Shown here: in pieces, positions 1 through 64,000 of the stretch
Numbering within the stretch: position 1 is the first letter of the stretch
Layout of the letters: the number at the start of each line of letters is the position of its first letter
Assembly (NCBI GenBank): GCA_965221205.1
Contig: OZ244870.1
Location: 1-64,000 of the forward strand
DNA length: 64,000 nucleotides
Direction of reading: 5' to 3'
Origin: CBDFMG01 sp965221205 [NCBI: bacterium]
GTDB lineage: Bacteria > SM23-31
The notes under the pieces: generated by a model
The model's database searches: none
What the model was told of the DNA's origin: nothing
The model's input: only the letters and a program-made list of their open reading frames with translations
Translations under genes and position numbers: made by a program

Positions 1-1376
1 TGTTCCCAGTCTTCAAACCTGATCGGAAAACGTCCTTTTTTTGTACTCGGCCCTTTCCATGAGCCGAAGTCCTGCAAGCCGCCGTAAACATTGTAGGGGT
101 AGTCCATATCGACACCGATTGCATAGAGCTGCGCCATCGATACATTATCAATATGGAACCAATTTTTCCCGGTATCGTAGCTGATAGCAAAACCGTAATC
201 GTAGCCGATGAGCATGTGTTCGCTGTTCTTTGGATCTATCCAGAGAACATGGTTATCTCCGGCGTATCGGATTCCTCGGGCCCATGTGCGGCCGGCATTT
301 GTCGATTTGTGCACCATGGAATCCAACACATATACAACATTGTCATCATTCGGGTCTACTATTATCTGTGCATAGTAATTCGCCCGCTCACCGACAGGGC
401 CCTCGCTCACCTGACGCCACGAATCACCGCCGTTATCGGTCCGATAAACGATGTTGCCGACTACATTTTCACTCGCTGGTTTTCCAACCTGCACCTCTGC
501 CCACCGCTCTTCATATGACAGCTCAGGTGAATTATCGTCTTCGATTATTGCGTAGACAGTATCGGGATTTCTGAGATAGATTGAGAGGCCGATCTTGCCG
601 ATCAGACCCGACGGAAGTCCGTTTGTCAGTTTTATCCACGAATCACCACCGTCGGTCGATTTGTAGATTCCACTTCCCGGGCCAGAACCGGAAAAACCCC
701 ACGGCTTGCGGATACGCTGATAGGCTGCTGCGTACAGCACTTCGGGATCACGGGGATCCATAACAATATCGGTAGCACCGACATAGATGCCACTTTCAAC
801 CACTTCGAGCGATTTACTCCATGTCCTTCCGCCGTTTGTAGTCTTATAGACGCCGCGTTCAGGATTATCGGTGTAGTAGTGCCCCTGCGCCGCTACATAA
901 ACAATATTGGGATTAGATGGATGGACAACGATTCTTCCAATGTGGTGGGACTCTTTCAAACCGATATTTCGCCACGATATTCCGCCATCGGTCGATTTAT
1001 ACACACCATCACCATAATAGGTACTGTTCCTGAGATTCGCCTCACCGGTACCAACATAGACAATATTGTGATTGGTCGGTGCTACGGCAACATCACCAAT
1101 TGACGAGGTCTGTTCATCGTCAAAGATCGATTCAAACGTGATGCCGTTGTTGATTGTTTTCCATAATCCGCCGGGACCCGCACCGACATAAAAGACATAC
1201 GAGTCCTGCTGCGAAACAGCAAATGCCACAACTCTGCCACCCGGCCGGGTCGGGCCGATTTCCCGGTAGTGCACCCAGTCGAGAATATCATCGGAAATCT
1301 TCTGTCCCGCTGCTGTTGAAATGAGCATCAGTGTAACCAAAGCTGTTCCTAACAGTGTTTGCTTCAATCTACTCAT
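1..1376 (-). CDS. VPS10/sortilin-like Asp-box (BNR) repeat secreted protein, C-terminus outside window
   Basis: About 458 codons are visible; the gene runs off the left edge. The ATG at 1376 follows a GAGGAGG ribosome site at 1383-1389 with a 6-nt gap. The product starts with a hydrophobic signal peptide (MSRLKQTLLGTALVTLMLIS) and then the block HYREIGPTRPGG shared with the genes at 1429 and 15813. Several Asp-box motifs (S/T-x-D/N-x-G-x-x-W), such as STDGGISW and TTNGGRTW, mark beta-propeller blades as in sortilin/VPS10 and sialidase-like proteins. The ligand or substrate is unknown; such secreted propellers are often labelled glycosyl hydrolases without proof. It lies 53 nt downstream of the paralogue at 1429-4185, so the two may be co-transcribed. 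Confidence 0.88.
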   Translation of the reverse strand, partial: MSRLKQTLLGTALVTLMLISTAAGQKISDDILDWVHYREIGPTRPGGRVVAFAVSQQDSYVFYVGAGPGGLWKTINNGITFESIFDDEQTSSIGDVAVAPTNHNIVYVGTGEANLRNSTYYGDGVYKSTDGGISWRNIGLKESHHIGRIVVHPSNPNIVYVAAQGHYYTDNPERGVYKTTNGGRTWSKSLEVVESGIYVGATDIVMDPRDPEVLYAAAYQRIRKPWGFSGSGPGSGIYKSTDGGDSWIKLTNGLPSGLIGKIGLSIYLRNPDTVYAIIEDDNSPELSYEERWAEVQVGKPASENVVGNIVYRTDNGGDSWRQVSEGPVGERANYYAQIIVDPNDDNVVYVLDSMVHKSTNAGRTWARGIRYAGDNHVLWIDPKNSEHMLIGYDYGFAISYDTGKNWFHIDNVSMAQLYAIGVDMDYPYNVYGGLQDFGSWKGPSTKKGRFPIRFEDWE

Positions 1377-1428
1377 GAAAATCCTCCTCATTTTGTACTA
1401 ATTCGTTCATTGATATAATTCAGATAAT

Positions 1429-4185
1429 CTATTTATCGTACCAGTGGTCTTTAATAATACGCGCTTGAGTAGTACGCTTTTCTGAACCAACCTTGAGAAC
1501 AATTGTATATTCACCAGGCTGTACACGGGTATACTTGAATTCCCGCTCGGTTTCTCCCGGTCCATGATGGACACGAGTCCTGAGTGACAGTCCGTTTTTT
1601 GCAACCTCTTCATCGGGATCACCATACCAGTCAGCTACATCGTATTTGTCGTACCAGTGTTCTGCATTTGCACGCTCGTATTCCCGTATTTCCCAACGTT
1701 TTATTTCCTCATCTGTTCGTTTCCATCTCCTTGTCATCGGCCACTCGACACTGTTCAGACCAGCATCCCCCTGACCAGACAGCTCGCTTATTACTACCGA
1801 TCCACGGTAGATGGATATTGTAACGTTACTCCGAACAGATTCTTTTAAATAATAATTGACAACAATCCCTTTTGGTTCGTTTTCACCCTCAAAGTTTTGA
1901 GCACCGTTTGTTGTTTCATGCGGAACAACCCACTGTACTTTCGGTTCAATTTTAAAGAGATGGACATTACGATTAAGTACATCCTGTGTCAGTTCCTGAA
2001 GAGGTGATATATCTGCGATATAAAATCCCCTTCCATGTGTACCTACAATCAGGTCATTTTCCCTTGGATGGATTGCAAGGTCCTGCACACCGACAGGAGG
2101 AAGGTTATTTTTTATCCGAGTCCATGTTAATCCTCCGTCGATTGAGGTATAGACACTCCGTTCTGTTCCCGCAAACAAGAGATTCGGATTTTTTTGGTCC
2201 TCCCGAATTACATTGACCGGCTCATCGCCGGGCAAACCGTCTGATAATGAGACCCATGTTTCGCCGAAATCATCTGTTCTGTACACATATGGCCGGAAAT
2301 CGTCGTTATAATAACCAGTCAACGCTACATAGACTGTTCCCGCATTGTGGTTCGATGCTTCGATCCGTTTTACCCAGTAACCGGGGTTTCCCACAATATT
2401 TTCGTTGACTTTTTTCCAAATTGTACCGCCGTCAGTTGTGACTTGTATATTTCCGTCATCTGTTCCCACCCAAATGATTCCCTGTTTGACCGGTGATTCG
2501 GCAAGTGTTGTGATTGTACAATATGGTATCGGTCCAACAGTTTTTTTATCAGGATCATTCGTTGTCAGATCAGGGCTAATAACGTCCCAACTTTCCCCTC
2601 GAAAAGGAGATTTCAATACTTTATTTGCTCCATGGTAAATCATGTTGCTATTATGCGGGGAAATTATGAACGGGGCATTAAAACTGAACCGCAAGTCGGC
2701 ATTTTCTCGAATTTTAATTCGTTTTCTCTGTCCTGTTGATCGGTCTATACGCTGTAAGTTCCCATTCTGTGAACTGCTGTAGACCCAGCGGCTGTTGACC
2801 GGATCGGCCTGATTATAAAATCCGTCACCGCCGCCGATGTGTTCCCAATCTTCAAACCGTATCGGGAACCGCCCTTTTTTTGTGTTCGGTCCTCGCCATG
2901 AACCAAAATCGTACAGACCAGCATACACATTATAGGGATATTCCATATCGTAATCGATCTCGTAAATCTGAGCAAGTGGCACATTATCGGGATGGTACCA
3001 ATTATCACCACTATCGTACGTCCATGCAAATCCATAATCGTACCCGAAGAGCATGTGTCTGCTGTCGTCCGGATTGATCCAGAGTGCATGATTATCGCCG
3101 CCATACGCAAATGCACGTTCCCACGTTATGCCGCTGTCAAACGTCTCAAAACTGCCGGTACTCAATAAAATTACATGGTCAGAATCATTGGGATCAACTC
3201 TGATTTGGCCGAAATAAGAACCCCCAGTGAATCCCTCATCTTCTGGATTGAGACGTTTCCACGACTCACCGGCGTCATCTGAACGGTATACCCACGTATT
3301 GGTAAACCGTTCTCCGGTTGATCGGCCTTCATCTATTGCAGCATAGAGTATCCGACCGTCTCCGCGGTATATATCGAGTCCGATTCTACCACTTTTTTCA
3401 GGCAGGCCGTTTGTCAGTTTTGTCCACGATTCACCGCCATTTGTTGTTTTGAAAATCCCACCACCAGGCGTGAACTCATTAAAATCCCATGCCGTCCATG
3501 GCGTTCTTATTTTGTTCCACAATGCAGCATACAACACCTCGGAATTGGCCGGATCAATGACAAGATCAATAACACCAATGTATCTTCCATGCTCAAATAC
3601 TTCAAGAACTTTTTCCCATGATTGTCCCCCGTTTGTTGTTTTATAGAGACCGCGATTCGGGTTTTCGGAATAAAGCTTTCCGTGAACTGATGCATAAACG
3701 ATATTGGGATTTTCGGGATGAATGATAATCCTGCTGATATGATGCGACTCAGCAAGCCCCATATTACTCCATGATTCACCGCCATCTGTCGATTTGTAAA
3801 TACCATCACCCCAGTAAAGCCCTCCGTCATGGGATTCTCCCGTGCCCACCCAGACAATATTGGGATCGGATGGAGCAACCGCAACATCTCCGATAGTAAT
3901 AACACTTTGATCATCGAACACGGGAAAAAAGGTATTGCCATTATTTTCAGTTTTCCAGAGACCACCATTTGCCGCCGCAACATAAAACGTATTGGATAGC
4001 TGCCGGGGTACAGCAAAATCGGCAATACGTCCGCCCTGACGAGTTGGGCCAATTGAGCGATAATGAATATTTCTGATCACATTGTCGGAAAGGAGCTGTC
4101 CGAATAATTCGCCTGACAATATCATCATTCCAAGCATTATGCCGTACAGAAAGCACTTGGTTCGAACAATTGAAAAGATTGTCAT
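1429..4185 (-). CDS. VPS10/sortilin-like Asp-box (BNR) repeat secreted protein
   Basis: About 918 residues. I take the ATG at 4185 (MTIFSIVRTKCFLYGIMLGM) as start because it opens a signal peptide; an in-frame TTG lies 12 nt upstream. After the signal comes HYRSIGPTRQGGRIADF, then many Asp-box blades (STDGGESW, TTNGGQSW, SIDGGLTW) forming probably two propellers. The last 170 residues form a beta-sandwich-like tail ending PGEYTIVLKVG...DHWYDK, shared with the gene at 15813 and the stump at 4230. The length of about 900-920 residues matches the 15813 paralogue. It is intact and likely exported to the periplasm or surface. The ligand is unknown. Confidence 0.9.
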   Translation of the reverse strand: MTIFSIVRTKCFLYGIMLGMMILSGELFGQLLSDNVIRNIHYRSIGPTRQGGRIADFAVPRQLSNTFYVAAANGGLWKTENNGNTFFPVFDDQSVITIGDVAVAPSDPNIVWVGTGESHDGGLYWGDGIYKSTDGGESWSNMGLAESHHISRIIIHPENPNIVYASVHGKLYSENPNRGLYKTTNGGQSWEKVLEVFEHGRYIGVIDLVIDPANSEVLYAALWNKIRTPWTAWDFNEFTPGGGIFKTTNGGESWTKLTNGLPEKSGRIGLDIYRGDGRILYAAIDEGRSTGERFTNTWVYRSDDAGESWKRLNPEDEGFTGGSYFGQIRVDPNDSDHVILLSTGSFETFDSGITWERAFAYGGDNHALWINPDDSRHMLFGYDYGFAWTYDSGDNWYHPDNVPLAQIYEIDYDMEYPYNVYAGLYDFGSWRGPNTKKGRFPIRFEDWEHIGGGDGFYNQADPVNSRWVYSSSQNGNLQRIDRSTGQRKRIKIRENADLRFSFNAPFIISPHNSNMIYHGANKVLKSPFRGESWDVISPDLTTNDPDKKTVGPIPYCTITTLAESPVKQGIIWVGTDDGNIQVTTDGGTIWKKVNENIVGNPGYWVKRIEASNHNAGTVYVALTGYYNDDFRPYVYRTDDFGETWVSLSDGLPGDEPVNVIREDQKNPNLLFAGTERSVYTSIDGGLTWTRIKNNLPPVGVQDLAIHPRENDLIVGTHGRGFYIADISPLQELTQDVLNRNVHLFKIEPKVQWVVPHETTNGAQNFEGENEPKGIVVNYYLKESVRSNVTISIYRGSVVISELSGQGDAGLNSVEWPMTRRWKRTDEEIKRWEIREYERANAEHWYDKYDVADWYGDPDEEVAKNGLSLRTRVHHGPGETEREFKYTRVQPGEYTIVLKVGSEKRTTQARIIKDHWYDK

Positions 4186-4229
4186 AATATTACCCAATAT
4201 CTTTACATTCTATATTTTCACTATTGACA

Positions 4230-4469
4230 TTACCTTTTTTCATACCAGCTATCGGGAATATAGTGCGCTGTTTCTGTAACTTCCTTACCTCCAATAGCGA
4301 GAACTATTGTATATTCTCCGGTTTGCACCGGTTGTGTGAAAAACCACTCGTCAGAATCGTCACCCCCGGAATCGTGGTAATCTACTTCGTCATAAACATG
4401 AAACCATGGCTCTTCCTGTGCTTCAAATTCGAGCTGCTGCAACCGGCGTGCATTCTCCTCATCTGACAT
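4230..4469 (-). pseudogene. C-terminal stump of a further VPS10-like Asp-box protein
   Basis: The reading frame gives about 79 residues, starting MSDEENARRLQQLEFEAQEE and ending TGEYTIVLAIGGKEV...YIPDSWYEKR. This matches the order of features in the tails of the 1429 and 15813 proteins: a charged DEE..R segment, a tyrosine-rich acidic linker, the PGEYTIVL strand and a DHWY-like end. No propeller repeats or signal peptide precede it, and 4470-5194 has no continuing frame. I read it as the 3' remnant of a fourth paralogue whose body was deleted. It sits 45 nt upstream of the intact copy, as expected after recombination within a tandem array. Confidence 0.7.
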
Positions 4470-5194
4470 CTGACCGTTTTCTATCTTTTCTGAGGTTCCA
4501 GAGAACTGAGTCGAGTATGAGCAGACACGTATTTGCAGTATGTAATGTATCATTAATGGTGTTTGGATGGAAAACGGCTTGGCATAATATTCAGCGGCCT
4601 CACACAGTAAAATAAATAATCACAATGGTAAATAGAGCAATCGCCGTTGCTGCCACGACTTTCTACAGACTAGTATGGATGATGCACTGGTAAAAACAAT
4701 ATAAGTATACAAACCTCTCTATCAAATATTCAAGAATAATTTTTCAGATTTTTGTGAAAAAATCTAACTTTCCACCCTCTATCATACAAAAGCAAAATTT
4801 TAATTTATATTTTGGAAAAATTACTGTACATTAGCAAACAAATCTAATTTCTTACTTGTGTATCATATATCCTTATATCCTTTTAAGATTCCCAGAGTAT
4901 TCCGAAACAGCTCCCTCCACTACCGAGAAACCGGAATGTCATTTCTTTCAGCACAAAGAGAAGTGTAAGTGTGGCAAATCGCTGTTTTTGAACTATTTGT
5001 TAACCGGATTGTTCGCTATTTTTCACTTTTCCCTCTTAACAATTCCGACTATTGATTAGCGGGATTGATTATGAGCATGATTTTGTTATTATAATGGGAT
5101 TTTCCTTTTAGCACAGATGTTTAATGATGTACATTTTATTAACATACTTATATCTCAATCTGTGCCGTTAATTACCGAAAGCAGGGTATGAATA
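4470..5194. other. Intergenic region upstream of aceE
   Basis: About 725 bp with no convincing gene; only short overlapping frames occur on both strands. It is AT-rich and must hold the promoter and leader of the pyruvate dehydrogenase operon. No clear operator palindrome or terminator was recognised. An AGGG about 9 nt before the ATG at 5195 can serve as ribosome site. Confidence 0.5.
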
Positions 5195-7867
5195 ATGTCA
5201 GACGATACATCTAATACGACCAACTTTGATATTGAAAATAGAGAATGGCTCGATTCACTCAACGATATTTACCGTGAATCCGGACCTGAACGTGTTCAGG
5301 AGCTGCTCCGGCTTCTTCAGACACATGCTCAAAAACACGGTATCCAAACGCCGTATGCCGCTAACACACCATACATTAATACGATACCGGTTGAGAAACA
5401 GCCGGTTTATCCGGGCAGCAGAGAAATTGAACGGCGCATCAAAAGCATTATTCGGTGGAATGCCATGGCAATGGTTGTTCGGGCAAATCGTTTCTCGGCA
5501 GGTATAGGGGGACATATATCGACCTACGCATCTGTGGCTACGTTGTATGAGGTTGGATTTAATCATTTCTTTAGAGGGATGAACCATAAAAGCAGGGGCG
5601 ATTATATCTATTTTCAAGGGCATTCCATTCCGGGAATCTACTCTCGTAGTTTTCTTGAGGGGCGACTATCGGAAAAACTTCTCGAAAATTTCAGACAGGA
5701 ACTTAAACCCGGAGGAGGATTATCATCGTATCCCCATCCATGGCTGATGCCTGAATATTGGGAATTTCCGACCGTTTCGATGGGACTCAGTTCGATTATG
5801 GCAATTTATCAAGCACGATTCAATCATTACCTCATTGACCGTGGCCATAAAGAAGATACCGGGCAGAAAATTTGGGCGTTTCTCGGCGATGGCGAGCTTG
5901 ACGAACCGGAATCACTCGGGGCAATCACCCTGCCGCCGAGAGAAAAACTTGATAATCTGATTTTTGTAATCAACTGCAATCTTCAACGGCTTGACGGTCC
6001 TGTCCGGGGAAATGGAAAAATCATTCAGGAAGTCGAAGCTGCATTCCGAGGAGCAGGCTGGAAAGTTATCAAAGTGATCTGGGGGTCGGAGTGGGACAAT
6101 CTGTTGAAGCGTGATAAAGACAATCTCCTCATAAGACGTATGGAAGAGGCAGTTGACGGCGACTATCAAAAATATAAAGCCGTAAGCGGGAGCTATACAC
6201 GGGAACATTTCTTCGGGAAGTATGATCAGCTTCGTGAATTGGTCAGCAATTTTACCGATGAGCAGATTTTCTATCTCAAACGGGGCGGCCACGATCCCGA
6301 AAAAATATATGCTGCATACAAAGCGGCAGTAGAGCATAAAGACGCACCAACAGTCATCATAGCGAAAACAGTCAAGGGATATGGGCTCGGTGAAGCCGGT
6401 GAAGGAAAAAACATTTCGCATCAGCAGAAAAAGCTTAACGAAGACGAATTACGTGAATTTAGAAGCAGATTCGATATTCCTATCTCCGACAAAGATGTAG
6501 CAAACGCTCCTTTTTATAAGCCTGATAAAAACAGTCCTGAGATGGAGTATCTCCATGAGCGCAGAAAGGCGCTTGGCGGATATGTGCCTGAACGAAAAGT
6601 GAGAGCAAAACCACTCAAAACGCCGAAAGATGACATCTTTGCAGAATTTTATACCGGCTCAAAAAGGAGAAAAGTTGCTACAACAATGGCATTTGTACAG
6701 CTTCTTTCAAAACTTTTGAACGACAAGGAATTCGGAAAATTTATTGTTCCGATTGTCCCAGACGAGGCGCGTACATTTGGAATGGAGGCACTATTTCGCA
6801 AGATCGGAATTTACTCTCATGTCGGTCAGCTCTATGAACCGGTCGACAGTGAAAATCTGCTCTTCTACAAAGAAGCAAAAGACGGTGCTATTCTTGAAGA
6901 AGGGATTACCGAAGCAGGTGCGATGTCATCTTTTATCGCTGCAGCTACATCATATGCTACTAACGGCATTAATATGATCCCGTTTTTCATCTACTACTCT
7001 ATGTTCGGTTTTCAGAGGATCGGAGATCTTATCTGGGCGGCTGGCGATATGCAGGCACGGGGATTTCTTGTCGGCGGAACCGCGGGGCGTACAACGCTTG
7101 CTGGAGAAGGTCTGCAGCATCAGGACGGCAACAGTCATGTTCTTGCATTACCGGTCCCAAATCTCTGCGCGTACGATCCGGCATTTGCATATGAGATTGC
7201 AGTGATTGTGAAAAACGGTATCTACCGAATGTATGAAAAACAGGAAAATGTTTTCTATTATATTACGGTAATGAACGAAACATATCCGATGCCGCCTATG
7301 CCGAAGGGTGCCGAAGAAGGGATTCTGAAAGGTATATACCGATTTCAGAAGTCAGGTAATAAGAAATCAAAATTGAAGGCACATCTTCTCGGAAGTGGAA
7401 CGATTCTCAATGAAGTTATAAAAGCAGCTGAAATACTTGAAAAACAATACAACATTTCTTGCGATATATGGAGTGTCACCAGTTACAAAGAATTATATAG
7501 AGACGCATTGGATACAGAGCGCTGGAACATACTCAATCCTGATAAAAAGCAGAGGATAGCATACCTAAGCCAGTGTTTAACGGAGAAGGACTGCGTCTAT
7601 GTTGCGGCATCCGATTATTGCAAAGCTTTACCACTTTCAGTTGGTAAGTGGATCTCCGGACAGTTTGCAGCGCTCGGAACCGATGGCTACGGACGAAGTG
7701 ACGAGAGAGCAGCCTTGCGTGACTTTTTTGAAGTCGATGCGCGGTACATCGTCCTTGCAACGGTCCATACACTTGCAAAAGAAAACAAAGTAAAACCAGA
7801 TTTAATAAAAAAAGTGATCTCAGATCTGAAAATTAATAGTGAAAAGCTCAATCCACTTTATGCATAA
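5195..7867 (+). CDS. aceE: Pyruvate dehydrogenase E1 component, homodimeric type
   Basis: This 890-residue protein catalyses thiamine-diphosphate-dependent decarboxylation of pyruvate and reductive acetylation of the E2 lipoyl group. It follows the AceE family along its whole length: INTIPVEKQPVYPG near residue 61, the ThDP/Mg motif GDGELDEPE at 231-239 with NCN at 260-262, the EHFFGKY block, DEARTFGMEALFR, and the C-terminal LGTDGYGRSDERAALR with FEVDARYIV. Length matches the usual 885-890. The start ATG leads into the family's IENREWLDSL-like N-terminus. It is the first gene of an operon with aceF (16 nt downstream) and lpd. No regulator such as pdhR adjoins it. Confidence 0.97.
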   Translation: MSDDTSNTTNFDIENREWLDSLNDIYRESGPERVQELLRLLQTHAQKHGIQTPYAANTPYINTIPVEKQPVYPGSREIERRIKSIIRWNAMAMVVRANRFSAGIGGHISTYASVATLYEVGFNHFFRGMNHKSRGDYIYFQGHSIPGIYSRSFLEGRLSEKLLENFRQELKPGGGLSSYPHPWLMPEYWEFPTVSMGLSSIMAIYQARFNHYLIDRGHKEDTGQKIWAFLGDGELDEPESLGAITLPPREKLDNLIFVINCNLQRLDGPVRGNGKIIQEVEAAFRGAGWKVIKVIWGSEWDNLLKRDKDNLLIRRMEEAVDGDYQKYKAVSGSYTREHFFGKYDQLRELVSNFTDEQIFYLKRGGHDPEKIYAAYKAAVEHKDAPTVIIAKTVKGYGLGEAGEGKNISHQQKKLNEDELREFRSRFDIPISDKDVANAPFYKPDKNSPEMEYLHERRKALGGYVPERKVRAKPLKTPKDDIFAEFYTGSKRRKVATTMAFVQLLSKLLNDKEFGKFIVPIVPDEARTFGMEALFRKIGIYSHVGQLYEPVDSENLLFYKEAKDGAILEEGITEAGAMSSFIAAATSYATNGINMIPFFIYYSMFGFQRIGDLIWAAGDMQARGFLVGGTAGRTTLAGEGLQHQDGNSHVLALPVPNLCAYDPAFAYEIAVIVKNGIYRMYEKQENVFYYITVMNETYPMPPMPKGAEEGILKGIYRFQKSGNKKSKLKAHLLGSGTILNEVIKAAEILEKQYNISCDIWSVTSYKELYRDALDTERWNILNPDKKQRIAYLSQCLTEKDCVYVAASDYCKALPLSVGKWISGQFAALGTDGYGRSDERAALRDFFEVDARYIVLATVHTLAKENKVKPDLIKKVISDLKINSEKLNPLYA

Positions 7868-7883
7868 ACACCGAGGATGAACT

Positions 7884-9194
7884 ATGCTAAAAGAAATTAA
7901 ACTACCTGAAATCTCTGAGAATGTAAACAGTGCCGACATTATTTCTGTGATGGTGAAGAAAGGTGATGTTGTAGATGTAGACCAGTCGTTATTAGAGGTT
8001 GAAACCGATAAGGCGTCGTTTGATGTGCCGTCAACTGATAAGGGAACAGTGGTTGAGGTCCTTGTTAAAGCGAACGACACGATTAATGTCGGCCAGATAA
8101 TTATTAAAATCGACACCGATTCGGCAACGCAGCAAAAACCACAAGAAGTAACACCTGAACCGGAAGCAGCACAAGAAGAACCACGAAAATCTGAAATGGA
8201 AGAAGTTCAGGTGGCGGAGACTGCGGTGATTCAAGAACGAGTTTCAGTTGAACCAGTACTCAATGTTTCCGATGCACAGCCACCTCAACCGGAAACCTCC
8301 GGGGCGCCGGCCTCACCAACGGTGCGCCGATTTGCACGGGAGCTCGGCGTCGATATCATTTCGATTTCAGGTACAGGGCCAGGAGGCAGAATTTCGCAGG
8401 ATGATATAAAAAAGCATGTCAAATCGGTTTTGACACAGCCCTCTGCAGTACCGGAGGGAGCGGTATCACCACCACTCCCCGATTTTGCCAAATGGGGTGA
8501 AATTGAGCGTGAAAAAATGTCAACCGTTAGAAAAATAACCGCTCAATTGATGGGACATGCTTGGACCACAATACCACACGTGACACAGTTCGATGCGGCT
8601 GATATTACCGATATGAATAGTTTTATCAAAAAATACGGTAAACATGTCGAACAAACAGGAGGTAAGCTGACAATAACTGCAATCATTCTGAAAATTGTCG
8701 CTCAGGCGCTCAAAACTTTTCCAAAGTTTAATACCAGCATTGATATGCAGAGCAACGAACTCATTTATAAAAAATATTACAATATCAGTATTGCCGTCGA
8801 TACCGAACGTGGACTTTTGGTTCCGGTGATCCGGGATGTCGATTCAAAAAGTATTAAAGAGTTATCACTTGAACTAATTGATATTGCCGAGCGGACGCGA
8901 AACAAAAAGATTGATCCGGCTGACCTTGAAGGCGGCACGTTTACTATTTCCAATCAGGGTGGAATAGGGGGAACACAGTTTACTCCAATCGTATACTGGC
9001 CACAGGCCGCTATTATAGGTATCAGTCGATCAAAATTAGAACCAGTCCATAACGGCGAATCGTTTGAGCCGAGGATGGTTTTGCCGTTATCTCTTTCGTA
9101 TGACCACCGCATTATAGATGGGGCTGATGCAGCTCGGTTTCTTCGGTGGATTAAAGAGGCTCTCGAGCAACCGATTCTCCTTGTTTTTGAATAA
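7884..9194 (+). CDS. aceF: Dihydrolipoamide acetyltransferase (E2) of pyruvate dehydrogenase, single lipoyl domain
   Basis: 436 residues. The E2 core transfers acetyl from lipoyl-lysine to CoA. Domains in order: one lipoyl domain (1-78) with ETDKASFDV, modified lysine at about K43; a Pro/Glu-rich linker (about 80-142); the peripheral-subunit-binding domain (SPTVRRFARELGVDI...GPGGRISQDDI, about 143-180); a second linker; and the catalytic domain, with the active-site DHRIIDGADAARF (His at about 408). Many AceF proteins paired with homodimeric E1 have two or three lipoyl domains, so this is a short form. It lies 16 nt after aceE and 50 nt before lpd, consistent with one mRNA. Confidence 0.95.
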   Translation: MLKEIKLPEISENVNSADIISVMVKKGDVVDVDQSLLEVETDKASFDVPSTDKGTVVEVLVKANDTINVGQIIIKIDTDSATQQKPQEVTPEPEAAQEEPRKSEMEEVQVAETAVIQERVSVEPVLNVSDAQPPQPETSGAPASPTVRRFARELGVDIISISGTGPGGRISQDDIKKHVKSVLTQPSAVPEGAVSPPLPDFAKWGEIEREKMSTVRKITAQLMGHAWTTIPHVTQFDAADITDMNSFIKKYGKHVEQTGGKLTITAIILKIVAQALKTFPKFNTSIDMQSNELIYKKYYNISIAVDTERGLLVPVIRDVDSKSIKELSLELIDIAERTRNKKIDPADLEGGTFTISNQGGIGGTQFTPIVYWPQAAIIGISRSKLEPVHNGESFEPRMVLPLSLSYDHRIIDGADAARFLRWIKEALEQPILLVFE

Positions 9195-9244
9195 TTAGGT
9201 GAGACATCTGAAAGACTACATAATAAATATGAGTGGAGATATTC

Positions 9245-10684
9245 ATGGTAGAATCAGGCAGTAAAAAGCAGGTTGTGATTGTCGGCGGTGGCCCGGGCGG
9301 CTATACAGCTGCTTTCCTTGCGGCTGATCTCGGTATGCAGGTGACTTTAATCGATACACGGGAAAATCCCGGCGGTGTCTGTTTATATATCGGCTGTATT
9401 CCGTCAAAAGCGCTTCTCCATATTGCGAAAGTAATCAACGAAGCAAAAGAGGCACTTAACTGGGGGATTACGTTCTCCGAACCGAAAATTGACATCGATA
9501 AACTCCGGACATGGAAGGATAGTGTTGTCGGCAAGATGACCGGTGGCCTCGGTCAACTCAGCAAACGGCGGAAAGTCGAATTTATTCAGGGAAAAGCTTT
9601 TTTTAAAGATTCCGGGACAATTGAAATTACGCGAGAAAGCGGCGGTACGGAAACTATCACGTTTGAACATGCAATCATTGCTACAGGATCGATACCGGTA
9701 AAAATACCGAGTTTGTCTCTTGACTCACCCCGTGTTCTCGATTCAACCTCTGCGCTCGAACTCGAAAACATCCCCAAAACACTGCTGATTGTCGGTGGCG
9801 GTTATATCGGTCTAGAGATCGGTTCGGTGTATGCTACGTTGGGATCGAATGTGTCGGTCGTTGAAATGACCGACGGCCTGTTGCAGGGCGCCGACAGAGA
9901 CATGGTAAAAGTGCTCCATAAGCAGCTCGAATCAAGATTTGAATCGATAATGCTCAAAACTATGGTGAAGGAGATCAAAGAGCAGAAAAACGGAATCAAG
10001 GTTGTGTTTGACGGTGCAGATGTGAAGATTAAAGATAAAGTATACGAGAAAATTCTCGTATCGGTCGGAAGGAGACCAGTGTCAGACGGTTTTGGTCTTG
10101 AAAACACCGGCATTATGGTTGATACGAAAGGATTTATTCCAGTAGACGAACAGCGCAGGACCAGTGCCCCGGCTATCTTTGCAATCGGAGATGTTGCAGG
10201 TGAACCGATGCTGGCACATAAAGCTTCCTTTGAAGGACGCGTCGCTGTTGAAGTGATTGTTGGACAAAAGGTCGGTTATGAACCGCAGGCTATTCCGGCT
10301 GTTGTCTTCACCGATCCCGAAATCGCGTGGTGCGGACTGACAGAAACCGAGGCAAAAAGTAATAACATTCCCGTCGAGATTGCTAAATTTCCGTGGAGTG
10401 CTTCAGGAAGAGCGACCGCCATGGGAATTCATGACGGTTTAACGAAACTGGTAATCGATCCTGAATCTAAGCGTGTCCTTGGTGTCGGCATTGCCGGCTC
10501 TGGTGCGGGTGAAATGATTGCCGAAGGAGTTCTGGCAGTTGAGATGGCATCGCTTGTTTCTGATGTGGAGCTTTCAATCCATCCCCACCCAACTTTGTCT
10601 GAAACCGTAATGGAGGCTGCTGCTGCTTTCTACGGAACAAGTACTCATATCTACAGACCGAAAAAAAGTGATTTCACAGTCTAA
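9245..10684 (+). CDS. lpd: Dihydrolipoamide dehydrogenase (E3)
   Basis: 479 residues from the ATG at 9245. An in-frame GTG at 9233 would add four residues, but GTGGAG just upstream of the ATG looks like its ribosome site. It is a FAD disulfide reductase that reoxidises E2 dihydrolipoamide with NAD+. Seen: FAD-binding VVIVGGGPGGYTAA (about 10-23), redox disulfide GGVCLYIGCIPSK (Cys 46 and 51), NAD-binding LLIVGGGYIGLEIGSVYA, the FAIGDVAGEPMLAHKA block, and the C-terminal catalytic HPHPTLSE. It is the third gene of the pyruvate dehydrogenase operon and could also serve other 2-oxoacid complexes. Confidence 0.96.
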   Translation: MVESGSKKQVVIVGGGPGGYTAAFLAADLGMQVTLIDTRENPGGVCLYIGCIPSKALLHIAKVINEAKEALNWGITFSEPKIDIDKLRTWKDSVVGKMTGGLGQLSKRRKVEFIQGKAFFKDSGTIEITRESGGTETITFEHAIIATGSIPVKIPSLSLDSPRVLDSTSALELENIPKTLLIVGGGYIGLEIGSVYATLGSNVSVVEMTDGLLQGADRDMVKVLHKQLESRFESIMLKTMVKEIKEQKNGIKVVFDGADVKIKDKVYEKILVSVGRRPVSDGFGLENTGIMVDTKGFIPVDEQRRTSAPAIFAIGDVAGEPMLAHKASFEGRVAVEVIVGQKVGYEPQAIPAVVFTDPEIAWCGLTETEAKSNNIPVEIAKFPWSASGRATAMGIHDGLTKLVIDPESKRVLGVGIAGSGAGEMIAEGVLAVEMASLVSDVELSIHPHPTLSETVMEAAAAFYGTSTHIYRPKKSDFTV

Positions 10685-10731
10685 AGAAAACAATTGTTAA
10701 TTTCTATAAACACACGGGGGTTATAAATAAG

Positions 10732-11685
10732 TTACTGCCCGTTCATTTCTGCTTCTTCGTACAGAAATCCGGTAAACGCAAGTTTGTTTCCTTTCGGGCT
10801 GACAGCAAGACGGGTAATATTATAAATGCCGTATGAACTGAAATCGGCTACTTCTTTCCATCCATATTTGTAAAAGTAAAAAGGTATAGCTTCCATCAAT
10901 TTAGCTCCATTTGCCATCATAATCGTTTTACGTGGTGTCCAGCAGTAGTCCTCCACCCGCCACAACACGGGTGCAAGTAAATTGATTGTATCGGTATCAA
11001 GATTATACTCCATGATATCCCAGCCGAAAACGCTGGGTTGCCCGTCAAGCGTTTTTTTGAGATAACTGAAGGAGTTTGTTTTAGGAATTTTATAGAGTGC
11101 CCTGCCAATATGTTTCGTTATATATTTTAATTCACCGGTATTGAGATTTTTAATATAGAGTTCCGGAACAAGTCCACCATTCTCCTTTAAAAGAGCAAAT
11201 AAAGCAACTGTAGAATCGTTGACCCAAGTGTAATAACCAAGATTTATTTCGTCTATCAATAGTTCAAATTTACCGGTATTTCCCGGAAAAGGCATTTGCC
11301 AGAGATGGGCTGTTTCATTCTCGTTCTCTCTAAGTGCAGTGATTATTGTATCGTCCGGACTGACACGCGGAGAGTACTCTTTTTCAGGAAATGTATAATA
11401 TATTCTCGTAATCGTATCGGCCTGAATATTGTATTGATAAATGTCAGTCTGTCCTCCTGATCTGTCGGACACAAAAAGAATTCGTTCGCCATCGGGAGTA
11501 AATACAGGTTGATTGTCATATCCGGCTAAGTTCGTAATGTTTTTCGGTGGGCCGTACTGAATCCGTTCGTCCTCATGAAACACATCAACCAGATAGATAT
11601 CGGGTGTATCAGATGACTGCCCATAACCGTTTGATAATAGTATTGCGTAAACACAAGCCGAGAGAATCAGGCGCATAATTATCAT
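10732..11685 (-). CDS. Secreted PD40/TolB-like beta-propeller protein
   Basis: 317 residues with an N-terminal signal peptide (MRLILSACVYAILLSNGYGQ, cleavage likely after GYGQ). Two clear PD40 blades follow: DNQPVFTPDGERILFVSDRS and EYSPRVSPDDTII, then weaker blades, and a last one, VSPKGNKLAFTG. This motif is typical of TolB- and dipeptidyl-peptidase-type propellers. No peptidase domain follows, so it is probably a binding or scaffold protein outside the cytoplasm. It converges on lpd with 47 nt between the stop codons. The partner is unknown. Confidence 0.75.
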   Translation of the reverse strand: MIIMRLILSACVYAILLSNGYGQSSDTPDIYLVDVFHEDERIQYGPPKNITNLAGYDNQPVFTPDGERILFVSDRSGGQTDIYQYNIQADTITRIYYTFPEKEYSPRVSPDDTIITALRENENETAHLWQMPFPGNTGKFELLIDEINLGYYTWVNDSTVALFALLKENGGLVPELYIKNLNTGELKYITKHIGRALYKIPKTNSFSYLKKTLDGQPSVFGWDIMEYNLDTDTINLLAPVLWRVEDYCWTPRKTIMMANGAKLMEAIPFYFYKYGWKEVADFSSYGIYNITRLAVSPKGNKLAFTGFLYEEAEMNGQ

Positions 11686-12079
11686 GCTCGAAGCCCCTAT
11701 AACACCGTGTGATATTTTATAAGTAATATCAGGAATTATTTTATGGTAATTGATTGATTAATTCTACTTCAATCTGCTGCAAATGTTCCAATTGATGAAA
11801 GATTCATTTGTCCGGCTATCAATGTATTACTATTATTGAATATTATCATCATTTATTGAGTTTTTTTCTTATATCTGTATTGAAAATAGACACAAATTCT
11901 TACAGAAGAACATTACATCTTCACACGCCTATTTTCAGTTCCCTATCGTCTTCTTATTCATCTGATCAATTCTTTTTCTTTGTGTATGAATATCCAAAAC
12001 GTGTAGCGGTTTGTGAAAGAGCTGATCAATGTGAATATTGTATTTGAAATGATGCTTTATCCGTTACGGAAACACGGTG
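11686..12079. other. Intergenic region between PD40 gene and IS1595-type element
   Basis: About 390 bp without a convincing gene. It should contain the promoter of the minus-strand PD40 gene and the left end of the IS at 12249, but no clear terminal inverted repeat was identified. Confidence 0.4.
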
Positions 12080-12250
12080 TCAGAGAATGGATAAATCATC
12101 TTTACTTTCATCGCCTTTTGACCTCTCAGCAACCACCTTGTCGACTTCTTTCATAATATGCTTTCCGAAAATACACTCCATAAAGTCATGGTCGTCTCGT
12201 TCCAGCGCATCCTCTGGCAACTTCCTTTTCCTGGGAGAATTTTGAGTCAT
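12080..12250 (-). CDS. Small charged hypothetical protein divergent from transposase
   Basis: A 56-residue frame starting MTQNSPRKRKLPEDALERDD and ending ERSKGDESKDDLSIL. Its start codon overlaps the transposase ATG (12249) by two bases on the opposite strand. The composition is strongly charged and unlike a random frame, but no family is recognised. It may be a passenger of the IS, a remnant of a host gene, or a chance frame. Confidence 0.3.
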   Translation of the reverse strand: MTQNSPRKRKLPEDALERDDHDFMECIFGKHIMKEVDKVVAERSKGDESKDDLSIL

Positions 12251-13137
12251 GATGAACCTCGTATCCCTGATTGATAAATTCAACTGCGATGACAAATGCC
12301 GTGAGGCACTAGAGCAACTTCGCTGGCCCGCTGGCGTTTATTGTACCCGTTGCGGCGATATGGAAGTCCTCGAACTTCCAAAGCATAACAGATGGGAATG
12401 CAAATCATGCGGCTGCCAGTTCAGCGTTACGGCTGGAACGATCATGCACGACTCCCACCTCTCTCTCCGCAAGTGGTTTCTCGCTATATACTTCATGTGT
12501 GAATCGAAAAAGGGAATCTCCGCGAATCAGATGAAGCGAACTCTCGGAGTTTCCTGCAAAACGGCTTGGTATCTTTGCCACAGGATCCGGCAAGCGATGG
12601 GAAACGAACCTTTTGAAGGCCCTGCGCTTTTCGGAATCGTGGAAGTCGATGAAACGCTCGTGGGCGGTAAAGTGAAGGGAAAGGACCACGCATACAAGGG
12701 CAACAAAGGATGGGTAGTCGGAGCCATCCAGCGCGAAGGTAAGGTTCGCATCGAGCGTATCCCGAACATCAAACGCGGCACTCTCCATGACTTCATCAAG
12801 CGTACCGTGAAAAACGAAGCCGAGGCTATATACACGGATGAATTGAGGTCTTATATCGGCATAGCCGACCATGATACGCGCCATGAGACTGTGAGACATT
12901 CCGAGGAAGAATGGGTTGTGGGAGATGTTCACACAAACAGCATAGAAGGCATATGGAGCCTGTTCAAGCGGTCTCTCTATGGACGTATTCCACAAGATGA
13001 GCATCAAGCACATGGATCGCTACATCGAGGAACTCGAATGGCGATTCAACAACCGCAACAATCCCCACATTTTCCGCGATACGCTGGCTCGGATCATGGA
13101 CACTAAGCATCTTACTTATCGGGAGTTGGTGGCGTAA
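12249..13137 (+). pseudogene. IS1595-family transposase, C-terminus frameshifted
   Basis: A DDE transposase of the IS1595 type. The N-terminal zinc ribbon has CTRCGDMEVL and CKSCGCQF. Catalytic motifs follow: VEVDETLVGGK, IYTDELRSY and HTNSIEGIWSLFKRSLYG. Just after SLYG, near 12977-12982, the frame changes: the original frame ends at 13106 as unrelated sequence, while the +1-shifted frame reads FHKMSIKHMDRYIEELEWRF and NNRNNPHIF and stops at 13137. This is the normal family C-terminus. The total of 889 nt equals 296 codons plus one base, so one extra base explains the break. IS1595 elements are not known for programmed frameshifting, so the copy is probably inactive, or the base is an error. 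Confidence 0.85.
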
Positions 13138-14089
13138 AAAGTTCATCTTGTTCAGATGGAGGGATAACACTCTTAATTTCAACAACATAATAGCTTGCAT
13201 TGCCCGTTGGATGATTATTATCATCAAGCTCAATTTCATGCCGCAACATGACATCAAGGTAACTTCCTGGCGGAAGTGGTATCTTTCCATTATGAAATTT
13301 TTCGAGCCACGAGACATCCTCTATTTTTGCCTCTATTTGCCTATCTAAAATGAATGACCACCTTGAATCCCCCAAGAGGTCAGGTTTTTGACTTTCAATT
13401 TTGTCGCATATGTGGTTTTGTTGACACGAGGCTGTAATGCAAGGGAATCCATGTTTATATTGTATATTTTTTTCCCTTCCTCGGAAGAAATTTCCTCGGT
13501 GATTTCTTCATCTTGCTCGAATTGCAACTTGTCGTACCCTTCATTAGTTAGAGGCCTTACAACGTCTTTTACATTCTTCAAAACGTTTTTGTCGTTCATT
13601 ATGATGTATGTATTGCTATTAATGGTTATATTTGAATTGTCGCCAGAATTAGAAATTGTGACACTATTGCCATCTTCTTTAATATCTAGCTCATTTAACG
13701 AAACATTCTGCTTTGCCATCCATTTATAGAATTGAAAAAACCCACTGCCAGACACGCCGATAATACCCATCCACTCTGCAATTTCTTTAGCTGTAGCAAT
13801 CTTTTCGCTAAATAGAAACAAACTTACGTGCTGGAAAAGTGTTTGCGTGATCTCTATGCTGAATTGAAAAACATTTTTGCTCTGTATCAACATTAACTAA
13901 CACCTTGACCGCTGATCGGTCACCATTGAATTTTTTATTATAAATTTTTACAATCTCAGACAAACCTATAAGAGCGAGTGCAAGATCGGCAACATCCATA
14001 GAATGTTCGGCTAAAGCAGGGCCATCATAGCGGACAATCGAAGATATCTTTGACATTGGGGTTAATACCTCTTTATATTTACTTTCCAT
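13112..14089 (-). pseudogene. Conserved hypothetical accessory protein, two homopolymer frameshifts
   Basis: Three overlapping minus-strand frames join into one protein of about 325 residues. The start MESKYKEVLTPMSKISSIVR continues with RYDGPALAEHSMDVADLALA, a pattern I associate with hypothetical proteins of mobile regions. The first break is in a T5 run (coding strand) near 13870: one T fewer restores EQKCFQFSIEITQTLF. The second is in a G5 run near 13377: one G more restores LTSWGDSRWSFILD. The net shift is zero and the length is divisible by three. The middle has a short hydrophobic stretch (IIGVSGSGFF). The 3' end overlaps the end of the IS1595 transposase by 26 bp. Function unknown. 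Confidence 0.7.
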
Positions 14090-14201
14090 GCCAAAACACT
14101 ACATGTTGAGATACTCTTAGTCAAGTATGTAATTACCAGGTTTTTGCTCTATTGCGATTGTCCTCTACCTGATATAAGACTATTAAATAACCGTAAATAA
14201 A

Positions 14202-15770
14202 CTAATTCAACGCCGGAAATAGGGCAGGAGGTCGGTGGTGACGGGTTGCCTGTTCGTAGGAGTAAGCTATTTTTATAATGTCCGATTCTCCAAAGTGACG
14301 GCCAACTATCTGTAGTCCGGCGGGTAGGTTTTCCTCCACAAATCCCATCGGTACTGTGATTGCCGGCTGGCCGGTATGGGGCGGAAAATAGTCGCTATTG
14401 TTGCCATCGGGGCTTTCCATATCGTGTAATCTGCGGGGCGGATTGCTCCATGTCGGATAGATGATCGCATCAAGATCATGTACATCCATTGCCTGTAACA
14501 CCGCATCCCGCAGCGCAACATTGTCGGGAGCATCATAAACGCTCTGGCACGGTGGTGATTCAGAAATATTCCTGATCTTCTGAAGCCGGCTCTGTAGACG
14601 CTCTTCTATATATGGTGAATAGAGACCCGATTCATAGATGCTTTCAATCGTTTGATAAGGCGCCTTTTCACCGAGCGAATTCAGGTAGGTATCGACGTCA
14701 TACTGGAATGAATCACACCAGATATCGTCCCAGAGATTTTTTGCATCAGGAATAACAAACGGATCGACGATTATCGCACCTTGACTTCGCATGTCGTTGA
14801 TTGCATTTTCAAAAAGAACCTGAATCTCTGAATCGGCTGTCGGCGTATCGACAAGTATCCGAAGAACACCGATACGAGCGCTACTCAAGCCTTCTGGATC
14901 GAGAAACTTTGAGTAGTTTTCCGGCACATTCCCTTCACTCATCCGGGTTATTGAATCTGCTGGATCGAACCCTGCAATAACCTCAAGAATTTTTACTGCA
15001 TCTTTCACCGTACGTGCCATCGGTCCGCCAATATCGTTATGGAGTTCGAGCGGTACGATGCCGTCTCTGCTTGTGAGACCCATAGTCGATCGGATACCGA
15101 CGAGCGCCGTATGTGATGAAGGACCGCGAATAGAGTTTCCGGTATCGGTCCCCAAACCAACCATACCGAGATTTGCTGCAACCGCGGCGGCTGTTCCGCC
15201 GCTCGAACCGGCAGGTACACGCGTAAGATTGTATGGATTTCGAGTGATTCCGGTGATAGAACTGACAGTTTGGAAGGGGCTGAACGCCCACTCTGCCATG
15301 TTCGATTTTGCCAGGACGATTGCACCTGCTTCACGGAGTTTCCGGACCTGATAGGCATCATCCAATGGAAGCGATCCTTTGAGAGCGAGTGATCCAGCAG
15401 CAGTCTGTAAATCCCCTGTGTCGTAGTTGTCTTTAACAATGACCGGAATGCCGTGGAGTGGCCGGAGTATTCCGGTTTTCCTGAATTCTTCATCAAGCTC
15501 TTCTGCCCGCTGCAAAGCATTGGAGTTGATAACAACGAGAGAATTGAGCCGCATCGGTTGATCATAGGTTTCAATTCGCTCCAGATATGCTTCAACAAGC
15601 TTGTGGGCAGTCAATGTTCCTTCCTGAAATGCCGTGTGGATTTCTGTAATTGTTGTTTCATGCACACGAAACGGCTCTGATTTGTCAGGATTCGAAGAGC
15701 ATGATGCGTGCATACTAGAAAAAAGACAACCGAGTACTGCAACAATCCTATAAATCCGCCAATTCTTCAT
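14202..15770 (-). CDS. Amidase-signature family hydrolase, probable lipoprotein
   Basis: 522 residues. The N-terminus carries a signal with a possible lipobox (SMHASC). Amidase-signature features: catalytic Lys in VIVKDNYDT (about K113), the Ser-rich [16 protein letters not shown] (cis-Ser about 189-190), and nucleophile Ser in [15 protein letters not shown] (about S213; the usual sequence is GTDTGGS, so Gly to Asn is a small deviation). It hydrolyses an amide bond of unknown substrate and is likely exported, unlike the cytosolic GatA branch. It lies 42 nt downstream of the Asp-box gene at 15813 on the same strand and is probably co-transcribed with it. Confidence 0.9.
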
Positions 15771-15812
15771 GTATCAATTCCTGCCTCATCTGCATCATAT
15801 AAGCATTAGATT

Positions 15813-18530
15813 TCAATATTTATTTTCATACCAATGGTCTTTTAAAATAACCGCTTTTTGTTCGAATTCATGACCGTTCACACTCAGCATAACCGTGAAC
15901 TCCCCCGGCAAAACCTGTGTACTGATATGGTCGGGGCTGTTTAAATCGAATTCTGTTCCATGGTAAAATATTTGCTGATATTTTGTAAACGGCTGGATCA
16001 TGTTCCATTCGTATCCATTTTTCCATGATTCTTTCTCTTCTTCTGTTCTGTCTCTGCGGGTATCCATTCTCCATTCCACACTGTTCAGTCCCGCTGCTGT
16101 CGTACCGATCATTTCACGTACCAGATGTTGACCTTTATACACCTTAATACTCACAGGATTGTCGATGTTTTCCTTTAAGTAATAATTAACCATTACTCCA
16201 TACGGCTGGTTTTCACCCCAAAAATTTTGCGAACTCACTACAGTTTCACGCGGAATTATCCACTGTACCTTTGGCTCGATTTCAAAAAAATGAGCCTCAT
16301 TTTCAAGCACTTCCTGCGTTAATTCTTGTAACGGTGAAATATCAGTAATAAAAAATCCCCGTCCATAGGTGCCGACAACCAGATCATTTTCACGAGGATG
16401 GATGACCAGATCGTGCACCGGCTGTGTCGGCATATTATTTTGCAAGATTGTCCAATTCATGCCGCCATCAATGGATACGTACACTGCTTTATCATTACCG
16501 ACAAAGATGAGATTCGGATTATTATGGTCTTCTTTTATGACGTTAACCGATTCATTCGGCAAATTACCGGCAATTGAAACCCAAGTTTCGCCGAAATCGG
16601 TGGTTTTATACACAAATGGTCGATAATCGTCTTTATCTCTTCCACGGAGTGAGATATAGGCAGTCCCAGCATAATGATTTGATGCTGTTATTCTGGAAAC
16701 CCAATATTCAGGAAATTCTGGTATGCGGTCATTCAATTTTGTCCATGATTCTCCGTTATTTAATGTGATCCAGACATTTCCGTCATCCGTCCCTGCCCAG
16801 ATGACACCATTCTGTATCGGTGACTCATCAATTGTTGTAATTGCGCCTTTTTCCCGAGGGACCCGGTCGAATTCCGGTCGGCTGACTTTCGCCAGGATGG
16901 GACTGATCTCTTCCCAACTTTCACCCCGGAAGTTGGACCGTAACACCATATTCGCACCGTGAAACAAAACATCTGAATTATGGGGGGAAATTAAAATCGG
17001 TGCATTGAAATTGAACTGAATATCCGGATTACCTCTATACTGAATGTCTCGCCGTTTACCAGTTTTCTGGTCGATTCGTTCGATACCGCCAAACTGCGAC
17101 TCGTTATATACCCATCGGTTGTTCGACGGATCGACCTGCACATGAGACCCGTCTCCTGTTCCCCAGTATTCCCAATCTTCGAGACGGACAGGGTACCTCC
17201 CTTTTTTTGTGCTGGGCCCTTTAAAATTGCCATTATCCTGTGTGCCACCATAAACGTTATAGGGATAATCCATATCGACGGCAATGGCATAAAGCTGGGC
17301 AAGGGGAAGTTCATCAGGGTGATACCAGTTTTGACCTGCATCATAGGTAATTCCCATACCGTGATCGTTTCCTATTAGCATATGTTTAGAGTTATCGGGA
17401 TCAATCCACATTGCATGGTGGTCATCGTAAAAGTCAACCCGGACATGCCTGCGCTGACGCTCCTCTCGGAATGGCATATCCCAAGTATCACCTTCGTCAA
17501 AGGTTTCATACAACTGAACACTGAGAACATAAATATGATTTACATCGTTTGGATCGACCCTGATTTGACCAAAATACGAACCGCCGTTAAGACCTTCGCC
17601 AGTCGGCTGCCCGAGACGTCGCCATGACCGACCACCGTTACCCGTTCGGTACACTCTGTTTTTTGAATTTTCTTCCGAATCATCGGGAATATGGATCACC
17701 GCAAAGAGAATATCCGGATCGTTGAGAAATATATCCAGACCGATTCGTCCCAAGCCGCTTCTGGGCAGTCCGTTTGTGAGTTTTTCCCATGAATTCCCGC
17801 CATTGGTGGTTTTATAGATGCCGCTGCCGTTACCTCCGAGACCTTCATTATGTCTCCCGGCACCCGGGCGGTCATAGCTCGCAGCATACAATACGTCGGG
17901 GTCACGGGGGTCCATAACAAGATCAATAACTCCTATGTACTGTCCGTTTTCTTTCACTTCCAGCGACTTTGTCCACGATTTTCCACCGTTGGTGGTTTTG
18001 TACACGCCGCGCTCAGGATTTTGCGCATTAAATTTGCCCGTTGCAGCAACATAGACAATATCTTGATTTTCCGGATGGATGCGAATTCGTCCAATGCGCC
18101 GAGAATTATGTAAACCCATACTTGTCCATGTCTTTCCGCTGTCGGTTGACTTGTACATACCATCACCCCAATAGTCTCCGTTTGCTTCACCGGAGCCAAC
18201 CCAGACTATTTCATGATTCGAAGGTGCAACGGCAACATCGCCAATTGCAATTGAGTTTTCATGGTCGAAAATTGGTTTGAACGTGACACCATTATTGGAC
18301 GTTTTCCAGAGGCCTCCCGAAGCCGTTGCGACATAAAAAGTAAATGTCTGACCTGCCGGAACAGCAAAATCGACAATTCTCCCACTTTGCCTGGTCGGCC
18401 CGATTGATCGGTAGTGAAATTTCTCGATGATGTTCTGTGAGATCTGCTGGCCAAATGCTACTTGTATTAATAACAGTGCAATAATCCCAACTGCGAGAGT
18501 CAAGCGCATAACCACTCTTTTCTTAATCAT
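15813..18530 (-). CDS. VPS10/sortilin-like Asp-box (BNR) repeat secreted protein
   Basis: 905 residues, a paralogue of the genes at 1 and 1429. The ATG at 18530 follows a GAGGA ribosome site by about 8 nt. A signal peptide (RLTLAVGIIALLLIQVAFGQ) precedes HYRSIGPTRQSGRIVDF, then many Asp-box motifs (STDSGKTW, TTNGGKSW, SIDGGMNW) and the shared tail PGEFTVMLSVNGHEF...KDHWYENKY. It is intact. Its position upstream of the amidase gene suggests a shared mRNA. The enzymatic role, if any, is unknown. Confidence 0.9.
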   Translation of the reverse strand: MIKKRVVMRLTLAVGIIALLLIQVAFGQQISQNIIEKFHYRSIGPTRQSGRIVDFAVPAGQTFTFYVATASGGLWKTSNNGVTFKPIFDHENSIAIGDVAVAPSNHEIVWVGSGEANGDYWGDGMYKSTDSGKTWTSMGLHNSRRIGRIRIHPENQDIVYVAATGKFNAQNPERGVYKTTNGGKSWTKSLEVKENGQYIGVIDLVMDPRDPDVLYAASYDRPGAGRHNEGLGGNGSGIYKTTNGGNSWEKLTNGLPRSGLGRIGLDIFLNDPDILFAVIHIPDDSEENSKNRVYRTGNGGRSWRRLGQPTGEGLNGGSYFGQIRVDPNDVNHIYVLSVQLYETFDEGDTWDMPFREERQRRHVRVDFYDDHHAMWIDPDNSKHMLIGNDHGMGITYDAGQNWYHPDELPLAQLYAIAVDMDYPYNVYGGTQDNGNFKGPSTKKGRYPVRLEDWEYWGTGDGSHVQVDPSNNRWVYNESQFGGIERIDQKTGKRRDIQYRGNPDIQFNFNAPILISPHNSDVLFHGANMVLRSNFRGESWEEISPILAKVSRPEFDRVPREKGAITTIDESPIQNGVIWAGTDDGNVWITLNNGESWTKLNDRIPEFPEYWVSRITASNHYAGTAYISLRGRDKDDYRPFVYKTTDFGETWVSIAGNLPNESVNVIKEDHNNPNLIFVGNDKAVYVSIDGGMNWTILQNNMPTQPVHDLVIHPRENDLVVGTYGRGFFITDISPLQELTQEVLENEAHFFEIEPKVQWIIPRETVVSSQNFWGENQPYGVMVNYYLKENIDNPVSIKVYKGQHLVREMIGTTAAGLNSVEWRMDTRRDRTEEEKESWKNGYEWNMIQPFTKYQQIFYHGTEFDLNSPDHISTQVLPGEFTVMLSVNGHEFEQKAVILKDHWYENKY

Positions 18531-18797
18531 AATAATTCCTCAATTTATGCTTCACAGTATTTTGTCATAATACGCACACAAACTCTACAACCCCTCTATT
18601 ACATAGAATACATAAAGTTAATAACTATAATTTATCAATTTCATCGGTATAACCGGTTATTTCCCTCTTTATCCTAGTAAATTTGAACACAATCCGTGAT
18701 TCATATAATGAAGAAAATCCAGATTGCGGGCTTGTATAATCCGGATTCCCGTTCATGAACAGAAATTAAAAAATTATACCAAAAAAGTACTGCTTAT

Positions 18798-20672
18798 TTA
18801 CCATGCAATACCGTAATCTTCTCCGTAATTACTCGATCCACCCCACATGGTGCCGTGTTCCCTATCAAAGAAAATCGCATTGAGTGGACCCGACGTGTAT
18901 TTGCTGTAGTCGAGGCGGTAGCCCATTTCAGCAAGGTCGCTCCTGACCCACGGAGGGACAGATTCGTTGAGTGTGAGTCTTCCGGGATCGGACTTATGTG
19001 CATCGAACGAACTCCGCATCTGGTAGCTGATAATATTTGCGGCTTCGACCGCTTCCTGCACATTCATTCCGAATTCAACAAAATTGAGAAAAAACTGGAG
19101 CGAGTTCTGGTCTTGTGTATCACCGCCTTGAACAGCGAACGAAAGATAAGGTTTTCCGTCCTTGAGCGCCATACTCGGTGTCAGGGTTACACGCGGCCGT
19201 TTGCCCGGTTCAAGCACATTGTAGGGATTTTCTGATTCGTGGAGCACAAAACTCTGCATCCGCTGGCTCATACCGATACCAGTGCGCCCCGCAAGTACCA
19301 CCGGTATCCAGCCACCGCTCGGCGTGATGGAAACAACCCAGCCATCTTTGTCCGCAGCCTGCATTGACGTGGTTCCAGCCAGAAAGCCTTCTTCAAATGT
19401 GCGGTCCAGATTTGCGTTTGAATTTGATGCCGGCTCTTTCGGTCTTGAGTTCCACTCTTTGATATAGTGGAGATATGGATTTTCCTTTCCTTCATACGGA
19501 TAAGGATCACCCGGTTTGACATCGGGATCATTTTTTTTCCAATTGATGAGCTTGCTTCTGTCTTTTGCGTACGTTTTCGACAGAAGCCCTTCCATCGGTT
19601 CTTCCGGCGGGTAATAGGGATCACCGTAGTAGAAATCCCGGTCGGCAAACGCCAGATTCATCGCCTGATACATGGTGTGGATATATCTTGATGTGTTATA
19701 TCCCATCGATTTGACATCGAAATTTTCAATGATGTTCAGTGCCTGAAGCATAACCGGTCCCTGAACCCACGATGTGAGTTTATACACCTCGATATCTTTG
19801 TAGGTGGTCGAAACCGGTTCTTCAAGATAGACCTGCCAGTTTGCAAGGTCTTCGAGTGTATGGAGGCCGCCCTGTTCCCGGGAACTACGCACATATTCCT
19901 CAGCTATATCACCTTTGTAAAATCGGTCATACGCAGCATAGATTGCTTCTTTCCTGCTTTTACCCTGTGTGAGAGCTTCGGCTTCTGCATCAACCAGTTT
20001 TTGTAGTGTCGCGAGCAGATTGGGCTGTCTGAATATCTCACCGGGGTATGGTGCTTCCCGGTCTTCTCCGGAGTGTGTCAGAAAAACTTCTCGTGAATAA
20101 GGCCATTCTTTGATACGTTCCTTTTCCTGCTCTATTGCATCTGCTGTCTGTTTTTCAATCGGATACCCATCTGCCATCTGCATTGCAGGTTTAAGGACAT
20201 CATTCAGGCTCAGTGTTCCAAATTCAGCAAGCATAACGAGGAGCCCTCCCGGAGTTCCGGGTGTCACTGCGGCGAGTGGACCGAAGGCCGGAGGAAACAG
20301 CAAATCTTGATCTGAAAAATAGTTTGGTGTCGCTCCCTTCGGCGCAACACCAAGTGCATTGATCCCAATTACTTTACTGGTCTTCGGATTGTAGATGAGC
20401 GCCTGTGTTTCTCCACCCCAGCTCAAAGCATCATACATCGTTGCTGTAGCACCCAACATAGCGCAGGCAGCATCAACCGCATTTCCGCCCTTCTGGAACA
20501 TCATCGCTCCCGCTGTTGCGCCAAGCGGCTTGCCCGTAATTGCTACCCAATGGCTGCCGTGAAGAACCGGTTTCTCTGTTCTTTGTGCAAAAACATTCGA
20601 GAACAAAACTGCTATGAGTAAAGGAAAAATAAAAATCTTACTTCCAGAAACTAAACCATTATTAGGACGCAT
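18798..20672 (-). CDS. ggt: Gamma-glutamyltranspeptidase family protein, secreted
   Basis: 624 residues. The ATG at 20672 follows GAGGGGG by 6 nt. After a signal peptide (FIFPLLIAVLFSNVFAQ) comes the Ntn-hydrolase precursor fold: QKGGNAVDAACAM, GVAPKGATPNYF, TPGTPGGLLVML. Autocleavage would occur before the Thr of AGTTSMQAADKDG (about T434), the new N-terminal nucleophile; classical enzymes have TTH here and this has TTS. PSGGWIPVVL and GKRPRVTLTPSMALKDGKPY follow in the small subunit. The family transfers or hydrolyses gamma-glutamyl groups such as those of glutathione; some relatives act on other amides. It is separated by 267 bp from the Asp-box gene downstream. Confidence 0.9.
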   Translation of the reverse strand: MRPNNGLVSGSKIFIFPLLIAVLFSNVFAQRTEKPVLHGSHWVAITGKPLGATAGAMMFQKGGNAVDAACAMLGATATMYDALSWGGETQALIYNPKTSKVIGINALGVAPKGATPNYFSDQDLLFPPAFGPLAAVTPGTPGGLLVMLAEFGTLSLNDVLKPAMQMADGYPIEKQTADAIEQEKERIKEWPYSREVFLTHSGEDREAPYPGEIFRQPNLLATLQKLVDAEAEALTQGKSRKEAIYAAYDRFYKGDIAEEYVRSSREQGGLHTLEDLANWQVYLEEPVSTTYKDIEVYKLTSWVQGPVMLQALNIIENFDVKSMGYNTSRYIHTMYQAMNLAFADRDFYYGDPYYPPEEPMEGLLSKTYAKDRSKLINWKKNDPDVKPGDPYPYEGKENPYLHYIKEWNSRPKEPASNSNANLDRTFEEGFLAGTTSMQAADKDGWVVSITPSGGWIPVVLAGRTGIGMSQRMQSFVLHESENPYNVLEPGKRPRVTLTPSMALKDGKPYLSFAVQGGDTQDQNSLQFFLNFVEFGMNVQEAVEAANIISYQMRSSFDAHKSDPGRLTLNESVPPWVRSDLAEMGYRLDYSKYTSGPLNAIFFDREHGTMWGGSSNYGEDYGIAW

Positions 20673-20838
20673 GATTTTCCCCCTCTAAGACTAATATGTT
20701 CAACGTTTTTAGTGTGATTGATGAAAAGGTATGGTACAATTATGTTAGTATACTGAAGATAGTAGTGGTTCAAATTGTTTAAATCAAGGAATATTTTAAG
20801 ATGTTGCGCTCTGCTGAATGTAAAAATTGAATAATCAA

Positions 20839-21522
20839 TCATCTCTTTCTGTGTTTTTTGGTCTTTTCAATATAGGCTATTGCGTTGGGTGTTTTACATG
20901 ATGTGTCACCGTGGTCTACGTTTACTTTTCCAATTATCTGTGCCGCTGCAATTGCCGCTTTCTCAAGTACTTCACTACGGAGACCGATAGCGACGATGAG
21001 TGCTCCGTTCATCGCATCTTTCACCCTGTTTTTACTTGTGTGAATGTTTTTTTCAATATTGGCAAGCAGGCCGGAAAAGTAGCTATCATCTAAATCATTG
21101 TTGCCCATAGCGATGTGTGCCACTATTCTCCATCCCGCCCGTTCTTTCCATTCATCATCTAATGCGGTCAACTCTTCTAATTTTTGTTGTAAGTAAGGAG
21201 TGCTGATTACAATGTTCCTGACAAACGTATCGACCAGCACGTAGTATGACATATCTTTCAGCCAGTTATTAAGATCGTTTTCGGTGAACTGTTGTGGATC
21301 CGCAATCATTAAAGCCAATGTTTGAGCATCAGTGTTGTCGGTTGCCCACAAATCGACTGCCAGATTGTGATCTGTTTTAATTTTCTTCTTGAGCAGTTTA
21401 AGATTTGCGCAACTGACACCATACAGTTTATCACCGGCACCGTGCCGCTTATAAACTTTTCTATTTTGCTCGGTGCCCATCGATTCCATTTCACACAGCA
21501 CCTCCTGGAAAGTCATTGCCAC
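20839..21522 (-). CDS. DNA alkylation repair protein, AlkD-like HEAT-repeat family
   Basis: 227 residues from the GTG at 21522; an ATG two codons later (21516) is an alternative, and GAGAGG lies 5-11 nt upstream of these. Visible family features: RHGAGDKLYGVSCANLKLL near the N-terminus, LWATDNTDAQTLALMIAD, WLKDMSYYVLVDTFVRNIV, and helical repeats with basic ends up to KTKKHRKR. AlkD-type proteins excise 3- or 7-alkylpurines. I cannot confirm the catalytic aromatic and acidic residues by eye, so the repair role is inferred from family likeness. Confidence 0.82.
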   Translation of the reverse strand: MAMTFQEVLCEMESMGTEQNRKVYKRHGAGDKLYGVSCANLKLLKKKIKTDHNLAVDLWATDNTDAQTLALMIADPQQFTENDLNNWLKDMSYYVLVDTFVRNIVISTPYLQQKLEELTALDDEWKERAGWRIVAHIAMGNNDLDDSYFSGLLANIEKNIHTSKNRVKDAMNGALIVAIGLRSEVLEKAAIAAAQIIGKVNVDHGDTSCKTPNAIAYIEKTKKHRKR

Positions 21523-21965
21523 ATGTACCTCTCACGTTTGGTTGAGATTATTTTGGATTGCTCGCTTGTTTTTGAGAGTGGCCGAACTTCTAAAGACCAC
21601 ACTTTCCTAGCAGTCACTGATAATCGTGTAGGAATTCAACGAATGAACTGATATAAAGTTCAATTATGAATCATCTGGAATTTGGTCTGTGTCTTTTTAT
21701 GTAGTAATACTGATAATATTTTGAAAGGAACTCTTCTATCGGGATTTCAAGATATACCTGAATAAAATTTTATCTATTGTGTGCCACGGATAAAGCAACT
21801 CGACACTGTATTCCGTTACTATAACGGTTGTCTTCAAAATTGATGCATTGTAAAATGCTTTATATGGTAAGTGTTACGATAAGAATTTGTACTTAGGTTA
21901 TTTTCGGATCACGTGTTACAGTATACTTGGAATGGGAGAAAAAGTCACTATATTCATTGTTGGTA
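21523..21965. other. Intergenic region left of IS1595-type relic
   Basis: About 440 bp with no gene seen. It is probably a mixture of the alkD promoter and decayed mobile-element ends. Confidence 0.4.
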
Positions 21966-22309
21966 CATCATGTCCCCTTTTGTTCCGGAGATCGTCTGTA
22001 CCGTTTGCGTGATAATCGTTTTACAGGTACTCGATGTTCTTGTAAAGAGAGCCCGAAGCGGTTCAAGGACGATCTTGCTCTACTGCATTATTTTCTTTGA
22101 AGATACCTGCCAATAAAGCTGCCAGGGGTCTTGGTTTTGGCTCCACGACGGTGCGAGGCAACTAGATGCTTTATTGACGACAGGAGATTTATGATTTTTT
22201 GTGTCAGGAAGTGAGAAGACTTTCCGGCAAGATAAAATGTGATGCACGCTGCTTTGGTGGGAAACGTACGGGAACCAGCGGTCGCGGCAATGGGGAATTA
22301 TCTCTATAA
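21966..22309 (+). pseudogene. Strongly decayed IS1595/IS1016-type transposase relic
   Basis: No long frame remains, but fragments of the family appear in order across several frames. They are a zinc-ribbon-like PFCSGDRLYRLRDNRFTG with TRCSCKESPKRFKDD; then PANKAARGLGFGSTTVRGN, as in the helix-turn-helix segment; then LSGKIKCDARCFGGKRTGTS with GRGNGELSL, as in the first catalytic block (usual form I/V-E/V-x-DE-x-x-F/Y-GG-x-R/K-x-G-K-R-G-R-G), where the acidic Glu is already lost. Stops and frameshifts interrupt it and nothing recognisable follows. It is clearly older than the IS1595-type copies at 12249 and 25052. Confidence 0.65.
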
Positions 22310-22657
22310 CTAGCCAAAGCCATCGCCTTTTTGCTCATTTGCCTTTCCATATGTTCGCAATAGCACCCAAGATGCCGGAAAAGAACCCTATGAATACGCC
22401 TATAGCAATGGCTACGGAGACAGAGATTGCTATTCCCGCTACATGCCATTACATGCCATAGAACAGAGACTACAACGCAAGCAAGTCCCTACCTATAACT
22501 TCATATCCCTTTCTCGTTGCCTCTTGTGTCTGTTCTTAGGCATTAAACACATCTAGAATTGCACCCCTTCGGATTTTCGGAATAGATACAGACTACCCGA
22601 TTTTGCCGGAAAATTCACGGTACGGATTCCGTCCCCGAGAAGACAAGGAGGCTTGAT

Positions 22658-23694
22658 TTACTGGCTGAAGCAACCTTTGTCCGTCAGCCATGCGTCAAGG
22701 TCAGCTTCTTCAATGCTCTGTGGCGAATCTCCTGTCTCAAGTTCCTCATACAGGTATCTCAATCCTGCCCTGTCCGCTTCATGGAGAATCCCTAGAAAAA
22801 GCAAATTAGCACCAGTAGATATCCTGCTTTCGCCAGTAACGCCACTCTGACCAACAATTGAGGCGGTTGGCCACATAATTGAGAAAATTTCGGCAGACCT
22901 GAACCCCACATGCGTCTGAAAAGGTACATGCCCGGCAAAGCCGAGAGCATGAAGTATCTCATGGGCTAACAGACCTATATTGTTGCCATCCCGTATGTTT
23001 CTGTTGGTACCAGTGGCATCTTCTAAAAATCTGATTTGGATATATTGCGGGTCAACCCATATATGGGCGGAACGCTCAGACAAAGAAGAGTATTCCCTTG
23101 ATAACGCTATTATGTTTTCCGGCAAAGTCCCTACATCCTGCCATTCGCCTTTAGGGGCAAAGTCAATATATATTTCATCACTCGGGGGCTCATCGCTTCG
23201 GTCATCTACACGCATAGGTCTTATCCCTATCTTATAGTCATCGGGAAGAGACGCATTTATGAACTCAACGGCACGTCTTACAATTTCAGCCTGAAAATCC
23301 GTAGTTCCTTCCGCAAGACTGATTTCGGGACGGTCGTTAAACCGCTCAATACGTGTTTCTCCCCGAAAGACTTCGTTGAAGAAGTAAAGCAGGTCATCGG
23401 TGTTCACGCATTCTTCCAGACCTCTCCAAGGCATCCATACAGGGATATCCAGATCATCCGTTTCTGGTATCTCTGGTTCATCCGTTTCTGGTATCTCTGG
23501 TTCATCCGTTTCTGGTTCCACAATCTCCGGTTCCATGGTCTCTGGTTCCGGCATTTCTTCTGACATTGGTGCAGATTCTGATGGAGATACCGACCCGTCA
23601 TCTCCCCCCCCCCGCCACAACCGACTGCGAACAATAAAAGCAAGCAACAAGTTTTCAAAAACACTTTATATAGAATTATCACAGATATTTTCAT
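22658..23694 (-). CDS. Metzincin-like zinc metalloprotease lipoprotein, frame broken at G10 tract
   Basis: The upstream frame from 23694 gives a lipoprotein signal (MKISVIILYKVFLKTCCLLL, then LFAVGCGGG). The downstream frame carries an acidic spacer with EPEIPETD repeats, then the protease domain with HEILHALGFAGH (22928-22963), the HExxHxxGxxG/H zinc motif of metzincins, and a possible Met-turn (EIFSIM). The two frames meet at a run of ten G (coding strand; 23604-23613). Eleven or eight G would fuse them into about 346 residues. So this is either a slippage-prone on/off switch, a decayed gene, or a homopolymer error. Substrate unknown. Confidence 0.75.
23458..23505. repeat. Two tandem 24-bp units in metalloprotease spacer
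   Basis: The 24-bp unit CCGTTTCTGGTATCTCTGG... (plus strand) occurs twice in a row, with a partial third copy after it. It encodes the eight-residue repeat ETDEPEIP in the acidic linker between lipid anchor and protease domain. Confidence 0.85.
23604..23613. repeat. C10 homopolymer (G10 on coding strand)
   Basis: Ten consecutive C on the plus strand just after the lipobox Cys codon of the metalloprotease gene. The upstream signal-peptide frame and downstream protease frame are out of register by this tract. Confidence 0.9.
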
Positions 23695-23828
23695 TAAAAA
23701 CCGCCGACATTAATCCCGCTGTAATTGCGACCTGCTTCAAGATATTCTTCCGGCATTCTTACTCCCATGTATTGAATATAATTATTCAGCTTTTTTTAAA
23801 TTCATATAGATAAATATATCCAAACAGA

Positions 23829-24863
23829 TTAGTTCTTTATATCATCTTCTTTTATAAAATCGTCAATAAGTTCTTTTATAAATTTATCGTTAAAAAAAGG
23901 CACTTCTTCACTTACCGTTTCTTTTAAATTTTCTATTGTTTGTGTCAAGATAAACAACTCTGTTTCTATATTTTCAAGATTTGTTAATAATACATTATTA
24001 GGTGAATTTAAAAAATCAAATTTCATAAAATCATAAGGTATGGCCTTTTTAATAAATGCTTCATTAGATCTTAAATTTGCAACTTGTTTAACCATTTTTT
24101 CAATATCTGGAATTTTATCCCCAAGATTAGAAATAGCCTCCATAATGTAAGAATCCAATTCATGTCCATTTTTTTGTGAAATAATCACACTTTTCGTATT
24201 TGTCGTAACTTCTTTTAGGCTATTAGATTCTTTTATTTTGTTAATTGTGGTATCTTTATTAAGAACCCATAAATCTGCAGTTGTTGCGAGAATTAGACCA
24301 CAAAAATCAATTAATGATTCATTCTTTTTATAAATGTTGAATTGATTTTCAATTACCGTACTAACAAGTTGTGGTATAGCAAATTTTAGCTGATGTATTC
24401 CACTTTTTATAGAGATTTCATTTCCTTTTTTATAATCATTATTTTTAATTTCCACACCTTTGAAGCATCTCTTGGTATTAATATTACAGATCAAGCGCTT
24501 TTTAGGAATATTTCGAGCAAACGAATCAAATATATTAATGAAACTTCGATAATCTGATTGTTTCTCTGGTAATAAAGAAAACACCCAATAATTATTTTCG
24601 TGTGAATATTTACATTCTATGAGCAAATGTATGCGTCCCCATAAACGATTTTTATTATGATAGAGTTTTCTCACTGCATAAATGTCAACAGACCTTTCGG
24701 AATAAATTCCTTCTTCATTTTTTCTCAAGTACGGATACTCACCCTTAATTTCATAATTGAACTTTTTGAGAACTTCTGCAATTTCGTATTCTAACGGCAA
24801 TCCAGAACTTAATAAAGCGTCTTTCCACTTTTTCTTTTCTTTAGATGATTTCTTTTCATTCAT
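23829..24863 (-). CDS. PD-(D/E)XK nuclease-like hypothetical protein
   Basis: 344 residues from the ATG at 24863 (MNEKKSSKEKKKWKDALLSS), preceded by GAGG about 11 nt upstream; a TTG 15 nt earlier is also in frame. The N-terminal third has the order expected of restriction-endonuclease folds: a helix with Glu (GLPLEYEIAEVLKKFNYEI), an Asp on a strand (SERSVDIYAV) and ECK on the next (IHLLIECKYSHENNYWVF). The rest is mostly helical with no known motif. It is AT-rich, unlike the metabolic genes. It lies 87 nt from the inverted repeat of the IS1595-like unit. It could be an orphan restriction or other defence nuclease; that is inference. Confidence 0.6.
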   Translation of the reverse strand: MNEKKSSKEKKKWKDALLSSGLPLEYEIAEVLKKFNYEIKGEYPYLRKNEEGIYSERSVDIYAVRKLYHNKNRLWGRIHLLIECKYSHENNYWVFSLLPEKQSDYRSFINIFDSFARNIPKKRLICNINTKRCFKGVEIKNNDYKKGNEISIKSGIHQLKFAIPQLVSTVIENQFNIYKKNESLIDFCGLILATTADLWVLNKDTTINKIKESNSLKEVTTNTKSVIISQKNGHELDSYIMEAISNLGDKIPDIEKMVKQVANLRSNEAFIKKAIPYDFMKFDFLNSPNNVLLTNLENIETELFILTQTIENLKETVSEEVPFFNDKFIKELIDDFIKEDDIKN

Positions 24864-24949
24864 ATTCAGATACCTCAATTAATTGTATCATTGCGCCTCT
24901 ACCTTTATTTAGATAGTGATTGACGACTTTCTAAATTTAATAAAACATT

Positions 24950-24968
24950 ACGCAATAAGTAGTTATGG
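24950..24968 (+). repeat. Left inverted repeat of IS1595-like unit
   Basis: ACGCAATAAGTAGTTATGG; pairs with 27083-27101 at 18 of 19 positions. It lies 84 bp upstream of the transposase start. Confidence 0.65.
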
Positions 24969-25051
24969 GCTTGACTTTTGATTTTTAATTGTTTACATTG
25001 TAAGTATTAACAAATAAAAAGTCAAGACATCAAGACATAAGGGGTTTAACA

Positions 25052-25913
25052 ATGACTCTGCAAAGAATTTTCTCACGATTTCCCGACCTGGAATCCTGTA
25101 TTGAACATTTGGAGCGTATACGATTTGGAAATGAAGCATACTGCCCATTATGCGGGGTTGCCGGTGAGTGTGCCCGTAAAGCTGATTCAGGGAGGGTTGG
25201 TCGTTGGAATTGTTATTCCTGCAAGTCAAGTTTTAATGTTCTTTCCGGTACGATTTTTCAAAAGACAAAAATCCCATTACAGCTCTGGTTTCTAGCGATT
25301 GGATTGATTTCTAACGCTAAAAAGAGCCTCTCAAGTTATCAATTAAGCCGTGATCTCGGTATTAATCAAAAATCAGCATGGTATATGCAGCAGCGTATAC
25401 GCTCTGAGATGGCTAGTAAAGAGAGCTCTCTATTACAAGGTATTGTTGAGGTGGATGAAACATACATAGGGGGACGCCCTCGTAATAAAAAACAAAATAA
25501 GCGCGCGGTAGAGGAACTAAAAAGACCCCTGTAATAGGTGCCGTAGAGCGAGACGGAAGCGTTTTAGCCAGTGTTGCAAAAGACCTTTCCGGAAAAGGCG
25601 TCATGGATTTCCTCAATAAATCAGTCAATCCAGAACACTCTTTATTGATAACGGATGAATATAAATCTTATAATGCTGCTTCAAAGAATTTCAACCATGC
25701 GGTTATCAACCATTCACAAGAATACGTTCGGGGGAGTGTACACACAAATACGATTGAAGGTGTCTGGTCTCTTCTCAAGCGTTCCTGGTACGGATCACAT
25801 CACCACTATACGAAGAATTTTACTCCACTATTCATTGCTGAAACATGTTGGAAGTACAACAACCGAAAAATAGTGATATGTTTAGTACCTTTCTAAGGGG
25901 ATGCTTTGCATGA
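25052..25913 (+). pseudogene. IS1595-family transposase with two homopolymer frameshifts
   Basis: The N-terminal zinc ribbon has CPLCGVAGEC and CYSCKSSFNVLSGTIF, followed by VEVDETYIGGRPRNKK. The frame is lost near 25515-25525 (an AAAAA/CCCC context): the next frame resumes with KTPVIGAVERDGSVLASVAK, LLITDEYKSY and VHTNTIEGVWSLLKRSWYG. A second slip at the A5 run near 25866 converts the C-terminus NNRKNSDMFSTFLRGCFA (stop 25911-25913) into IVICLVPF. The span of 862 nt plus two lost bases makes 288 codons. It is distinct from the copy at 12249. Transposition would need a transposase supplied elsewhere. Confidence 0.85.
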
Positions 25914-26056
25914 ATAAACCATACTACGGAGACTGTTTGACTGTCATGCAAGAATATCTTGACAACACAAAAAAGAAGACAGATATCATTCTTGAATCTG
26001 TTAGAAACAATTCTTACAATAATCTCGTATGTGATTTACAGTATATGGAGATTTAA
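25910..26056 (+). pseudogene. N-terminal stub of a DNA methyltransferase
   Basis: The frame opens MNKPYYGDCLTVMQEYLDN, which resembles the usual start of type III-like N6/N4 DNA methyltransferases (M-N-K-L-Y-Y-G-D-C-L). The conserved DPPY/F catalytic motif and everything after it is missing: from about residue 21 the sequence is unrelated and stops at 26056. Its ATG overlaps the restored transposase stop (ATGA), as in translationally coupled passenger genes. The body was probably replaced by the toxin-antitoxin module that follows. Confidence 0.55.
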
Positions 26057-26393
26057 GAAGCCCATCACGTATGCGCTTTAAAATTTTTCTATATACGTCT
26101 TTAAGCAATTTACATTTTCCCGTTTTTATTGAAGTATTTATCCATAATACAGTAAAATATCTTGCGGATGAATAGTGAACGGAAGATTCATGGCGTATAA
26201 AAGGATGGGAACCTTTGTTTAGTATAAGTGTTTGATCAGTAAATTTGGTGACCGTACGAACCATGACAGTAACAACCCTTTCTGGTTTATTTTGCGGATC
26301 GGTCAATACAATCCAAAGATGAGGTTTATTGAAAGGAGGATCAGATATTAGGATGGCTTTGCCAGAGGTGATAATATTCATTCGATTAGACAT
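26001..26393 (-). CDS. Putative toxin partner of Panacea antitoxin
   Basis: 130 residues, MSNRMNIITSGKAILISDPP to NHIRDYCKNCF. Its start overlaps the end of the upstream antitoxin gene by 16 nt, the tight arrangement of type II toxin-antitoxin pairs. The block PHLWIVLTDPQNKPERVVTV and the segment KGSHPFIRHESSVHYSSARY look like a small beta-rich fold, possibly MazF/PemK-like, but I cannot assign a family with confidence. Toxicity and target are inferred only from the neighbour. Confidence 0.5.
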   Translation of the reverse strand: MSNRMNIITSGKAILISDPPFNKPHLWIVLTDPQNKPERVVTVMVRTVTKFTDQTLILNKGSHPFIRHESSVHYSSARYFTVLWINTSIKTGKCKLLKDVYRKILKRIRDGLLKSPYTVNHIRDYCKNCF

Positions 26394-26938
26394 CTATCCA
26401 TAAATTCTTCTGTTCTTAATACTTCTAATACCTCTGAAACATCTTGGTCAGAAAAACCTGCGCATAACAAAATTCTTTCAATAGATATTGGAAGACTTGA
26501 ACCTTCAGGGTTTTGCCATTCAGGAAGCTTATGTGACAGGTCTCTAATTTCATATTGATCCATATGGCCGTATTCTTTCCATACACTTCTTAAGGCATTC
26601 TCTTCCGCTGGAGAAAGTTGATCATTGAGGGCATCATTTATTAAGTGTACTTCATGGTCTTGTCGTTCTGAAATATAATTATGCCAGTATGAGCTATTGT
26701 CCTGTTGTTTAGTAGCATTGATTTTGTCAAGAGTAAAACTTAGCACCGGCCCATGGGACATAGAGACGTACCAATCGAATGTAATTGGGCGCCCCCAAGT
26801 TAATAATGCATAACGATCGGCAAAATATAAAAGCTTAAGAAGCTTCATTACATTAAGTGAACCATTTGCGAGCTGCAATAAGATTGATGCGGCCTGTGTG
26901 GTTTTGTCTTCACGGTATTTAAGTCTTGTATCATTCAT
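26378..26938 (-). CDS. Panacea-domain (SocA/DUF4065-like) antitoxin
   Basis: 186 residues. The N-terminal half carries the Panacea signature: KLLKLLYFADRYALLTWGRP, then FDWYVSMSHGPVLSFTLDKI. This domain is known as a promiscuous antitoxin domain and phage-associated regulator. It is the first gene of a two-gene minus-strand operon; the partner overlaps by 16 nt. A near-perfect 17-bp palindrome (26963-27004) lies 25 nt upstream of the start and is a likely autoregulatory operator. The pair sits inside the inverted repeats of an IS1595-like unit. Confidence 0.75.
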   Translation of the reverse strand: MNDTRLKYREDKTTQAASILLQLANGSLNVMKLLKLLYFADRYALLTWGRPITFDWYVSMSHGPVLSFTLDKINATKQQDNSSYWHNYISERQDHEVHLINDALNDQLSPAEENALRSVWKEYGHMDQYEIRDLSHKLPEWQNPEGSSLPISIERILLCAGFSDQDVSEVLEVLRTEEFMDRCLIE

Positions 26939-26962
26939 AAAAGTATATTGGTTTTCATTTTT

Positions 26963-27004
26963 GTTAAAGTCAAGATAAATTTTACTTTTTATCTTGACTT
27001 TAAC
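26963..27004. promoter_or_regulatory. Long palindrome upstream of Panacea operon, probable operator
   Basis: GTTAAAGTCAAGATAAA (26963-26979) is exactly inverted at 26988-27004 around an 8-nt centre. Located 25 nt upstream of the antitoxin start codon, it fits an autoregulatory operator. As RNA it could also form a hairpin, but it has no terminator context for an upstream gene. Confidence 0.6.
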
Positions 27005-27082
27005 TATTTTTTCACCAAAACATACGTAGAATTTTACTTTTTATATCCATACAAATTAGTTTGAAAGTATGATAATCAAAGT

Positions 27083-27101
27083 CCATAACTACTTGTTGCG
27101 T
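27083..27101 (-). repeat. Right inverted repeat of IS1595-like unit
   Basis: CCATAACTACTTGTTGCGT, the inverse of 24950-24968 with one mismatch, followed by a T-rich run. Confidence 0.65.
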
Positions 27102-27406
27102 TTTTTTTATAAAAACTATAACCACATAAATTCTGTTCAATATTTGAACTCATTTGTAATCCAATTATTCAACACCGAACGACAATTATTCCCCTAAAGA
27201 TAGTTGAAGATACATCTGTTATCCTATCACTCGAAACAATACCCATATTTCTACTGTTCTATGCTAACGATACACCAGTATTAATATAGGGTGAGAATGA
27301 ACATCATACATTTTGTAGATTACTTAAAATTCTCTTGCACTCTTTTCAATATATCTGTATTATCAGAATCACGTGTTAATCGATACTTATCTTATACGTG
27401 AGGTAA
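27102..27406. other. Intergenic region upstream of PD40 gene
   Basis: About 305 bp, AT-rich, no gene seen. It should contain the promoter of the gene at 27407; no confident -35/-10 pair was chosen. Confidence 0.4.
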
Positions 27407-28300
27407 ATGATGATACGCACTGTACTATTTTTGATTATGATTATGGCAGCTCCCGGATTTGTACTTACAATATGCATGCTGGCCTTGCAACCGGCACCGG
27501 TGCAGACAATCCTCTATGAATCGGCTGTTAACGGAAATGTTGATGTATTTGTCATGAACGAAGACGGAACCGGGAAAAATAATCTGACAGAGCGTGACGG
27601 CTACGATGGATCACCGGGTTGGTCCCCTGACGGCTTACAGATCGTGTTTGTTTCTGATCGGGACGGTGACAGAGAAATTTTTATCATGAGTGCTGATGGA
27701 TCAGATCCTGTTCAGCTAACAAACAATGAGGCAAACGACGGATTTCCCGGCTGGTCGCCCGACGGGTCAATGATCACCTTCGATTCGAATAGGGACGGAG
27801 AATACTCCCAAGTCTATGTCATGAATGCCAACGGTTCAGACCAGCGGAGACTGACCTACTCCGAAGCCGAAGAAGGTTATGCTTCGTGGTCGGCGGACAG
27901 CAAATGGATTTTGTTCGATACCTTCAGAGATGGCCCTTCCGAGCTCTATAAAATTATGTATGACGGAACAAATCAAACACGTATTACTTACTTCGAATCG
28001 CATATTGGTGATGCACGATGGACACCGATGGGAGTCGACATTACGTTCGAGACCGGTAAAGACGGCAATTCTGAAATTTACCTGCTTAATGCGGATGGTA
28101 CGAATGAACGGCGCCTAACGTTTAATGAAGATGATGACCGTTCTCCAGCAGTATCGTACGACGGACAAAAGGTTGTATTCTCATCTGACAGAGACGGTGA
28201 GTTTGAGATATATATTATGGATATTGATGGTTCGAATGTGGTACAACTGACAGACAATGAAGCACCTGACCTCTTTCCGACATTCTCACTGCAGTGGTAA
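27407..28300 (+). CDS. TolB-like PD40 beta-propeller protein
   Basis: 297 residues with an N-terminal signal or anchor (FLIMIMAAPGFVLTICMLAL). Six PD40-type blades of about 43 residues follow, each with a form of W/F-S-P-D-G-xx-I-x-F-x-S-x-R-D-G-x-x-E-I-Y-x-M-x-x-D-G-x-x-x-x-x-L-T. Examples are PGWSPDGLQIVFVSDRDGD, PGWSPDGSMITFDSNRDGE and SYDGQKVVFSSDRDGEFEIY. It is TolB-like in repeats but lacks TolB's N-terminal domain and Tol-Pal neighbours, so it is not tolB. It is likely a secreted binding protein, possibly with calcium bound by the DRDGD-like loops. Confidence 0.85.
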   Translation: MMIRTVLFLIMIMAAPGFVLTICMLALQPAPVQTILYESAVNGNVDVFVMNEDGTGKNNLTERDGYDGSPGWSPDGLQIVFVSDRDGDREIFIMSADGSDPVQLTNNEANDGFPGWSPDGSMITFDSNRDGEYSQVYVMNANGSDQRRLTYSEAEEGYASWSADSKWILFDTFRDGPSELYKIMYDGTNQTRITYFESHIGDARWTPMGVDITFETGKDGNSEIYLLNADGTNERRLTFNEDDDRSPAVSYDGQKVVFSSDRDGEFEIYIMDIDGSNVVQLTDNEAPDLFPTFSLQW

Positions 28301-28388
28301 AAATATTCTTATAAAATTAAATGATTTTATTAATCTAATATATTTATTTAATATTTAGCCCGACTTTATGTAAACAAGGGAGAAATGT

Positions 28389-29198
28389 ATGAAACGCTAT
28401 CAATTATTTTTAACAATCATTATCGGTCTTATGATTGCTTCCTGCACTCGAACAAATGAAGTAGATCCACGTTTTACAAAACAGGTGGAAGTTTTCGGTT
28501 ATCATATTTATGCAACAGAAAAAACCGGTGATGATAAACTGCTCCATGCAGCAACTGTACTTGCAGAGTATCTCGATAATGACGAAGACGGTACTCTGGA
28601 CAATCCGTTGATTGTCGAAAATATGTTACGGAAGCAGTCGTGTATCGTTATGGGATATACACAGGATGAGTTACAGGCCGCTGACAGAAGCATTCTTCCA
28701 CCCGGTCCGAAGCAGGGACTGTACGACGATGAGACACACCCGAATGCTCCTGAAGGAGTATTCGATGCAACACTGGAAGAAGTGCTCCACCCTATTACCC
28801 GTCATGGTTTTGCTGAAGCATATCCTGAAGCATTCGGACTGGCACAGGGTAGTATTGCCTCCAAAGCGGTAGATCTGGCACGTGGTGGTTATTTTGAAGA
28901 AGCCCCGGAACAATATCCCGAAGATGCATGGTATACCTATTATGATGTGACCTGTACCTATTCTTGTCAAATGAACGAATACCTGTATTGGACTATTTCA
29001 TCACTGCTCGGTGCTCAGGACTATCCTGGCCGTTTTGAGCAGATCGGAAACGAATGGCCTCTCAATACTCCTGAAAAACTCCGGGACGGCGATCCGACTG
29101 TTTATGCTCTTTTAACCGATCCGCAGTATATGGTACCAACCGTTCTGCCCGATGGCGTATATAACGCCGGATACTTCACAATTGAATCCTATCCGTAA
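28389..29198 (+). CDS. Lipoprotein of unknown function
   Basis: 269 residues. A lipobox (LMIASC, Cys at about 20) ends the signal peptide. The body contains an acidic EF-hand-like loop, DNDEDGTLDNP, and a conserved-looking block EEVLHPITRHGFAEAYPEAF with Glu and His that might bind metal, then CTYSCQMNEYLYW. I do not recognise a named family. It lies 88 nt after the PD40 gene and 73 nt before the GH2 gene, all on the plus strand, so the three may form one transcription unit of exported proteins. Confidence 0.7.
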   Translation: MKRYQLFLTIIIGLMIASCTRTNEVDPRFTKQVEVFGYHIYATEKTGDDKLLHAATVLAEYLDNDEDGTLDNPLIVENMLRKQSCIVMGYTQDELQAADRSILPPGPKQGLYDDETHPNAPEGVFDATLEEVLHPITRHGFAEAYPEAFGLAQGSIASKAVDLARGGYFEEAPEQYPEDAWYTYYDVTCTYSCQMNEYLYWTISSLLGAQDYPGRFEQIGNEWPLNTPEKLRDGDPTVYALLTDPQYMVPTVLPDGVYNAGYFTIESYP

Positions 29199-29271
29199 GA
29201 TACCGTTCAACTCAAATGTTTCTTTTTATAATCTTGCATAACATTAATTCATTTAACAGAGAGTATGAGAA

Positions 29272-32157
29272 ATGGCACCATTGCGTATTATTAGAAATAG
29301 CCTAAAGTTTTTAATATTCATTTTGGTGATATTTTTTATTGCAAACTGTTCATCAAACAAACCGGGGATACCTCTTGCAGAGCATCCTCGTCCTGATTTT
29401 ATGAGAGATGCATGGTTAAATTTGAACGGTCAATGGGATTTTGCACTCGATCCTCTTGAGGAAGGTGAACAGGAAGCGTGGTATAGAACGAGTTCTGTTT
29501 TTGACAGAACGATAACTGTACCTTTTTCATGGGCCTCGCCGTCTTCCGGTGTTACTGAACCAGACGTGAACATTGGGTGGTATTCAAGAACATTTACTAT
29601 ACCTGAGAACAGCACATGGAGTGACAAACGGATATTTATCGTGATTGGTGCAAGTGATTTTGGAACAAAGCTGTGGCTCAATGGAATTTTAGTCGGCGAT
29701 CACGAAGGTGGCTATACGCCTTTTGAATTCGAATTAACTGATCTTGTTAACAGGACAGATACCAATACACTCGTCATTCGTGTTGAAGACAAATCGGTTC
29801 CGGGCAGACAGGTTGGAAAACAAAATGACTATGGTCCAGCAAAAGGTATCTGGCAGACAGTCTACCTTGAAGGGCGCTCGGAAAATTGGTTCCGTATAGT
29901 CCACTTCACTCCTGATATAGACAATGAAAAAGTGTCTGTTAAGCTTTCTCTGGAAAAACCTGTAGATAATGATATGGATATTATGGTAGTTTTCGATGAT
30001 GACATTTCGGAACCTGTAAATAGAACTATTCCCGCTGGCAATGGTGAGTACACGTTCGACATCTCCGTCACCGATCAACGACTCTGGACTCTTGACGATC
30101 CGTACCTTTACAACGTTGATGTCATCCTCAGTGACGGAAGTGAAGAATACGACCGAGTCCGATCATACTTTGGCATGAGGAAGATTTCGACTGGCAGACC
30201 ACCCGAGTCGGACGATATGTACATAATGCTGAATAACAAACCGGTTTATCTTAAGATGGCACTGGATCAGGCATTCCATCCGGAAAGTTTTTATACATTT
30301 CCAAGTGACGATTTCATCAGAGAAGAGATTCTGCGGGCAAAAAATATAGGCCTAAACGGAATAAGAATCCATATAAAAACAGAAATGCCGAGAAAACTGT
30401 ACTGGACTGATAAACTTGGTGTTTTGGTCCAGGCGGATATACCGAATTTCAATCTGGATAACGAGACCGGAATTGCGGACGAATACGCGAAAAATAACTG
30501 GAAATACACAGCTTACAATCAGATCGTGCGCGATTTCAACCATCCGAGCATCTTTTGTTGGGTGCTCTTCAATGAAACCTGGGGACTTGAAGGGCGAGGA
30601 CAGTACAGAGGGTACCCTCAGGAAAACAGGGAATGGGTAAAATCTCTATACTATTGGGCAAAGGAACTGGATCCGACACGTCTTGTTGAAGATAATTCTC
30701 CCGATAAATACGACCATATTATATCCGACATTAACTGCTGGCATCGGTATCTTCCAGCCCAGATTTACGCATCGTTTTTAGATAACGCAATAAAAAATAC
30801 CTATCCAAGTTCCGGTTGGAATTATATTGGTGGTAATGTTCAGACCGACATCCCGCTGTTGAACACAGAATGCGGAGCCGAACATGGATACCGGTACGGA
30901 ACCGGAGACATCGATATTTCCCTTGAATACCATATTATGGTCAATGAATTTCGAAGACACCTTAAGAATGTTGGTTTTGTGTTCACACAGTTTCACGATG
31001 TCATCGATGAATGGAATGGGTATTACCGTTATGACCGGACGATCAAGGAATGGGGACTTGATGAACTTAGTCCAGGAATGACGATCCATGATTTTCATTC
31101 GGACATGTATCTTATACCCGGAAACGATTTTTTCAAAACCGTACAACCAGGTGCTTCATTCAGCATACCTGTTACCGCTTCATTTACAACAGATGAACTG
31201 CCTCATGAAATGACAGTCCAGACAGTTGTACACGGATGGAATAAATTCGGTGAACATAAGGAGTATTGGTCAGGGGAGTTTACAATTCTGCCGAAACCAT
31301 ATTCCGTCTTTGATGTTGAACCGGTAACTTTTCTGGCTCCCAAAGAGGAATGTTTGGCAGTAATGTACACCTACTTGCTTGATGATCGGGAACAAATACG
31401 GCACAGAAATTTTATTCCATTTAGAGTTATAGCAGACGAACTCGAGCAGGAAAGCAATCCGATTTCTTCACAATACAGCATACGCCGGGAACCCGATGCG
31501 TATTCACAGAGCAATTGGTCTGTGAAGCAGGCCTCCATTCTTGACGGATTGAAAGTCTGGGGTACTGGTACGGGATATTTCGAATACGAATTCAACATCC
31601 CGAAGGATCTTGCACGTGATAATATACAGGATATTGAATTTCTCGCGGAATTGTCATCACGCCACATTCAGGGTAAATATATGCGGGAGGGAGACGAGCT
31701 TGAATACACCGGTAAACATTTTGAGTCTATCGGCGAAAATGCGTTTGATCCAGGGTATGGATTCAACACATTTCCTATGACGGATGACAAAATGCATACG
31801 AGCAGAGTTACTATCACTCTTAACGACAGGGATGCTCAAACTGTAGCATTGAGTGACGATCCCGCAGATCACCGAGGATTACTGTCGTGGCTGAACCAGA
31901 TCCGGCCGGCAAGCATGGCACATGAAGATTACAGAGCACAAGATTGGGAGCTTGAGGAAGCAGGATCATATGGTTATCTTGTCAAAGTGAATTTCAGTAA
32001 AGAATCAATTGAAAAAGCATATCAAGAAAAGAAGTTCACAATAAAACTCGCTGTTCTTGAATCTTCCGAAACATCAGGGGGATTGGCAATATATGGAGAT
32101 AAATTCGGCCGGTTCCCCCTTGGTCCGACAGTGGTCATTACAAGAAAATCACAATGA
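29272..32157 (+). CDS. Glycoside hydrolase family 2 lipoprotein (beta-galactosidase/glucuronidase-like)
   Basis: 961 residues. Lipobox FFIANC (Cys about 26). The GH2 order is visible: a jelly-roll sugar-binding domain (LNGQWDFALDP ... GWYSRTFTIPE ... LWLNGILVGDHEGGYTPFEF), an immunoglobulin-like domain (about 205-300), and the catalytic TIM barrel with GLNGIRIHIKTEMPRKLYWT, acid/base Glu in VLFNETWGL (about E435) and nucleophile Glu in LLNTECGAEHG (about E533). About 300 further residues form extra beta domains. It is likely anchored outside the cytoplasm and cleaves a beta-linked sugar; the exact substrate cannot be read from sequence. Confidence 0.9.
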   Translation: MAPLRIIRNSLKFLIFILVIFFIANCSSNKPGIPLAEHPRPDFMRDAWLNLNGQWDFALDPLEEGEQEAWYRTSSVFDRTITVPFSWASPSSGVTEPDVNIGWYSRTFTIPENSTWSDKRIFIVIGASDFGTKLWLNGILVGDHEGGYTPFEFELTDLVNRTDTNTLVIRVEDKSVPGRQVGKQNDYGPAKGIWQTVYLEGRSENWFRIVHFTPDIDNEKVSVKLSLEKPVDNDMDIMVVFDDDISEPVNRTIPAGNGEYTFDISVTDQRLWTLDDPYLYNVDVILSDGSEEYDRVRSYFGMRKISTGRPPESDDMYIMLNNKPVYLKMALDQAFHPESFYTFPSDDFIREEILRAKNIGLNGIRIHIKTEMPRKLYWTDKLGVLVQADIPNFNLDNETGIADEYAKNNWKYTAYNQIVRDFNHPSIFCWVLFNETWGLEGRGQYRGYPQENREWVKSLYYWAKELDPTRLVEDNSPDKYDHIISDINCWHRYLPAQIYASFLDNAIKNTYPSSGWNYIGGNVQTDIPLLNTECGAEHGYRYGTGDIDISLEYHIMVNEFRRHLKNVGFVFTQFHDVIDEWNGYYRYDRTIKEWGLDELSPGMTIHDFHSDMYLIPGNDFFKTVQPGASFSIPVTASFTTDELPHEMTVQTVVHGWNKFGEHKEYWSGEFTILPKPYSVFDVEPVTFLAPKEECLAVMYTYLLDDREQIRHRNFIPFRVIADELEQESNPISSQYSIRREPDAYSQSNWSVKQASILDGLKVWGTGTGYFEYEFNIPKDLARDNIQDIEFLAELSSRHIQGKYMREGDELEYTGKHFESIGENAFDPGYGFNTFPMTDDKMHTSRVTITLNDRDAQTVALSDDPADHRGLLSWLNQIRPASMAHEDYRAQDWELEEAGSYGYLVKVNFSKESIEKAYQEKKFTIKLAVLESSETSGGLAIYGDKFGRFPLGPTVVITRKSQ

Positions 32158-32304
32158 CGGAAATTCTAAGACAACACTAATGGTGGCATAGATAAATAAT
32201 TAACGTTTTTCACCTTATCAATTCTCATTGTTTGTATTCTCAATTATTACCAACTCTTTGTCAAAATAATATTCTCATTGACTGATGATTGTATTACCTC
32301 CTCA

Positions 32305-32335
32305 TTGACTGATACTGGAGTTAATATAGTATAAT
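32305..32335 (+). promoter_or_regulatory. Possible sigma70-type promoter before OsmC-family gene
   Basis: TTGACT (32305-32310) and TATAAT (32330-32335) with a 19-nt spacer, 83 nt upstream of the OsmC-family ATG. The spacer is long and FCB-group promoters can differ, so this is only a candidate. Confidence 0.25.
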
Positions 32336-32417
32336 AAGTTTACCCACATTGTAGTATTTTCTTGGTATTCAACAAATCAAATTTGAAATTCCCTTAAAGA
32401 CTGGAGGCAGAAAAATC

Positions 32418-32891
32418 ATGCAGGTTATCGTCTATGTTTCGAACATTACCGAACATATAGAAGGAAAGTTGCGCCACTCCTATGTTCCCGAAAAGAAGGA
32501 ACTGGTAAAGTTCTCAGTGCATGGTGCAATTGCTGAATATTATGGCGTCACTTCAGATATTGCAGATCCACATGCTGTGACACTCGATTATGTTGTTGCT
32601 GTGGCCGGGGGTTGAATACCTGGTACCTTTAACGGCGCGCTGGCAGCGCGCGATGTGACACTCAAAAATAACATTTCGGCTGATGTTAGGGGAGAAGTTG
32701 AATCGGATGATGGTGTTCTCGTTATTAAACGGATAATTGTAAGCTACTCAATCGACGCAGATGAAAGTGACCATGCAACAATTGAACGGATTCATGGAAT
32801 TCATGCAGACTATTGTCCCGTGTACCAGTTATTGAAAAATGTTATTGCGATTTCATCCGAAATTATTTTATTTTCCTGCAGATTAACTTGA
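32418..32891 (+). CDS. OsmC-family protein, probable selenoprotein with in-frame TGA
   Basis: Two open stretches in the same frame are separated by a single TGA at 32613-32615. Read through, they give 157 residues, the usual OsmC-family length. The part before it has ADPHAVTLDYVVAVAGG and the part after has IPGTFNGALAARDV, VLVIKRIIVSYSIDAD and HADYCPVYQLLK. In the family the residue after AxGG is the peroxidatic Cys, and the second Cys is in DYCPV; TGA stands exactly at the first. A 7-bp hairpin with GGC loop follows (32635-32651). GGAGG lies about 10 nt before the ATG. Selenocysteine is therefore likely; a Cys-to-stop mutation is the alternative. The role would be peroxide or hydroperoxide reduction. 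tdh follows 12 nt later. Confidence 0.78.
32635..32651 (+). promoter_or_regulatory. Bacterial SECIS-like hairpin downstream of TGA
   Basis: GCGCGCT (32635-32641), loop GGC (32642-32644), AGCGCGC (32645-32651): seven perfect pairs. The apical loop starts 26 nt after the TGA, within the spacing usual for bacterial SECIS elements, and its first two bases are G, as the consensus asks. The hairpin is GC-rich in an otherwise AT-rich region. Confidence 0.65.
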
Positions 32892-32903
32892 GTTTACTGA
32901 ACT

Positions 32904-33968
32904 ATGGATAAAGAGTACGTACCAATACAAAAGATGATGAAAGCACTGGTAAAAAAACACCCAAAACCGGGACTCTGGTTAGAGGAGATACCGGTTCCAG
33001 AAATTGGAATAGACGATGTTCTCATAAAGGTTCACAAAACCGGTATTTGCGGTACTGATGTCCATATCTGGGAGTGGGACCCATGGGCACAAAAAACGAT
33101 ATCGGTACCAATGGCTATCGGCCATGAATTTGTCGGATCAATCGAAAAGCTCGGCAGTAATGTATACGATTTTGCGGTTGGAGATATTGTATCGGGTGAG
33201 GGTCATGTCGTGTGTGGTAAATGCCGCAACTGCCTCGCGGGAAGGCGCCACCTCTGTAACGCCATAAAAGGTATCGGCGTCAACCGGCCCGGGGCTTTTG
33301 CCGAGTACATTTCAATTCCGGTTACTAATGTCTGGCATGCCGACCAGACTATTCCCTTGGATATCATCAGCATATTTGATCCGTTCGGGAATGCCGCACA
33401 TACCGCTCTCTCGTTTAAAATTCTGGGTGAAGATGTCTTAATCACAGGTGCCGGCCCAATCGGGCTCATGGCAACAGCTATTGCAAAACACGCTGGTGCG
33501 CGGTTTATTGTTACCACCGACGTCAACCCCTACCGCCTTGCACTGGCGGAGAAAATGGGTGCAACCGTCGCGCTGAACGTCCGCGAGAAAAAAGTTGCTG
33601 ACCTCCAGAAAGAACTCGGCATGAAAGAGGGGTTCGATGTTGGCCTCGAAATGTCCGGAAGCGGCGATGCACTCAATGAATTGATTACAAATATGTGCCA
33701 CGGCGGAAAAATTGCAATCCTCGGAATCCCATCGAATGATCTGGCGATTGACTGGAACACAGTTATTTTCAACATGCTCACAATAAAAGGGATTTACGGC
33801 CGTGAAATGTACGAAACGTGGTACATTATGCAATCGATGATCCAGACCGGTCTCGATATTTCTTCTGTTATTACACACAAATTTCCGTATACGGAATTCG
33901 AAGAAGGATTTACCATTATGTGCTCCGGAAACTCGGGGAAAATTATTCTCGACTGGACCAACGTGTAA
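32904..33968 (+). CDS. tdh: L-threonine 3-dehydrogenase, zinc alcohol-dehydrogenase family
   Basis: 354 residues from 32904. An internal ATG pair (MMKAL) matches the usual Tdh start, so the first ten residues are uncertain. Seen: [20 protein letters not shown] (catalytic-zinc Cys and the Tdh-specific D-V-H block), GHEFVG, structural-zinc cysteines in [32 protein letters not shown], the NAD-binding [17 protein letters not shown], and [14 protein letters not shown]. It converts threonine to 2-amino-3-ketobutyrate; the usual partner kbl is not adjacent. It lies 12 nt after the OsmC-family gene and is probably co-transcribed with it. Confidence 0.92.
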
Positions 33969-34059
33969 AACAAAGAGATAGTGAACATAACAGGAGTGTA
34001 GAATGCTTTGGCAAACGGTAACTTAAACCATATATAAACCATACCCTGAGGGTATCGTC

Positions 34060-34839
34060 ATGAAAATAAAATTATTTCAAGTTGATATGTTCTCAGACAA
34101 AGTTTTTTCAGATAAACTTGCAATTGTCTGTATGCTTGAAGAATGGGTGGACGATATGCTGCTTCAGTCAATTGCAAATCAGAACTGCCATTCCGAGACT
34201 GCATTTATTATCAAACGAGACAACAAGTATGAGCTCAGGTGGTTTACACCACTGGTCGAGGTAGACTTGTGCGGTCATGCAATACTCGACTCTGCATTTG
34301 TCATCCTCAACGAGCTTGAACCTTCCCTCAGTAAAGTTGTTTTCAAAACAAAAAGCGGCACACTGACGGTTCAACGGAAAGATGGCATGCTTGAAATGGA
34401 TTTTCAGGCCTATCATCCGAAACCGTGTGGTCCTCCGGATGATCTGTTAAAAGGACTTGGTGCAGAGCCGCAAGAATTGCTGTTTACCGAGGATTACGTT
34501 GCTGTCTATGACAATCTCACGACGGTTCGGCAGTTAAAATCCGATTCCACACTCTTCAAGACTATTCCACTGCGGTGGATTATCGTAACGGCACCGGAAG
34601 AGCAAAGCGATTTTGTCTCACGTTTTATTGCGCCGAAAATGGGCATTGATGAAGACCCTGTGACCGGATCGGCACACTGCTCGCTTACACTGTACCGGGC
34701 ACAGCGTCTCGGTAAAACAAAACTTTATACAATTCAGGTATCCAAACGGGGTGACGAACTCTATTGTGAACTCAAGGACAACCGAGTCCTGATCTCCGGA
34801 AAAGCCATCAAAGTCCCGTCGGGTGAGATGTTTGTGTAG
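34060..34839 (+). CDS. PhzF-family isomerase-like protein
   Basis: 259 residues with the two-lobed PhzF/diaminopimelate-epimerase-like fold. N-terminal lobe: KLFQVDMFSDKVFSDKLAIV and the active-site Glu region NCHSETAFII; RWFTPLVEVDLCGHAILDSA is the typical F/W-TP-x-x-E-x-x-L/D-C-G-H-A block. C-terminal lobe: APKMGIDEDPVTGSAHCSL, the family's D-E-D-P-V-T-G-S-A-H motif. The substrate is unknown: most PhzF relatives outside phenazine clusters are uncharacterised and no phz genes are near. It lies 91 nt after tdh. Confidence 0.9.
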   Translation: MKIKLFQVDMFSDKVFSDKLAIVCMLEEWVDDMLLQSIANQNCHSETAFIIKRDNKYELRWFTPLVEVDLCGHAILDSAFVILNELEPSLSKVVFKTKSGTLTVQRKDGMLEMDFQAYHPKPCGPPDDLLKGLGAEPQELLFTEDYVAVYDNLTTVRQLKSDSTLFKTIPLRWIIVTAPEEQSDFVSRFIAPKMGIDEDPVTGSAHCSLTLYRAQRLGKTKLYTIQVSKRGDELYCELKDNRVLISGKAIKVPSGEMFV

Positions 34840-35149
34840 GTAATCTTTCCAAACTTCATGGTGTATTTCAAGGCACATTTGGTTTTCAGTACTTTTAGTA
34901 AAGAGTATAATGGAACACCGCATACCCATTATAAAAAACCGAACTTTCCAAGTAAAAATATCAAACTATTTATAAATGTATAAAATAATAAAACCAAATT
35001 GATCTCACATTTTTTTATTGAATGCTTGGCACATAGAATTATATTGGCAAGTTTCTTTCAATAAAAACCTTAATTAACCCATTGGGGAAATCGAAAAATA
35101 TTTGTATATTTACAGCAACATCTTCTGAGAATCTGAATGAGGACATGTC
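34840..35149. other. Intergenic region between phzF-like and methyltransferase genes
   Basis: 310 bp, AT-rich, no gene or clear hairpin seen. Confidence 0.4.
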
Positions 35150-35809
35150 ATGCCTTCAAGCCATTATTTACAGATCAATGAGATAGTTGAGATTATAGTT
35201 AGTACTGATCCGAAGGAGGTGCTGGATATTGGTGTCGGATTTGGTAAGTACGGATTTCTATCGCGGGAGTATCTCGAATTATGGGATGATGAGCAGCCGT
35301 ATGCTGAATGGAGAAGAAGAATAGACGGTATTGAGGTATTTGAAAAATATATTACACCAATTCAGAAGGAGGTTTATGATAAAATATATATAGGAAATGC
35401 CCTAGATATTGTTAATGAGCTTGATGTTCAATACGATCTCGTTCTCCTGATCGATGTTCTTGAACATTTTGATTATGAAGACGGCATGAAGTTTTTAAAC
35501 ACTCTCGCTGAACACCATAAAAACATCCTTGTTTCGACACCGTTCGATATTGGAGTTCAGGAAGATATTTTTGACAATCCGCACGAAATTCACAAATTTC
35601 AGTGGAGAAAAAAACATTTCAGATCTTTTCCTGATATATTTTTTATCAACAACCCTTTCTCATTGCTCTGTTTTATCGGGGAAGACGCACACAGGGTAAA
35701 GGGTAAAATTAAGACCAAAGGATGGAATAAAATTAAATATGACATTAGTCTGATGTTTCCGTTTTTAAAAATACTATACCGATACTTTAGAAAAATTTTG
35801 TTATCATAA
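35150..35809 (+). CDS. Class I SAM-dependent methyltransferase-like protein
   Basis: 219 residues. The SAM-binding motif I VLDIGVGFGKYG (about 24-35), an acidic strand-2 end (IDGIEVFEKY) and motif IV-like YDLVLLIDVLEHFDYEDG are all present, as in Methyltransf_11/23-type enzymes. The C-terminus (GKIKTKGWNKIKYDISLM, then FPFLKILYRYF) is basic and hydrophobic and may contact membrane or partner. The substrate is unknown. It stands alone just upstream of the IS3-family insertion at 35853. Confidence 0.75.
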   Translation: MPSSHYLQINEIVEIIVSTDPKEVLDIGVGFGKYGFLSREYLELWDDEQPYAEWRRRIDGIEVFEKYITPIQKEVYDKIYIGNALDIVNELDVQYDLVLLIDVLEHFDYEDGMKFLNTLAEHHKNILVSTPFDIGVQEDIFDNPHEIHKFQWRKKHFRSFPDIFFINNPFSLLCFIGEDAHRVKGKIKTKGWNKIKYDISLMFPFLKILYRYFRKILLS

Positions 35810-35890
35810 TGAACATATGCTTTGAGCACACACAGGAGAACTATTGCGAATATGACCTGCCCCTAATGTTTGGGCCATTATTTAAGTTAG

Positions 35891-36748
35891 TCAATTCATC
35901 GATATATTCATTGTTGTATTATCCATTGGCCTTGAGACCGAATCCGGTGGTATAACGGCCTCGGGGGCGGGTGGCCGGTATCTGAGGGCACTATGCGGTC
36001 TCTTATGATTATACTCATTTCGCCAGCGTTCCACAAGCACTTTTGCTTCGTGTAAGGTATCGAAGATTTCCCGGTTGAGCACTTCATCACGCAGTTTGCC
36101 ATTGAACGACTCAATATACCCGTTCTCCCATGGACTGCCTGGTTCAATATACAATGTTTTTACTCCCAGGCGCATGAGCCATGTCCGGACCGCTTGAGCA
36201 GTGAACTCTGTGCCATTATCACTTCTCAGGTGAACCGGAACTCCTCGCTGCACGAACAGTGTTGCAAGATGTTCTATGACGTCATTGTGAGTCAGCCTCC
36301 TGCCTACCACAATTGCCTGACACTCCCGACTGTATTCATCTAATATTGTTAACAAACGATAGCTCCTTCCCTCTCGGGTTCGTGCTTGCATGAAGTCATA
36401 ACTCCAGACATGATCCCGGTACGCAGGTCGCAGCCGAATACACGAACCGTCATTGAGCCATAACCGTTTGCGCTTCGGTTGCCTCCGGGGAACTTTTAAT
36501 CCTTCTCGACGCCACAAACGCTCCACTCTCTTATGATTGACCTTGAAGCCTTCTGGCTGTAACAGTGCGGTAATTCGTCGATAACCATACCGACCATACT
36601 GCGTGGCCAACTCGACCATACGTTGCACGAACACCGGTTCATCCGCAGGAGAAATCGGGCGATATTGATGAGTGCTGCGCGGTACTCCCAACACACTACA
36701 GGCCCGGCGCTGCGAGATCTCGAGAGTCGTGCAAAGATGCTGCACCAC
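35891..36748 (-). CDS. IS3-family transposase OrfB, DDE integrase domain
   Basis: 285 residues in this frame; the natural product is probably OrfAB made by -1 frameshifting. An N-terminal HTH_21-like region (VPRSTHQYRP) is followed by the rve integrase core with DDE residues: YDFMQARTREGRSYRLLTIL (D), HLRSDNGTEF (D), and PGSPWENGYIESFNGKLRDE (E 35 residues later). It ends with the EWRN.YNHKRPHSALRYRPP-like signature. It looks complete and active. Confidence 0.92.
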   Translation of the reverse strand: MVQHLCTTLEISQRRACSVLGVPRSTHQYRPISPADEPVFVQRMVELATQYGRYGYRRITALLQPEGFKVNHKRVERLWRREGLKVPRRQPKRKRLWLNDGSCIRLRPAYRDHVWSYDFMQARTREGRSYRLLTILDEYSRECQAIVVGRRLTHNDVIEHLATLFVQRGVPVHLRSDNGTEFTAQAVRTWLMRLGVKTLYIEPGSPWENGYIESFNGKLRDEVLNREIFDTLHEAKVLVERWRNEYNHKRPHSALRYRPPAPEAVIPPDSVSRPMDNTTMNISMN

Positions 36749-36768
36749 CTCCCGTCGCTTCGCCGGGC

Positions 36769-37056
36769 TCAGAAGTTTTTTGCATCAACCGCCAGAGTCT
36801 CATTGAGGATTTGAATATCCAACTCTTTCTCGGCAACCAGGCGTTTCAGGCGAATATTCTCTCTCTCTAACGCTTTCAATCGTTTCGCCTGATTCACCCG
36901 AAGACCACCATACTCCTTTCGCCAACGATAATAGGTCTGCTCTGTAACCTCAATCTGGCGAGCAGCTTGTTGAACCGACTGACCTTGAGCGAGCAGTACT
37001 TCTGCCTCTCGAAGCTTGTGGATAATTTGTTCTGATGTGTGAATTCTACGTGCCAT
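36769..37056 (-). CDS. IS3-family transposase OrfA, helix-turn-helix protein
   Basis: 95 residues. RRIHTSEQIIHKLREAEVLL and VTEQTYYRWRKEYGG form the HTH_Tnp_1 DNA-binding region, followed by a leucine-zipper-like RLKALERENIRLKRLVAEKE. The ribosome site AGGAG is 8 nt before the ATG at 37056. It ends at a TGA right after the slippery heptamer. Confidence 0.92.
   Translation of the reverse strand: MARRIHTSEQIIHKLREAEVLLAQGQSVQQAARQIEVTEQTYYRWRKEYGGLRVNQAKRLKALERENIRLKRLVAEKELDIQILNETLAVDAKNF
36775..36781 (-). promoter_or_regulatory. Programmed -1 frameshift heptamer A AAA AAC
   Basis: Coding-strand AAAAAAC near the end of orfA. A -1 slip here gives KLLSPAKRREVVQHLC, joining orfA directly to the orfB frame, the standard way IS3-family elements make OrfAB transposase. 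Confidence 0.75.
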
Positions 37057-37333
37057 TGATCTTGCTCCTTTCTTTTCAATCTAATCCCTGTACTAATATA
37101 CTATCTGGATCAACTTTTGGGGGCAAGGTCACCGTTATTTGAAGATAACATCGTTAGAATTGTAATTATCTAAGGTATCAGAACATTTATTTATGAATGT
37201 TTTTGTTCTTTTGAAATTCAAATTGTACCTTAGGAACATAAACCAACCATATTATCATACGTATTCCACACGGAATGTGCTTTCGAGATTGTTGGTAATT
37301 TTACTCTACATTAAAAAAGAGGAGGTTTGAACA

Positions 37334-38965
37334 ATGTTCAAATGGAAACGTGCTCTTATCTTTATTATGACTGCGGGGCTGTCACTGATTTTCTGCACAA
37401 CGGACAAAGGTAATACCAGTAATGAAGCGAGTAACAATTATAACGGGCTTGTGAGCCTATTCCAGGAGTTTCGTACGTTTCAGCAGCCTGATGTTAGCAA
37501 TGGCGGCGTTCCGGATTTCTCAGATGCCGCTATGGATCAAAAATTCCGTGATCTACGATTCTTTCAGGACCGTCTTGCTGCAATCGATATAAACGACTGG
37601 CCAACCTCGGAAAAGATCGATTACCATCTTGTCCGTGCCGAAATGAACGGGTATGAATTTCAACACCGGATTCTAAGCCCCTGGTCAATTGATCCCGGGT
37701 TTTATAATGATGTCATCTCCCGGTTCAGACGGGTTAGAAATTTACCCCTCAGCAACGATAATCTTGCCGAATTCAGAAACAGACTCGCAATAGTTCCGGA
37801 GATATTGAATCGGGCAAAAGATAATCTGAGCAACTTCTCAGAAATTGCTGGTGATCTTGGTACTCTTGCGGTACTCTCTTTGAATGACACAAAAGCATCC
37901 TACATTGAACTCTCAACACAGATTTCTGAATACCATCCTGAATTGGAATCCGACGTGGATAAAGTGCTCCAAGCGATTGACGACTATATCGGGTGGATAG
38001 AAGCAAACAAGAGGAAAATGACTGCAAAAGCGGGTGTCGGTAAAGAAAATTACAATTGGTTGCTCAAAAACGTTTACCTCTTTCCGTATACCTGGGAGGA
38101 CGTCCGTACTATTGTCGAGCTCGAAGACAACCGCGTCATCGCTTTTCAGCGGCTCGAAGAGAACCGAAACCGTAACACCCCCCCACTTAAACCGGCGGCG
38201 AATAAGGAAGAATACAAACAAAGAGTCATAGAGGCCATAGAACACATTATGAAATTCCTCCGTGAAGATGAAATATTTACCGTACAAGACTACCTAGAGT
38301 GGGAAGACTATTGGATGTCAGGATGGCACGGTTTTGACAATCCGTGGCCGGAGAAACACGATTATTTCTTCAATTTCTCTCATCGTGAACCGGTAATGGA
38401 GGAAACTCACGAGATGATTGGCCACAGTTTCGATGGCCAGAGGTATCAGCACGATAACCGTCCGATCCGTGGTGGTAGGCGCCCGTATAAAATATCCACC
38501 GCCCGGGGAGAGGGATTTGCTTTCGCACTTGAAGAGCTACTGATGCATGCCGGCTATCTTGACGGACGGAATCCACATGGACGAGAAATAGCATATGAGC
38601 AGGCTGCATTCAGGACAGTCCGTGCACTTTCGGATGTCTACATGCACAGTCAGGATTGGAGTTTGGATGACGCAATGGAATTCTGTGTCAACAATGCTCC
38701 GAGCGGCGAAATGCTTGACGGCAGCCACCATTTGTGGTATGAACTCGATACAACACTCCGCGGAGTCGGACACCACATGCTCATGGTTCTCGGCAAGGTC
38801 CAGTTCATGAAACTTCTCAGAGACAGAGCAAATCAGCTCGGTGATGAATTCAATCTGAAAGTATTTTTTGATGAATTTTTCGAGTCAGGTTCGATTCCAA
38901 TGTCGCTTATCCGGTGGGAAATGACCGGTTATGACGACGAGATTAAAACTTTGACGAACAATTAG
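37334..38965 (+). CDS. DUF885-like exported metallopeptidase-like protein
   Basis: 543 residues with a signal peptide and a possible lipid-anchor Cys (LSLIFC). The helical N-terminal domain has WPTSEKIDYHLVRAEMNG. The C-terminal half has ETHEMIGHSFDG (about 357-368) and EGFAFALEELL (about 393-403), matching the HE-x-x-G-H and EG-W-A-x-x-E-E pattern of DUF885 proteins, which resemble gluzincin peptidases. A TTTATCG/CGATAAA hairpin follows the stop, then the stronger terminator at 39057. Substrate and activity are unproven. It lies 200 bp right of the IS3-family element and is undisturbed. Confidence 0.82.
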   Translation: MFKWKRALIFIMTAGLSLIFCTTDKGNTSNEASNNYNGLVSLFQEFRTFQQPDVSNGGVPDFSDAAMDQKFRDLRFFQDRLAAIDINDWPTSEKIDYHLVRAEMNGYEFQHRILSPWSIDPGFYNDVISRFRRVRNLPLSNDNLAEFRNRLAIVPEILNRAKDNLSNFSEIAGDLGTLAVLSLNDTKASYIELSTQISEYHPELESDVDKVLQAIDDYIGWIEANKRKMTAKAGVGKENYNWLLKNVYLFPYTWEDVRTIVELEDNRVIAFQRLEENRNRNTPPLKPAANKEEYKQRVIEAIEHIMKFLREDEIFTVQDYLEWEDYWMSGWHGFDNPWPEKHDYFFNFSHREPVMEETHEMIGHSFDGQRYQHDNRPIRGGRRPYKISTARGEGFAFALEELLMHAGYLDGRNPHGREIAYEQAAFRTVRALSDVYMHSQDWSLDDAMEFCVNNAPSGEMLDGSHHLWYELDTTLRGVGHHMLMVLGKVQFMKLLRDRANQLGDEFNLKVFFDEFFESGSIPMSLIRWEMTGYDDEIKTLTNN

Positions 38966-39056
38966 TTTATCGTTTTTAGCGATAAACAGGTGCTCTTCGT
39001 GCATCTAAAGATGCTCTGGATAAACAATTATCTGAAGATGAATGTAAGAATAAAAA

Positions 39057-39092
39057 GAAAAGGCAGAACTATTGCGGTAGTTCTGCCTTTTC
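39057..39092. terminator. Strong hairpin, probable (bidirectional) terminator
   Basis: GAAAAGGCAGAACTA (39057-39071) and TAGTTCTGCCTTTTC (39078-39092) pair perfectly over 15 bp around a 6-nt loop. It lies between the convergent DUF885 gene and the helix-hairpin-helix gene. Confidence 0.75.
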
Positions 39093-39246
39093 TATTGTTG
39101 AGTGTATAAATAGCGTAACTAATACTTCTTAATAAAATTGTTAAATATTTCTTCTGGAGTTTTAGATGTTGTTCTCTCTGTGAATTTTTTGGTATAGAGG
39201 TATCCTCCAAAAGCATAAATGGGGAGTATTTTTGAGAGGGATAGTG

Positions 39247-39896
39247 TTACTTTATGACAATATACCGTTCGAGACGAGCAACCTCGTTGTCGTCCACATA
39301 CTTACCGATTTCGCGTCTGAATTGGGCTATATTTCTGTAAGGGCGGTATTCTTCAAATTCATGGAGCATACGTCTCCCCATTCCGGGTATCGATAGAATA
39401 TCCTCTTCACTGCCAGTGTTAAGATCAATGGGTACAAATACATACTGCTCAAACCGCGCGACTTCATCATCGTCAACATATTTTCCGATTTCACGCCTGA
39501 ACTGTACGAGATTCGAATAGGGACGGTATTCCTCAAACTCGTGCTGCATGCGTTTCCCAATTCCGGGAACCACAGCATGATTTCATCCTCAGATGCTGCA
39601 TTGAGATTGATGGGGACAAACAGGTGCACAAAGAGATCCGTCCGCTGGTCTTCATCCAGTGACTCAGAAAGAAGGTTATCAAAATCTTCCATCGTTAAAA
39701 ATGGACGGTTATCGATGATATCTTCAGCAAGAGAAGATGAAATGTGTGATAATTCACTCAATTCTTCTGCAGTCGCTATATTTGGGTTCAATACACCAAA
39801 ATTGTTCCCAACCTGACCGAATGCCATCGTTGAATATCCTGCCAACACTACGGCCGTGAATGCGGTATAAATGTGAAACATTGTTTTATGATTCAT
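39247..39896 (-). pseudogene. Exported helix-hairpin-helix (ComEA-like) repeat protein, frameshifted
   Basis: The frame from 39896 has a signal peptide (FTAVVLAGYSTMAFGQ), a degenerate HhH unit (NIATAEELSELSHISSSLAE) and then FVPINLNAASEDEIM. There the frame is lost, near 39565-39580. The continuing frame reads VVPGIGKRMQHEFEEYRPYS, NLVQFRREIGKYVDDDEVA, and a near-identical second copy DLNTGSEEDILSIPGMGRRM with YRNIAQFRREIGKYVDDNEV, ending at 39247. One missing base explains the break. ComEA-like HhH proteins bind DNA in uptake; this one has several units and no competence neighbours. The start overlaps the membrane gene upstream by 11 nt. Confidence 0.75.
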
Positions 39897-40395
39897 TATG
39901 TAATTCTCCTCGATAACTTGATTTCGAATTTTTTTGCGTAACAGTTAAGAGAGGATGTCCATAGGTTGAGAGCAATCCGACCATACCTAATAATGATATC
40001 GAACAGGGTGCAAGTGACGGTGGTGAAATTCCTTGTATTGCCTTCCAGTAGAGAGCAAATCCGATTACCGCAGGATTTATTTCCTGCTCGAATTCCAAAT
40101 TACCTTTAAAGTGAAAATACAGCCCTGTTATTCCTCCAACTATGAGTAGTATCAGTGATGCTCGAAATATTTTAAGGCTTACTTTGTCCCTGATCACACC
40201 GTAAAGTCCGGATGTGACAGCACAGCATCCGATAAGAATCAATGGTATCAGCTGAAACACTTTTTCAGTATGACTCATCAGTAATAACTCTCCACCAGTG
40301 CCGAAGAGCCCGGCTATAAAAGTAAAAAACAAAAGCGTACGGATGGAAGAGAGTACTGCCGATTCATGTGTACTGGTACCATTCTCTGACGTCAT
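39886..40395 (-). CDS. Small integral membrane protein
   Basis: 169 residues with about four hydrophobic spans: LLFFTFIAGLFGTGGELLLM, LIPLILIGCCAVTSGLYGVI, ASLILLIVGGITGLYFHF and a C-terminal CSISLLGMVGLLSTYG. The order and GGELLLMSH loop look like other small uncharacterised membrane proteins. It overlaps the start of the HhH gene by 11 nt, suggesting translational coupling. Confidence 0.6.
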   Translation of the reverse strand: MTSENGTSTHESAVLSSIRTLLFFTFIAGLFGTGGELLLMSHTEKVFQLIPLILIGCCAVTSGLYGVIRDKVSLKIFRASLILLIVGGITGLYFHFKGNLEFEQEINPAVIGFALYWKAIQGISPPSLAPCSISLLGMVGLLSTYGHPLLTVTQKNSKSSYRGELHNES

Positions 40396-40647
40396 AAAAT
40401 CTATCGCTTTTAAGTGTGTCCGATTGCCCTACTTAAAAATGCATGGGGTTCTTGTTACAAATCTAATAATCTAATTTATTAATTACACATTACCAAGTAT
40501 AAAATTTAAACTTTATAAGGCCCTTCACTATTATTTTTCTTTCATTTTGTGCATATTATAATTACAATAGTGTACTTCCTTTCAAAGCTGTCTCATAAAA
40601 CTGTTTTATTCTTTTTTAAAGCAGAAAAACTTCATTAGACCAATCAG

Positions 40648-41472
40648 ATGAAATCTTCATTTAAAAGATTTTATGTCATTTCAGTGTTCGGGATAGCTGT
40701 CTTTTTACATTCAACGTACTCCTTCGGCCAATATACAGCATGCTCATCGAAAAATGAGATCAAAGTACACACGATTGAAGCAGCACGATATTATAAACCA
40801 GATATCGAGCTTTCAAATAATTTACAATCAAGTACTTCTAAACTCTACACAAATAGAAAAATGGTCTACGCGTTCGCTCTATCAGGATTGATAGCGAACA
40901 CCAATATCGATGAACAGATACGGACATCGTATTATACCAATCTTAAAACATCGAAGAATAATCGGTACTCCAAAATAGTCAAACCACTCGGGAACGGCAG
41001 ATTGATGTTCAGCGCTTATCCAATTGCTTATATTGCAGGAAAATTGTTTAGAATTGAAACGCTAACCGAGTGGAGCATAATGTCTTCCGCAGCTACTTTT
41101 ATCAGTGCGCCGGGATTATTAATGTCTCAGTACGTTCTGGGAGCATCGAGACCGCACCACGGATTCGGTTCGTATTGGTGGTCGGGTATGGATGGAAAAA
41201 ACGGCGCCTCGGGGCATACGTGGGTTGCTGCAATACCGATTATCACATCGGCAAAAATGACAAAGAACAAAATTCTGAAGACACTCTTGTACAGCGCTTC
41301 AACTTTGACCGGAATATCCCGTATCAATGACGATGCACACTATGCATCACAGGTATTACTGGGATACGCGTGGGCATATTACGCTGTGGACAACATCTTC
41401 AGTACCAGAAATAGCAAAAAGTTTAGTGTACTCGTCACTTCGTCATCAATAGGATTATCAGTCAATATTTGA
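40648..41472 (+). CDS. PAP2-like phosphatase family protein, exported
   Basis: 274 residues with an N-terminal signal (ISVFGIAVFLHSTYSFGQ). PAP2 motifs appear in reduced form: GASRPHHG (motif 1 KxxxxxxRP-like), GASGHTWVAA (motif 2 PSGH-like, Pro to Ala) and GISRINDDAHYASQVLLGYA (motif 3 SRxxxxxHxxxD, with Gln in place of Asp). These fit an acid phosphatase or lipid phosphatase fold, but the altered third motif leaves activity in doubt. Confidence 0.75.
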   Translation: MKSSFKRFYVISVFGIAVFLHSTYSFGQYTACSSKNEIKVHTIEAARYYKPDIELSNNLQSSTSKLYTNRKMVYAFALSGLIANTNIDEQIRTSYYTNLKTSKNNRYSKIVKPLGNGRLMFSAYPIAYIAGKLFRIETLTEWSIMSSAATFISAPGLLMSQYVLGASRPHHGFGSYWWSGMDGKNGASGHTWVAAIPIITSAKMTKNKILKTLLYSASTLTGISRINDDAHYASQVLLGYAWAYYAVDNIFSTRNSKKFSVLVTSSSIGLSVNI

Positions 41473-41699
41473 TTATCAATAATTTAGCGTGTTGAGATAT
41501 CTATAGTTTCCGAGTCTCTTGTAGAGCAGACTATTTCTATCCAGAGCACCAATTGTTTTTGATAAACGAATCATATGCTCAATAGAAGTTATTCTAACAA
41601 CTCAATTTTATTTTACTTCAGTCAGAAATTTGACATTCTTAGATTTATACCAACTCAACACTACACTATAACACGTAACTGTTTTAGAGGAGGATTAGT

Positions 41700-43589
41700 A
41701 TGCGTAAGAGTAAAATTATAATGGCGCTATTGCCCTGTATTATCCTTGCAATCGTGTGTATGGTGTTTGCACAAAATGGAGGCTCTCTGAAACTGACATC
41801 GATAGAAGGTCCCTATGAAGTGCGCTTGGAAAAAAGCATCATGATTCCCATGAGAGATGGGACACGACTATCTACTGATCTCTATTTTCCGGAAGGAGCT
41901 GCAGGTAAACTGCCTGTTATTCTCTTTCGAGACCCGTATAATAAAAAAAGGGGCCGAGAAAGGACTCCAAATCAAGCAACATATATGTATGCCTCTCATG
42001 GCTACATCGTTGCAAAACAGGACAGCCGTGGAAAATATGAATCAGAGGGAGTTTATTCTCCTCCCCATGGACATGAGGCAACAGACGGTTATGACACGGT
42101 GGACTGGATTTCTAAACAGGATTGGAGTAATGGAAAAGTCGGCACGTGCGGTTGTTCATATCCAGGCGAAACGCAAATGCTGCAGGCTCCTCTCATGCAT
42201 CCCAGTCTCACTACTATGATACCCCAAGCAGCGGGCGGACTTATTGGCGCAGCAAACGGAAGATATAATTATTGGGCAGGTTTTAAAGGTGGAGTCCTCG
42301 ATCATCGTGCAGGCATGTCATGGTTTTCCAGGGCTGGTATGAAATACTCTTTTAAGCCGCCACCCGGTTTATCGGATGATGAGGTTCGCAAGATACGTGA
42401 ATTCTTCGAACCAAATGCGATGTATCTTCCGGAAATGGATTGGGACAAGCTTCAATGGCATTTACCGCTCATAGATGTCATGAAAGAAGCAGGTGTCGCT
42501 CCAAATGATTTTGATAAATTGGTATCAACTCCTTTTGGTGATCCATGGTGGCATGAAGAAATGGGATTCTATGATGGTACGGAAAAATTTAACGTACCGT
42601 CTCTGCACATGAGCTCCTTTTTCGATCTGAGTGTTGATGAAACTGCTTTTGCGTTCAATTATTTTCGGGAAAGATCTGTTTCAGATGTTTCCGCAAATAA
42701 TCAGTTTCTGATACTTGCACCAACAGGGCATTGCAGCTGGGGCCGTGCTACGGAACACACGATCGTTGGTGAACTTGATATGGGAGATGCACGAAAAGAT
42801 TGGAATGGACTCTATCTCAAATGGTACGATTACTGGTTAAAGGGAATAGACAATGGCATTACCGATATGCCGAAAGTGCAATATTATGTGATGGGACGGA
42901 ATGAGTGGCGTGGATCGGACGTTTGGCCCCTGGCAGAGACGCAATATAAAAAATATTATCTCCATAGCGGAGGAAGTGCGAACAGCCGTTTCGGAGATGG
43001 TGCGCTTTCGAATGATGTTCCTAAAAATGAACCATCCGATACCTTTACCTATGATCCGGGAAATCCGGTTCCTTCGGTCGGTGGTCAACGCACCTTATCC
43101 GGCGCAAGAGACCAGGCAAGTGTTGAAGTTCGAAATGATGTATTAGTCTACACGACACCGACATTAGAAGAAGGTGTCGAAGTAACCGGCCCGATATCAC
43201 TTGTTCTCTATGTATCCTCATCGGCGAAGGATACCGATATCACTGCCAAACTTGTTGATGTTTATCCCGATGGCAAAGCGTACAATATACAGGATGGAAT
43301 TCTGCGCGTACGGTACCGTGACGGCTTTACTAAAAAAGTCTTGATGGAAGAAGGTGAAGTTTACAAGATTCAGGTAGAAATGTCAATTACGAGCAGGTAC
43401 TTTGAACGGGGACATAAAATCCGTCTACAGGTATCCAGCAGTAATTTTCCAAATTATGAACGGAATTTAAACACCGGCGGCAATAATTTTGATGAAACAG
43501 AATGGGTAATTACGGAGAATACGATCCATCATTCGCGTAGGTACCCTTCCCATGTAATATTGCCTATAATTCCAGAGGATGTCGAATAG
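41700..43589 (+). CDS. CocE/NonD-family (X-Pro dipeptidyl-peptidase S15-like) hydrolase, exported
   Basis: 629 residues. Signal peptide (MALLPCIILAIVCMVFA). Alpha/beta-hydrolase domain: MIPMRDGTRLSTDLYFPEG, then VILFRDPYNKKRG, VAKQDSRGKYESEGVY, DTVDWISKQDWSNGKVGTCG and the nucleophile elbow GCSYPGE (Ser). The catalytic His is probably in APTGHCSWG. The C-terminal jelly-roll has PISLVLYVSSSAKDTDITAK and YFERGHKIRLQVSSSNFP, typical of CocE and S15 enzymes. It may be a dipeptidyl-peptidase, acylase or esterase. GAGGAGG lies just before the ATG. A strong terminator follows at 43679. Confidence 0.92.
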   Translation: MRKSKIIMALLPCIILAIVCMVFAQNGGSLKLTSIEGPYEVRLEKSIMIPMRDGTRLSTDLYFPEGAAGKLPVILFRDPYNKKRGRERTPNQATYMYASHGYIVAKQDSRGKYESEGVYSPPHGHEATDGYDTVDWISKQDWSNGKVGTCGCSYPGETQMLQAPLMHPSLTTMIPQAAGGLIGAANGRYNYWAGFKGGVLDHRAGMSWFSRAGMKYSFKPPPGLSDDEVRKIREFFEPNAMYLPEMDWDKLQWHLPLIDVMKEAGVAPNDFDKLVSTPFGDPWWHEEMGFYDGTEKFNVPSLHMSSFFDLSVDETAFAFNYFRERSVSDVSANNQFLILAPTGHCSWGRATEHTIVGELDMGDARKDWNGLYLKWYDYWLKGIDNGITDMPKVQYYVMGRNEWRGSDVWPLAETQYKKYYLHSGGSANSRFGDGALSNDVPKNEPSDTFTYDPGNPVPSVGGQRTLSGARDQASVEVRNDVLVYTTPTLEEGVEVTGPISLVLYVSSSAKDTDITAKLVDVYPDGKAYNIQDGILRVRYRDGFTKKVLMEEGEVYKIQVEMSITSRYFERGHKIRLQVSSSNFPNYERNLNTGGNNFDETEWVITENTIHHSRRYPSHVILPIIPEDVE

Positions 43590-43678
43590 TATTTTAAAGG
43601 CAATTTTTGGCGATCCTTGTTAACCGATATGCTGCCGGCTCATCTTGAAAGCAGACCGTCTTGAATAGAGATGAATTA

Positions 43679-43731
43679 AAACACAATGAGCTAAAAGCAT
43701 CAGAAAACTTTTAGCTCATTGTGTTTATATT
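43679..43731 (+). terminator. Rho-independent terminator after CocE-type hydrolase gene
   Basis: AAACACAATGAGCTAAAAG (43679-43697) pairs perfectly with 43708-43726 over 19 bp around a 10-nt loop, followed by ATATTTTTTG. Confidence 0.85.
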
Positions 43732-43840
43732 TTTTGTTGTAACACTGTCAAAAACCGGATATCGGTTTACTATACTTTATCATCACATCGCATTACTTCT
43801 TATATATATTCCGCGATGCATCACACCAATATACAGAAAA

Positions 43841-44047
43841 CTATATACTCCAATCTTCTTGCTTACTCTGCCAATATCTTTCGTGCAGGTAGTAAAACAG
43901 CAATTTAAACGATGCATCGATAATTCCAATTGAAGCAGCAAACTTTACTTCACCTGTTATGATCAGCGCTATCAACGACGTTGTCAACGTTGCAATCACC
44001 CTCCAGGTAATCGTTTTGATCAAACTTCGTTTAATAGAAGAATTCAT
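43841..44047 (-). CDS. DUF2061-like small membrane protein
   Basis: 68 residues: RSLIKTITWRVIATLTTSLI, ALIITGEVKFAASIGIIDAS, KLLFYYLHERYWQ. The R-S-x-x-K-x-x-T-W-R opening and the Y-Y-x-H-E-R-x-W ending match the DUF2061 membrane proteins, with two membrane spans. Function unknown; relatives often sit near sulfate or sulfur metabolism genes, but none is visible here. Confidence 0.82.
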   Translation of the reverse strand: MNSSIKRSLIKTITWRVIATLTTSLIALIITGEVKFAASIGIIDASFKLLFYYLHERYWQSKQEDWSI

Positions 44048-44238
44048 GAGATTTTCTTATAAAGATGTTATTGGTACAAATCACTCGTATGCTGTTTGAA
44101 TGTCAAGTGATTGCTGTTGAATATACTAACACATCGGACACAGTTAGCAAAGGTAATACTTTTCAATGAATAATTTTAAACAAAAATGAACAAAAATTAT
44201 ATTCACAACCGACAGTAACTTGCTTTACTGCCGGCAAC

Positions 44239-45711
44239 TCAATTGACAAGTAATATTTGCTCATTTGGCGGATGGAGGAATTCGACTCCCCTGCTTGTTA
44301 CAATATGATTACCCTCTATATTGATTGATATTGGAAAACCGGGCCGTTCGGGGAGGTTCGTATGGACTTGATATTCAAGAGAAAAAAGATGATTTTCTTG
44401 TATCCTTAAATGAGACCGGTCTAACCGGAACGGTGCAACTGAAGGTCCGACTGTCACAACGGTACCACCGTTATTCCCTTCGCTGTGCAGGTCAATAGAA
44501 ATTCCCGACATATCCGTACCTGCGAGCGCTTCTTGTATCATTTTGTAATCTTCAGTACCAATATTCATAAACGGCGTATGAATATACCCCGCATCTTCTA
44601 AACCGGCAGCTATTGCCACAAATGTTTCCTCTGCGGTTCTCCCGATTTTTACATTTCTGCGAATTACTTCCCGGGCATCTATCGCACGGTCGTAGGCATG
44701 CAGCAAACTTTCAGGAATGCTTGATTCTTCCTCTCTTAGAATATAAAAATTACGTTTATAATCTGTTGTGAAGTAGTTCAGATATCGTGTTCCGATGTCA
44801 AATGTCCCAAAATCACCGCGATGAATGACATATTCGGGGTGGTGAATCCACCAACGGACGTCAGGGGGATCAATCGGATCGGACTGTGCCGAATAGAGGA
44901 TGCGCGGGATACTGATGCTCCTCGTATAATCCCGTAAGAGACTCTGTTTGAGAAACTGCTCCTGTACCCACCAGCCGACATCGCCCAGCGTTGTTTCCTC
45001 CGGTGTGATAACTTCATCGGATAAGGCTCGTTCAAGAATCTGGCGATGCATCTCCAGTGCATCTGAAAAGGCGGTGATTTCGCTTTGAACCCGTCGTACC
45101 CGAAAATCGGTAATTACATATTCCGCAGAGACGATCCTTTCCGCATATTTTGATCCCAGTGCTCTTTCCAGTTTTATATACTCGGAGTGAGAAATCCCAT
45201 CAGATACAGCAAGCCAAGAAGATGTATTGACTGCAATAGTTTCCGGATCACGTTCGGCAACAAAATCCCGAATTTCGTCGGGAGAACCAAATATGTCGTA
45301 GAGATCGGACGGCCCTCCGGAGTGATGTGTCAGCCAACGCGGGTCCACTTCGTCACTGCCGGGGATGTTTGACCGATCAAATAAATCAGAGACTTGAAGA
45401 GGCGGCCTGTTACCATCACCGAGAACAGCCCGCTCAATCCTGCTTCCACCTCGATCTGTAAATATAATATAGCCGGTAACCGACCCAAAATGAACCGCCA
45501 TTGGATCAGAATTTCCGGCACGAATTACGTGTATCCACATATCGACCTTGTTATCACGCATGGCTCCCGGCAGAATCAGGTCAAATTTTTCTTTACGTAT
45601 CAGATGAAGAATCTCAGATGCTGCCTTTGCCGAAATGACATCAGGCTGAGCGCCCGAAATCGATACAGTGCTCAGCATGGATATAACAATTATAATTAAA
45701 CGCGCAATCAT
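44239..45711 (-). CDS. M24-like (Xaa-Pro aminopeptidase-like) exported protein, array copy A
   Basis: 490 residues, last in the tandem series. Signal peptide LIIIVISMLSTVSISGAQ. N-terminal creatinase-like block LILPGAMRDNKVDMWIHVIR. In the C-terminal pita-bread region I align FDIGTRYLNYFTTDYKRNF (two Asp), SIDLHSEGNN (His), FSLEYQVHTN (Glu) and INIEGNHIVTSRGVEF (Glu), so all five canonical metal ligands have a plausible counterpart, although the spacing of the two Asp differs by one. Of the four copies it is the best candidate for an active metallopeptidase. It lies 27 nt after copy B. Confidence 0.8.
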   Translation of the reverse strand: MIARLIIIVISMLSTVSISGAQPDVISAKAASEILHLIRKEKFDLILPGAMRDNKVDMWIHVIRAGNSDPMAVHFGSVTGYIIFTDRGGSRIERAVLGDGNRPPLQVSDLFDRSNIPGSDEVDPRWLTHHSGGPSDLYDIFGSPDEIRDFVAERDPETIAVNTSSWLAVSDGISHSEYIKLERALGSKYAERIVSAEYVITDFRVRRVQSEITAFSDALEMHRQILERALSDEVITPEETTLGDVGWWVQEQFLKQSLLRDYTRSISIPRILYSAQSDPIDPPDVRWWIHHPEYVIHRGDFGTFDIGTRYLNYFTTDYKRNFYILREEESSIPESLLHAYDRAIDAREVIRRNVKIGRTAEETFVAIAAGLEDAGYIHTPFMNIGTEDYKMIQEALAGTDMSGISIDLHSEGNNGGTVVTVGPSVAPFRLDRSHLRIQENHLFSLEYQVHTNLPERPGFPISINIEGNHIVTSRGVEFLHPPNEQILLVN

Positions 45712-45738
45712 ATTCTCACTCTCTCGTGCCGGTTACGT

Positions 45739-47133
45739 TCAACGGATCAGGATAACTTCCTCATTTGCCGGTTGAATCCATTCAACGCCGTTGTTGGTGA
45801 CAACTTGAGGGTTCGAAAAATTTATTGACATGGGATATCCGGGCCGCTCAGGAAGATTCGTGTGAACCGCATATTCAAATGCAAAAATATGGTTCTCCGG
45901 AATTTTTAAGTGATGCGTAGCCTGCCGGAAATCAGATATGGACGCCCCGATCCGATTGATGATGTCGGAATCTCCACCATTGCGATTATTACCCATAGCA
46001 TGAAGGTCAACGTAAAATCCTGACTTATTGGTATTTGCAAGTGCTCTTTGGAGAGTCTTATAATCCTCTGTACCAATATCGATAAAAGGAGTATAAATAT
46101 AGTCTGCCTCTTCCAATGCAGAAACAATGGCTTGCAAACATTCGCCGGCAGTCATTCCGACTTTTATCTGCTGCCGCATAATACCCTGTGCTTTCTTTCC
46201 CTGATCCCAGGCATACTGTATACTCTCAGGAACATGTGTTTCACCTTCCCGTAAAATATATGCATGAATTTTCGTATCTACACCAAATCCCATATAGCTC
46301 CCTGTCCCTCCGGCACCGCCGGTAAAAAAATCACCACGCTGCAATACATGATTAGGATCATTAATCCAAAAGCGAGCATCTGGCGGAGCAGTACGTTCAG
46401 ATATTGCTGTATAATAAATCCGGCCGCCTAATTCTCCCAGCGTCGTTTTACCGGGCACAACATTAGATAATCTTTCTAAATTACGCTGGCGGGCCAATGC
46501 TAATATTTCGGTCTGTGCAGCAACTTCCCTGCTTGTCCTTCTCGTCACGAATTCTATAACGAGATTCTCTGCAGACACAATTCTCTGAGAATATTTCGGT
46601 CCCAATATTCTTTCCAGTTTTACGTATTCGGAATGTGAAATCCCATCTGCCGTTGATATCCAGGAGGAGGTATTGACAGCAATCGTCTTTGGATCACGTT
46701 CGGCAACAAATTCTGTCAATTCGTCGTAAACTGAGAAGTCAAGAGTGCCATAATCATATCCCGAAACAGCTCGTGCGATTTCAACAGAACCGTAAACATC
46801 TATATCTTCGACAGCTCCTGCCCCGCCAAAAACCGCCCGCTCAATCCTGTCCCCCAGGTCTGTAAAAATCAAATAACCGGACGTTGATCCAAATTGTGGG
46901 ATCATTGGATCAGGATCTCCGGCACGTGTGACATGAATCCACATATCCACATTACTGTCGCGCATGGCTCCGGGAAGAATGAGTTTAAGCTTTTCGTTTC
47001 TCATTAGACGGAGTGCTTCCGAATCGGTACCCTGTGTACGCCGCGTCAGCGGGGTTGTTGAGCCTCGTTGTGCATCTGCATTTGGCACTGCAAATATCAC
47101 AGATATGAGTAAAATCATAACTCGTAATAGCAT
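45739..47133 (-). CDS. M24-like exported protein, array copy B
   Basis: 464 residues. GAGGAGG precedes the ATG at 47133; signal peptide MILLISVIFAVPNADA. It shares LILPGAMRDSNVDMWIHVTR and the M24-like C-terminal half with the other copies. The His (VDLHAMGN) and one Glu (FAFEYAVHTN) are kept. The first Asp ligand is replaced within the glycine-rich FTGGAGGTGSYMGFGVDTK, and the last Glu position reads INFSNPQVVT. By eye it has therefore lost two metal ligands, and may be a binding protein or pseudo-enzyme rather than a peptidase. Confidence 0.78.
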   Translation of the reverse strand: MLLRVMILLISVIFAVPNADAQRGSTTPLTRRTQGTDSEALRLMRNEKLKLILPGAMRDSNVDMWIHVTRAGDPDPMIPQFGSTSGYLIFTDLGDRIERAVFGGAGAVEDIDVYGSVEIARAVSGYDYGTLDFSVYDELTEFVAERDPKTIAVNTSSWISTADGISHSEYVKLERILGPKYSQRIVSAENLVIEFVTRRTSREVAAQTEILALARQRNLERLSNVVPGKTTLGELGGRIYYTAISERTAPPDARFWINDPNHVLQRGDFFTGGAGGTGSYMGFGVDTKIHAYILREGETHVPESIQYAWDQGKKAQGIMRQQIKVGMTAGECLQAIVSALEEADYIYTPFIDIGTEDYKTLQRALANTNKSGFYVDLHAMGNNRNGGDSDIINRIGASISDFRQATHHLKIPENHIFAFEYAVHTNLPERPGYPMSINFSNPQVVTNNGVEWIQPANEEVILIR

Positions 47134-47229
47134 AACATCCTCCTCAAAAACAATTAAATGACGGCTTCTTGTTAAAATTTATTTTTAATCTTTAATAGAG
47201 CTCAATTTTCAATATTCTGGTTAAGAGAA

Positions 47230-48675
47230 TCATTTTATAATGAATATCTCCTCATTAGGTGGTTGAATAAATTCAACGCCCTTACTGGTAATAATCTGAG
47301 GATTTGAAATGTTAAATGCCAGAGGATAGCCAGGTCTTTCAGCAATCTTCTTATGGACCATATATTCAAAAGCAAAGAGATGATTCTCCTGAATTTTCAA
47401 ATGGTGCGTGAATGTTCGATGTGCCGCCATAGAAGGACCTTCTGTTCTCGTGTCGAATTCAACTTCCCTGGTATCGATGGCATTATTAATCATGCTGTGA
47501 TTATCGATAGAAAATCCCGGTTTATCAGTATTAGCGAGCACTCTTTGAATCATTTTATAGTCTTTTTCACCAATATCACTAAATGGTGTAAAGATATATC
47601 CTGCACCTTCCATAGCTTCCACCATAGCAGCCAACGATTCACCGGCAGTCATACCGACTCTCATATGCGGCCGCATAATCCATTGACCTGCTATCGCCAG
47701 ATCAAAGACCTCCTGTATAAAGTTGGGTACTTTTGATTCCCCTTCTCTTAAAATATAGGCATGAATTTTCGTGTCTACTCCAAAACCCATATAACTGCCC
47801 AAGGGGCCACCTCCGCCACCACCAACAAACAGATCACCTCTCTGTAAAACATAGTCAGGGTCATTAAGAAATCTCCTGATGTCCGGTTGAGATTTCGGTA
47901 CGGTTTTATCAGGCGTATTAACTGCCGAATAGTAAATCCGGGCACCTATTTCTCCCGCCGTCGTTACACCCGGTATAACCTGAGATAACCGTTGTTTAGA
48001 ACGTTGGCGGGCCAATGCCAATATTTCGACCTGTGCTGCCACCTCCCTGCTTGTTCTTCTTAACAGGAAATCTGAAATAACTCTCTCCGCAGAGATTATC
48101 CTTGCAGAATATTTCGGTCCAAGTATTGTTTGCAACTTCAAAAATTGTGTATACGAAATACCATCGGATACTGGCAGAAAATCGGAATAATTAACAGCAA
48201 TCGTCTGCGGATCGCGTTCAACAACAAAATCTGTTATTTCGTCGAAAACATCGGGGACCGAATATCCCTGACTCGGGTCAGAATTGTCATAATTATAACC
48301 GGCAAATGCCCGTGCGACATCTTCAGAACCCCATACATCAATATTTTCAATAGCGCCGGCACTTCCACCAAAGTGAGCCCGTTCAATTCTATCTCCCAAA
48401 TCAGTAAATATCAAATAACCCGATGTTTGTCCAAACTGCATAATCAAAGGATCTTGACCACGTGTAACGTGTATCCACATGTCCACATTGTTGTCACGCA
48501 TGGCTCCCGGCAGAACAAGGTCAAGTTTGTCGTTTCTCATAAGTCGGAGAGCTTCTCTATCGGTTTCCGGCGTACGCTGCGGCAGCGGATCTACAATATC
48601 TCTTCCTCGCTGTGCATTGACATTTGGTACTGCAAATATCACAGATAGTAATAATATCAGAACTCGAACCAACAT
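47230..48675 (-). CDS. M24-like exported protein, array copy C
   Basis: 481 residues from the ATG at 48675 (MLVRVLILLLSVIFAVPNVN), chosen because GAGGAG lies just upstream and the signal peptide starts there; an upstream in-frame ATG at 48693 would place the ribosome site inside the gene. It shares LVLPGAMRDNNVDMWIHVTR with its neighbours. The region of the first Asp ligand is FVGGGGGGPLGSYMGFGVD; His is in SIDNHSMINN, Glu in FAFEYMVHKK, and the last-ligand position is NISNPQIIT. The ligand losses are the same as in copy B. It is 97 nt upstream of copy B. Confidence 0.78.
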   Translation of the reverse strand: MLVRVLILLLSVIFAVPNVNAQRGRDIVDPLPQRTPETDREALRLMRNDKLDLVLPGAMRDNNVDMWIHVTRGQDPLIMQFGQTSGYLIFTDLGDRIERAHFGGSAGAIENIDVWGSEDVARAFAGYNYDNSDPSQGYSVPDVFDEITDFVVERDPQTIAVNYSDFLPVSDGISYTQFLKLQTILGPKYSARIISAERVISDFLLRRTSREVAAQVEILALARQRSKQRLSQVIPGVTTAGEIGARIYYSAVNTPDKTVPKSQPDIRRFLNDPDYVLQRGDLFVGGGGGGPLGSYMGFGVDTKIHAYILREGESKVPNFIQEVFDLAIAGQWIMRPHMRVGMTAGESLAAMVEAMEGAGYIFTPFSDIGEKDYKMIQRVLANTDKPGFSIDNHSMINNAIDTREVEFDTRTEGPSMAAHRTFTHHLKIQENHLFAFEYMVHKKIAERPGYPLAFNISNPQIITSKGVEFIQPPNEEIFIIK

Positions 48676-48780
48676 AACCTTCTCCTCATTCATTGAACAG
48701 TGGTATTGTGCTACTATGTTAATTTATTAATTATTTCAAGTGTGATCGAAATTTGTAATGTTTTACTTTTTGCTTAAAAC

Positions 48781-50166
48781 TTAATGAATAAGTATTATTT
48801 TCTCATTAGGTGCCCTAAGCCATTCAACTCCCCGACTGGTTATGATCTGAGGATTCGAAAAATTCATTGCAAGTGGAAAACCCGGCCTTTCAGGAATGTT
48901 CATGTGGACCATATATTCAAAAGCAAAAATGAAATTCTCTGGAATTTTTAGATGAAGCGTGTTTACCCGAAAGGGCGCCATTGAAGGTCCTTCTACTCTC
49001 AAGTTACCGCCATTATTACCAAAAGAATGATTGTCAATGGAAAATCCCGGTTTATCAGTATTAGCGAGCGCCTTCTGTATTATCTTATAATCTTCAGTGC
49101 CATTGTCTAAAAATGGAGTATATACATAGCCTGCATCTTCCATGGCTTTGACCATAGCATCCAAAGATTCCCCGGCGGTCATGCCGACTTTCATATGTGG
49201 CCGCAAGATATCCAATGCTTGTATCCCCAGATCAAAGACTTTCTGAAAACTCTCAGGAACACTGGTTTCCTCTTCTCTCAAAATATAAGCATGAACTTTA
49301 CTATCTGTCCCAAAGCCCATATATTTAAGATCAGTATTAAAAATAAAATAATCACCACGCTGAAGAACATAGTCAGGGTGACGGATCCACCATCTGACGT
49401 CTGGTGGTTCAACAGGTTCAGATACTGCTGAATAGTAAACCCGAAGACCCCCCGGTGACCATGTGCTATAATCTACTAAACCCCGCTTGAATGCCTCTTC
49501 ATTCGCCCACCAGGTTATATCTCCTATCGTTGTAACACCCGGCTCGATACGAGATAAAGCCCGTGAAAAATTCTGACGATTCATTTCCACAGTATTGGTC
49601 ATTGCTGCTACTTCCCTCAGAGTCCTTCTTGAAAGAAAATCTGTAATGACATTCTCCGCTGAGACAATCCTCTCAGAATATTTTGGTCCTAATATCTTTT
49701 CCAATTGCAGATATTGGGTATAGGAAATCCCATCTGCTGCGGAAAGCCAATCAGAATAATTTACAGCAATCGTTTTCGGATCTCGTTCGGCGACAAATTC
49801 TGTTATTTCATTGAAGACTTCGGGAACCGAAAAACCCTGCCTAGGGTCTGAATTGTTATAATTATACCCATCAATAGCTCGTGAAATGTTGACTGAACCG
49901 TGTACGTCAATATTTTCAACGGCTCCTGAACTACCGAACACAGCCCGCTCAATCTTATCACCCAGATCGGTAAAAATCAAATAACCGGAGGTTGATCCAA
50001 ATTGCTGAACCAGTGGATCTCTGCCACGAGCGACGTGTATCCACATGTCCACATTGTTGTCGCGCATGGCTCCCGGCAGAATAAGATCAAGTTTTTCGTT
50101 TCGTAAAAGACGAAGTACTTCTCCGCCAGTCTTTGCTGTATGAACACCCGGCTGTGAAGTGGACAA
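48781..50166 (-). CDS. M24-like protein, array copy D, signal peptide disrupted
   Basis: About 461 residues from a TTG at 50166 (MSTSQPGVHTAKTGGEVLRL). Upstream in frame reads KLRGAFSLCKCFLLSTSQPG up to a TAA, resembling a signal peptide without a start codon. The gene may therefore have lost its 5' end or use an unseen start. The body is intact and shares LILPGAMRDNNVDMWIHVAR. The first Asp position reads FNTDLKYMGFGTD (Asn at the aligned site), His is in SIDNHSFGNN, Glu in FAFEYMVHMN, and the last-ligand position is NFSNPQIIT. It is the most upstream copy of the array. Confidence 0.7.
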   Translation of the reverse strand: MSTSQPGVHTAKTGGEVLRLLRNEKLDLILPGAMRDNNVDMWIHVARGRDPLVQQFGSTSGYLIFTDLGDKIERAVFGSSGAVENIDVHGSVNISRAIDGYNYNNSDPRQGFSVPEVFNEITEFVAERDPKTIAVNYSDWLSAADGISYTQYLQLEKILGPKYSERIVSAENVITDFLSRRTLREVAAMTNTVEMNRQNFSRALSRIEPGVTTIGDITWWANEEAFKRGLVDYSTWSPGGLRVYYSAVSEPVEPPDVRWWIRHPDYVLQRGDYFIFNTDLKYMGFGTDSKVHAYILREEETSVPESFQKVFDLGIQALDILRPHMKVGMTAGESLDAMVKAMEDAGYVYTPFLDNGTEDYKIIQKALANTDKPGFSIDNHSFGNNGGNLRVEGPSMAPFRVNTLHLKIPENFIFAFEYMVHMNIPERPGFPLAMNFSNPQIITSRGVEWLRAPNEKIILIH

Positions 50167-50595
50167 TAAAAAACACTTGCATAGACTAAAAGCACCTCTT
50201 AACTTTTAACCTAATTATTCCAACTTGTTCTGACGACGTACACCTAAATTAAAAAGAAAAATATTATTATTACATTTAATAAAATTAAATAGAAAATAAA
50301 ATAAACTATTTGATTATATTTCTAAATATTATTGATATTAATTCATTTTTAAATATTCTAAGAAAGAAGTAAAACAAGTCATTTAACTTGAGTGAATCTA
50401 AATAATAGTAATTTTTTTAGAGTACTACTAATTAATATTTTATAACTAACTTATATAATTGAAAATTACAAAGAAATCTATGGATATTTGAGTACATGGC
50501 ACTAAGAAGAATAAATAAATTGCAATATTGAAAAAAATGTAATGCCCTATATAGGCATTCAAATATGAGCAGTGTAGAAAAAAAGGAGCATTATT
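50167..50595. other. Very AT-rich intergenic region
   Basis: About 430 bp dominated by A and T, with no gene or clear hairpin. It separates the divergent M24 array and nuclease-like pair and must contain their promoters. The change of base composition marks the left side of the accessory stretch. Confidence 0.5.
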
Positions 50596-51189
50596 ATGTT
50601 GCCGGATTTTCCCTCAATAAAAAGAGAATGCAGGAAGATTATTGAACGAAATATACAGAATTATAATAATAAAGATTCAATATTATCTCAAATAAAAGTT
50701 TATAGAGATTTTGAAGGAAATAAGATGTCAACTAGTGATATTGACGGTAATATAGAATTTTCACCTTATCGAGAGTTTTCATCAGAAAAATCAATAAAGG
50801 ATGAGGATATTATCAATAAAGGATTAAAAATATATTATGAAAATGGCATTAAAATGGCGAATGAGTTAAAAAGCAAAATAAAAGCTCATATGTTTCAAGA
50901 GATTGTAGACAACACTAAAAAAGTAGGAACATCGATAAATGCTATGGGAAGACCCTTTTCGGCAGATTTGTTGTTAGAAGCTTTAGAAAGAATTCAACTG
51001 GACTTTGATGATGACGGTAACCCTAAATTTCCTACTATGGTAGTTTCACCAGAAATGTTTGAAAAAATAAAAGATAAATTACCCGCAGTTGGTGAAGATC
51101 AAAATTTTGATAAAAGATTTGAAGAATTAATATTAATGAAAAAACAGGAATGGCATGATCGAGAGAGCAATAGAAAACTGGTTGATTAA
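50596..51189 (+). CDS. Hypothetical protein, first gene of nuclease-like pair
   Basis: 197 residues, AT-rich, not recognised. An AAAAAGGAGC ribosome site precedes the ATG. It is largely helical and charged, with NKGLKIYYENGIKMANELKS, MGRPFSADLLLEALERIQLD and FDDDGNPKFPTMVVSPEMFE. No signal peptide or membrane span. Its last 35 nt overlap the start of the next gene in another frame, so the two proteins are likely made together and may act together. It could be a regulator, immunity or sensor partner of the nuclease-like protein; that is only inference. Confidence 0.6.
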   Translation: MLPDFPSIKRECRKIIERNIQNYNNKDSILSQIKVYRDFEGNKMSTSDIDGNIEFSPYREFSSEKSIKDEDIINKGLKIYYENGIKMANELKSKIKAHMFQEIVDNTKKVGTSINAMGRPFSADLLLEALERIQLDFDDDGNPKFPTMVVSPEMFEKIKDKLPAVGEDQNFDKRFEELILMKKQEWHDRESNRKLVD

Positions 51190-52789
51190 TACAAATGAAC
51201 GAAATTATCAGTTACCTTTTTGCCAAATTCTATTAAAAAAGGGACATAACATTTTGTACGTTTCTAAGCATCGTCCCTTGGAACAAGGTAAAGATATTAT
51301 TTCTGTTGATAATAATGGTAAAAAAATTGCCTACCAATTGAAGACTGGAAATATTAATACTTCTCATTGGAGAAGAATAAAAGATCAAATTGTTGACCTT
51401 GTGTCTTTACCAGTTAAGCATCCATCCATCGATAAAAAAGTAAATCATAATTCATTTCTGGTTACAAATGGCGAAATATCTGACGAAGTTAGAACACGTA
51501 TAAGCGATTTTAATGATGACAACATAGCCAAAAATAGAAAGTGGTCATATCTAGATGTTATAGCTAAGAATTCATTATTACAAGATTTTGTTGATGCCCA
51601 AGGAGAATTTATCCCCAAAGAACCTAAAGATTTCGAATTGTATTTAAATTTCTTTCTTGCAGACGGCACTGATTTTTTGAAAAAAGAAAAATTTTTTAAA
51701 CTATTTAATGAATCTGTTTTTACATCAATTAATAATATGAAATCAAATCTCATAAATGCTATAGGAAGTAGTTTGATATTATGTTCATACTCTCTGAAAA
51801 ATTTTCAGGATAAACAAAATCATTATGCGCTATTTGAAGCGTGGATAATTTTAAGTGCTCTAATTAATAGGTTCGCTTCAATTAATAATCTCAAGGAAAA
51901 ATACTGGTTAGAATCCTATAAACTTGCTTTTGAAAAAGCAATATTAATTCTTGAGGAATTGAAGAACGATGTTTTAAGCAGAAAAAATTTTCTGGAGGGA
52001 GATCCGTTAGGTGATGGTGATATAGTTTACAAAACTAGGATTTCCATCATACTTGGTGTGTTAGCAGCATTAGAATTATTCCGATGTAAAAATGATAAAG
52101 AATATTCTGCAGATCAGCGGATATCAAAATTAATTTTAGACAATTTGTCAAATATGTGGTTTTGGGGAGAATCTGCTTTTCCTTACTTTTTTTATATTAT
52201 TAAATATTTAGAATTAAATAAGGAGAGCTTTAAAGCAAAGAAATTGCTGCAAGAATATTTTATTAAACTTGTTGAGAATAATTCCCCAGACTCAAATGAA
52301 GGTTTTGCAAATCCATATATAGACCATGTTGAGTTATTAAAACATGCGTTAAATCTAAGACACTTGAATGATGATTCAGAATCCACCTTTGAGCATTTTG
52401 ATTATCGTAACTTTGCAGGGAGTTCCTTTATACTTGAATCGATTATACAAATGATTGTTCGTAGAGATATGAAAGAATTATTGGAAACCCATTGGAAAAA
52501 GGTTTCACATATTACGTTTAGAGAATTTAAACCTGATAAAATAGAAGATTTATTTTTGTGGCGAGTTGAAAACGGAACAAATATTTCAAATTTTCCGAAT
52601 AAAACTCAAAGCTGGGACATACTAAGAGAAGGAGCTAATGACATTGACAATATTCCTGATATGTTTAAGAAGCAACTTGATATTGTTTCTTTTTTTATTC
52701 TTGTTTGTCCTCATAGAGCTAACACATTCTTTATTAAATTAATTGATTTAAATTATTACTGTGGTTCCTATATATTTCGCAAAATATAA
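51155..52789 (+). CDS. Putative restriction-endonuclease-fold protein, second gene of pair
   Basis: 544 residues. The first 80 contain ERNYQLPFCQILLKKGHNIL (Glu-bearing helix), then PLEQGKDIISVDNNGKKIAY with QLKTGNI. The E...(Q)GKDI...x-QLK order fits Mrr-like PD-(D/E)XK nucleases, whose motif often reads D-x(n)-QxK. The remaining 460 residues are helical, with few recognisable motifs (YALFEAWIILSALINRFASI, WFWGESAFPYFFYIIKYLEL) and may form a sensor or repeat domain. It overlaps the upstream gene by 35 nt. The low GC content and accessory context make a defence role possible, not shown. Confidence 0.6.
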   Translation: MIERAIENWLINTNERNYQLPFCQILLKKGHNILYVSKHRPLEQGKDIISVDNNGKKIAYQLKTGNINTSHWRRIKDQIVDLVSLPVKHPSIDKKVNHNSFLVTNGEISDEVRTRISDFNDDNIAKNRKWSYLDVIAKNSLLQDFVDAQGEFIPKEPKDFELYLNFFLADGTDFLKKEKFFKLFNESVFTSINNMKSNLINAIGSSLILCSYSLKNFQDKQNHYALFEAWIILSALINRFASINNLKEKYWLESYKLAFEKAILILEELKNDVLSRKNFLEGDPLGDGDIVYKTRISIILGVLAALELFRCKNDKEYSADQRISKLILDNLSNMWFWGESAFPYFFYIIKYLELNKESFKAKKLLQEYFIKLVENNSPDSNEGFANPYIDHVELLKHALNLRHLNDDSESTFEHFDYRNFAGSSFILESIIQMIVRRDMKELLETHWKKVSHITFREFKPDKIEDLFLWRVENGTNISNFPNKTQSWDILREGANDIDNIPDMFKKQLDIVSFFILVCPHRANTFFIKLIDLNYYCGSYIFRKI

Positions 52790-52821
52790 TAATTGACAGT
52801 TTATATATTATGTCTCAATTC

Positions 52822-53282
52822 TTATGGAAGGAAGAATATACATAGCGGGTGCATATACAACAGTTATTAATTCGAAATGTAGCCACGGTAAAGGTTGGAT
52901 TGATAATGATCCTCATTTTTGGACTGATCCACCTAACTAAAGAATTATGTAGTAAAAGAATGAGGAAAAAGAATCCTCCAAACGGAAACATTATTGTGAA
53001 CTCAAAAGGTAAATACAATAAATATGATATGAAAGTCCACAGAGACAAGTTTAATGAAATAAAAAGATTTTATATAATAGGTGATCCTGATAAATCCCAC
53101 TTACTAACAGGATATGAAATCAAAACACTAAATCCTGATTTTATGGAAATATGGAAATATTAAAGAGGGTTTTCAAAAAGGATGGGAAGATACCATTTGA
53201 TATTATTAAAAGAAGCGGTCGAAGATTGAATGAAAATCAAATTGATAAATTATTGGAATGGCTTAACAAAGATGGAAAATAG
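52822..53282 (+). pseudogene. Decayed small accessory gene (deletion plus 8-bp duplication)
   Basis: The start reads MEGRIYIAGAYTTVINSKCS then HGKGWIDNDPHFWTDPPN and stops. Another frame continues KELCSKRMRKKNPPNGNIIV, then GKYNKYDMKVHRDKFNEIKR and GYEIKTLNPDFMEIWKY. A third continues ILKRVFKKDGKIPFDIIKRS to NKDGK at 53282. The last break is explained by an exact tandem 8-bp duplication ATGGAAAT (53143-53150 and 53151-53158): removing one unit gives LNPDFMEILKRVFKKDG. I associate the DNDPHFWTDPP and NGNIIV..GKYN blocks with one conserved accessory family and suspect an internal deletion between them. Function not assigned. Confidence 0.5.
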
Positions 53283-53505
53283 TAAATATTTAACTAATTT
53301 CTCGTTGCAAAATCATAAAATTTTGTGAAAATTTGATGTGTATTCACAACCTTTAGAATGTAACACCTTATAGACTAATAACCTTTTTATTGCTATTTAG
53401 AACATCACCTACAATCTCATAATCTGTGAGTCACAGATTTTCATGATGAAGGCTCATTTTATGTTATAATTTTCGAATTTTTACTCATATGAAAATGTAT
53501 TCTTA

Positions 53506-53536
53506 AAAGTTCTGTCTTTTAACCAGTTCTCTCCAC
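53506..53536 (+). repeat. 31-bp direct repeat, copy 1
   Basis: AAAGTTCTGTCTTTTAACCA... matches 54410-54440 at 30 of 31 positions. Both copies are followed within about 25 bp by a terminator-like hairpin. Confidence 0.8.
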
Positions 53537-53551
53537 CCTTTAAGTTACCAG

Positions 53552-53586
53552 GCAGAACTTCTTTTATTAGTGGTTCTGCTTTATTG
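53552..53586 (+). terminator. Terminator-like hairpin
   Basis: GCAGAAC (53552-53558) pairs with GTTCTGC (53573-53579), followed by TTTATTG. Confidence 0.45.
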
Positions 53587-53737
53587 TTCTCAAGCGGAAA
53601 TACGAGGCTGCTTTTTATTATGTCAAAATCTCATAATTTTGTACAACAATTAAAATAAATAATCGTATATTGCATTTTATAGTGTTTTCTATATGAAAGA
53701 GAACGTAAGAATATCAAATACAGCAGAGGTTTAGAAT

Positions 53738-54211
53738 ATGTCAGTGGCGATATTGATAAATACGTATCATTTGTTACTTGATAAAATAGAATCAATAAAG
53801 GAGGAACTTAAAATAAACAGCATTGAAATACATAAGGCTGCAGATTTTGGCGATCTTAAAGAAAATGCGGAATATAAGACAGCCAGAGAGAAACAGGAGT
53901 ATCTTTTTAATAAATTGCGAAGATTTGAAAAGTACTTGAATTGCCAGGTTGTTAATGGAAAAGACATAGATTCGGATGTTATAACTTTTGGAACCTCAAT
54001 CAAAATTGTTGATAATAAGTCTGGCGATATTAGAAAGTATAATATATTAGGTCCGGTAGAATATGAATTAGAAAGTATGCCGGATATTGTGACATACACT
54101 TCTCCGTTAGCGAAGCAGATAATAGGTAAGAAAAAGGGAGAAGAGGTTGAAGTACAACTGCCTAATAGAGTGGATACTATAAAGATATTAGAGATAGAAC
54201 CGATTGTGTAA
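53738..54211 (+). CDS. GreA/GreB-family transcription elongation factor
   Basis: 157 residues, the normal family length. The N-terminal coiled coil has the acidic tip KAADFGDLKENAEYKTAREK, matching GreA's G-D-L-x-E-N-A-E-Y that reaches into the RNA polymerase secondary channel and triggers transcript cleavage. The C-terminal FKBP-like domain ends SPLAKQIIGKKKGEEVEVQL. It is somewhat diverged and AT-rich, so it may be a second or mobile-region copy rather than the main greA. It stands alone. Confidence 0.88.
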   Translation: MSVAILINTYHLLLDKIESIKEELKINSIEIHKAADFGDLKENAEYKTAREKQEYLFNKLRRFEKYLNCQVVNGKDIDSDVITFGTSIKIVDNKSGDIRKYNILGPVEYELESMPDIVTYTSPLAKQIIGKKKGEEVEVQLPNRVDTIKILEIEPIV

Positions 54212-54316
54212 AATATTTGATAACTAACAAATAGTAACCGGCCCTTAAAGCACAATGACTTGGGTGTTCCTCTAAGTTGTTGTAGAATAATAAGTTAAAA
54301 TAAACATTCTCCCAAT

Positions 54317-54360
54317 CTACGAATCAGATGGTTTCAGGTTCGACTCCTGATTGGTTCACC
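54317..54360 (+). other. 3' part of a tRNA gene (possible attachment-site remnant)
   Basis: CTACGAA could be an anticodon loop (anticodon ACG, Arg), followed by a variable region and a perfect T arm: stem TCAGG/CCTGA (54334-54338 and 54346-54350) with loop TTCGACT. Then comes an acceptor strand TTGGTTC, base A and CC. Upstream, neither a pairing anticodon 5' stem nor the acceptor complement GAACCAA is found, so this is only the 3' half. Such fragments arise when integrative elements recombine at tRNA genes. Confidence 0.6.
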
Positions 54361-54409
54361 CTATTGTACTCAAACAAAACTTTAAGTATGAAAAGAAAAT
54401 ATCTTTTTG

Positions 54410-54440
54410 AAAGTTCTATCTTTTAACCAGTTCTCTCCAC
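54410..54440 (+). repeat. 31-bp direct repeat, copy 2
   Basis: AAAGTTCTATCTTTTAACCA... matches 53506-53536 with one mismatch. It lies 50 bp after the tRNA fragment. Confidence 0.8.
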
Positions 54441-54447
54441 GATATAG

Positions 54448-54495
54448 AAATGCTGTAGCTTATTATGGTATTAAAGGGTACAGCATTTTTCTTTT
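54448..54495 (+). terminator. Rho-independent terminator-like hairpin
   Basis: AAATGCTGTA (54448-54457) pairs with TACAGCATTT (54479-54488) over 10 bp, followed by TTCTTTTT. Confidence 0.65.
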
Positions 54496-54875
54496 TGTCA
54501 AAATCAGCATTGTGTCATGTATGTTATATATAATTCTCACCTGTATTATATTTTTCCCCTTGCAAATCCACATAATTGGATAGGCTACAATATAAATCTA
54601 TGATAAATATCTAAATCGGTATGTTGGATGAGAAGATTAATATAATTTTTTTTGGCTAAAACTACGGAACTTTTTATTCTTTACCTTAGTTAATTCATAT
54701 GAATTTTTTCCGGTATTATATCCCACAGGATAACAGTTATTGATTCTATTTCATAACATGATATAATGTTCAAACATTCTTCGTAAAATCTTTTACCATG
54801 CAATTTGAAATATATTTTGACTAGTTTGATATACTGTTATTGAGATTACAAGTACTACACTTATTTAAAATTAAA

Positions 54876-54960
54876 ATGATTGAAGCAAACGGATTGAGTA
54901 AATACTATGGTCAGTTTATTGCAATAAAAGACATTACGTTTGCTATACCTGAAGGTCAAA
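54876..54960 (+). repeat. 85-bp duplicate of ABC ATPase gene start
   Basis: Identical to 55067-55151, starting at ATGATTGAAGCAAACGG. The reading frame breaks right after it, so this copy encodes nothing useful. It leaves a truncated gene start 191 bp upstream of the real one. Confidence 0.9.
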
Positions 54961-55042
54961 CTGATCGGTTTTTTTGTCATATTTGATTAAAATAAATTAA
55001 TAATACGGATGAAAAATTATCATTCATTCTGGAGGATAGCCA

Positions 55043-55801
55043 GTGAATCCTGTATCAAAAAAAATAATGATTGAAGCAAACGGATTGAGTAAATACTATG
55101 GTCAGTTTATTGCAATAAAAGACATTACGTTTGCTATACCTGAAGGTCAAATTGTCGCGTTTCTTGGTCCAAATGGCGCAGGAAAAACTACGACCATGAA
55201 AATTTTCAGTGGATTTTTAGCACCAAGTTCAGGTACCAGAGCAATAGCCGGGCTTGATGTACAAAGCGATAGGCTTAAAGTGGCGAAACGGCTTGGGTAT
55301 TTGCCTGAAAATGGTCCTCTGTATCAGGATATGACACCATTAGAGTTACTTTCCTTTTTTGGAGAAGTACGGGGCCTTGTACCAGAAAAATGTAAGGAAC
55401 GGATTGATTTTGTTAACAGGTTGTGCTCTTTACAGGAAGTACTCGATAAACCAATCAACAAGCTCTCTCGAGGATATCGTCAACGTGTCGGTATGGCACA
55501 GACCCTGCTTCACGATCCGGATGTCTTGATTATGGATGAGCCGACGGCAGGTTTAGATCCTAACCAGATTCGAGACTTTCGAACAAATATTAAAGAGTTA
55601 CGAAAAACCAAAACTATCCTGATTTCCACGCACATATTACACGAGGTTGATGTCATTGCTGACCGAGTGCTTTTAATAAATAATGGAAGACTCGTTTTTG
55701 ATGGAACACCGAATAAGTTAAAAGAAAAGGAGTCTCTCGAGCAATCGTTTTACCGTTTAACTGAGAATCATGTAGAGTTGCAGGAGGGTAATCAAATATG
55801 A
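55043..55801 (+). CDS. ABC transporter ATP-binding protein, GldA-like
   Basis: 252 residues. GTG start at 55043 chosen because GGAGG lies 7 nt upstream; the internal ATG at 55067 has no such site. Walker A GPNGAGKTTTMKIFSG, signature LSRGYRQRVGMAQTLLHDPD and Walker B VLIMDEPTAGLDP are complete, then the switch His in ISTHILHEVD. The LSxGYxQRVG form is typical of GldA and related ABC-2 exporters. It overlaps the permease gene by 4 nt (ATGA). With the next two genes it forms a Gld-type ABC system of the kind needed for gliding or surface export in Bacteroidota and relatives. Confidence 0.92.
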   Translation: MNPVSKKIMIEANGLSKYYGQFIAIKDITFAIPEGQIVAFLGPNGAGKTTTMKIFSGFLAPSSGTRAIAGLDVQSDRLKVAKRLGYLPENGPLYQDMTPLELLSFFGEVRGLVPEKCKERIDFVNRLCSLQEVLDKPINKLSRGYRQRVGMAQTLLHDPDVLIMDEPTAGLDPNQIRDFRTNIKELRKTKTILISTHILHEVDVIADRVLLINNGRLVFDGTPNKLKEKESLEQSFYRLTENHVELQEGNQI

Positions 55802-58473
55802 ACCTCATAAAGTTACATGTTAATTGGGGCATTGTTAAAGCTCTGGCTGCACGAGATTGTCGGTTATATTTTACCAATCCTACAGGCTATGTGTTTATAA
55901 CGCTTTTTATTTTTATGAGCGCCGCATCTTCATTCTGGCAGGAGCAATTTTTTTTAAACTTCCTTGCGAATCTTGAACAGTTAAACAATTTCTTCCCCTA
56001 TTTACTTTTACTGTTTATCCCTGCATTGACCATGGGTGTCTGGGCAGACGAGCGGAAGCAGGGCACTGATGAACTACTCCTAACACTTCCCGGGACCGAT
56101 CTGGAAATTGTTATCGGTAAGTATTGTGCTATATTGGGTATTTATACTGTTGCATTAATCTTATCATTAAGTCATGTAATTGTCCTCATGTATTTAGGAA
56201 GCCCTGACTTGGGATTGATGTTAGGCAATTATCTTGGGTATTGGCTCATTGGCTCATCCTTGATTTCTGTTGGAATGCTTGCGTCGCTCCTTAGTCCGAA
56301 TGCGACGATAGCATTTATATTAGGTGCTGTGTTATGTTCTTTTTTTACGTTTACGGAACAAATAAGCACTATTTTTGGCGATTATCTTCAACGATTGATT
56401 ATAGTTCTTGGTGTGATTGAATATTTTAATGATTTTTCCAGGGGTGTCATCAGCTTTTCCGGACTTCTTTATTTTGTGTCTGTCGCAGGTGTAGTAGTTT
56501 ATTTAAACGTTCTTTTGATTGGCAGACGACACTGGCCTCTGGAAGCAGATGGGTATAAAATGTGGATGCATCATACAGTACGTGCAACTTCAATTGTTAT
56601 TGCTGTTATTAGTCTCAATGTACTATTAGGACGGGCTACACTTCGTCTTGATGTCACAGCTGAGCGGCTTCATTCACTATCGAATAAAACAGAAGAACTT
56701 TTATCAGAAATTCCCCAAAACCGCCCCGTTTTTATTCAGGCATTTATTAGTGATGAAGTTCCGCAACCTTTTGTACAAACACGAGAGAATCTTATTGGAT
56801 TTTTACGCGAGATTGATGCGTTGGCTGGAGAACGAGTTGAAGTAATTATACATGCTACAGAAATGTATTCTGATGAAGCACGTGATGCCCGCGAAAAATT
56901 TGGTATTGTACCGCGTGACATTCCCAGTCAGACAGGTGCTCGCCAACAATTGGCGAAAGTATTTATGGGGGTTGCTTTTACGAGTGGTGCAGAAGAGGAA
57001 GTCATACCCTTTTTTGACCGTGGCTTACCTACTGAATATGAATTAATCCGCAGTATCAGTATGGTATCCAGATCACAGCGTAAGCAAATAGGAGTGTTAA
57101 ATACAGAAGCAAAAATTTTTGGGGGATTTGACTACCAAACTATGAGAAGTGATCCATCATGGGAGGTTGTTAGAGAATTGGAGCGACAATACGAAGTGAC
57201 ACAAATATCTGCTAATGAGTCCTCTGCTGAGGAACTTGACGGATTATTAGTTGCGTTGCCTTCTACTCTTCCACAGGATCAAATGGATAATCTGGCGGAA
57301 TATATTGAGGCTGGTAATCCAACACTACTTTTAATTGATCCTTTACCTACAGTCAACATACAACTTGCGCCGATGGCACAACCCGGCGCAAATCAAAATC
57401 CGTTTATGCAGCAACAACAGCCTCCTGCTGAAAAAGGAGATATAATGAGTTTTTTGCGTCGATTAGGTGTTAATTGGAGCATTTCCGCTATAGTATGGGA
57501 CTCATATAATCCTCATCCATCAATGGCGGCTCTACCACCAGAAGTTAATTTCCTCAGTGCATCAAACAGTGCATCTCAGTCATTCAACACTGAGCACGAA
57601 TCTTCGTCGGGTTTACAAGAATTAGTGATGTTGTATCCTGGTGCAATTGCCTCTGCACCAGATGCGAATTATAATTTTACACCTCTCCTGAAAACAGGCA
57701 AAACAGGTGGCATGATTGATTACCGCACTCTTGTTCAACGCACATTTTTTGGCGTGCAGCTCGTGCAGGGACTCCCGCATCACCCAACACCGTCTGAATA
57801 TACGTTAGCTGCAAATATACAGGGCAATTATACTCCAAGCGACAGTACAAAAAAGTCATCTACAATTAACCTTATTGTTATTGCGGATATTGATTTTATT
57901 TCAAGTCAGTTTTTCGAAATCAGGAAAGCTGGAATGGCCAATTTGAATTTCGACAATGTAACATTTTTCTTGAACTGCATTGATTTACTTGTTGGGGACG
58001 CTTCTTTTATCGACCTGCGAAAGCGACGTGTCCGTCATCGTACTTTGGAGACATTAGAAACAAAGATGCGTATATTTGAGGAACAACGTATTGAAAACGA
58101 ACAAAATGCTGAACAGGAGGCTCAATTAGCACTTACCCAAGCACAGCAGCGACTAAACCAAAAAGTCGCTGAAGTACAACAGCGAATCGATCTTGATACA
58201 CAAACCAAACAGATTATGGCTCGTAATCTTCAGGAAGTTGAAAATAGGCGGTTTGAAGCATTGAAATCACAAATTGAATCTGATAAGGAAGCACAGATTT
58301 CACGGAGCCAGGAAGAAATGGAAGCACAAGTACTATCAATTCAAAATAATATAAAAAGTATGGCTGCTTTAATTCCCCCTATTCCTGTTCTTTTAATGGG
58401 TATTTATATATTTATGCGAAGAAAAAAACGGGAACAAGAAGGTGCATTACAAGAAAGAAGATTGAGGAGTTGA
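55798..58473 (+). CDS. Fused ABC-2 permease and GldG-like auxiliary protein
   Basis: 891 residues. The N-terminal 240 form an ABC-2 permease with six spans (GldF-like: RDCRLYFTNPTGYVFITLFI, ADERKQGTDELLLTLPGTDL). After a span near 262-280 comes a large extracytoplasmic GldG/ABC_transp_aux domain (RLHSLSNKTEELLSEIPQNR ... NPTLLLIDPLPT). A coiled-coil of about 100 residues (about 755-855) follows, then a last span IPPIPVLLMGIYIFMRRKKR. In Flavobacterium gldF and gldG are separate genes; here they are one protein. It is translationally coupled to the ATPase and followed 3 nt later by the DUF4340 gene. Confidence 0.88.
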   Translation: MNLIKLHVNWGIVKALAARDCRLYFTNPTGYVFITLFIFMSAASSFWQEQFFLNFLANLEQLNNFFPYLLLLFIPALTMGVWADERKQGTDELLLTLPGTDLEIVIGKYCAILGIYTVALILSLSHVIVLMYLGSPDLGLMLGNYLGYWLIGSSLISVGMLASLLSPNATIAFILGAVLCSFFTFTEQISTIFGDYLQRLIIVLGVIEYFNDFSRGVISFSGLLYFVSVAGVVVYLNVLLIGRRHWPLEADGYKMWMHHTVRATSIVIAVISLNVLLGRATLRLDVTAERLHSLSNKTEELLSEIPQNRPVFIQAFISDEVPQPFVQTRENLIGFLREIDALAGERVEVIIHATEMYSDEARDAREKFGIVPRDIPSQTGARQQLAKVFMGVAFTSGAEEEVIPFFDRGLPTEYELIRSISMVSRSQRKQIGVLNTEAKIFGGFDYQTMRSDPSWEVVRELERQYEVTQISANESSAEELDGLLVALPSTLPQDQMDNLAEYIEAGNPTLLLIDPLPTVNIQLAPMAQPGANQNPFMQQQQPPAEKGDIMSFLRRLGVNWSISAIVWDSYNPHPSMAALPPEVNFLSASNSASQSFNTEHESSSGLQELVMLYPGAIASAPDANYNFTPLLKTGKTGGMIDYRTLVQRTFFGVQLVQGLPHHPTPSEYTLAANIQGNYTPSDSTKKSSTINLIVIADIDFISSQFFEIRKAGMANLNFDNVTFFLNCIDLLVGDASFIDLRKRRVRHRTLETLETKMRIFEEQRIENEQNAEQEAQLALTQAQQRLNQKVAEVQQRIDLDTQTKQIMARNLQEVENRRFEALKSQIESDKEAQISRSQEEMEAQVLSIQNNIKSMAALIPPIPVLLMGIYIFMRRKKREQEGALQERRLRS

Positions 58474-58476
58474 GCT

Positions 58477-59853
58477 ATGAGCAACTATAAAATGACAATT
58501 ACATTTAGTGGAGCAGCATTTTTTCTGGCACTTCTTGCATTTATTACATCTCCCAGTGCTGTGACACCAGATGCATTTTTTGATCAGGGTGAAGAAATCT
58601 ATCCCGATTTTACCGATCCTAACGAAGCAACATCTCTCGAAGTTATAGGATACAATGAAGAAACTGGTTCTCCCATTCCATTTAAAATAATGTTTACAAA
58701 AGATAAATGGACGATCCCTTCTCATTACGATTATCCAGCAGATGGGAAAGACCGGCTTGCAAAAACGGCAGCGGGTGTTATTGGAATTAGAAAAGACGAT
58801 TTTAGAACTGATAATCCAACTGATCATGAGGCATGTGGTGTAATTGATCCCCTTGATGATACTGCTACATCATTAACCGGCCGGGGACAGAGGATCACCA
58901 TAAAAAATGCAAATGACAAAATACTTGCTGACATTATTGTTGGTACTAGAGTAGAAAATCGTCCCGGTTTTCGATTTGTTCGTTTACCAGATCAAAAGCG
59001 TGTATATTCTGTTCGCATGAACATTGACCTGTCGACACAATTTAAGGATTGGATAGAGTCCGATTTGATGCAGGTAGAGCAGAATAAAATCAGCACTGTT
59101 GTTCTACAAGACTATTCAATAAATGAACAGACACGCCAAATTGTTCAAAATGACATTGTTACCCTAATAAAAGATGGAAGTAATTGGTCTGCCGATCAAT
59201 TAAGAAGTACGCAAGAAATTGATAAAGCAAAAATGAACTCCTTTTTAAGCGCTCTGGATAATTTGTCAATTGTCGGAGTACGGCCAAAACCTACTGGATT
59301 AACCGCAGTACTCTCACAATCCGCTACTGACATTAAAATTAACCAGAGTGATGCTCAATCACTTCAAAGTAAAGGGTACTTTTTTGCGAGAGATGGTAGT
59401 TTACGGTCTAATGAGGGAGAAATACGAGCATATACCGATGATGGTATAATATATACTCTTCGGTTCGGTGAAATAGTATTCGGTACCGGCAATGCTGTTT
59501 CAGCAGGATCCAGCGAAGAAGAAATGAAGGAAGGAGCAGGAGAAAACAGATATATTTTTATTTCTTCAAGTTTTAATGCAAACCAATTTTCCGAACCACC
59601 AAAACCTGCAAATCTATCGTTTGAATCGACTCCAGACAGCCTGTGGACCAATAGCGATAGGCAGAATAAAAATCTCAAGGATGAACATGATAAATGGATT
59701 GAAAACGTTGAAAAAGGAACCACCTTATCACAGGAGTTGAACCAAAGATTTGCGCAATGGTACTATGTCATCTCATCGGATATATTTGATAAACTGGATC
59801 TTTCGAGAGATGATTTTATTAAAGAAAAAGAGAAAGCAAGTTCTGATTCATAA
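58477..59853 (+). CDS. DUF4340-like membrane-anchored protein
   Basis: 458 residues with one N-terminal membrane span (ITFSGAAFFLALLAFITSPS) and a long extracytoplasmic part rich in beta repeats: RLAKTAAGVIGIRKDDFRTD, then VGTRVENRPGFRFVRLPDQK with VYSVR, then IESDLMQVEQNKISTVVLQD. Proteins of the DUF4340 family often sit third in ABC/GldG cassettes, and gene order supports that. Its job in the complex is unknown. Confidence 0.8.
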   Translation: MSNYKMTITFSGAAFFLALLAFITSPSAVTPDAFFDQGEEIYPDFTDPNEATSLEVIGYNEETGSPIPFKIMFTKDKWTIPSHYDYPADGKDRLAKTAAGVIGIRKDDFRTDNPTDHEACGVIDPLDDTATSLTGRGQRITIKNANDKILADIIVGTRVENRPGFRFVRLPDQKRVYSVRMNIDLSTQFKDWIESDLMQVEQNKISTVVLQDYSINEQTRQIVQNDIVTLIKDGSNWSADQLRSTQEIDKAKMNSFLSALDNLSIVGVRPKPTGLTAVLSQSATDIKINQSDAQSLQSKGYFFARDGSLRSNEGEIRAYTDDGIIYTLRFGEIVFGTGNAVSAGSSEEEMKEGAGENRYIFISSSFNANQFSEPPKPANLSFESTPDSLWTNSDRQNKNLKDEHDKWIENVEKGTTLSQELNQRFAQWYYVISSDIFDKLDLSRDDFIKEKEKASSDS

Positions 59854-60261
59854 AAGTTTTATAACGACCTCAGTATCATGCAAACCAGTTACATTCAACC
59901 AAAAATTTTTTTCGAAGTTTTCAAATCAAACAATTTATCACCGACATTAAACTCTATCTCTTTCTTCCAATTCATTTTTATTATATATAAAAACTCGCAA
60001 TATTACTTCATCAATTTTTTATTCGCCAATATGATTAATCGTTTCGGGATGTTGCCCTACTTTACTTAGAATTATATTTGGACAATCTTAACCTTTCTTT
60101 GGAAAATATTATTTCTAGTTACAAATATTATTTAGTAATATTCCGACAAATTATTAAGTTGCTTACAAAAAAATCTCTGCGACAAAACAATCGAATGTAA
60201 TTAAAGTCTTCATTTTTTCAAACATAATTTTCCACTTAGTATAACTGCTGAAAAATCAGAA
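59854..60261. other. AT-rich intergenic region
   Basis: About 410 bp, no gene or strong hairpin seen; it probably includes the remains of the start of the pseudogene at 60262. Confidence 0.4.
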
Positions 60262-60940
60262 TTGAAAGAGTCATTTCATACAATAGAAACAAATAACTCT
60301 CCACTTGTTGCAGTAGCAATACATAATGGACATTCGGTCAGGAGTGAATTGGTTGATTTGTTTGCACTTACCGATGCCGACATGCTTAGAGAAGAGGACC
60401 CTTTTACCGGAAACTGGACGTCAGTGGCAAAAAACAGAATAATTGTTAACCGCTCTCGCTTTGGAAGTGGATATCAATAGGCCAGAGATAAAGCTGTTTA
60501 TATTACGCCTGAAGATGCTTGGGGATTGCACATATGGAAAAATATCCCTTCTCAGCAGATTGTAGATCGTTCATCATCGCGGAGGTCCCGATTCACCTTT
60601 TGATGATCCGGAGGAAAATCCTGAAGTCAATATTGGAACTGGTACAATGATACGAAACCGTTGATCTCCTGTTGTGAACCGGCTTATTAATGATCTGCGT
60701 ACGTTTGATTATAATGGAAGAAAACTTGATGTCCGAGAAAATATTAAATTCATGGGTGGTAATTTATCACGCTGGACTCATGAAACCTTTCCTGAATCCG
60801 GGTGCTCTCTATCCATTGAATTTAAAAAGTTTTTTATGGACGAATGGACTGGCATACCGGATAATGAACAACTTATATTAATCGAAAATGTTTTACGTTC
60901 AACCGTTCCCGGTGTGTTAAAGGAGTTATCAATACTATGA
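60262..60940 (+). pseudogene. N-formylglutamate amidohydrolase-like pseudogene
   Basis: Fragments of one protein follow in order. VAVAIHNGHSVRSELVDLFA, then ADMLREEDPFTGNWTSVAKN run up to a TAG at 60478-60480, followed in the same frame by ARDKAVYITPEDAWGLHIWK. A gap and frame change come next, then GPDSPFDDPEENPEVNIGTG up to a TGA near 60662. VNRLINDLRTFDYNGRKLDV to 60940 completes it. The expected DIHSYNHR segment between DRS and GGP is missing, implying a deletion. Only a TTG is available as start. The family hydrolyses N-formyl or related amides with zinc. The end overlaps the next gene (ATGA), as in an operon. Confidence 0.7.
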
Positions 60941-62819
60941 CCATTTTGTCTCAAAAATTTATAGATTCCATCAACTCGAGACTTTCGGAAAATAAAAGAG
61001 TACGACGGTCTTTGCCAATATTTGGAAGATTGAATATAGACCGGCAATTGCCTTTTTTGTGTATTTACAGGCACCCTGTTGGAGCAGATGATGTAGGGAC
61101 TTCAAGATTAGTTACCACTCAGGCATCTTATATGACGTCTTCGGGTGACAGGAGGATCAGTAAAAATATAAAAGAAGTGGTCAGAAATGTTATCGAAACA
61201 CTATCTAAGGAATTTGGAGCGTTTCTTATATTGGAGCTGTGGGCATCGGAAGATAATGATGAAGATACCAATGTTGAATTTTATGAGCGGAATTCGCATT
61301 TCAAGATAATAACTCTGAAGAATAATCCTCCTCTTAAGACCATTGAATCTTTAAGGGGTCGCCTTGAAAAACTAAAATAGAAAAAACAACACCGGAAGTT
61401 GAGATAGTATATAAAAACAAGGTATGTCCTCCAGATTTGCAACCAATATTTTCAGCGAAAGAAGCAGCAAATTTAAACTTCCATTTAATAGGATTGGAAA
61501 TCAGCCCTCTATATCGTGATCCGAAAACGGATACGCTATTTCCATTAGTTAGGCGCAGATATATAAGGTTGATTACCCGAATATTGCATCAGGCTTTTTT
61601 TACATACGCTCATACACAAACAACACATCATCCTCCTCATTACCATGCTTTGGGGAAGAATGCTTTAGTAAAAACCGTTTGGGAAGTTGATAGAAAAATT
61701 GCCGAAATCAGCAAATCATTTGATTTTCTCTGGTATGTAACACCTATCCATTCCGAGTCATCGTGGAACGAGTTTAAACGAAAAGAATTTCAATCTGCTC
61801 CGGTATTTCAATATAGACCGCAAATCATATATCCTGCCATTTTAAAAAGAAATTTATGGAATATTCCGATAGAAAAACTTGAAGACCCAACTATTGGTCA
61901 GCTTTTTCGTGAAAAAAGACAAGAACTGGATGTACAGATTTCGATGCTCGAAAATATTGAATCAAAACGGTTCTTATATGGTAGTATGCAATTATATGGT
62001 AACATCAGTAATGAATTGTTCGAAAATGCCTCTGACCTTCTGGAACGGATCCCTCCAAGGTCACGGGAATCTTCAAATAGGCAATATCTGGATGCCCAGC
62101 AATTCGCTGAATTAGCTCGAGAGGAAATATTATATTATCGAGAAATGAATGCCACAGTTGAAGTCAGAGACGATCTGACCGGATTAATGGTCTTAAAGGG
62201 GCATTTGAAGTTAAGCTCGTTCCTCAAGATCCCGAAATCGAGAGTTGAAGCTCTTCTTAACCATGAAGTCGGTACGCACATTGTTACATTCTACAATGCA
62301 AAAACACAGCCATTCAACCAATTGAACTTCGGATTAGCAGATTATGAAGAATTACAGGAAGGCTTAGCTGTGTTTGCTGAATATTTAGTAGGAGGCCTCA
62401 GCGCTCCACGCGTTCGACTGTTAGCTGCACGGGTATTGGCTGCAAAACTATTGATAGATGGAGCAAGTTTCGTTGATACGTACTGGGTATTGTATGAAAA
62501 ATATAAATTTGCGCAAAGAACGGCTTACGGAATCACAGTAAGAATTTATAGAGGTGGTGGATTAACAAAAGATATGATATATTTACGCGGTCTTTTGAAT
62601 CTTTTGAAATATATACAGAACGGAGGAGATATACAGCTATTGTTTATAGGAAAATTCGCGGAAAAACATATTCCGATCATAAAGGAACTGCAATATCGTA
62701 AATTACTTTATCAACCCCCATTATCACCCAGATATATGGCATTATCTACAACAAAAGAAAAGATCGAGCAGGTACAACGTGGAGTGACCGTGCTTGATCT
62801 AATTGAAAGGAAGTTATAA
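60937..62819 (+). CDS. QEGLA-motif (DUF1704/MATCAP-like) metallopeptidase, single frameshift
   Basis: Two frames join into about 627 residues. Frame 1 has RRSLPIFGRLNIDRQLPFLC, VTTQASYMTSSGD and FGAFLILELWAS, ending EKLK. Frame 2 continues IEKTTPEVEIVYKNKVCPPD and PIFSAKEAANLNFHLIGLEI to LDLIERKL. One extra A in the A4 run near 61373-61377 restores continuity. The peptidase signature is LNHEVGTHIVTFYNAKTQPF then YEELQEGLAVFAEYLVGG: a zinc HExxxH variant and the QEGLA Glu. Relatives are annotated as flavohemoglobin expression-modulating; the domain is shared with eukaryotic tubulin tyrosine carboxypeptidases (MATCAP). Whether the break is real is open. Confidence 0.8.
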
Positions 62820-63868
62820 TGCGAATCGGCTTTTTTGTAAATGATGTAAGAACTGAAGAGTCTACATACACTACAATACGGCTTGCGGTCACAGCGACAA
62901 ACTTAGGGCATGAAGTATGGCTGATGGGTGCTGGGGATTTTGCATACGAAATTGACGATAAAATACATGCACGAGCTCGCTCAGTAAAAAAGAAAAACTA
63001 TAAATCGCTCGAAAAATATTTACATGAAATTCAGGGTAAAAGTGCTCGAGTTGAACGGATATGTGTTGACGATCTCGATACGTTGGTATTAAGAAGTGAC
63101 CCATCTTTAGAAACAGGGCATCAATCGTGGGCACAGTCTGTGGGAATAATTTTCGGCAGAGCGGCTATGCGTCACCACGGCGTAATTGTATTAAATGATC
63201 CAGACGGGCTGGCAAAAGCAATGAACAAAATGTATTTTCAGATGTTTCCGGAAGAAGTCCGTCCAAAAACGCTGATTACAAGAGATTTTTCTGAGATCAA
63301 ATCGTTTGCTAAAGATCATGGCGGAGATGTTGTTATAAAATCCTTACAAGGTTCGGGAGGTAAAGGAGTATTCCTTGTTCGCCCGGATGATCTTCCTAAT
63401 CTAAACCAGATGATTGAAGCGGTTATACGAGATGGTTATGTCGTTGCCCAGGAATATTTGCCGGACGCAGCAAAAGGTGATACACGATTATTTCTGATGA
63501 ATGGGAGACCTCTGCTGTATAAAGGAAAATATGCGGCATTCAGAAGAGTGAGGACTGGTGGAGATGTGCGCAGTAATCTTCATGCGGGAGGCAGTATTGA
63601 AAAGGCTGAAATAGGTGATGAGGCATTGAAAATTGCTCAAATAGTCCGGCCAAAACTCGTGCAGGACGGAATGTTCCTCGTCGGTCTTGACATAGTCGGT
63701 AATAAGTTGATGGAAATAAATGTTTTTACGCCAGGAGGATTAGGGAGTGCCCGGCAGTTTGAGAAAGTAAATTTCGCAAGCGTTGTAATAAATGCGATCG
63801 ACCGGAAAGTTCAATATAATAGTTTTTACAGAAGAAATTTTGATAACGTTGAATTAACGACGTTATAG
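62819..63868 (+). CDS. Glutathione synthase-like ATP-grasp ligase
   Basis: 349 residues. Its ATG overlaps the stop of the QEGLA gene (TAATG). The N-terminal preATP-grasp-like domain RIGFFVNDVRTEESTYTTIR is followed by ATP-grasp motifs: VVIKSLQGSGGKGVFLVRPD (nucleotide-binding loop), YVVAQEYLPDAAKGDTRLFL, and metal-binding VGLDIVGNKLMEINVFTPGG. It is close in layout to GshB, but no gshA is nearby. The neighbouring N-formylglutamate amidohydrolase-like and QEGLA genes are a recurring trio of unknown role. It may ligate an amino acid to a peptide or protein rather than make glutathione. Confidence 0.85.
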   Translation: MRIGFFVNDVRTEESTYTTIRLAVTATNLGHEVWLMGAGDFAYEIDDKIHARARSVKKKNYKSLEKYLHEIQGKSARVERICVDDLDTLVLRSDPSLETGHQSWAQSVGIIFGRAAMRHHGVIVLNDPDGLAKAMNKMYFQMFPEEVRPKTLITRDFSEIKSFAKDHGGDVVIKSLQGSGGKGVFLVRPDDLPNLNQMIEAVIRDGYVVAQEYLPDAAKGDTRLFLMNGRPLLYKGKYAAFRRVRTGGDVRSNLHAGGSIEKAEIGDEALKIAQIVRPKLVQDGMFLVGLDIVGNKLMEINVFTPGGLGSARQFEKVNFASVVINAIDRKVQYNSFYRRNFDNVELTTL

Positions 63869-63913
63869 ATATGTTGAAACTGACAAAATTAATAATGCAA
63901 TGTTTCGTTTTAC

Positions 63914-64000
63914 ATGGAAAAACAGACTATATTTGGCATTATCGATGCCTATGAAATGAAAGGGACAATCACAGATGAAATGACTGAAACTATTGAAAAC
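63914..64000 (+). CDS. Hypothetical protein, start only
   Basis: The first 29 codons of a frame that runs off the window: MEKQTIFGIIDAYEMKGTIT then DEMTETIEN. It lies 45 nt after the ATP-grasp gene on the same strand. No family can be assigned. Confidence 0.35.
   Translation, partial: MEKQTIFGIIDAYEMKGTITDEMTETIEN

What the first reader, a model, noticed from the sequence alone, without database searches (positions are those of the whole stretch)
32418..32891. OsmC-family gene with TGA in place of the peroxidatic cysteine: probable selenoprotein
Seen: one in-frame TGA (32613-32615) splits an otherwise complete 157-codon OsmC-family gene. It sits after DYVVAVAGG, exactly where the family has its reactive Cys, and the resolving Cys (DYCPV) is kept downstream. 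A 7-bp GC hairpin with a GGC loop starts its loop 26 nt after the TGA, fitting the bacterial SECIS pattern. Established: OsmC-like selenoproteins and UGA/SECIS decoding by SelB are known in bacteria. Inference: Sec is inserted here. The alternative is a Cys-to-stop mutation, a single base change.
Basis: partly seen in the sequence, partly recalled or inferred. Interest (0 to 1): 0.9.

Follow-up and report, generated by a model that had tools for sequence, protein, structure and literature searches.

The report
OsmC-like selenoprotein gene with in-frame UGA
This bacterial gene, which looks broken by a stop codon, is very probably an intact gene for a selenium-containing protein of an antioxidant family, because its relatives in several bacterial groups carry the same "stop" at the same place, followed by an RNA hairpin.

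Summary
Window 32418-32891 (+) is a 157-codon OsmC-family gene split by one in-frame TGA at 32613-32615, with a 7-bp hairpin (loop GGC) at 32635-32651. The selenoprotein reading is strongly supported by comparison. Of 82 family rows (the window plus 81 relatives) the codon at this column is TGA in 80, TGG in one, TGC in one. Stem codons are held by synonymous constraint, and the window reaches a stem that 4 of 20,000 synonymous recodings reach. Identity to the closest relative is 52% on both sides of the TGA. Of 56 tested genomes with the gene, SelB passes its cut-off in 45 and tRNA-Sec in 47. U66 and C133 align with the two Cys of E. coli OsmC. Limits: no genome is held for the window; the nearest relative's genome (G034) shows no SelA, SelB or tRNA-Sec; one TGA row near the window (L161) lacks this stem; nothing is tested at the bench. 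OsmC-like selenoproteins have been in print since 2005, so this is a new member of a known kind. Its motif, U-x-x-G-[T/N], differs from the printed UxxT, so it may be an unlisted subfamily in which Sec is the rule.

The parts
32418..32891 (+). OsmC-family selenoprotein gene (157 codons plus terminal TGA), UGA read as Sec at codon 66
32403..32407 (+). GGAGG, likely ribosome-binding site, 10 nt before the ATG
   Evidence: sequence; inference
32613..32615 (+). in-frame UGA, predicted Sec66, at the column of the first OsmC Cys
   Evidence: TGA in 80 of 82 family rows, window included; aligned with the first Cys of E. coli OsmC
32635..32651 (+). predicted bacterial SECIS hairpin: 7 bp (32635-32641 with 32645-32651), loop GGC (32642-32644)
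   Evidence: codon conservation
32586..32588 (+). Asp57, D in 82 of 82 rows, nine residues before Sec, aligned with a Glu of E. coli OsmC
32814..32816 (+). Cys133, predicted resolving Cys (DYCPV); C in 80 of 82 rows, gap in 2

Best explanation
The gene encodes an OsmC-family peroxidase-type protein. UGA codon 66 is decoded as selenocysteine by SelB and tRNA-Sec, directed by the hairpin that begins 19 nt after the UGA. Sec66 takes the place of the first OsmC Cys on the long helix, reacts with an oxidant (probably a hydroperoxide), and is resolved by Cys133, giving a selenenylsulfide that a cell reductant reopens. Shown here by sequence: the family, the shared UGA, the conserved hairpin, the kept frame, the second Cys, the predicted fold, and Sec machinery in most tested carriers. 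Inferred: actual Sec insertion in this organism, peroxidase activity, substrate and reductant.
For: UGA column: 80 of 82 rows TGA, window included. By search: 4 of 4 matches; 4 of 4 strong matches; 16 of 16; 36 of 41, the other five weak. Hairpin: five codons over the stem have codon entropy 0-0.30 against a median of 0.72 at 37 other conserved codons outside residues 66-80, no overlap, p=1.7e-4; the window's choice of those codons has probability about 1.4e-4 under its own usage; outer six pairs intact in 49 of 50 TGA rows among the window and L082-L150, interrupted in both non-TGA rows; compensatory changes at 2 pairs, 4 cells. Frame: 52% identity on both sides of the TGA to L096. Machinery: SelB 45 of 56, tRNA-Sec 47 of 56, at least one in 51 of 56; SelB in 57 of 82 genomes of the likely phylum. 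Fold: AlphaFold2 pLDDT 92.7; the 50 PDB chains listed are mostly titled OsmC or Ohr, TM by query 0.57-0.73.
Against: No own genome; no tRNA gene found in the window. The genome of the closest relative (G034) shows no SelB over cut-off, no tRNA-Sec and no SelA. L161, a TGA row that groups with the window in the tree without firm support, lacks three of the six outer pairs; it folds into another hairpin. The window protein sits on a long branch, 1.04 against 0.27-0.45 for the rows beside it, and has U-I-P-G-T where most rows of its clade have U-L-T-G-T, so loosening cannot be excluded. Compensatory changes are few. 13 of 20 genomes without the gene also have SelB and tRNA-Sec, so co-occurrence alone is weak.
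Confidence: 0.92

Rival explanations
1. A Cys-to-stop mutation made a pseudogene or a 65-residue stub.
For: A single base separates TGA from TGC or TGT. The window gene has a long branch. G034, the genome of the nearest relative, lacks visible Sec machinery.
Against: Same codon at the same column in 80 of 82 rows, window included. Downstream identity equals upstream identity. Hairpin kept against the codon bias.
Confidence: 0.03
2. UGA is read as another residue (a code with UGA as Trp or Gly, or plain read-through), without selenium.
For: One relative has TGG at the column (L128).
Against: TGA ends 4 of 15 other window genes looked at (starting 15813, 29272, 55043, 55798) as well as this one. 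One relative (L129) and E. coli OsmC have Cys at the column. Most tested carriers have tRNA-Sec and SelB.
Confidence: 0.01
3. The family is a selenoprotein family, but this copy lies in a lineage that lost or is losing Sec use and is no longer decoded.
For: Long branch and changed motif; 25 of 82 genomes of the likely phylum show no SelB over cut-off, though they are of unstated completeness.
Against: Residues nearly fixed in the other rows (H35, Y42, T55, D57, G69, L75, G92, C133, P134) are kept, as is the hairpin; no other stop or frameshift.
Confidence: 0.04

Closest known systems
OsmC-like selenoprotein (Sargasso Sea family; PMC1088965, listed again in PMC2398784, PMC9312934, PMC13188914)
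   Same: PF02566 / OsmC-like, Sec at a redox position, predicted SECIS just after the UGA.
   Different: Printed motif is UxxT; here it is U-x-x-G-[T/N], with Thr or Asn at +4. PMC2398784 prints 5 selenoprotein sequences and 161 in the column whose total equals its total of Cys homologues; the rows found here are 80 TGA, 1 TGC, 1 TGG.
E. coli OsmC and bacterial Ohr (lipoyl-dependent thiol peroxidases)
   Same: Fold, two-Cys layout, an acidic residue nine before the first Cys.
   Different: Sec for the first Cys; 14-19% identity to E. coli OsmC; Asp for Glu; reductant and substrate untested.
YhfA-type OsmC-like proteins
   Same: OsmC fold, two Cys; chain 1ml8, which I recall as YhfA, is among the PDB matches (titles it only structural genomics).
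   Different: Said in PMC8945050 to lack the Arg and Glu next to the Cys; here Arg or Lys at 19 and Asp57 are kept in all 82 rows, but their role is untested.

Membership tests
OsmC family (PF02566) | match over the curated score | tested here: met
   42 bits against 27.5
OsmC family (PF02566) | OsmC fold | tested here: met
   model pLDDT 92.7; the 50 PDB chains listed are mostly titled OsmC or Ohr, a few only hypothetical, redox or structural genomics
OsmC family (PF02566) | two reactive Cys columns | tested here: met
   U66 and C133 align with residues 59 and 125 of E. coli OsmC, both Cys (numbers counted from the alignment)
OsmC/Ohr peroxidase | catalytic Arg and Glu | tested here: inconclusive
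   Asp57 aligns with a Glu, D in 82 of 82 rows; R or K at 19 in 82 of 82, but residue 19 lies outside the aligned part
OsmC/Ohr peroxidase | hydroperoxide reduction with lipoylated reductant | not testable with these tools
   needs enzyme assay
Bacterial selenoprotein | in-frame UGA at a Cys column, conserved in homologues | tested here: met
   80 of 82 rows, window included
Bacterial selenoprotein | SECIS-like hairpin shortly after UGA with G in a small loop | tested here: met
   exceptions L132 and L161
Bacterial selenoprotein | Sec machinery in the same genome | tested here: inconclusive
   own genome not held; carriers: SelB 45 of 56, tRNA-Sec 47 of 56; none seen in G034
Bacterial selenoprotein | selenium in the protein | not testable with these tools
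   needs 75Se or mass spectrometry
Printed OsmC-like selenoprotein subfamily (motif UxxT) | Thr at +3 from Sec | tested here: not met
   +3 is Gly in 82 of 82 rows; +4 is Thr in 65, Asn in 16, Val in 1; printed motif

The most novel reading that the evidence does not exclude
The window gene belongs to an OsmC subfamily, U-x-x-G-[T/N], that is not separately listed among known selenoproteins, in which Sec is the normal state and Cys the exception. It occurs in all four phylum samples searched, keeps a near-invariant coding hairpin in three of them and a differently built one in most rows of the fourth. Discovery methods that ask for Sec/Cys pairs could have passed over a family with so few Cys forms.
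Probability: 0.5. Interest if true: 0.5.

Novelty: new member of a known kind. Interest (0 to 1): 0.42.

Why it matters
Gene finders that treat TGA as stop would call this gene two fragments or a pseudogene. The case gives a well-supported selenoprotein in poorly known bacteria and a family in which Sec, not Cys, is the rule, which makes it a good test object for why Sec is kept. OsmC/Ohr Cys enzymes are biochemically described, so a direct Sec/Cys comparison is feasible.

Tried and rejected
Single-protein scans for relatives found none: viral contigs, plasmids, phages, genome contigs. Later the Cys form in plasmids and alignment A2 in viral contigs also found none. phmmer against PDB sequences and NCBIfam gave nothing. 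Total folding energy does not set the hairpin apart; Watson-Crick stem length under synonymous recoding does. A shared gene neighbourhood was looked for by eye in the loci of 14 relatives and none was evident; neighbour families were not searched. Other frames that span a TGA in the window were listed and read by eye only, not searched for homologues.

Rows dropped: seven distant Cys-type OsmC rows (L098-L104, under 100 bits) and duplicate loci L094, L106, L135 before the 82-row count. Loci were taken for 30 of 43 matches and 30 of 41; of the untaken, those with E below 1e-20 are listed with TGA. The 48-row codon test left out L161-L190 and L131-L134, and its comparison set left out residues 66-80. 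The pair count left out L128, L129 and L161-L190. One search counted stems without L161-L190; one search added them. The tree left out rows of 140 residues or fewer and used 6 of the 7 distant rows. The 35 carriers were not tested for Sec machinery.

Full report
What is there. Window 32418-32891 (+) reads as one 157-codon frame broken only by TGA at 32613-32615 and ending in TGA at 32889-32891. The read-through protein matches Pfam OsmC over its cut-off. A GGAGG lies 10 nt before the ATG. A zinc-type alcohol-dehydrogenase gene (32904-33968) follows after 12 nt, then a PhzC/PhzF-type gene (34060-34839); an operon is possible but not shown.

Whose genome. No genome is held for the window. In a tree of aceE proteins the nearest rows by path are records titled Deferribacteres JdFR-76, Zixiibacteriota, Anaerolineales, another Deferribacteres and Bacteroidetes, and the smallest well-supported set holding the window has 13 rows of mixed groups, so this gene places it only loosely. 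A fused GldF/GldG-like protein of the window (55798-58473) has 16 full-length matches of 60-63% identity among 82 genomes of the phylum of G011, G053 among them; G011 itself has only a weak match and G034 none at the limit used. G011 is the genome of a record titled candidate division KSB1. I take the window to come from that phylum, near G053 rather than G011; this is inference. PMC9012183 (passages seen) reports selA, selB and selD in KSB1 bins except one clade, and no selC; here tRNA-Sec passes its cut-off in G011, G052 and G053. G053 also has SelB and SelA over cut-off.

The TGA is a family trait. A search of 30 genomes that hold aceE relatives gave four homologues, each with a TGA, at the same column as the window's. 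In the phylum of G011, 11 of 82 genomes matched: four strong matches, each with one TGA, and seven weak ones (E 6e-8 to 2e-6) without a stop, which are distant OsmC proteins with Cys. In the phylum of G013 (a record titled Anaerolineales) 38 of 400 genomes matched, 35 of them with a TGA-bearing match; those without are G411, G487 and two pieces in G227, and one of three pieces in G359. In the phylum of G014, 16 of 18 genomes matched, all with TGA. In the phylum of G017 (a record titled Desulfobacterales) 39 of 395 matched, 35 with a TGA-bearing match; five weak matches (E about 1e-16) have no stop. On 82 rows, the window included and duplicates of loci removed, the codon at the column is TGA 80, TGG 1, TGC 1. 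The closest relative, L096, is 52% identical, 32/62 before and 44/85 after the TGA. One relative, L082, has an additional TAA, a damaged copy or an assembly error.

The hairpin. In the window it is seven Watson-Crick pairs with loop GGC, 26 nt between UGA and loop. In 48 related rows the five testable codons across the stem are nearly fixed (GGC 42 of 43, GCG 47 of 47, CTG 48 of 48, GCG 45 of 47, CGC 36 of 47), with entropy below that of all 37 other conserved codons compared. The window keeps these codons though its own usage makes the combination a 1.4e-4 event, and 4 of 20,000 synonymous recodings reach 7 Watson-Crick pairs. Among 47 distinct rows 95.7% of pair cells are standard, with compensatory changes at two pairs in four cells; 0 of 500 shuffles reach the covariation score, a control that does not keep relatedness, and slid versions score lower. 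The outer six pairs are intact in 49 of 50 TGA rows of the window and L082-L150 (exception L132) and interrupted in both non-TGA rows, L128 and L129. Against this, L161, a TGA row from the phylum of G017 placed near the window in the tree, lacks three of these six pairs and folds into another hairpin. The 29 rows L162-L190 also lack this stem; all 29 have at least six of the seven pairs of another, earlier one, and 23 have all seven. The terminal TGA of the window gene has no such hairpin.

Machinery. Of 56 genomes with the TGA gene, SelB passes its cut-off in 45 and tRNA-Sec in 47; five (G034, G237, G367, G509, G520) have neither. Of these, SelA passes in G237 and G367; G520 has a SelB piece under the cut-off. 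One search used stricter filters, so weak tRNA matches may be lost. Among 20 genomes without the gene, 13 have SelB and 13 tRNA-Sec. G013 has tRNA-Sec and SelA but only weak SelB pieces. G034, which holds the window gene's closest relative, shows no SelB over cut-off, no tRNA-Sec and no SelA; its completeness is not stated, and this is the main result against the reading. G011 shows SelB and tRNA-Sec but no SelA, so single absences in these genomes are not conclusive. In the likely phylum SelB passes in 57 of 82. SelD was not searched.

Protein. AlphaFold2 on 35 rows gives pLDDT 92.7, and the 50 PDB chains listed, of 61 with E at most 0.001, are mostly titled OsmC or Ohr. A profile comparison (probability 91%, E 1e-6) puts U66 and C133 on the two Cys of E. 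coli OsmC and Asp57 on its Glu nine residues before the first Cys. D57 and G69 are present in 82 of 82 rows, C133 in 80 with 2 gaps, Arg or Lys at 19 in 82. PMC8945050 (passages seen) describes Ohr/OsmC as two-Cys peroxidases reduced by lipoylated proteins, and YhfA as lacking the Arg and Glu. The window also holds aceE, an aceF-like gene (under its model's cut-off) and lpd, a possible source of such a reductant; no link is shown.

Known or new. OsmC-like selenoproteins were listed in 2005 with motif UXXT and three sequences (PMC1088965, passages seen). PMC2398784 (passages), PMC9312934 (passage) and PMC13188914 (section 7 in full and passages) each print one OsmC-like entry with motif UxxT; PMC7435645 prints the name alone (passage). 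The main text of PMC12013277 holds no word beginning with Osm. PMC2673044 names Ohr/OsmC among thiol oxidoreductases (passage); PMC11223507 was seen in a listing only. My searches that joined selenoprotein or selenocysteine with OsmC showed no separate description of this subfamily; supplements were not read. Here +3 is Gly in all 82 rows and +4 is Thr in 65. PMC13188914 counts a different Sec motif as a distinct subfamily, so this may be an unlisted one; but the printed sequences could not be compared and the printed motif might be loosely counted. PMC1088965 kept only candidates with at least two Cys homologues and over half TGA/Cys pairs, a filter under which a nearly all-Sec family could fall; that is inference. 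I therefore file the gene as a new member of a known kind.

Caution. The window protein has a long branch (1.04) and an altered motif. With no close relative held, I cannot separate fast but functional evolution from early decay. The kept frame, residues and hairpin favour function. On checking, the L161 exception was added, and the confidence lowered from 0.93 to 0.92 for it.

Noticed in passing
window 25052-25896 (+): Transposase-like reading frame in two pieces (25052-25534 and 25603-25896), apparently a broken insertion-sequence transposase; a similar uninterrupted one lies at 12249-13106. Identified by eye only.
   Followed up: no
window 35891-37056 (-): Two adjacent frames that look like an IS3-type element (36769-37056 and 35891-36748). 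Recognised by eye.
   Followed up: no
window 44239-50166 (-): Four tandem frames of 461-490 aa with similar sequence starts; the one scanned (44239-45711) hits Peptidase_M24.
   Followed up: partly
window 1-1391, 1429-4197, 15813-18530 (-): Three related proteins that share a stretch like HYRxIGPTRxGGR near the N-terminus, one cut by the window edge (by eye).
   Followed up: no
L128 (G411) and L129 (G487): The only two family rows without TGA (TGG and TGC); both also have an interrupted hairpin stem, as expected if the hairpin serves only UGA decoding.
   Followed up: partly
L161-L190: Relatives from the phylum of G017 carry TGA, most in a U-M-M-G-T motif, with another stem-loop placed earlier.
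   Followed up: partly
G013:C1:135772-135897 and 121848-121942: In a genome that carries the gene, SelB appears only as weak pieces, one in a 111-residue frame about 14 kb from tRNA-Sec; possibly a frameshifted selB or an assembly error.
   Followed up: no
L082 1774: A TAA in frame 28 codons after the TGA in one relative.
   Followed up: no
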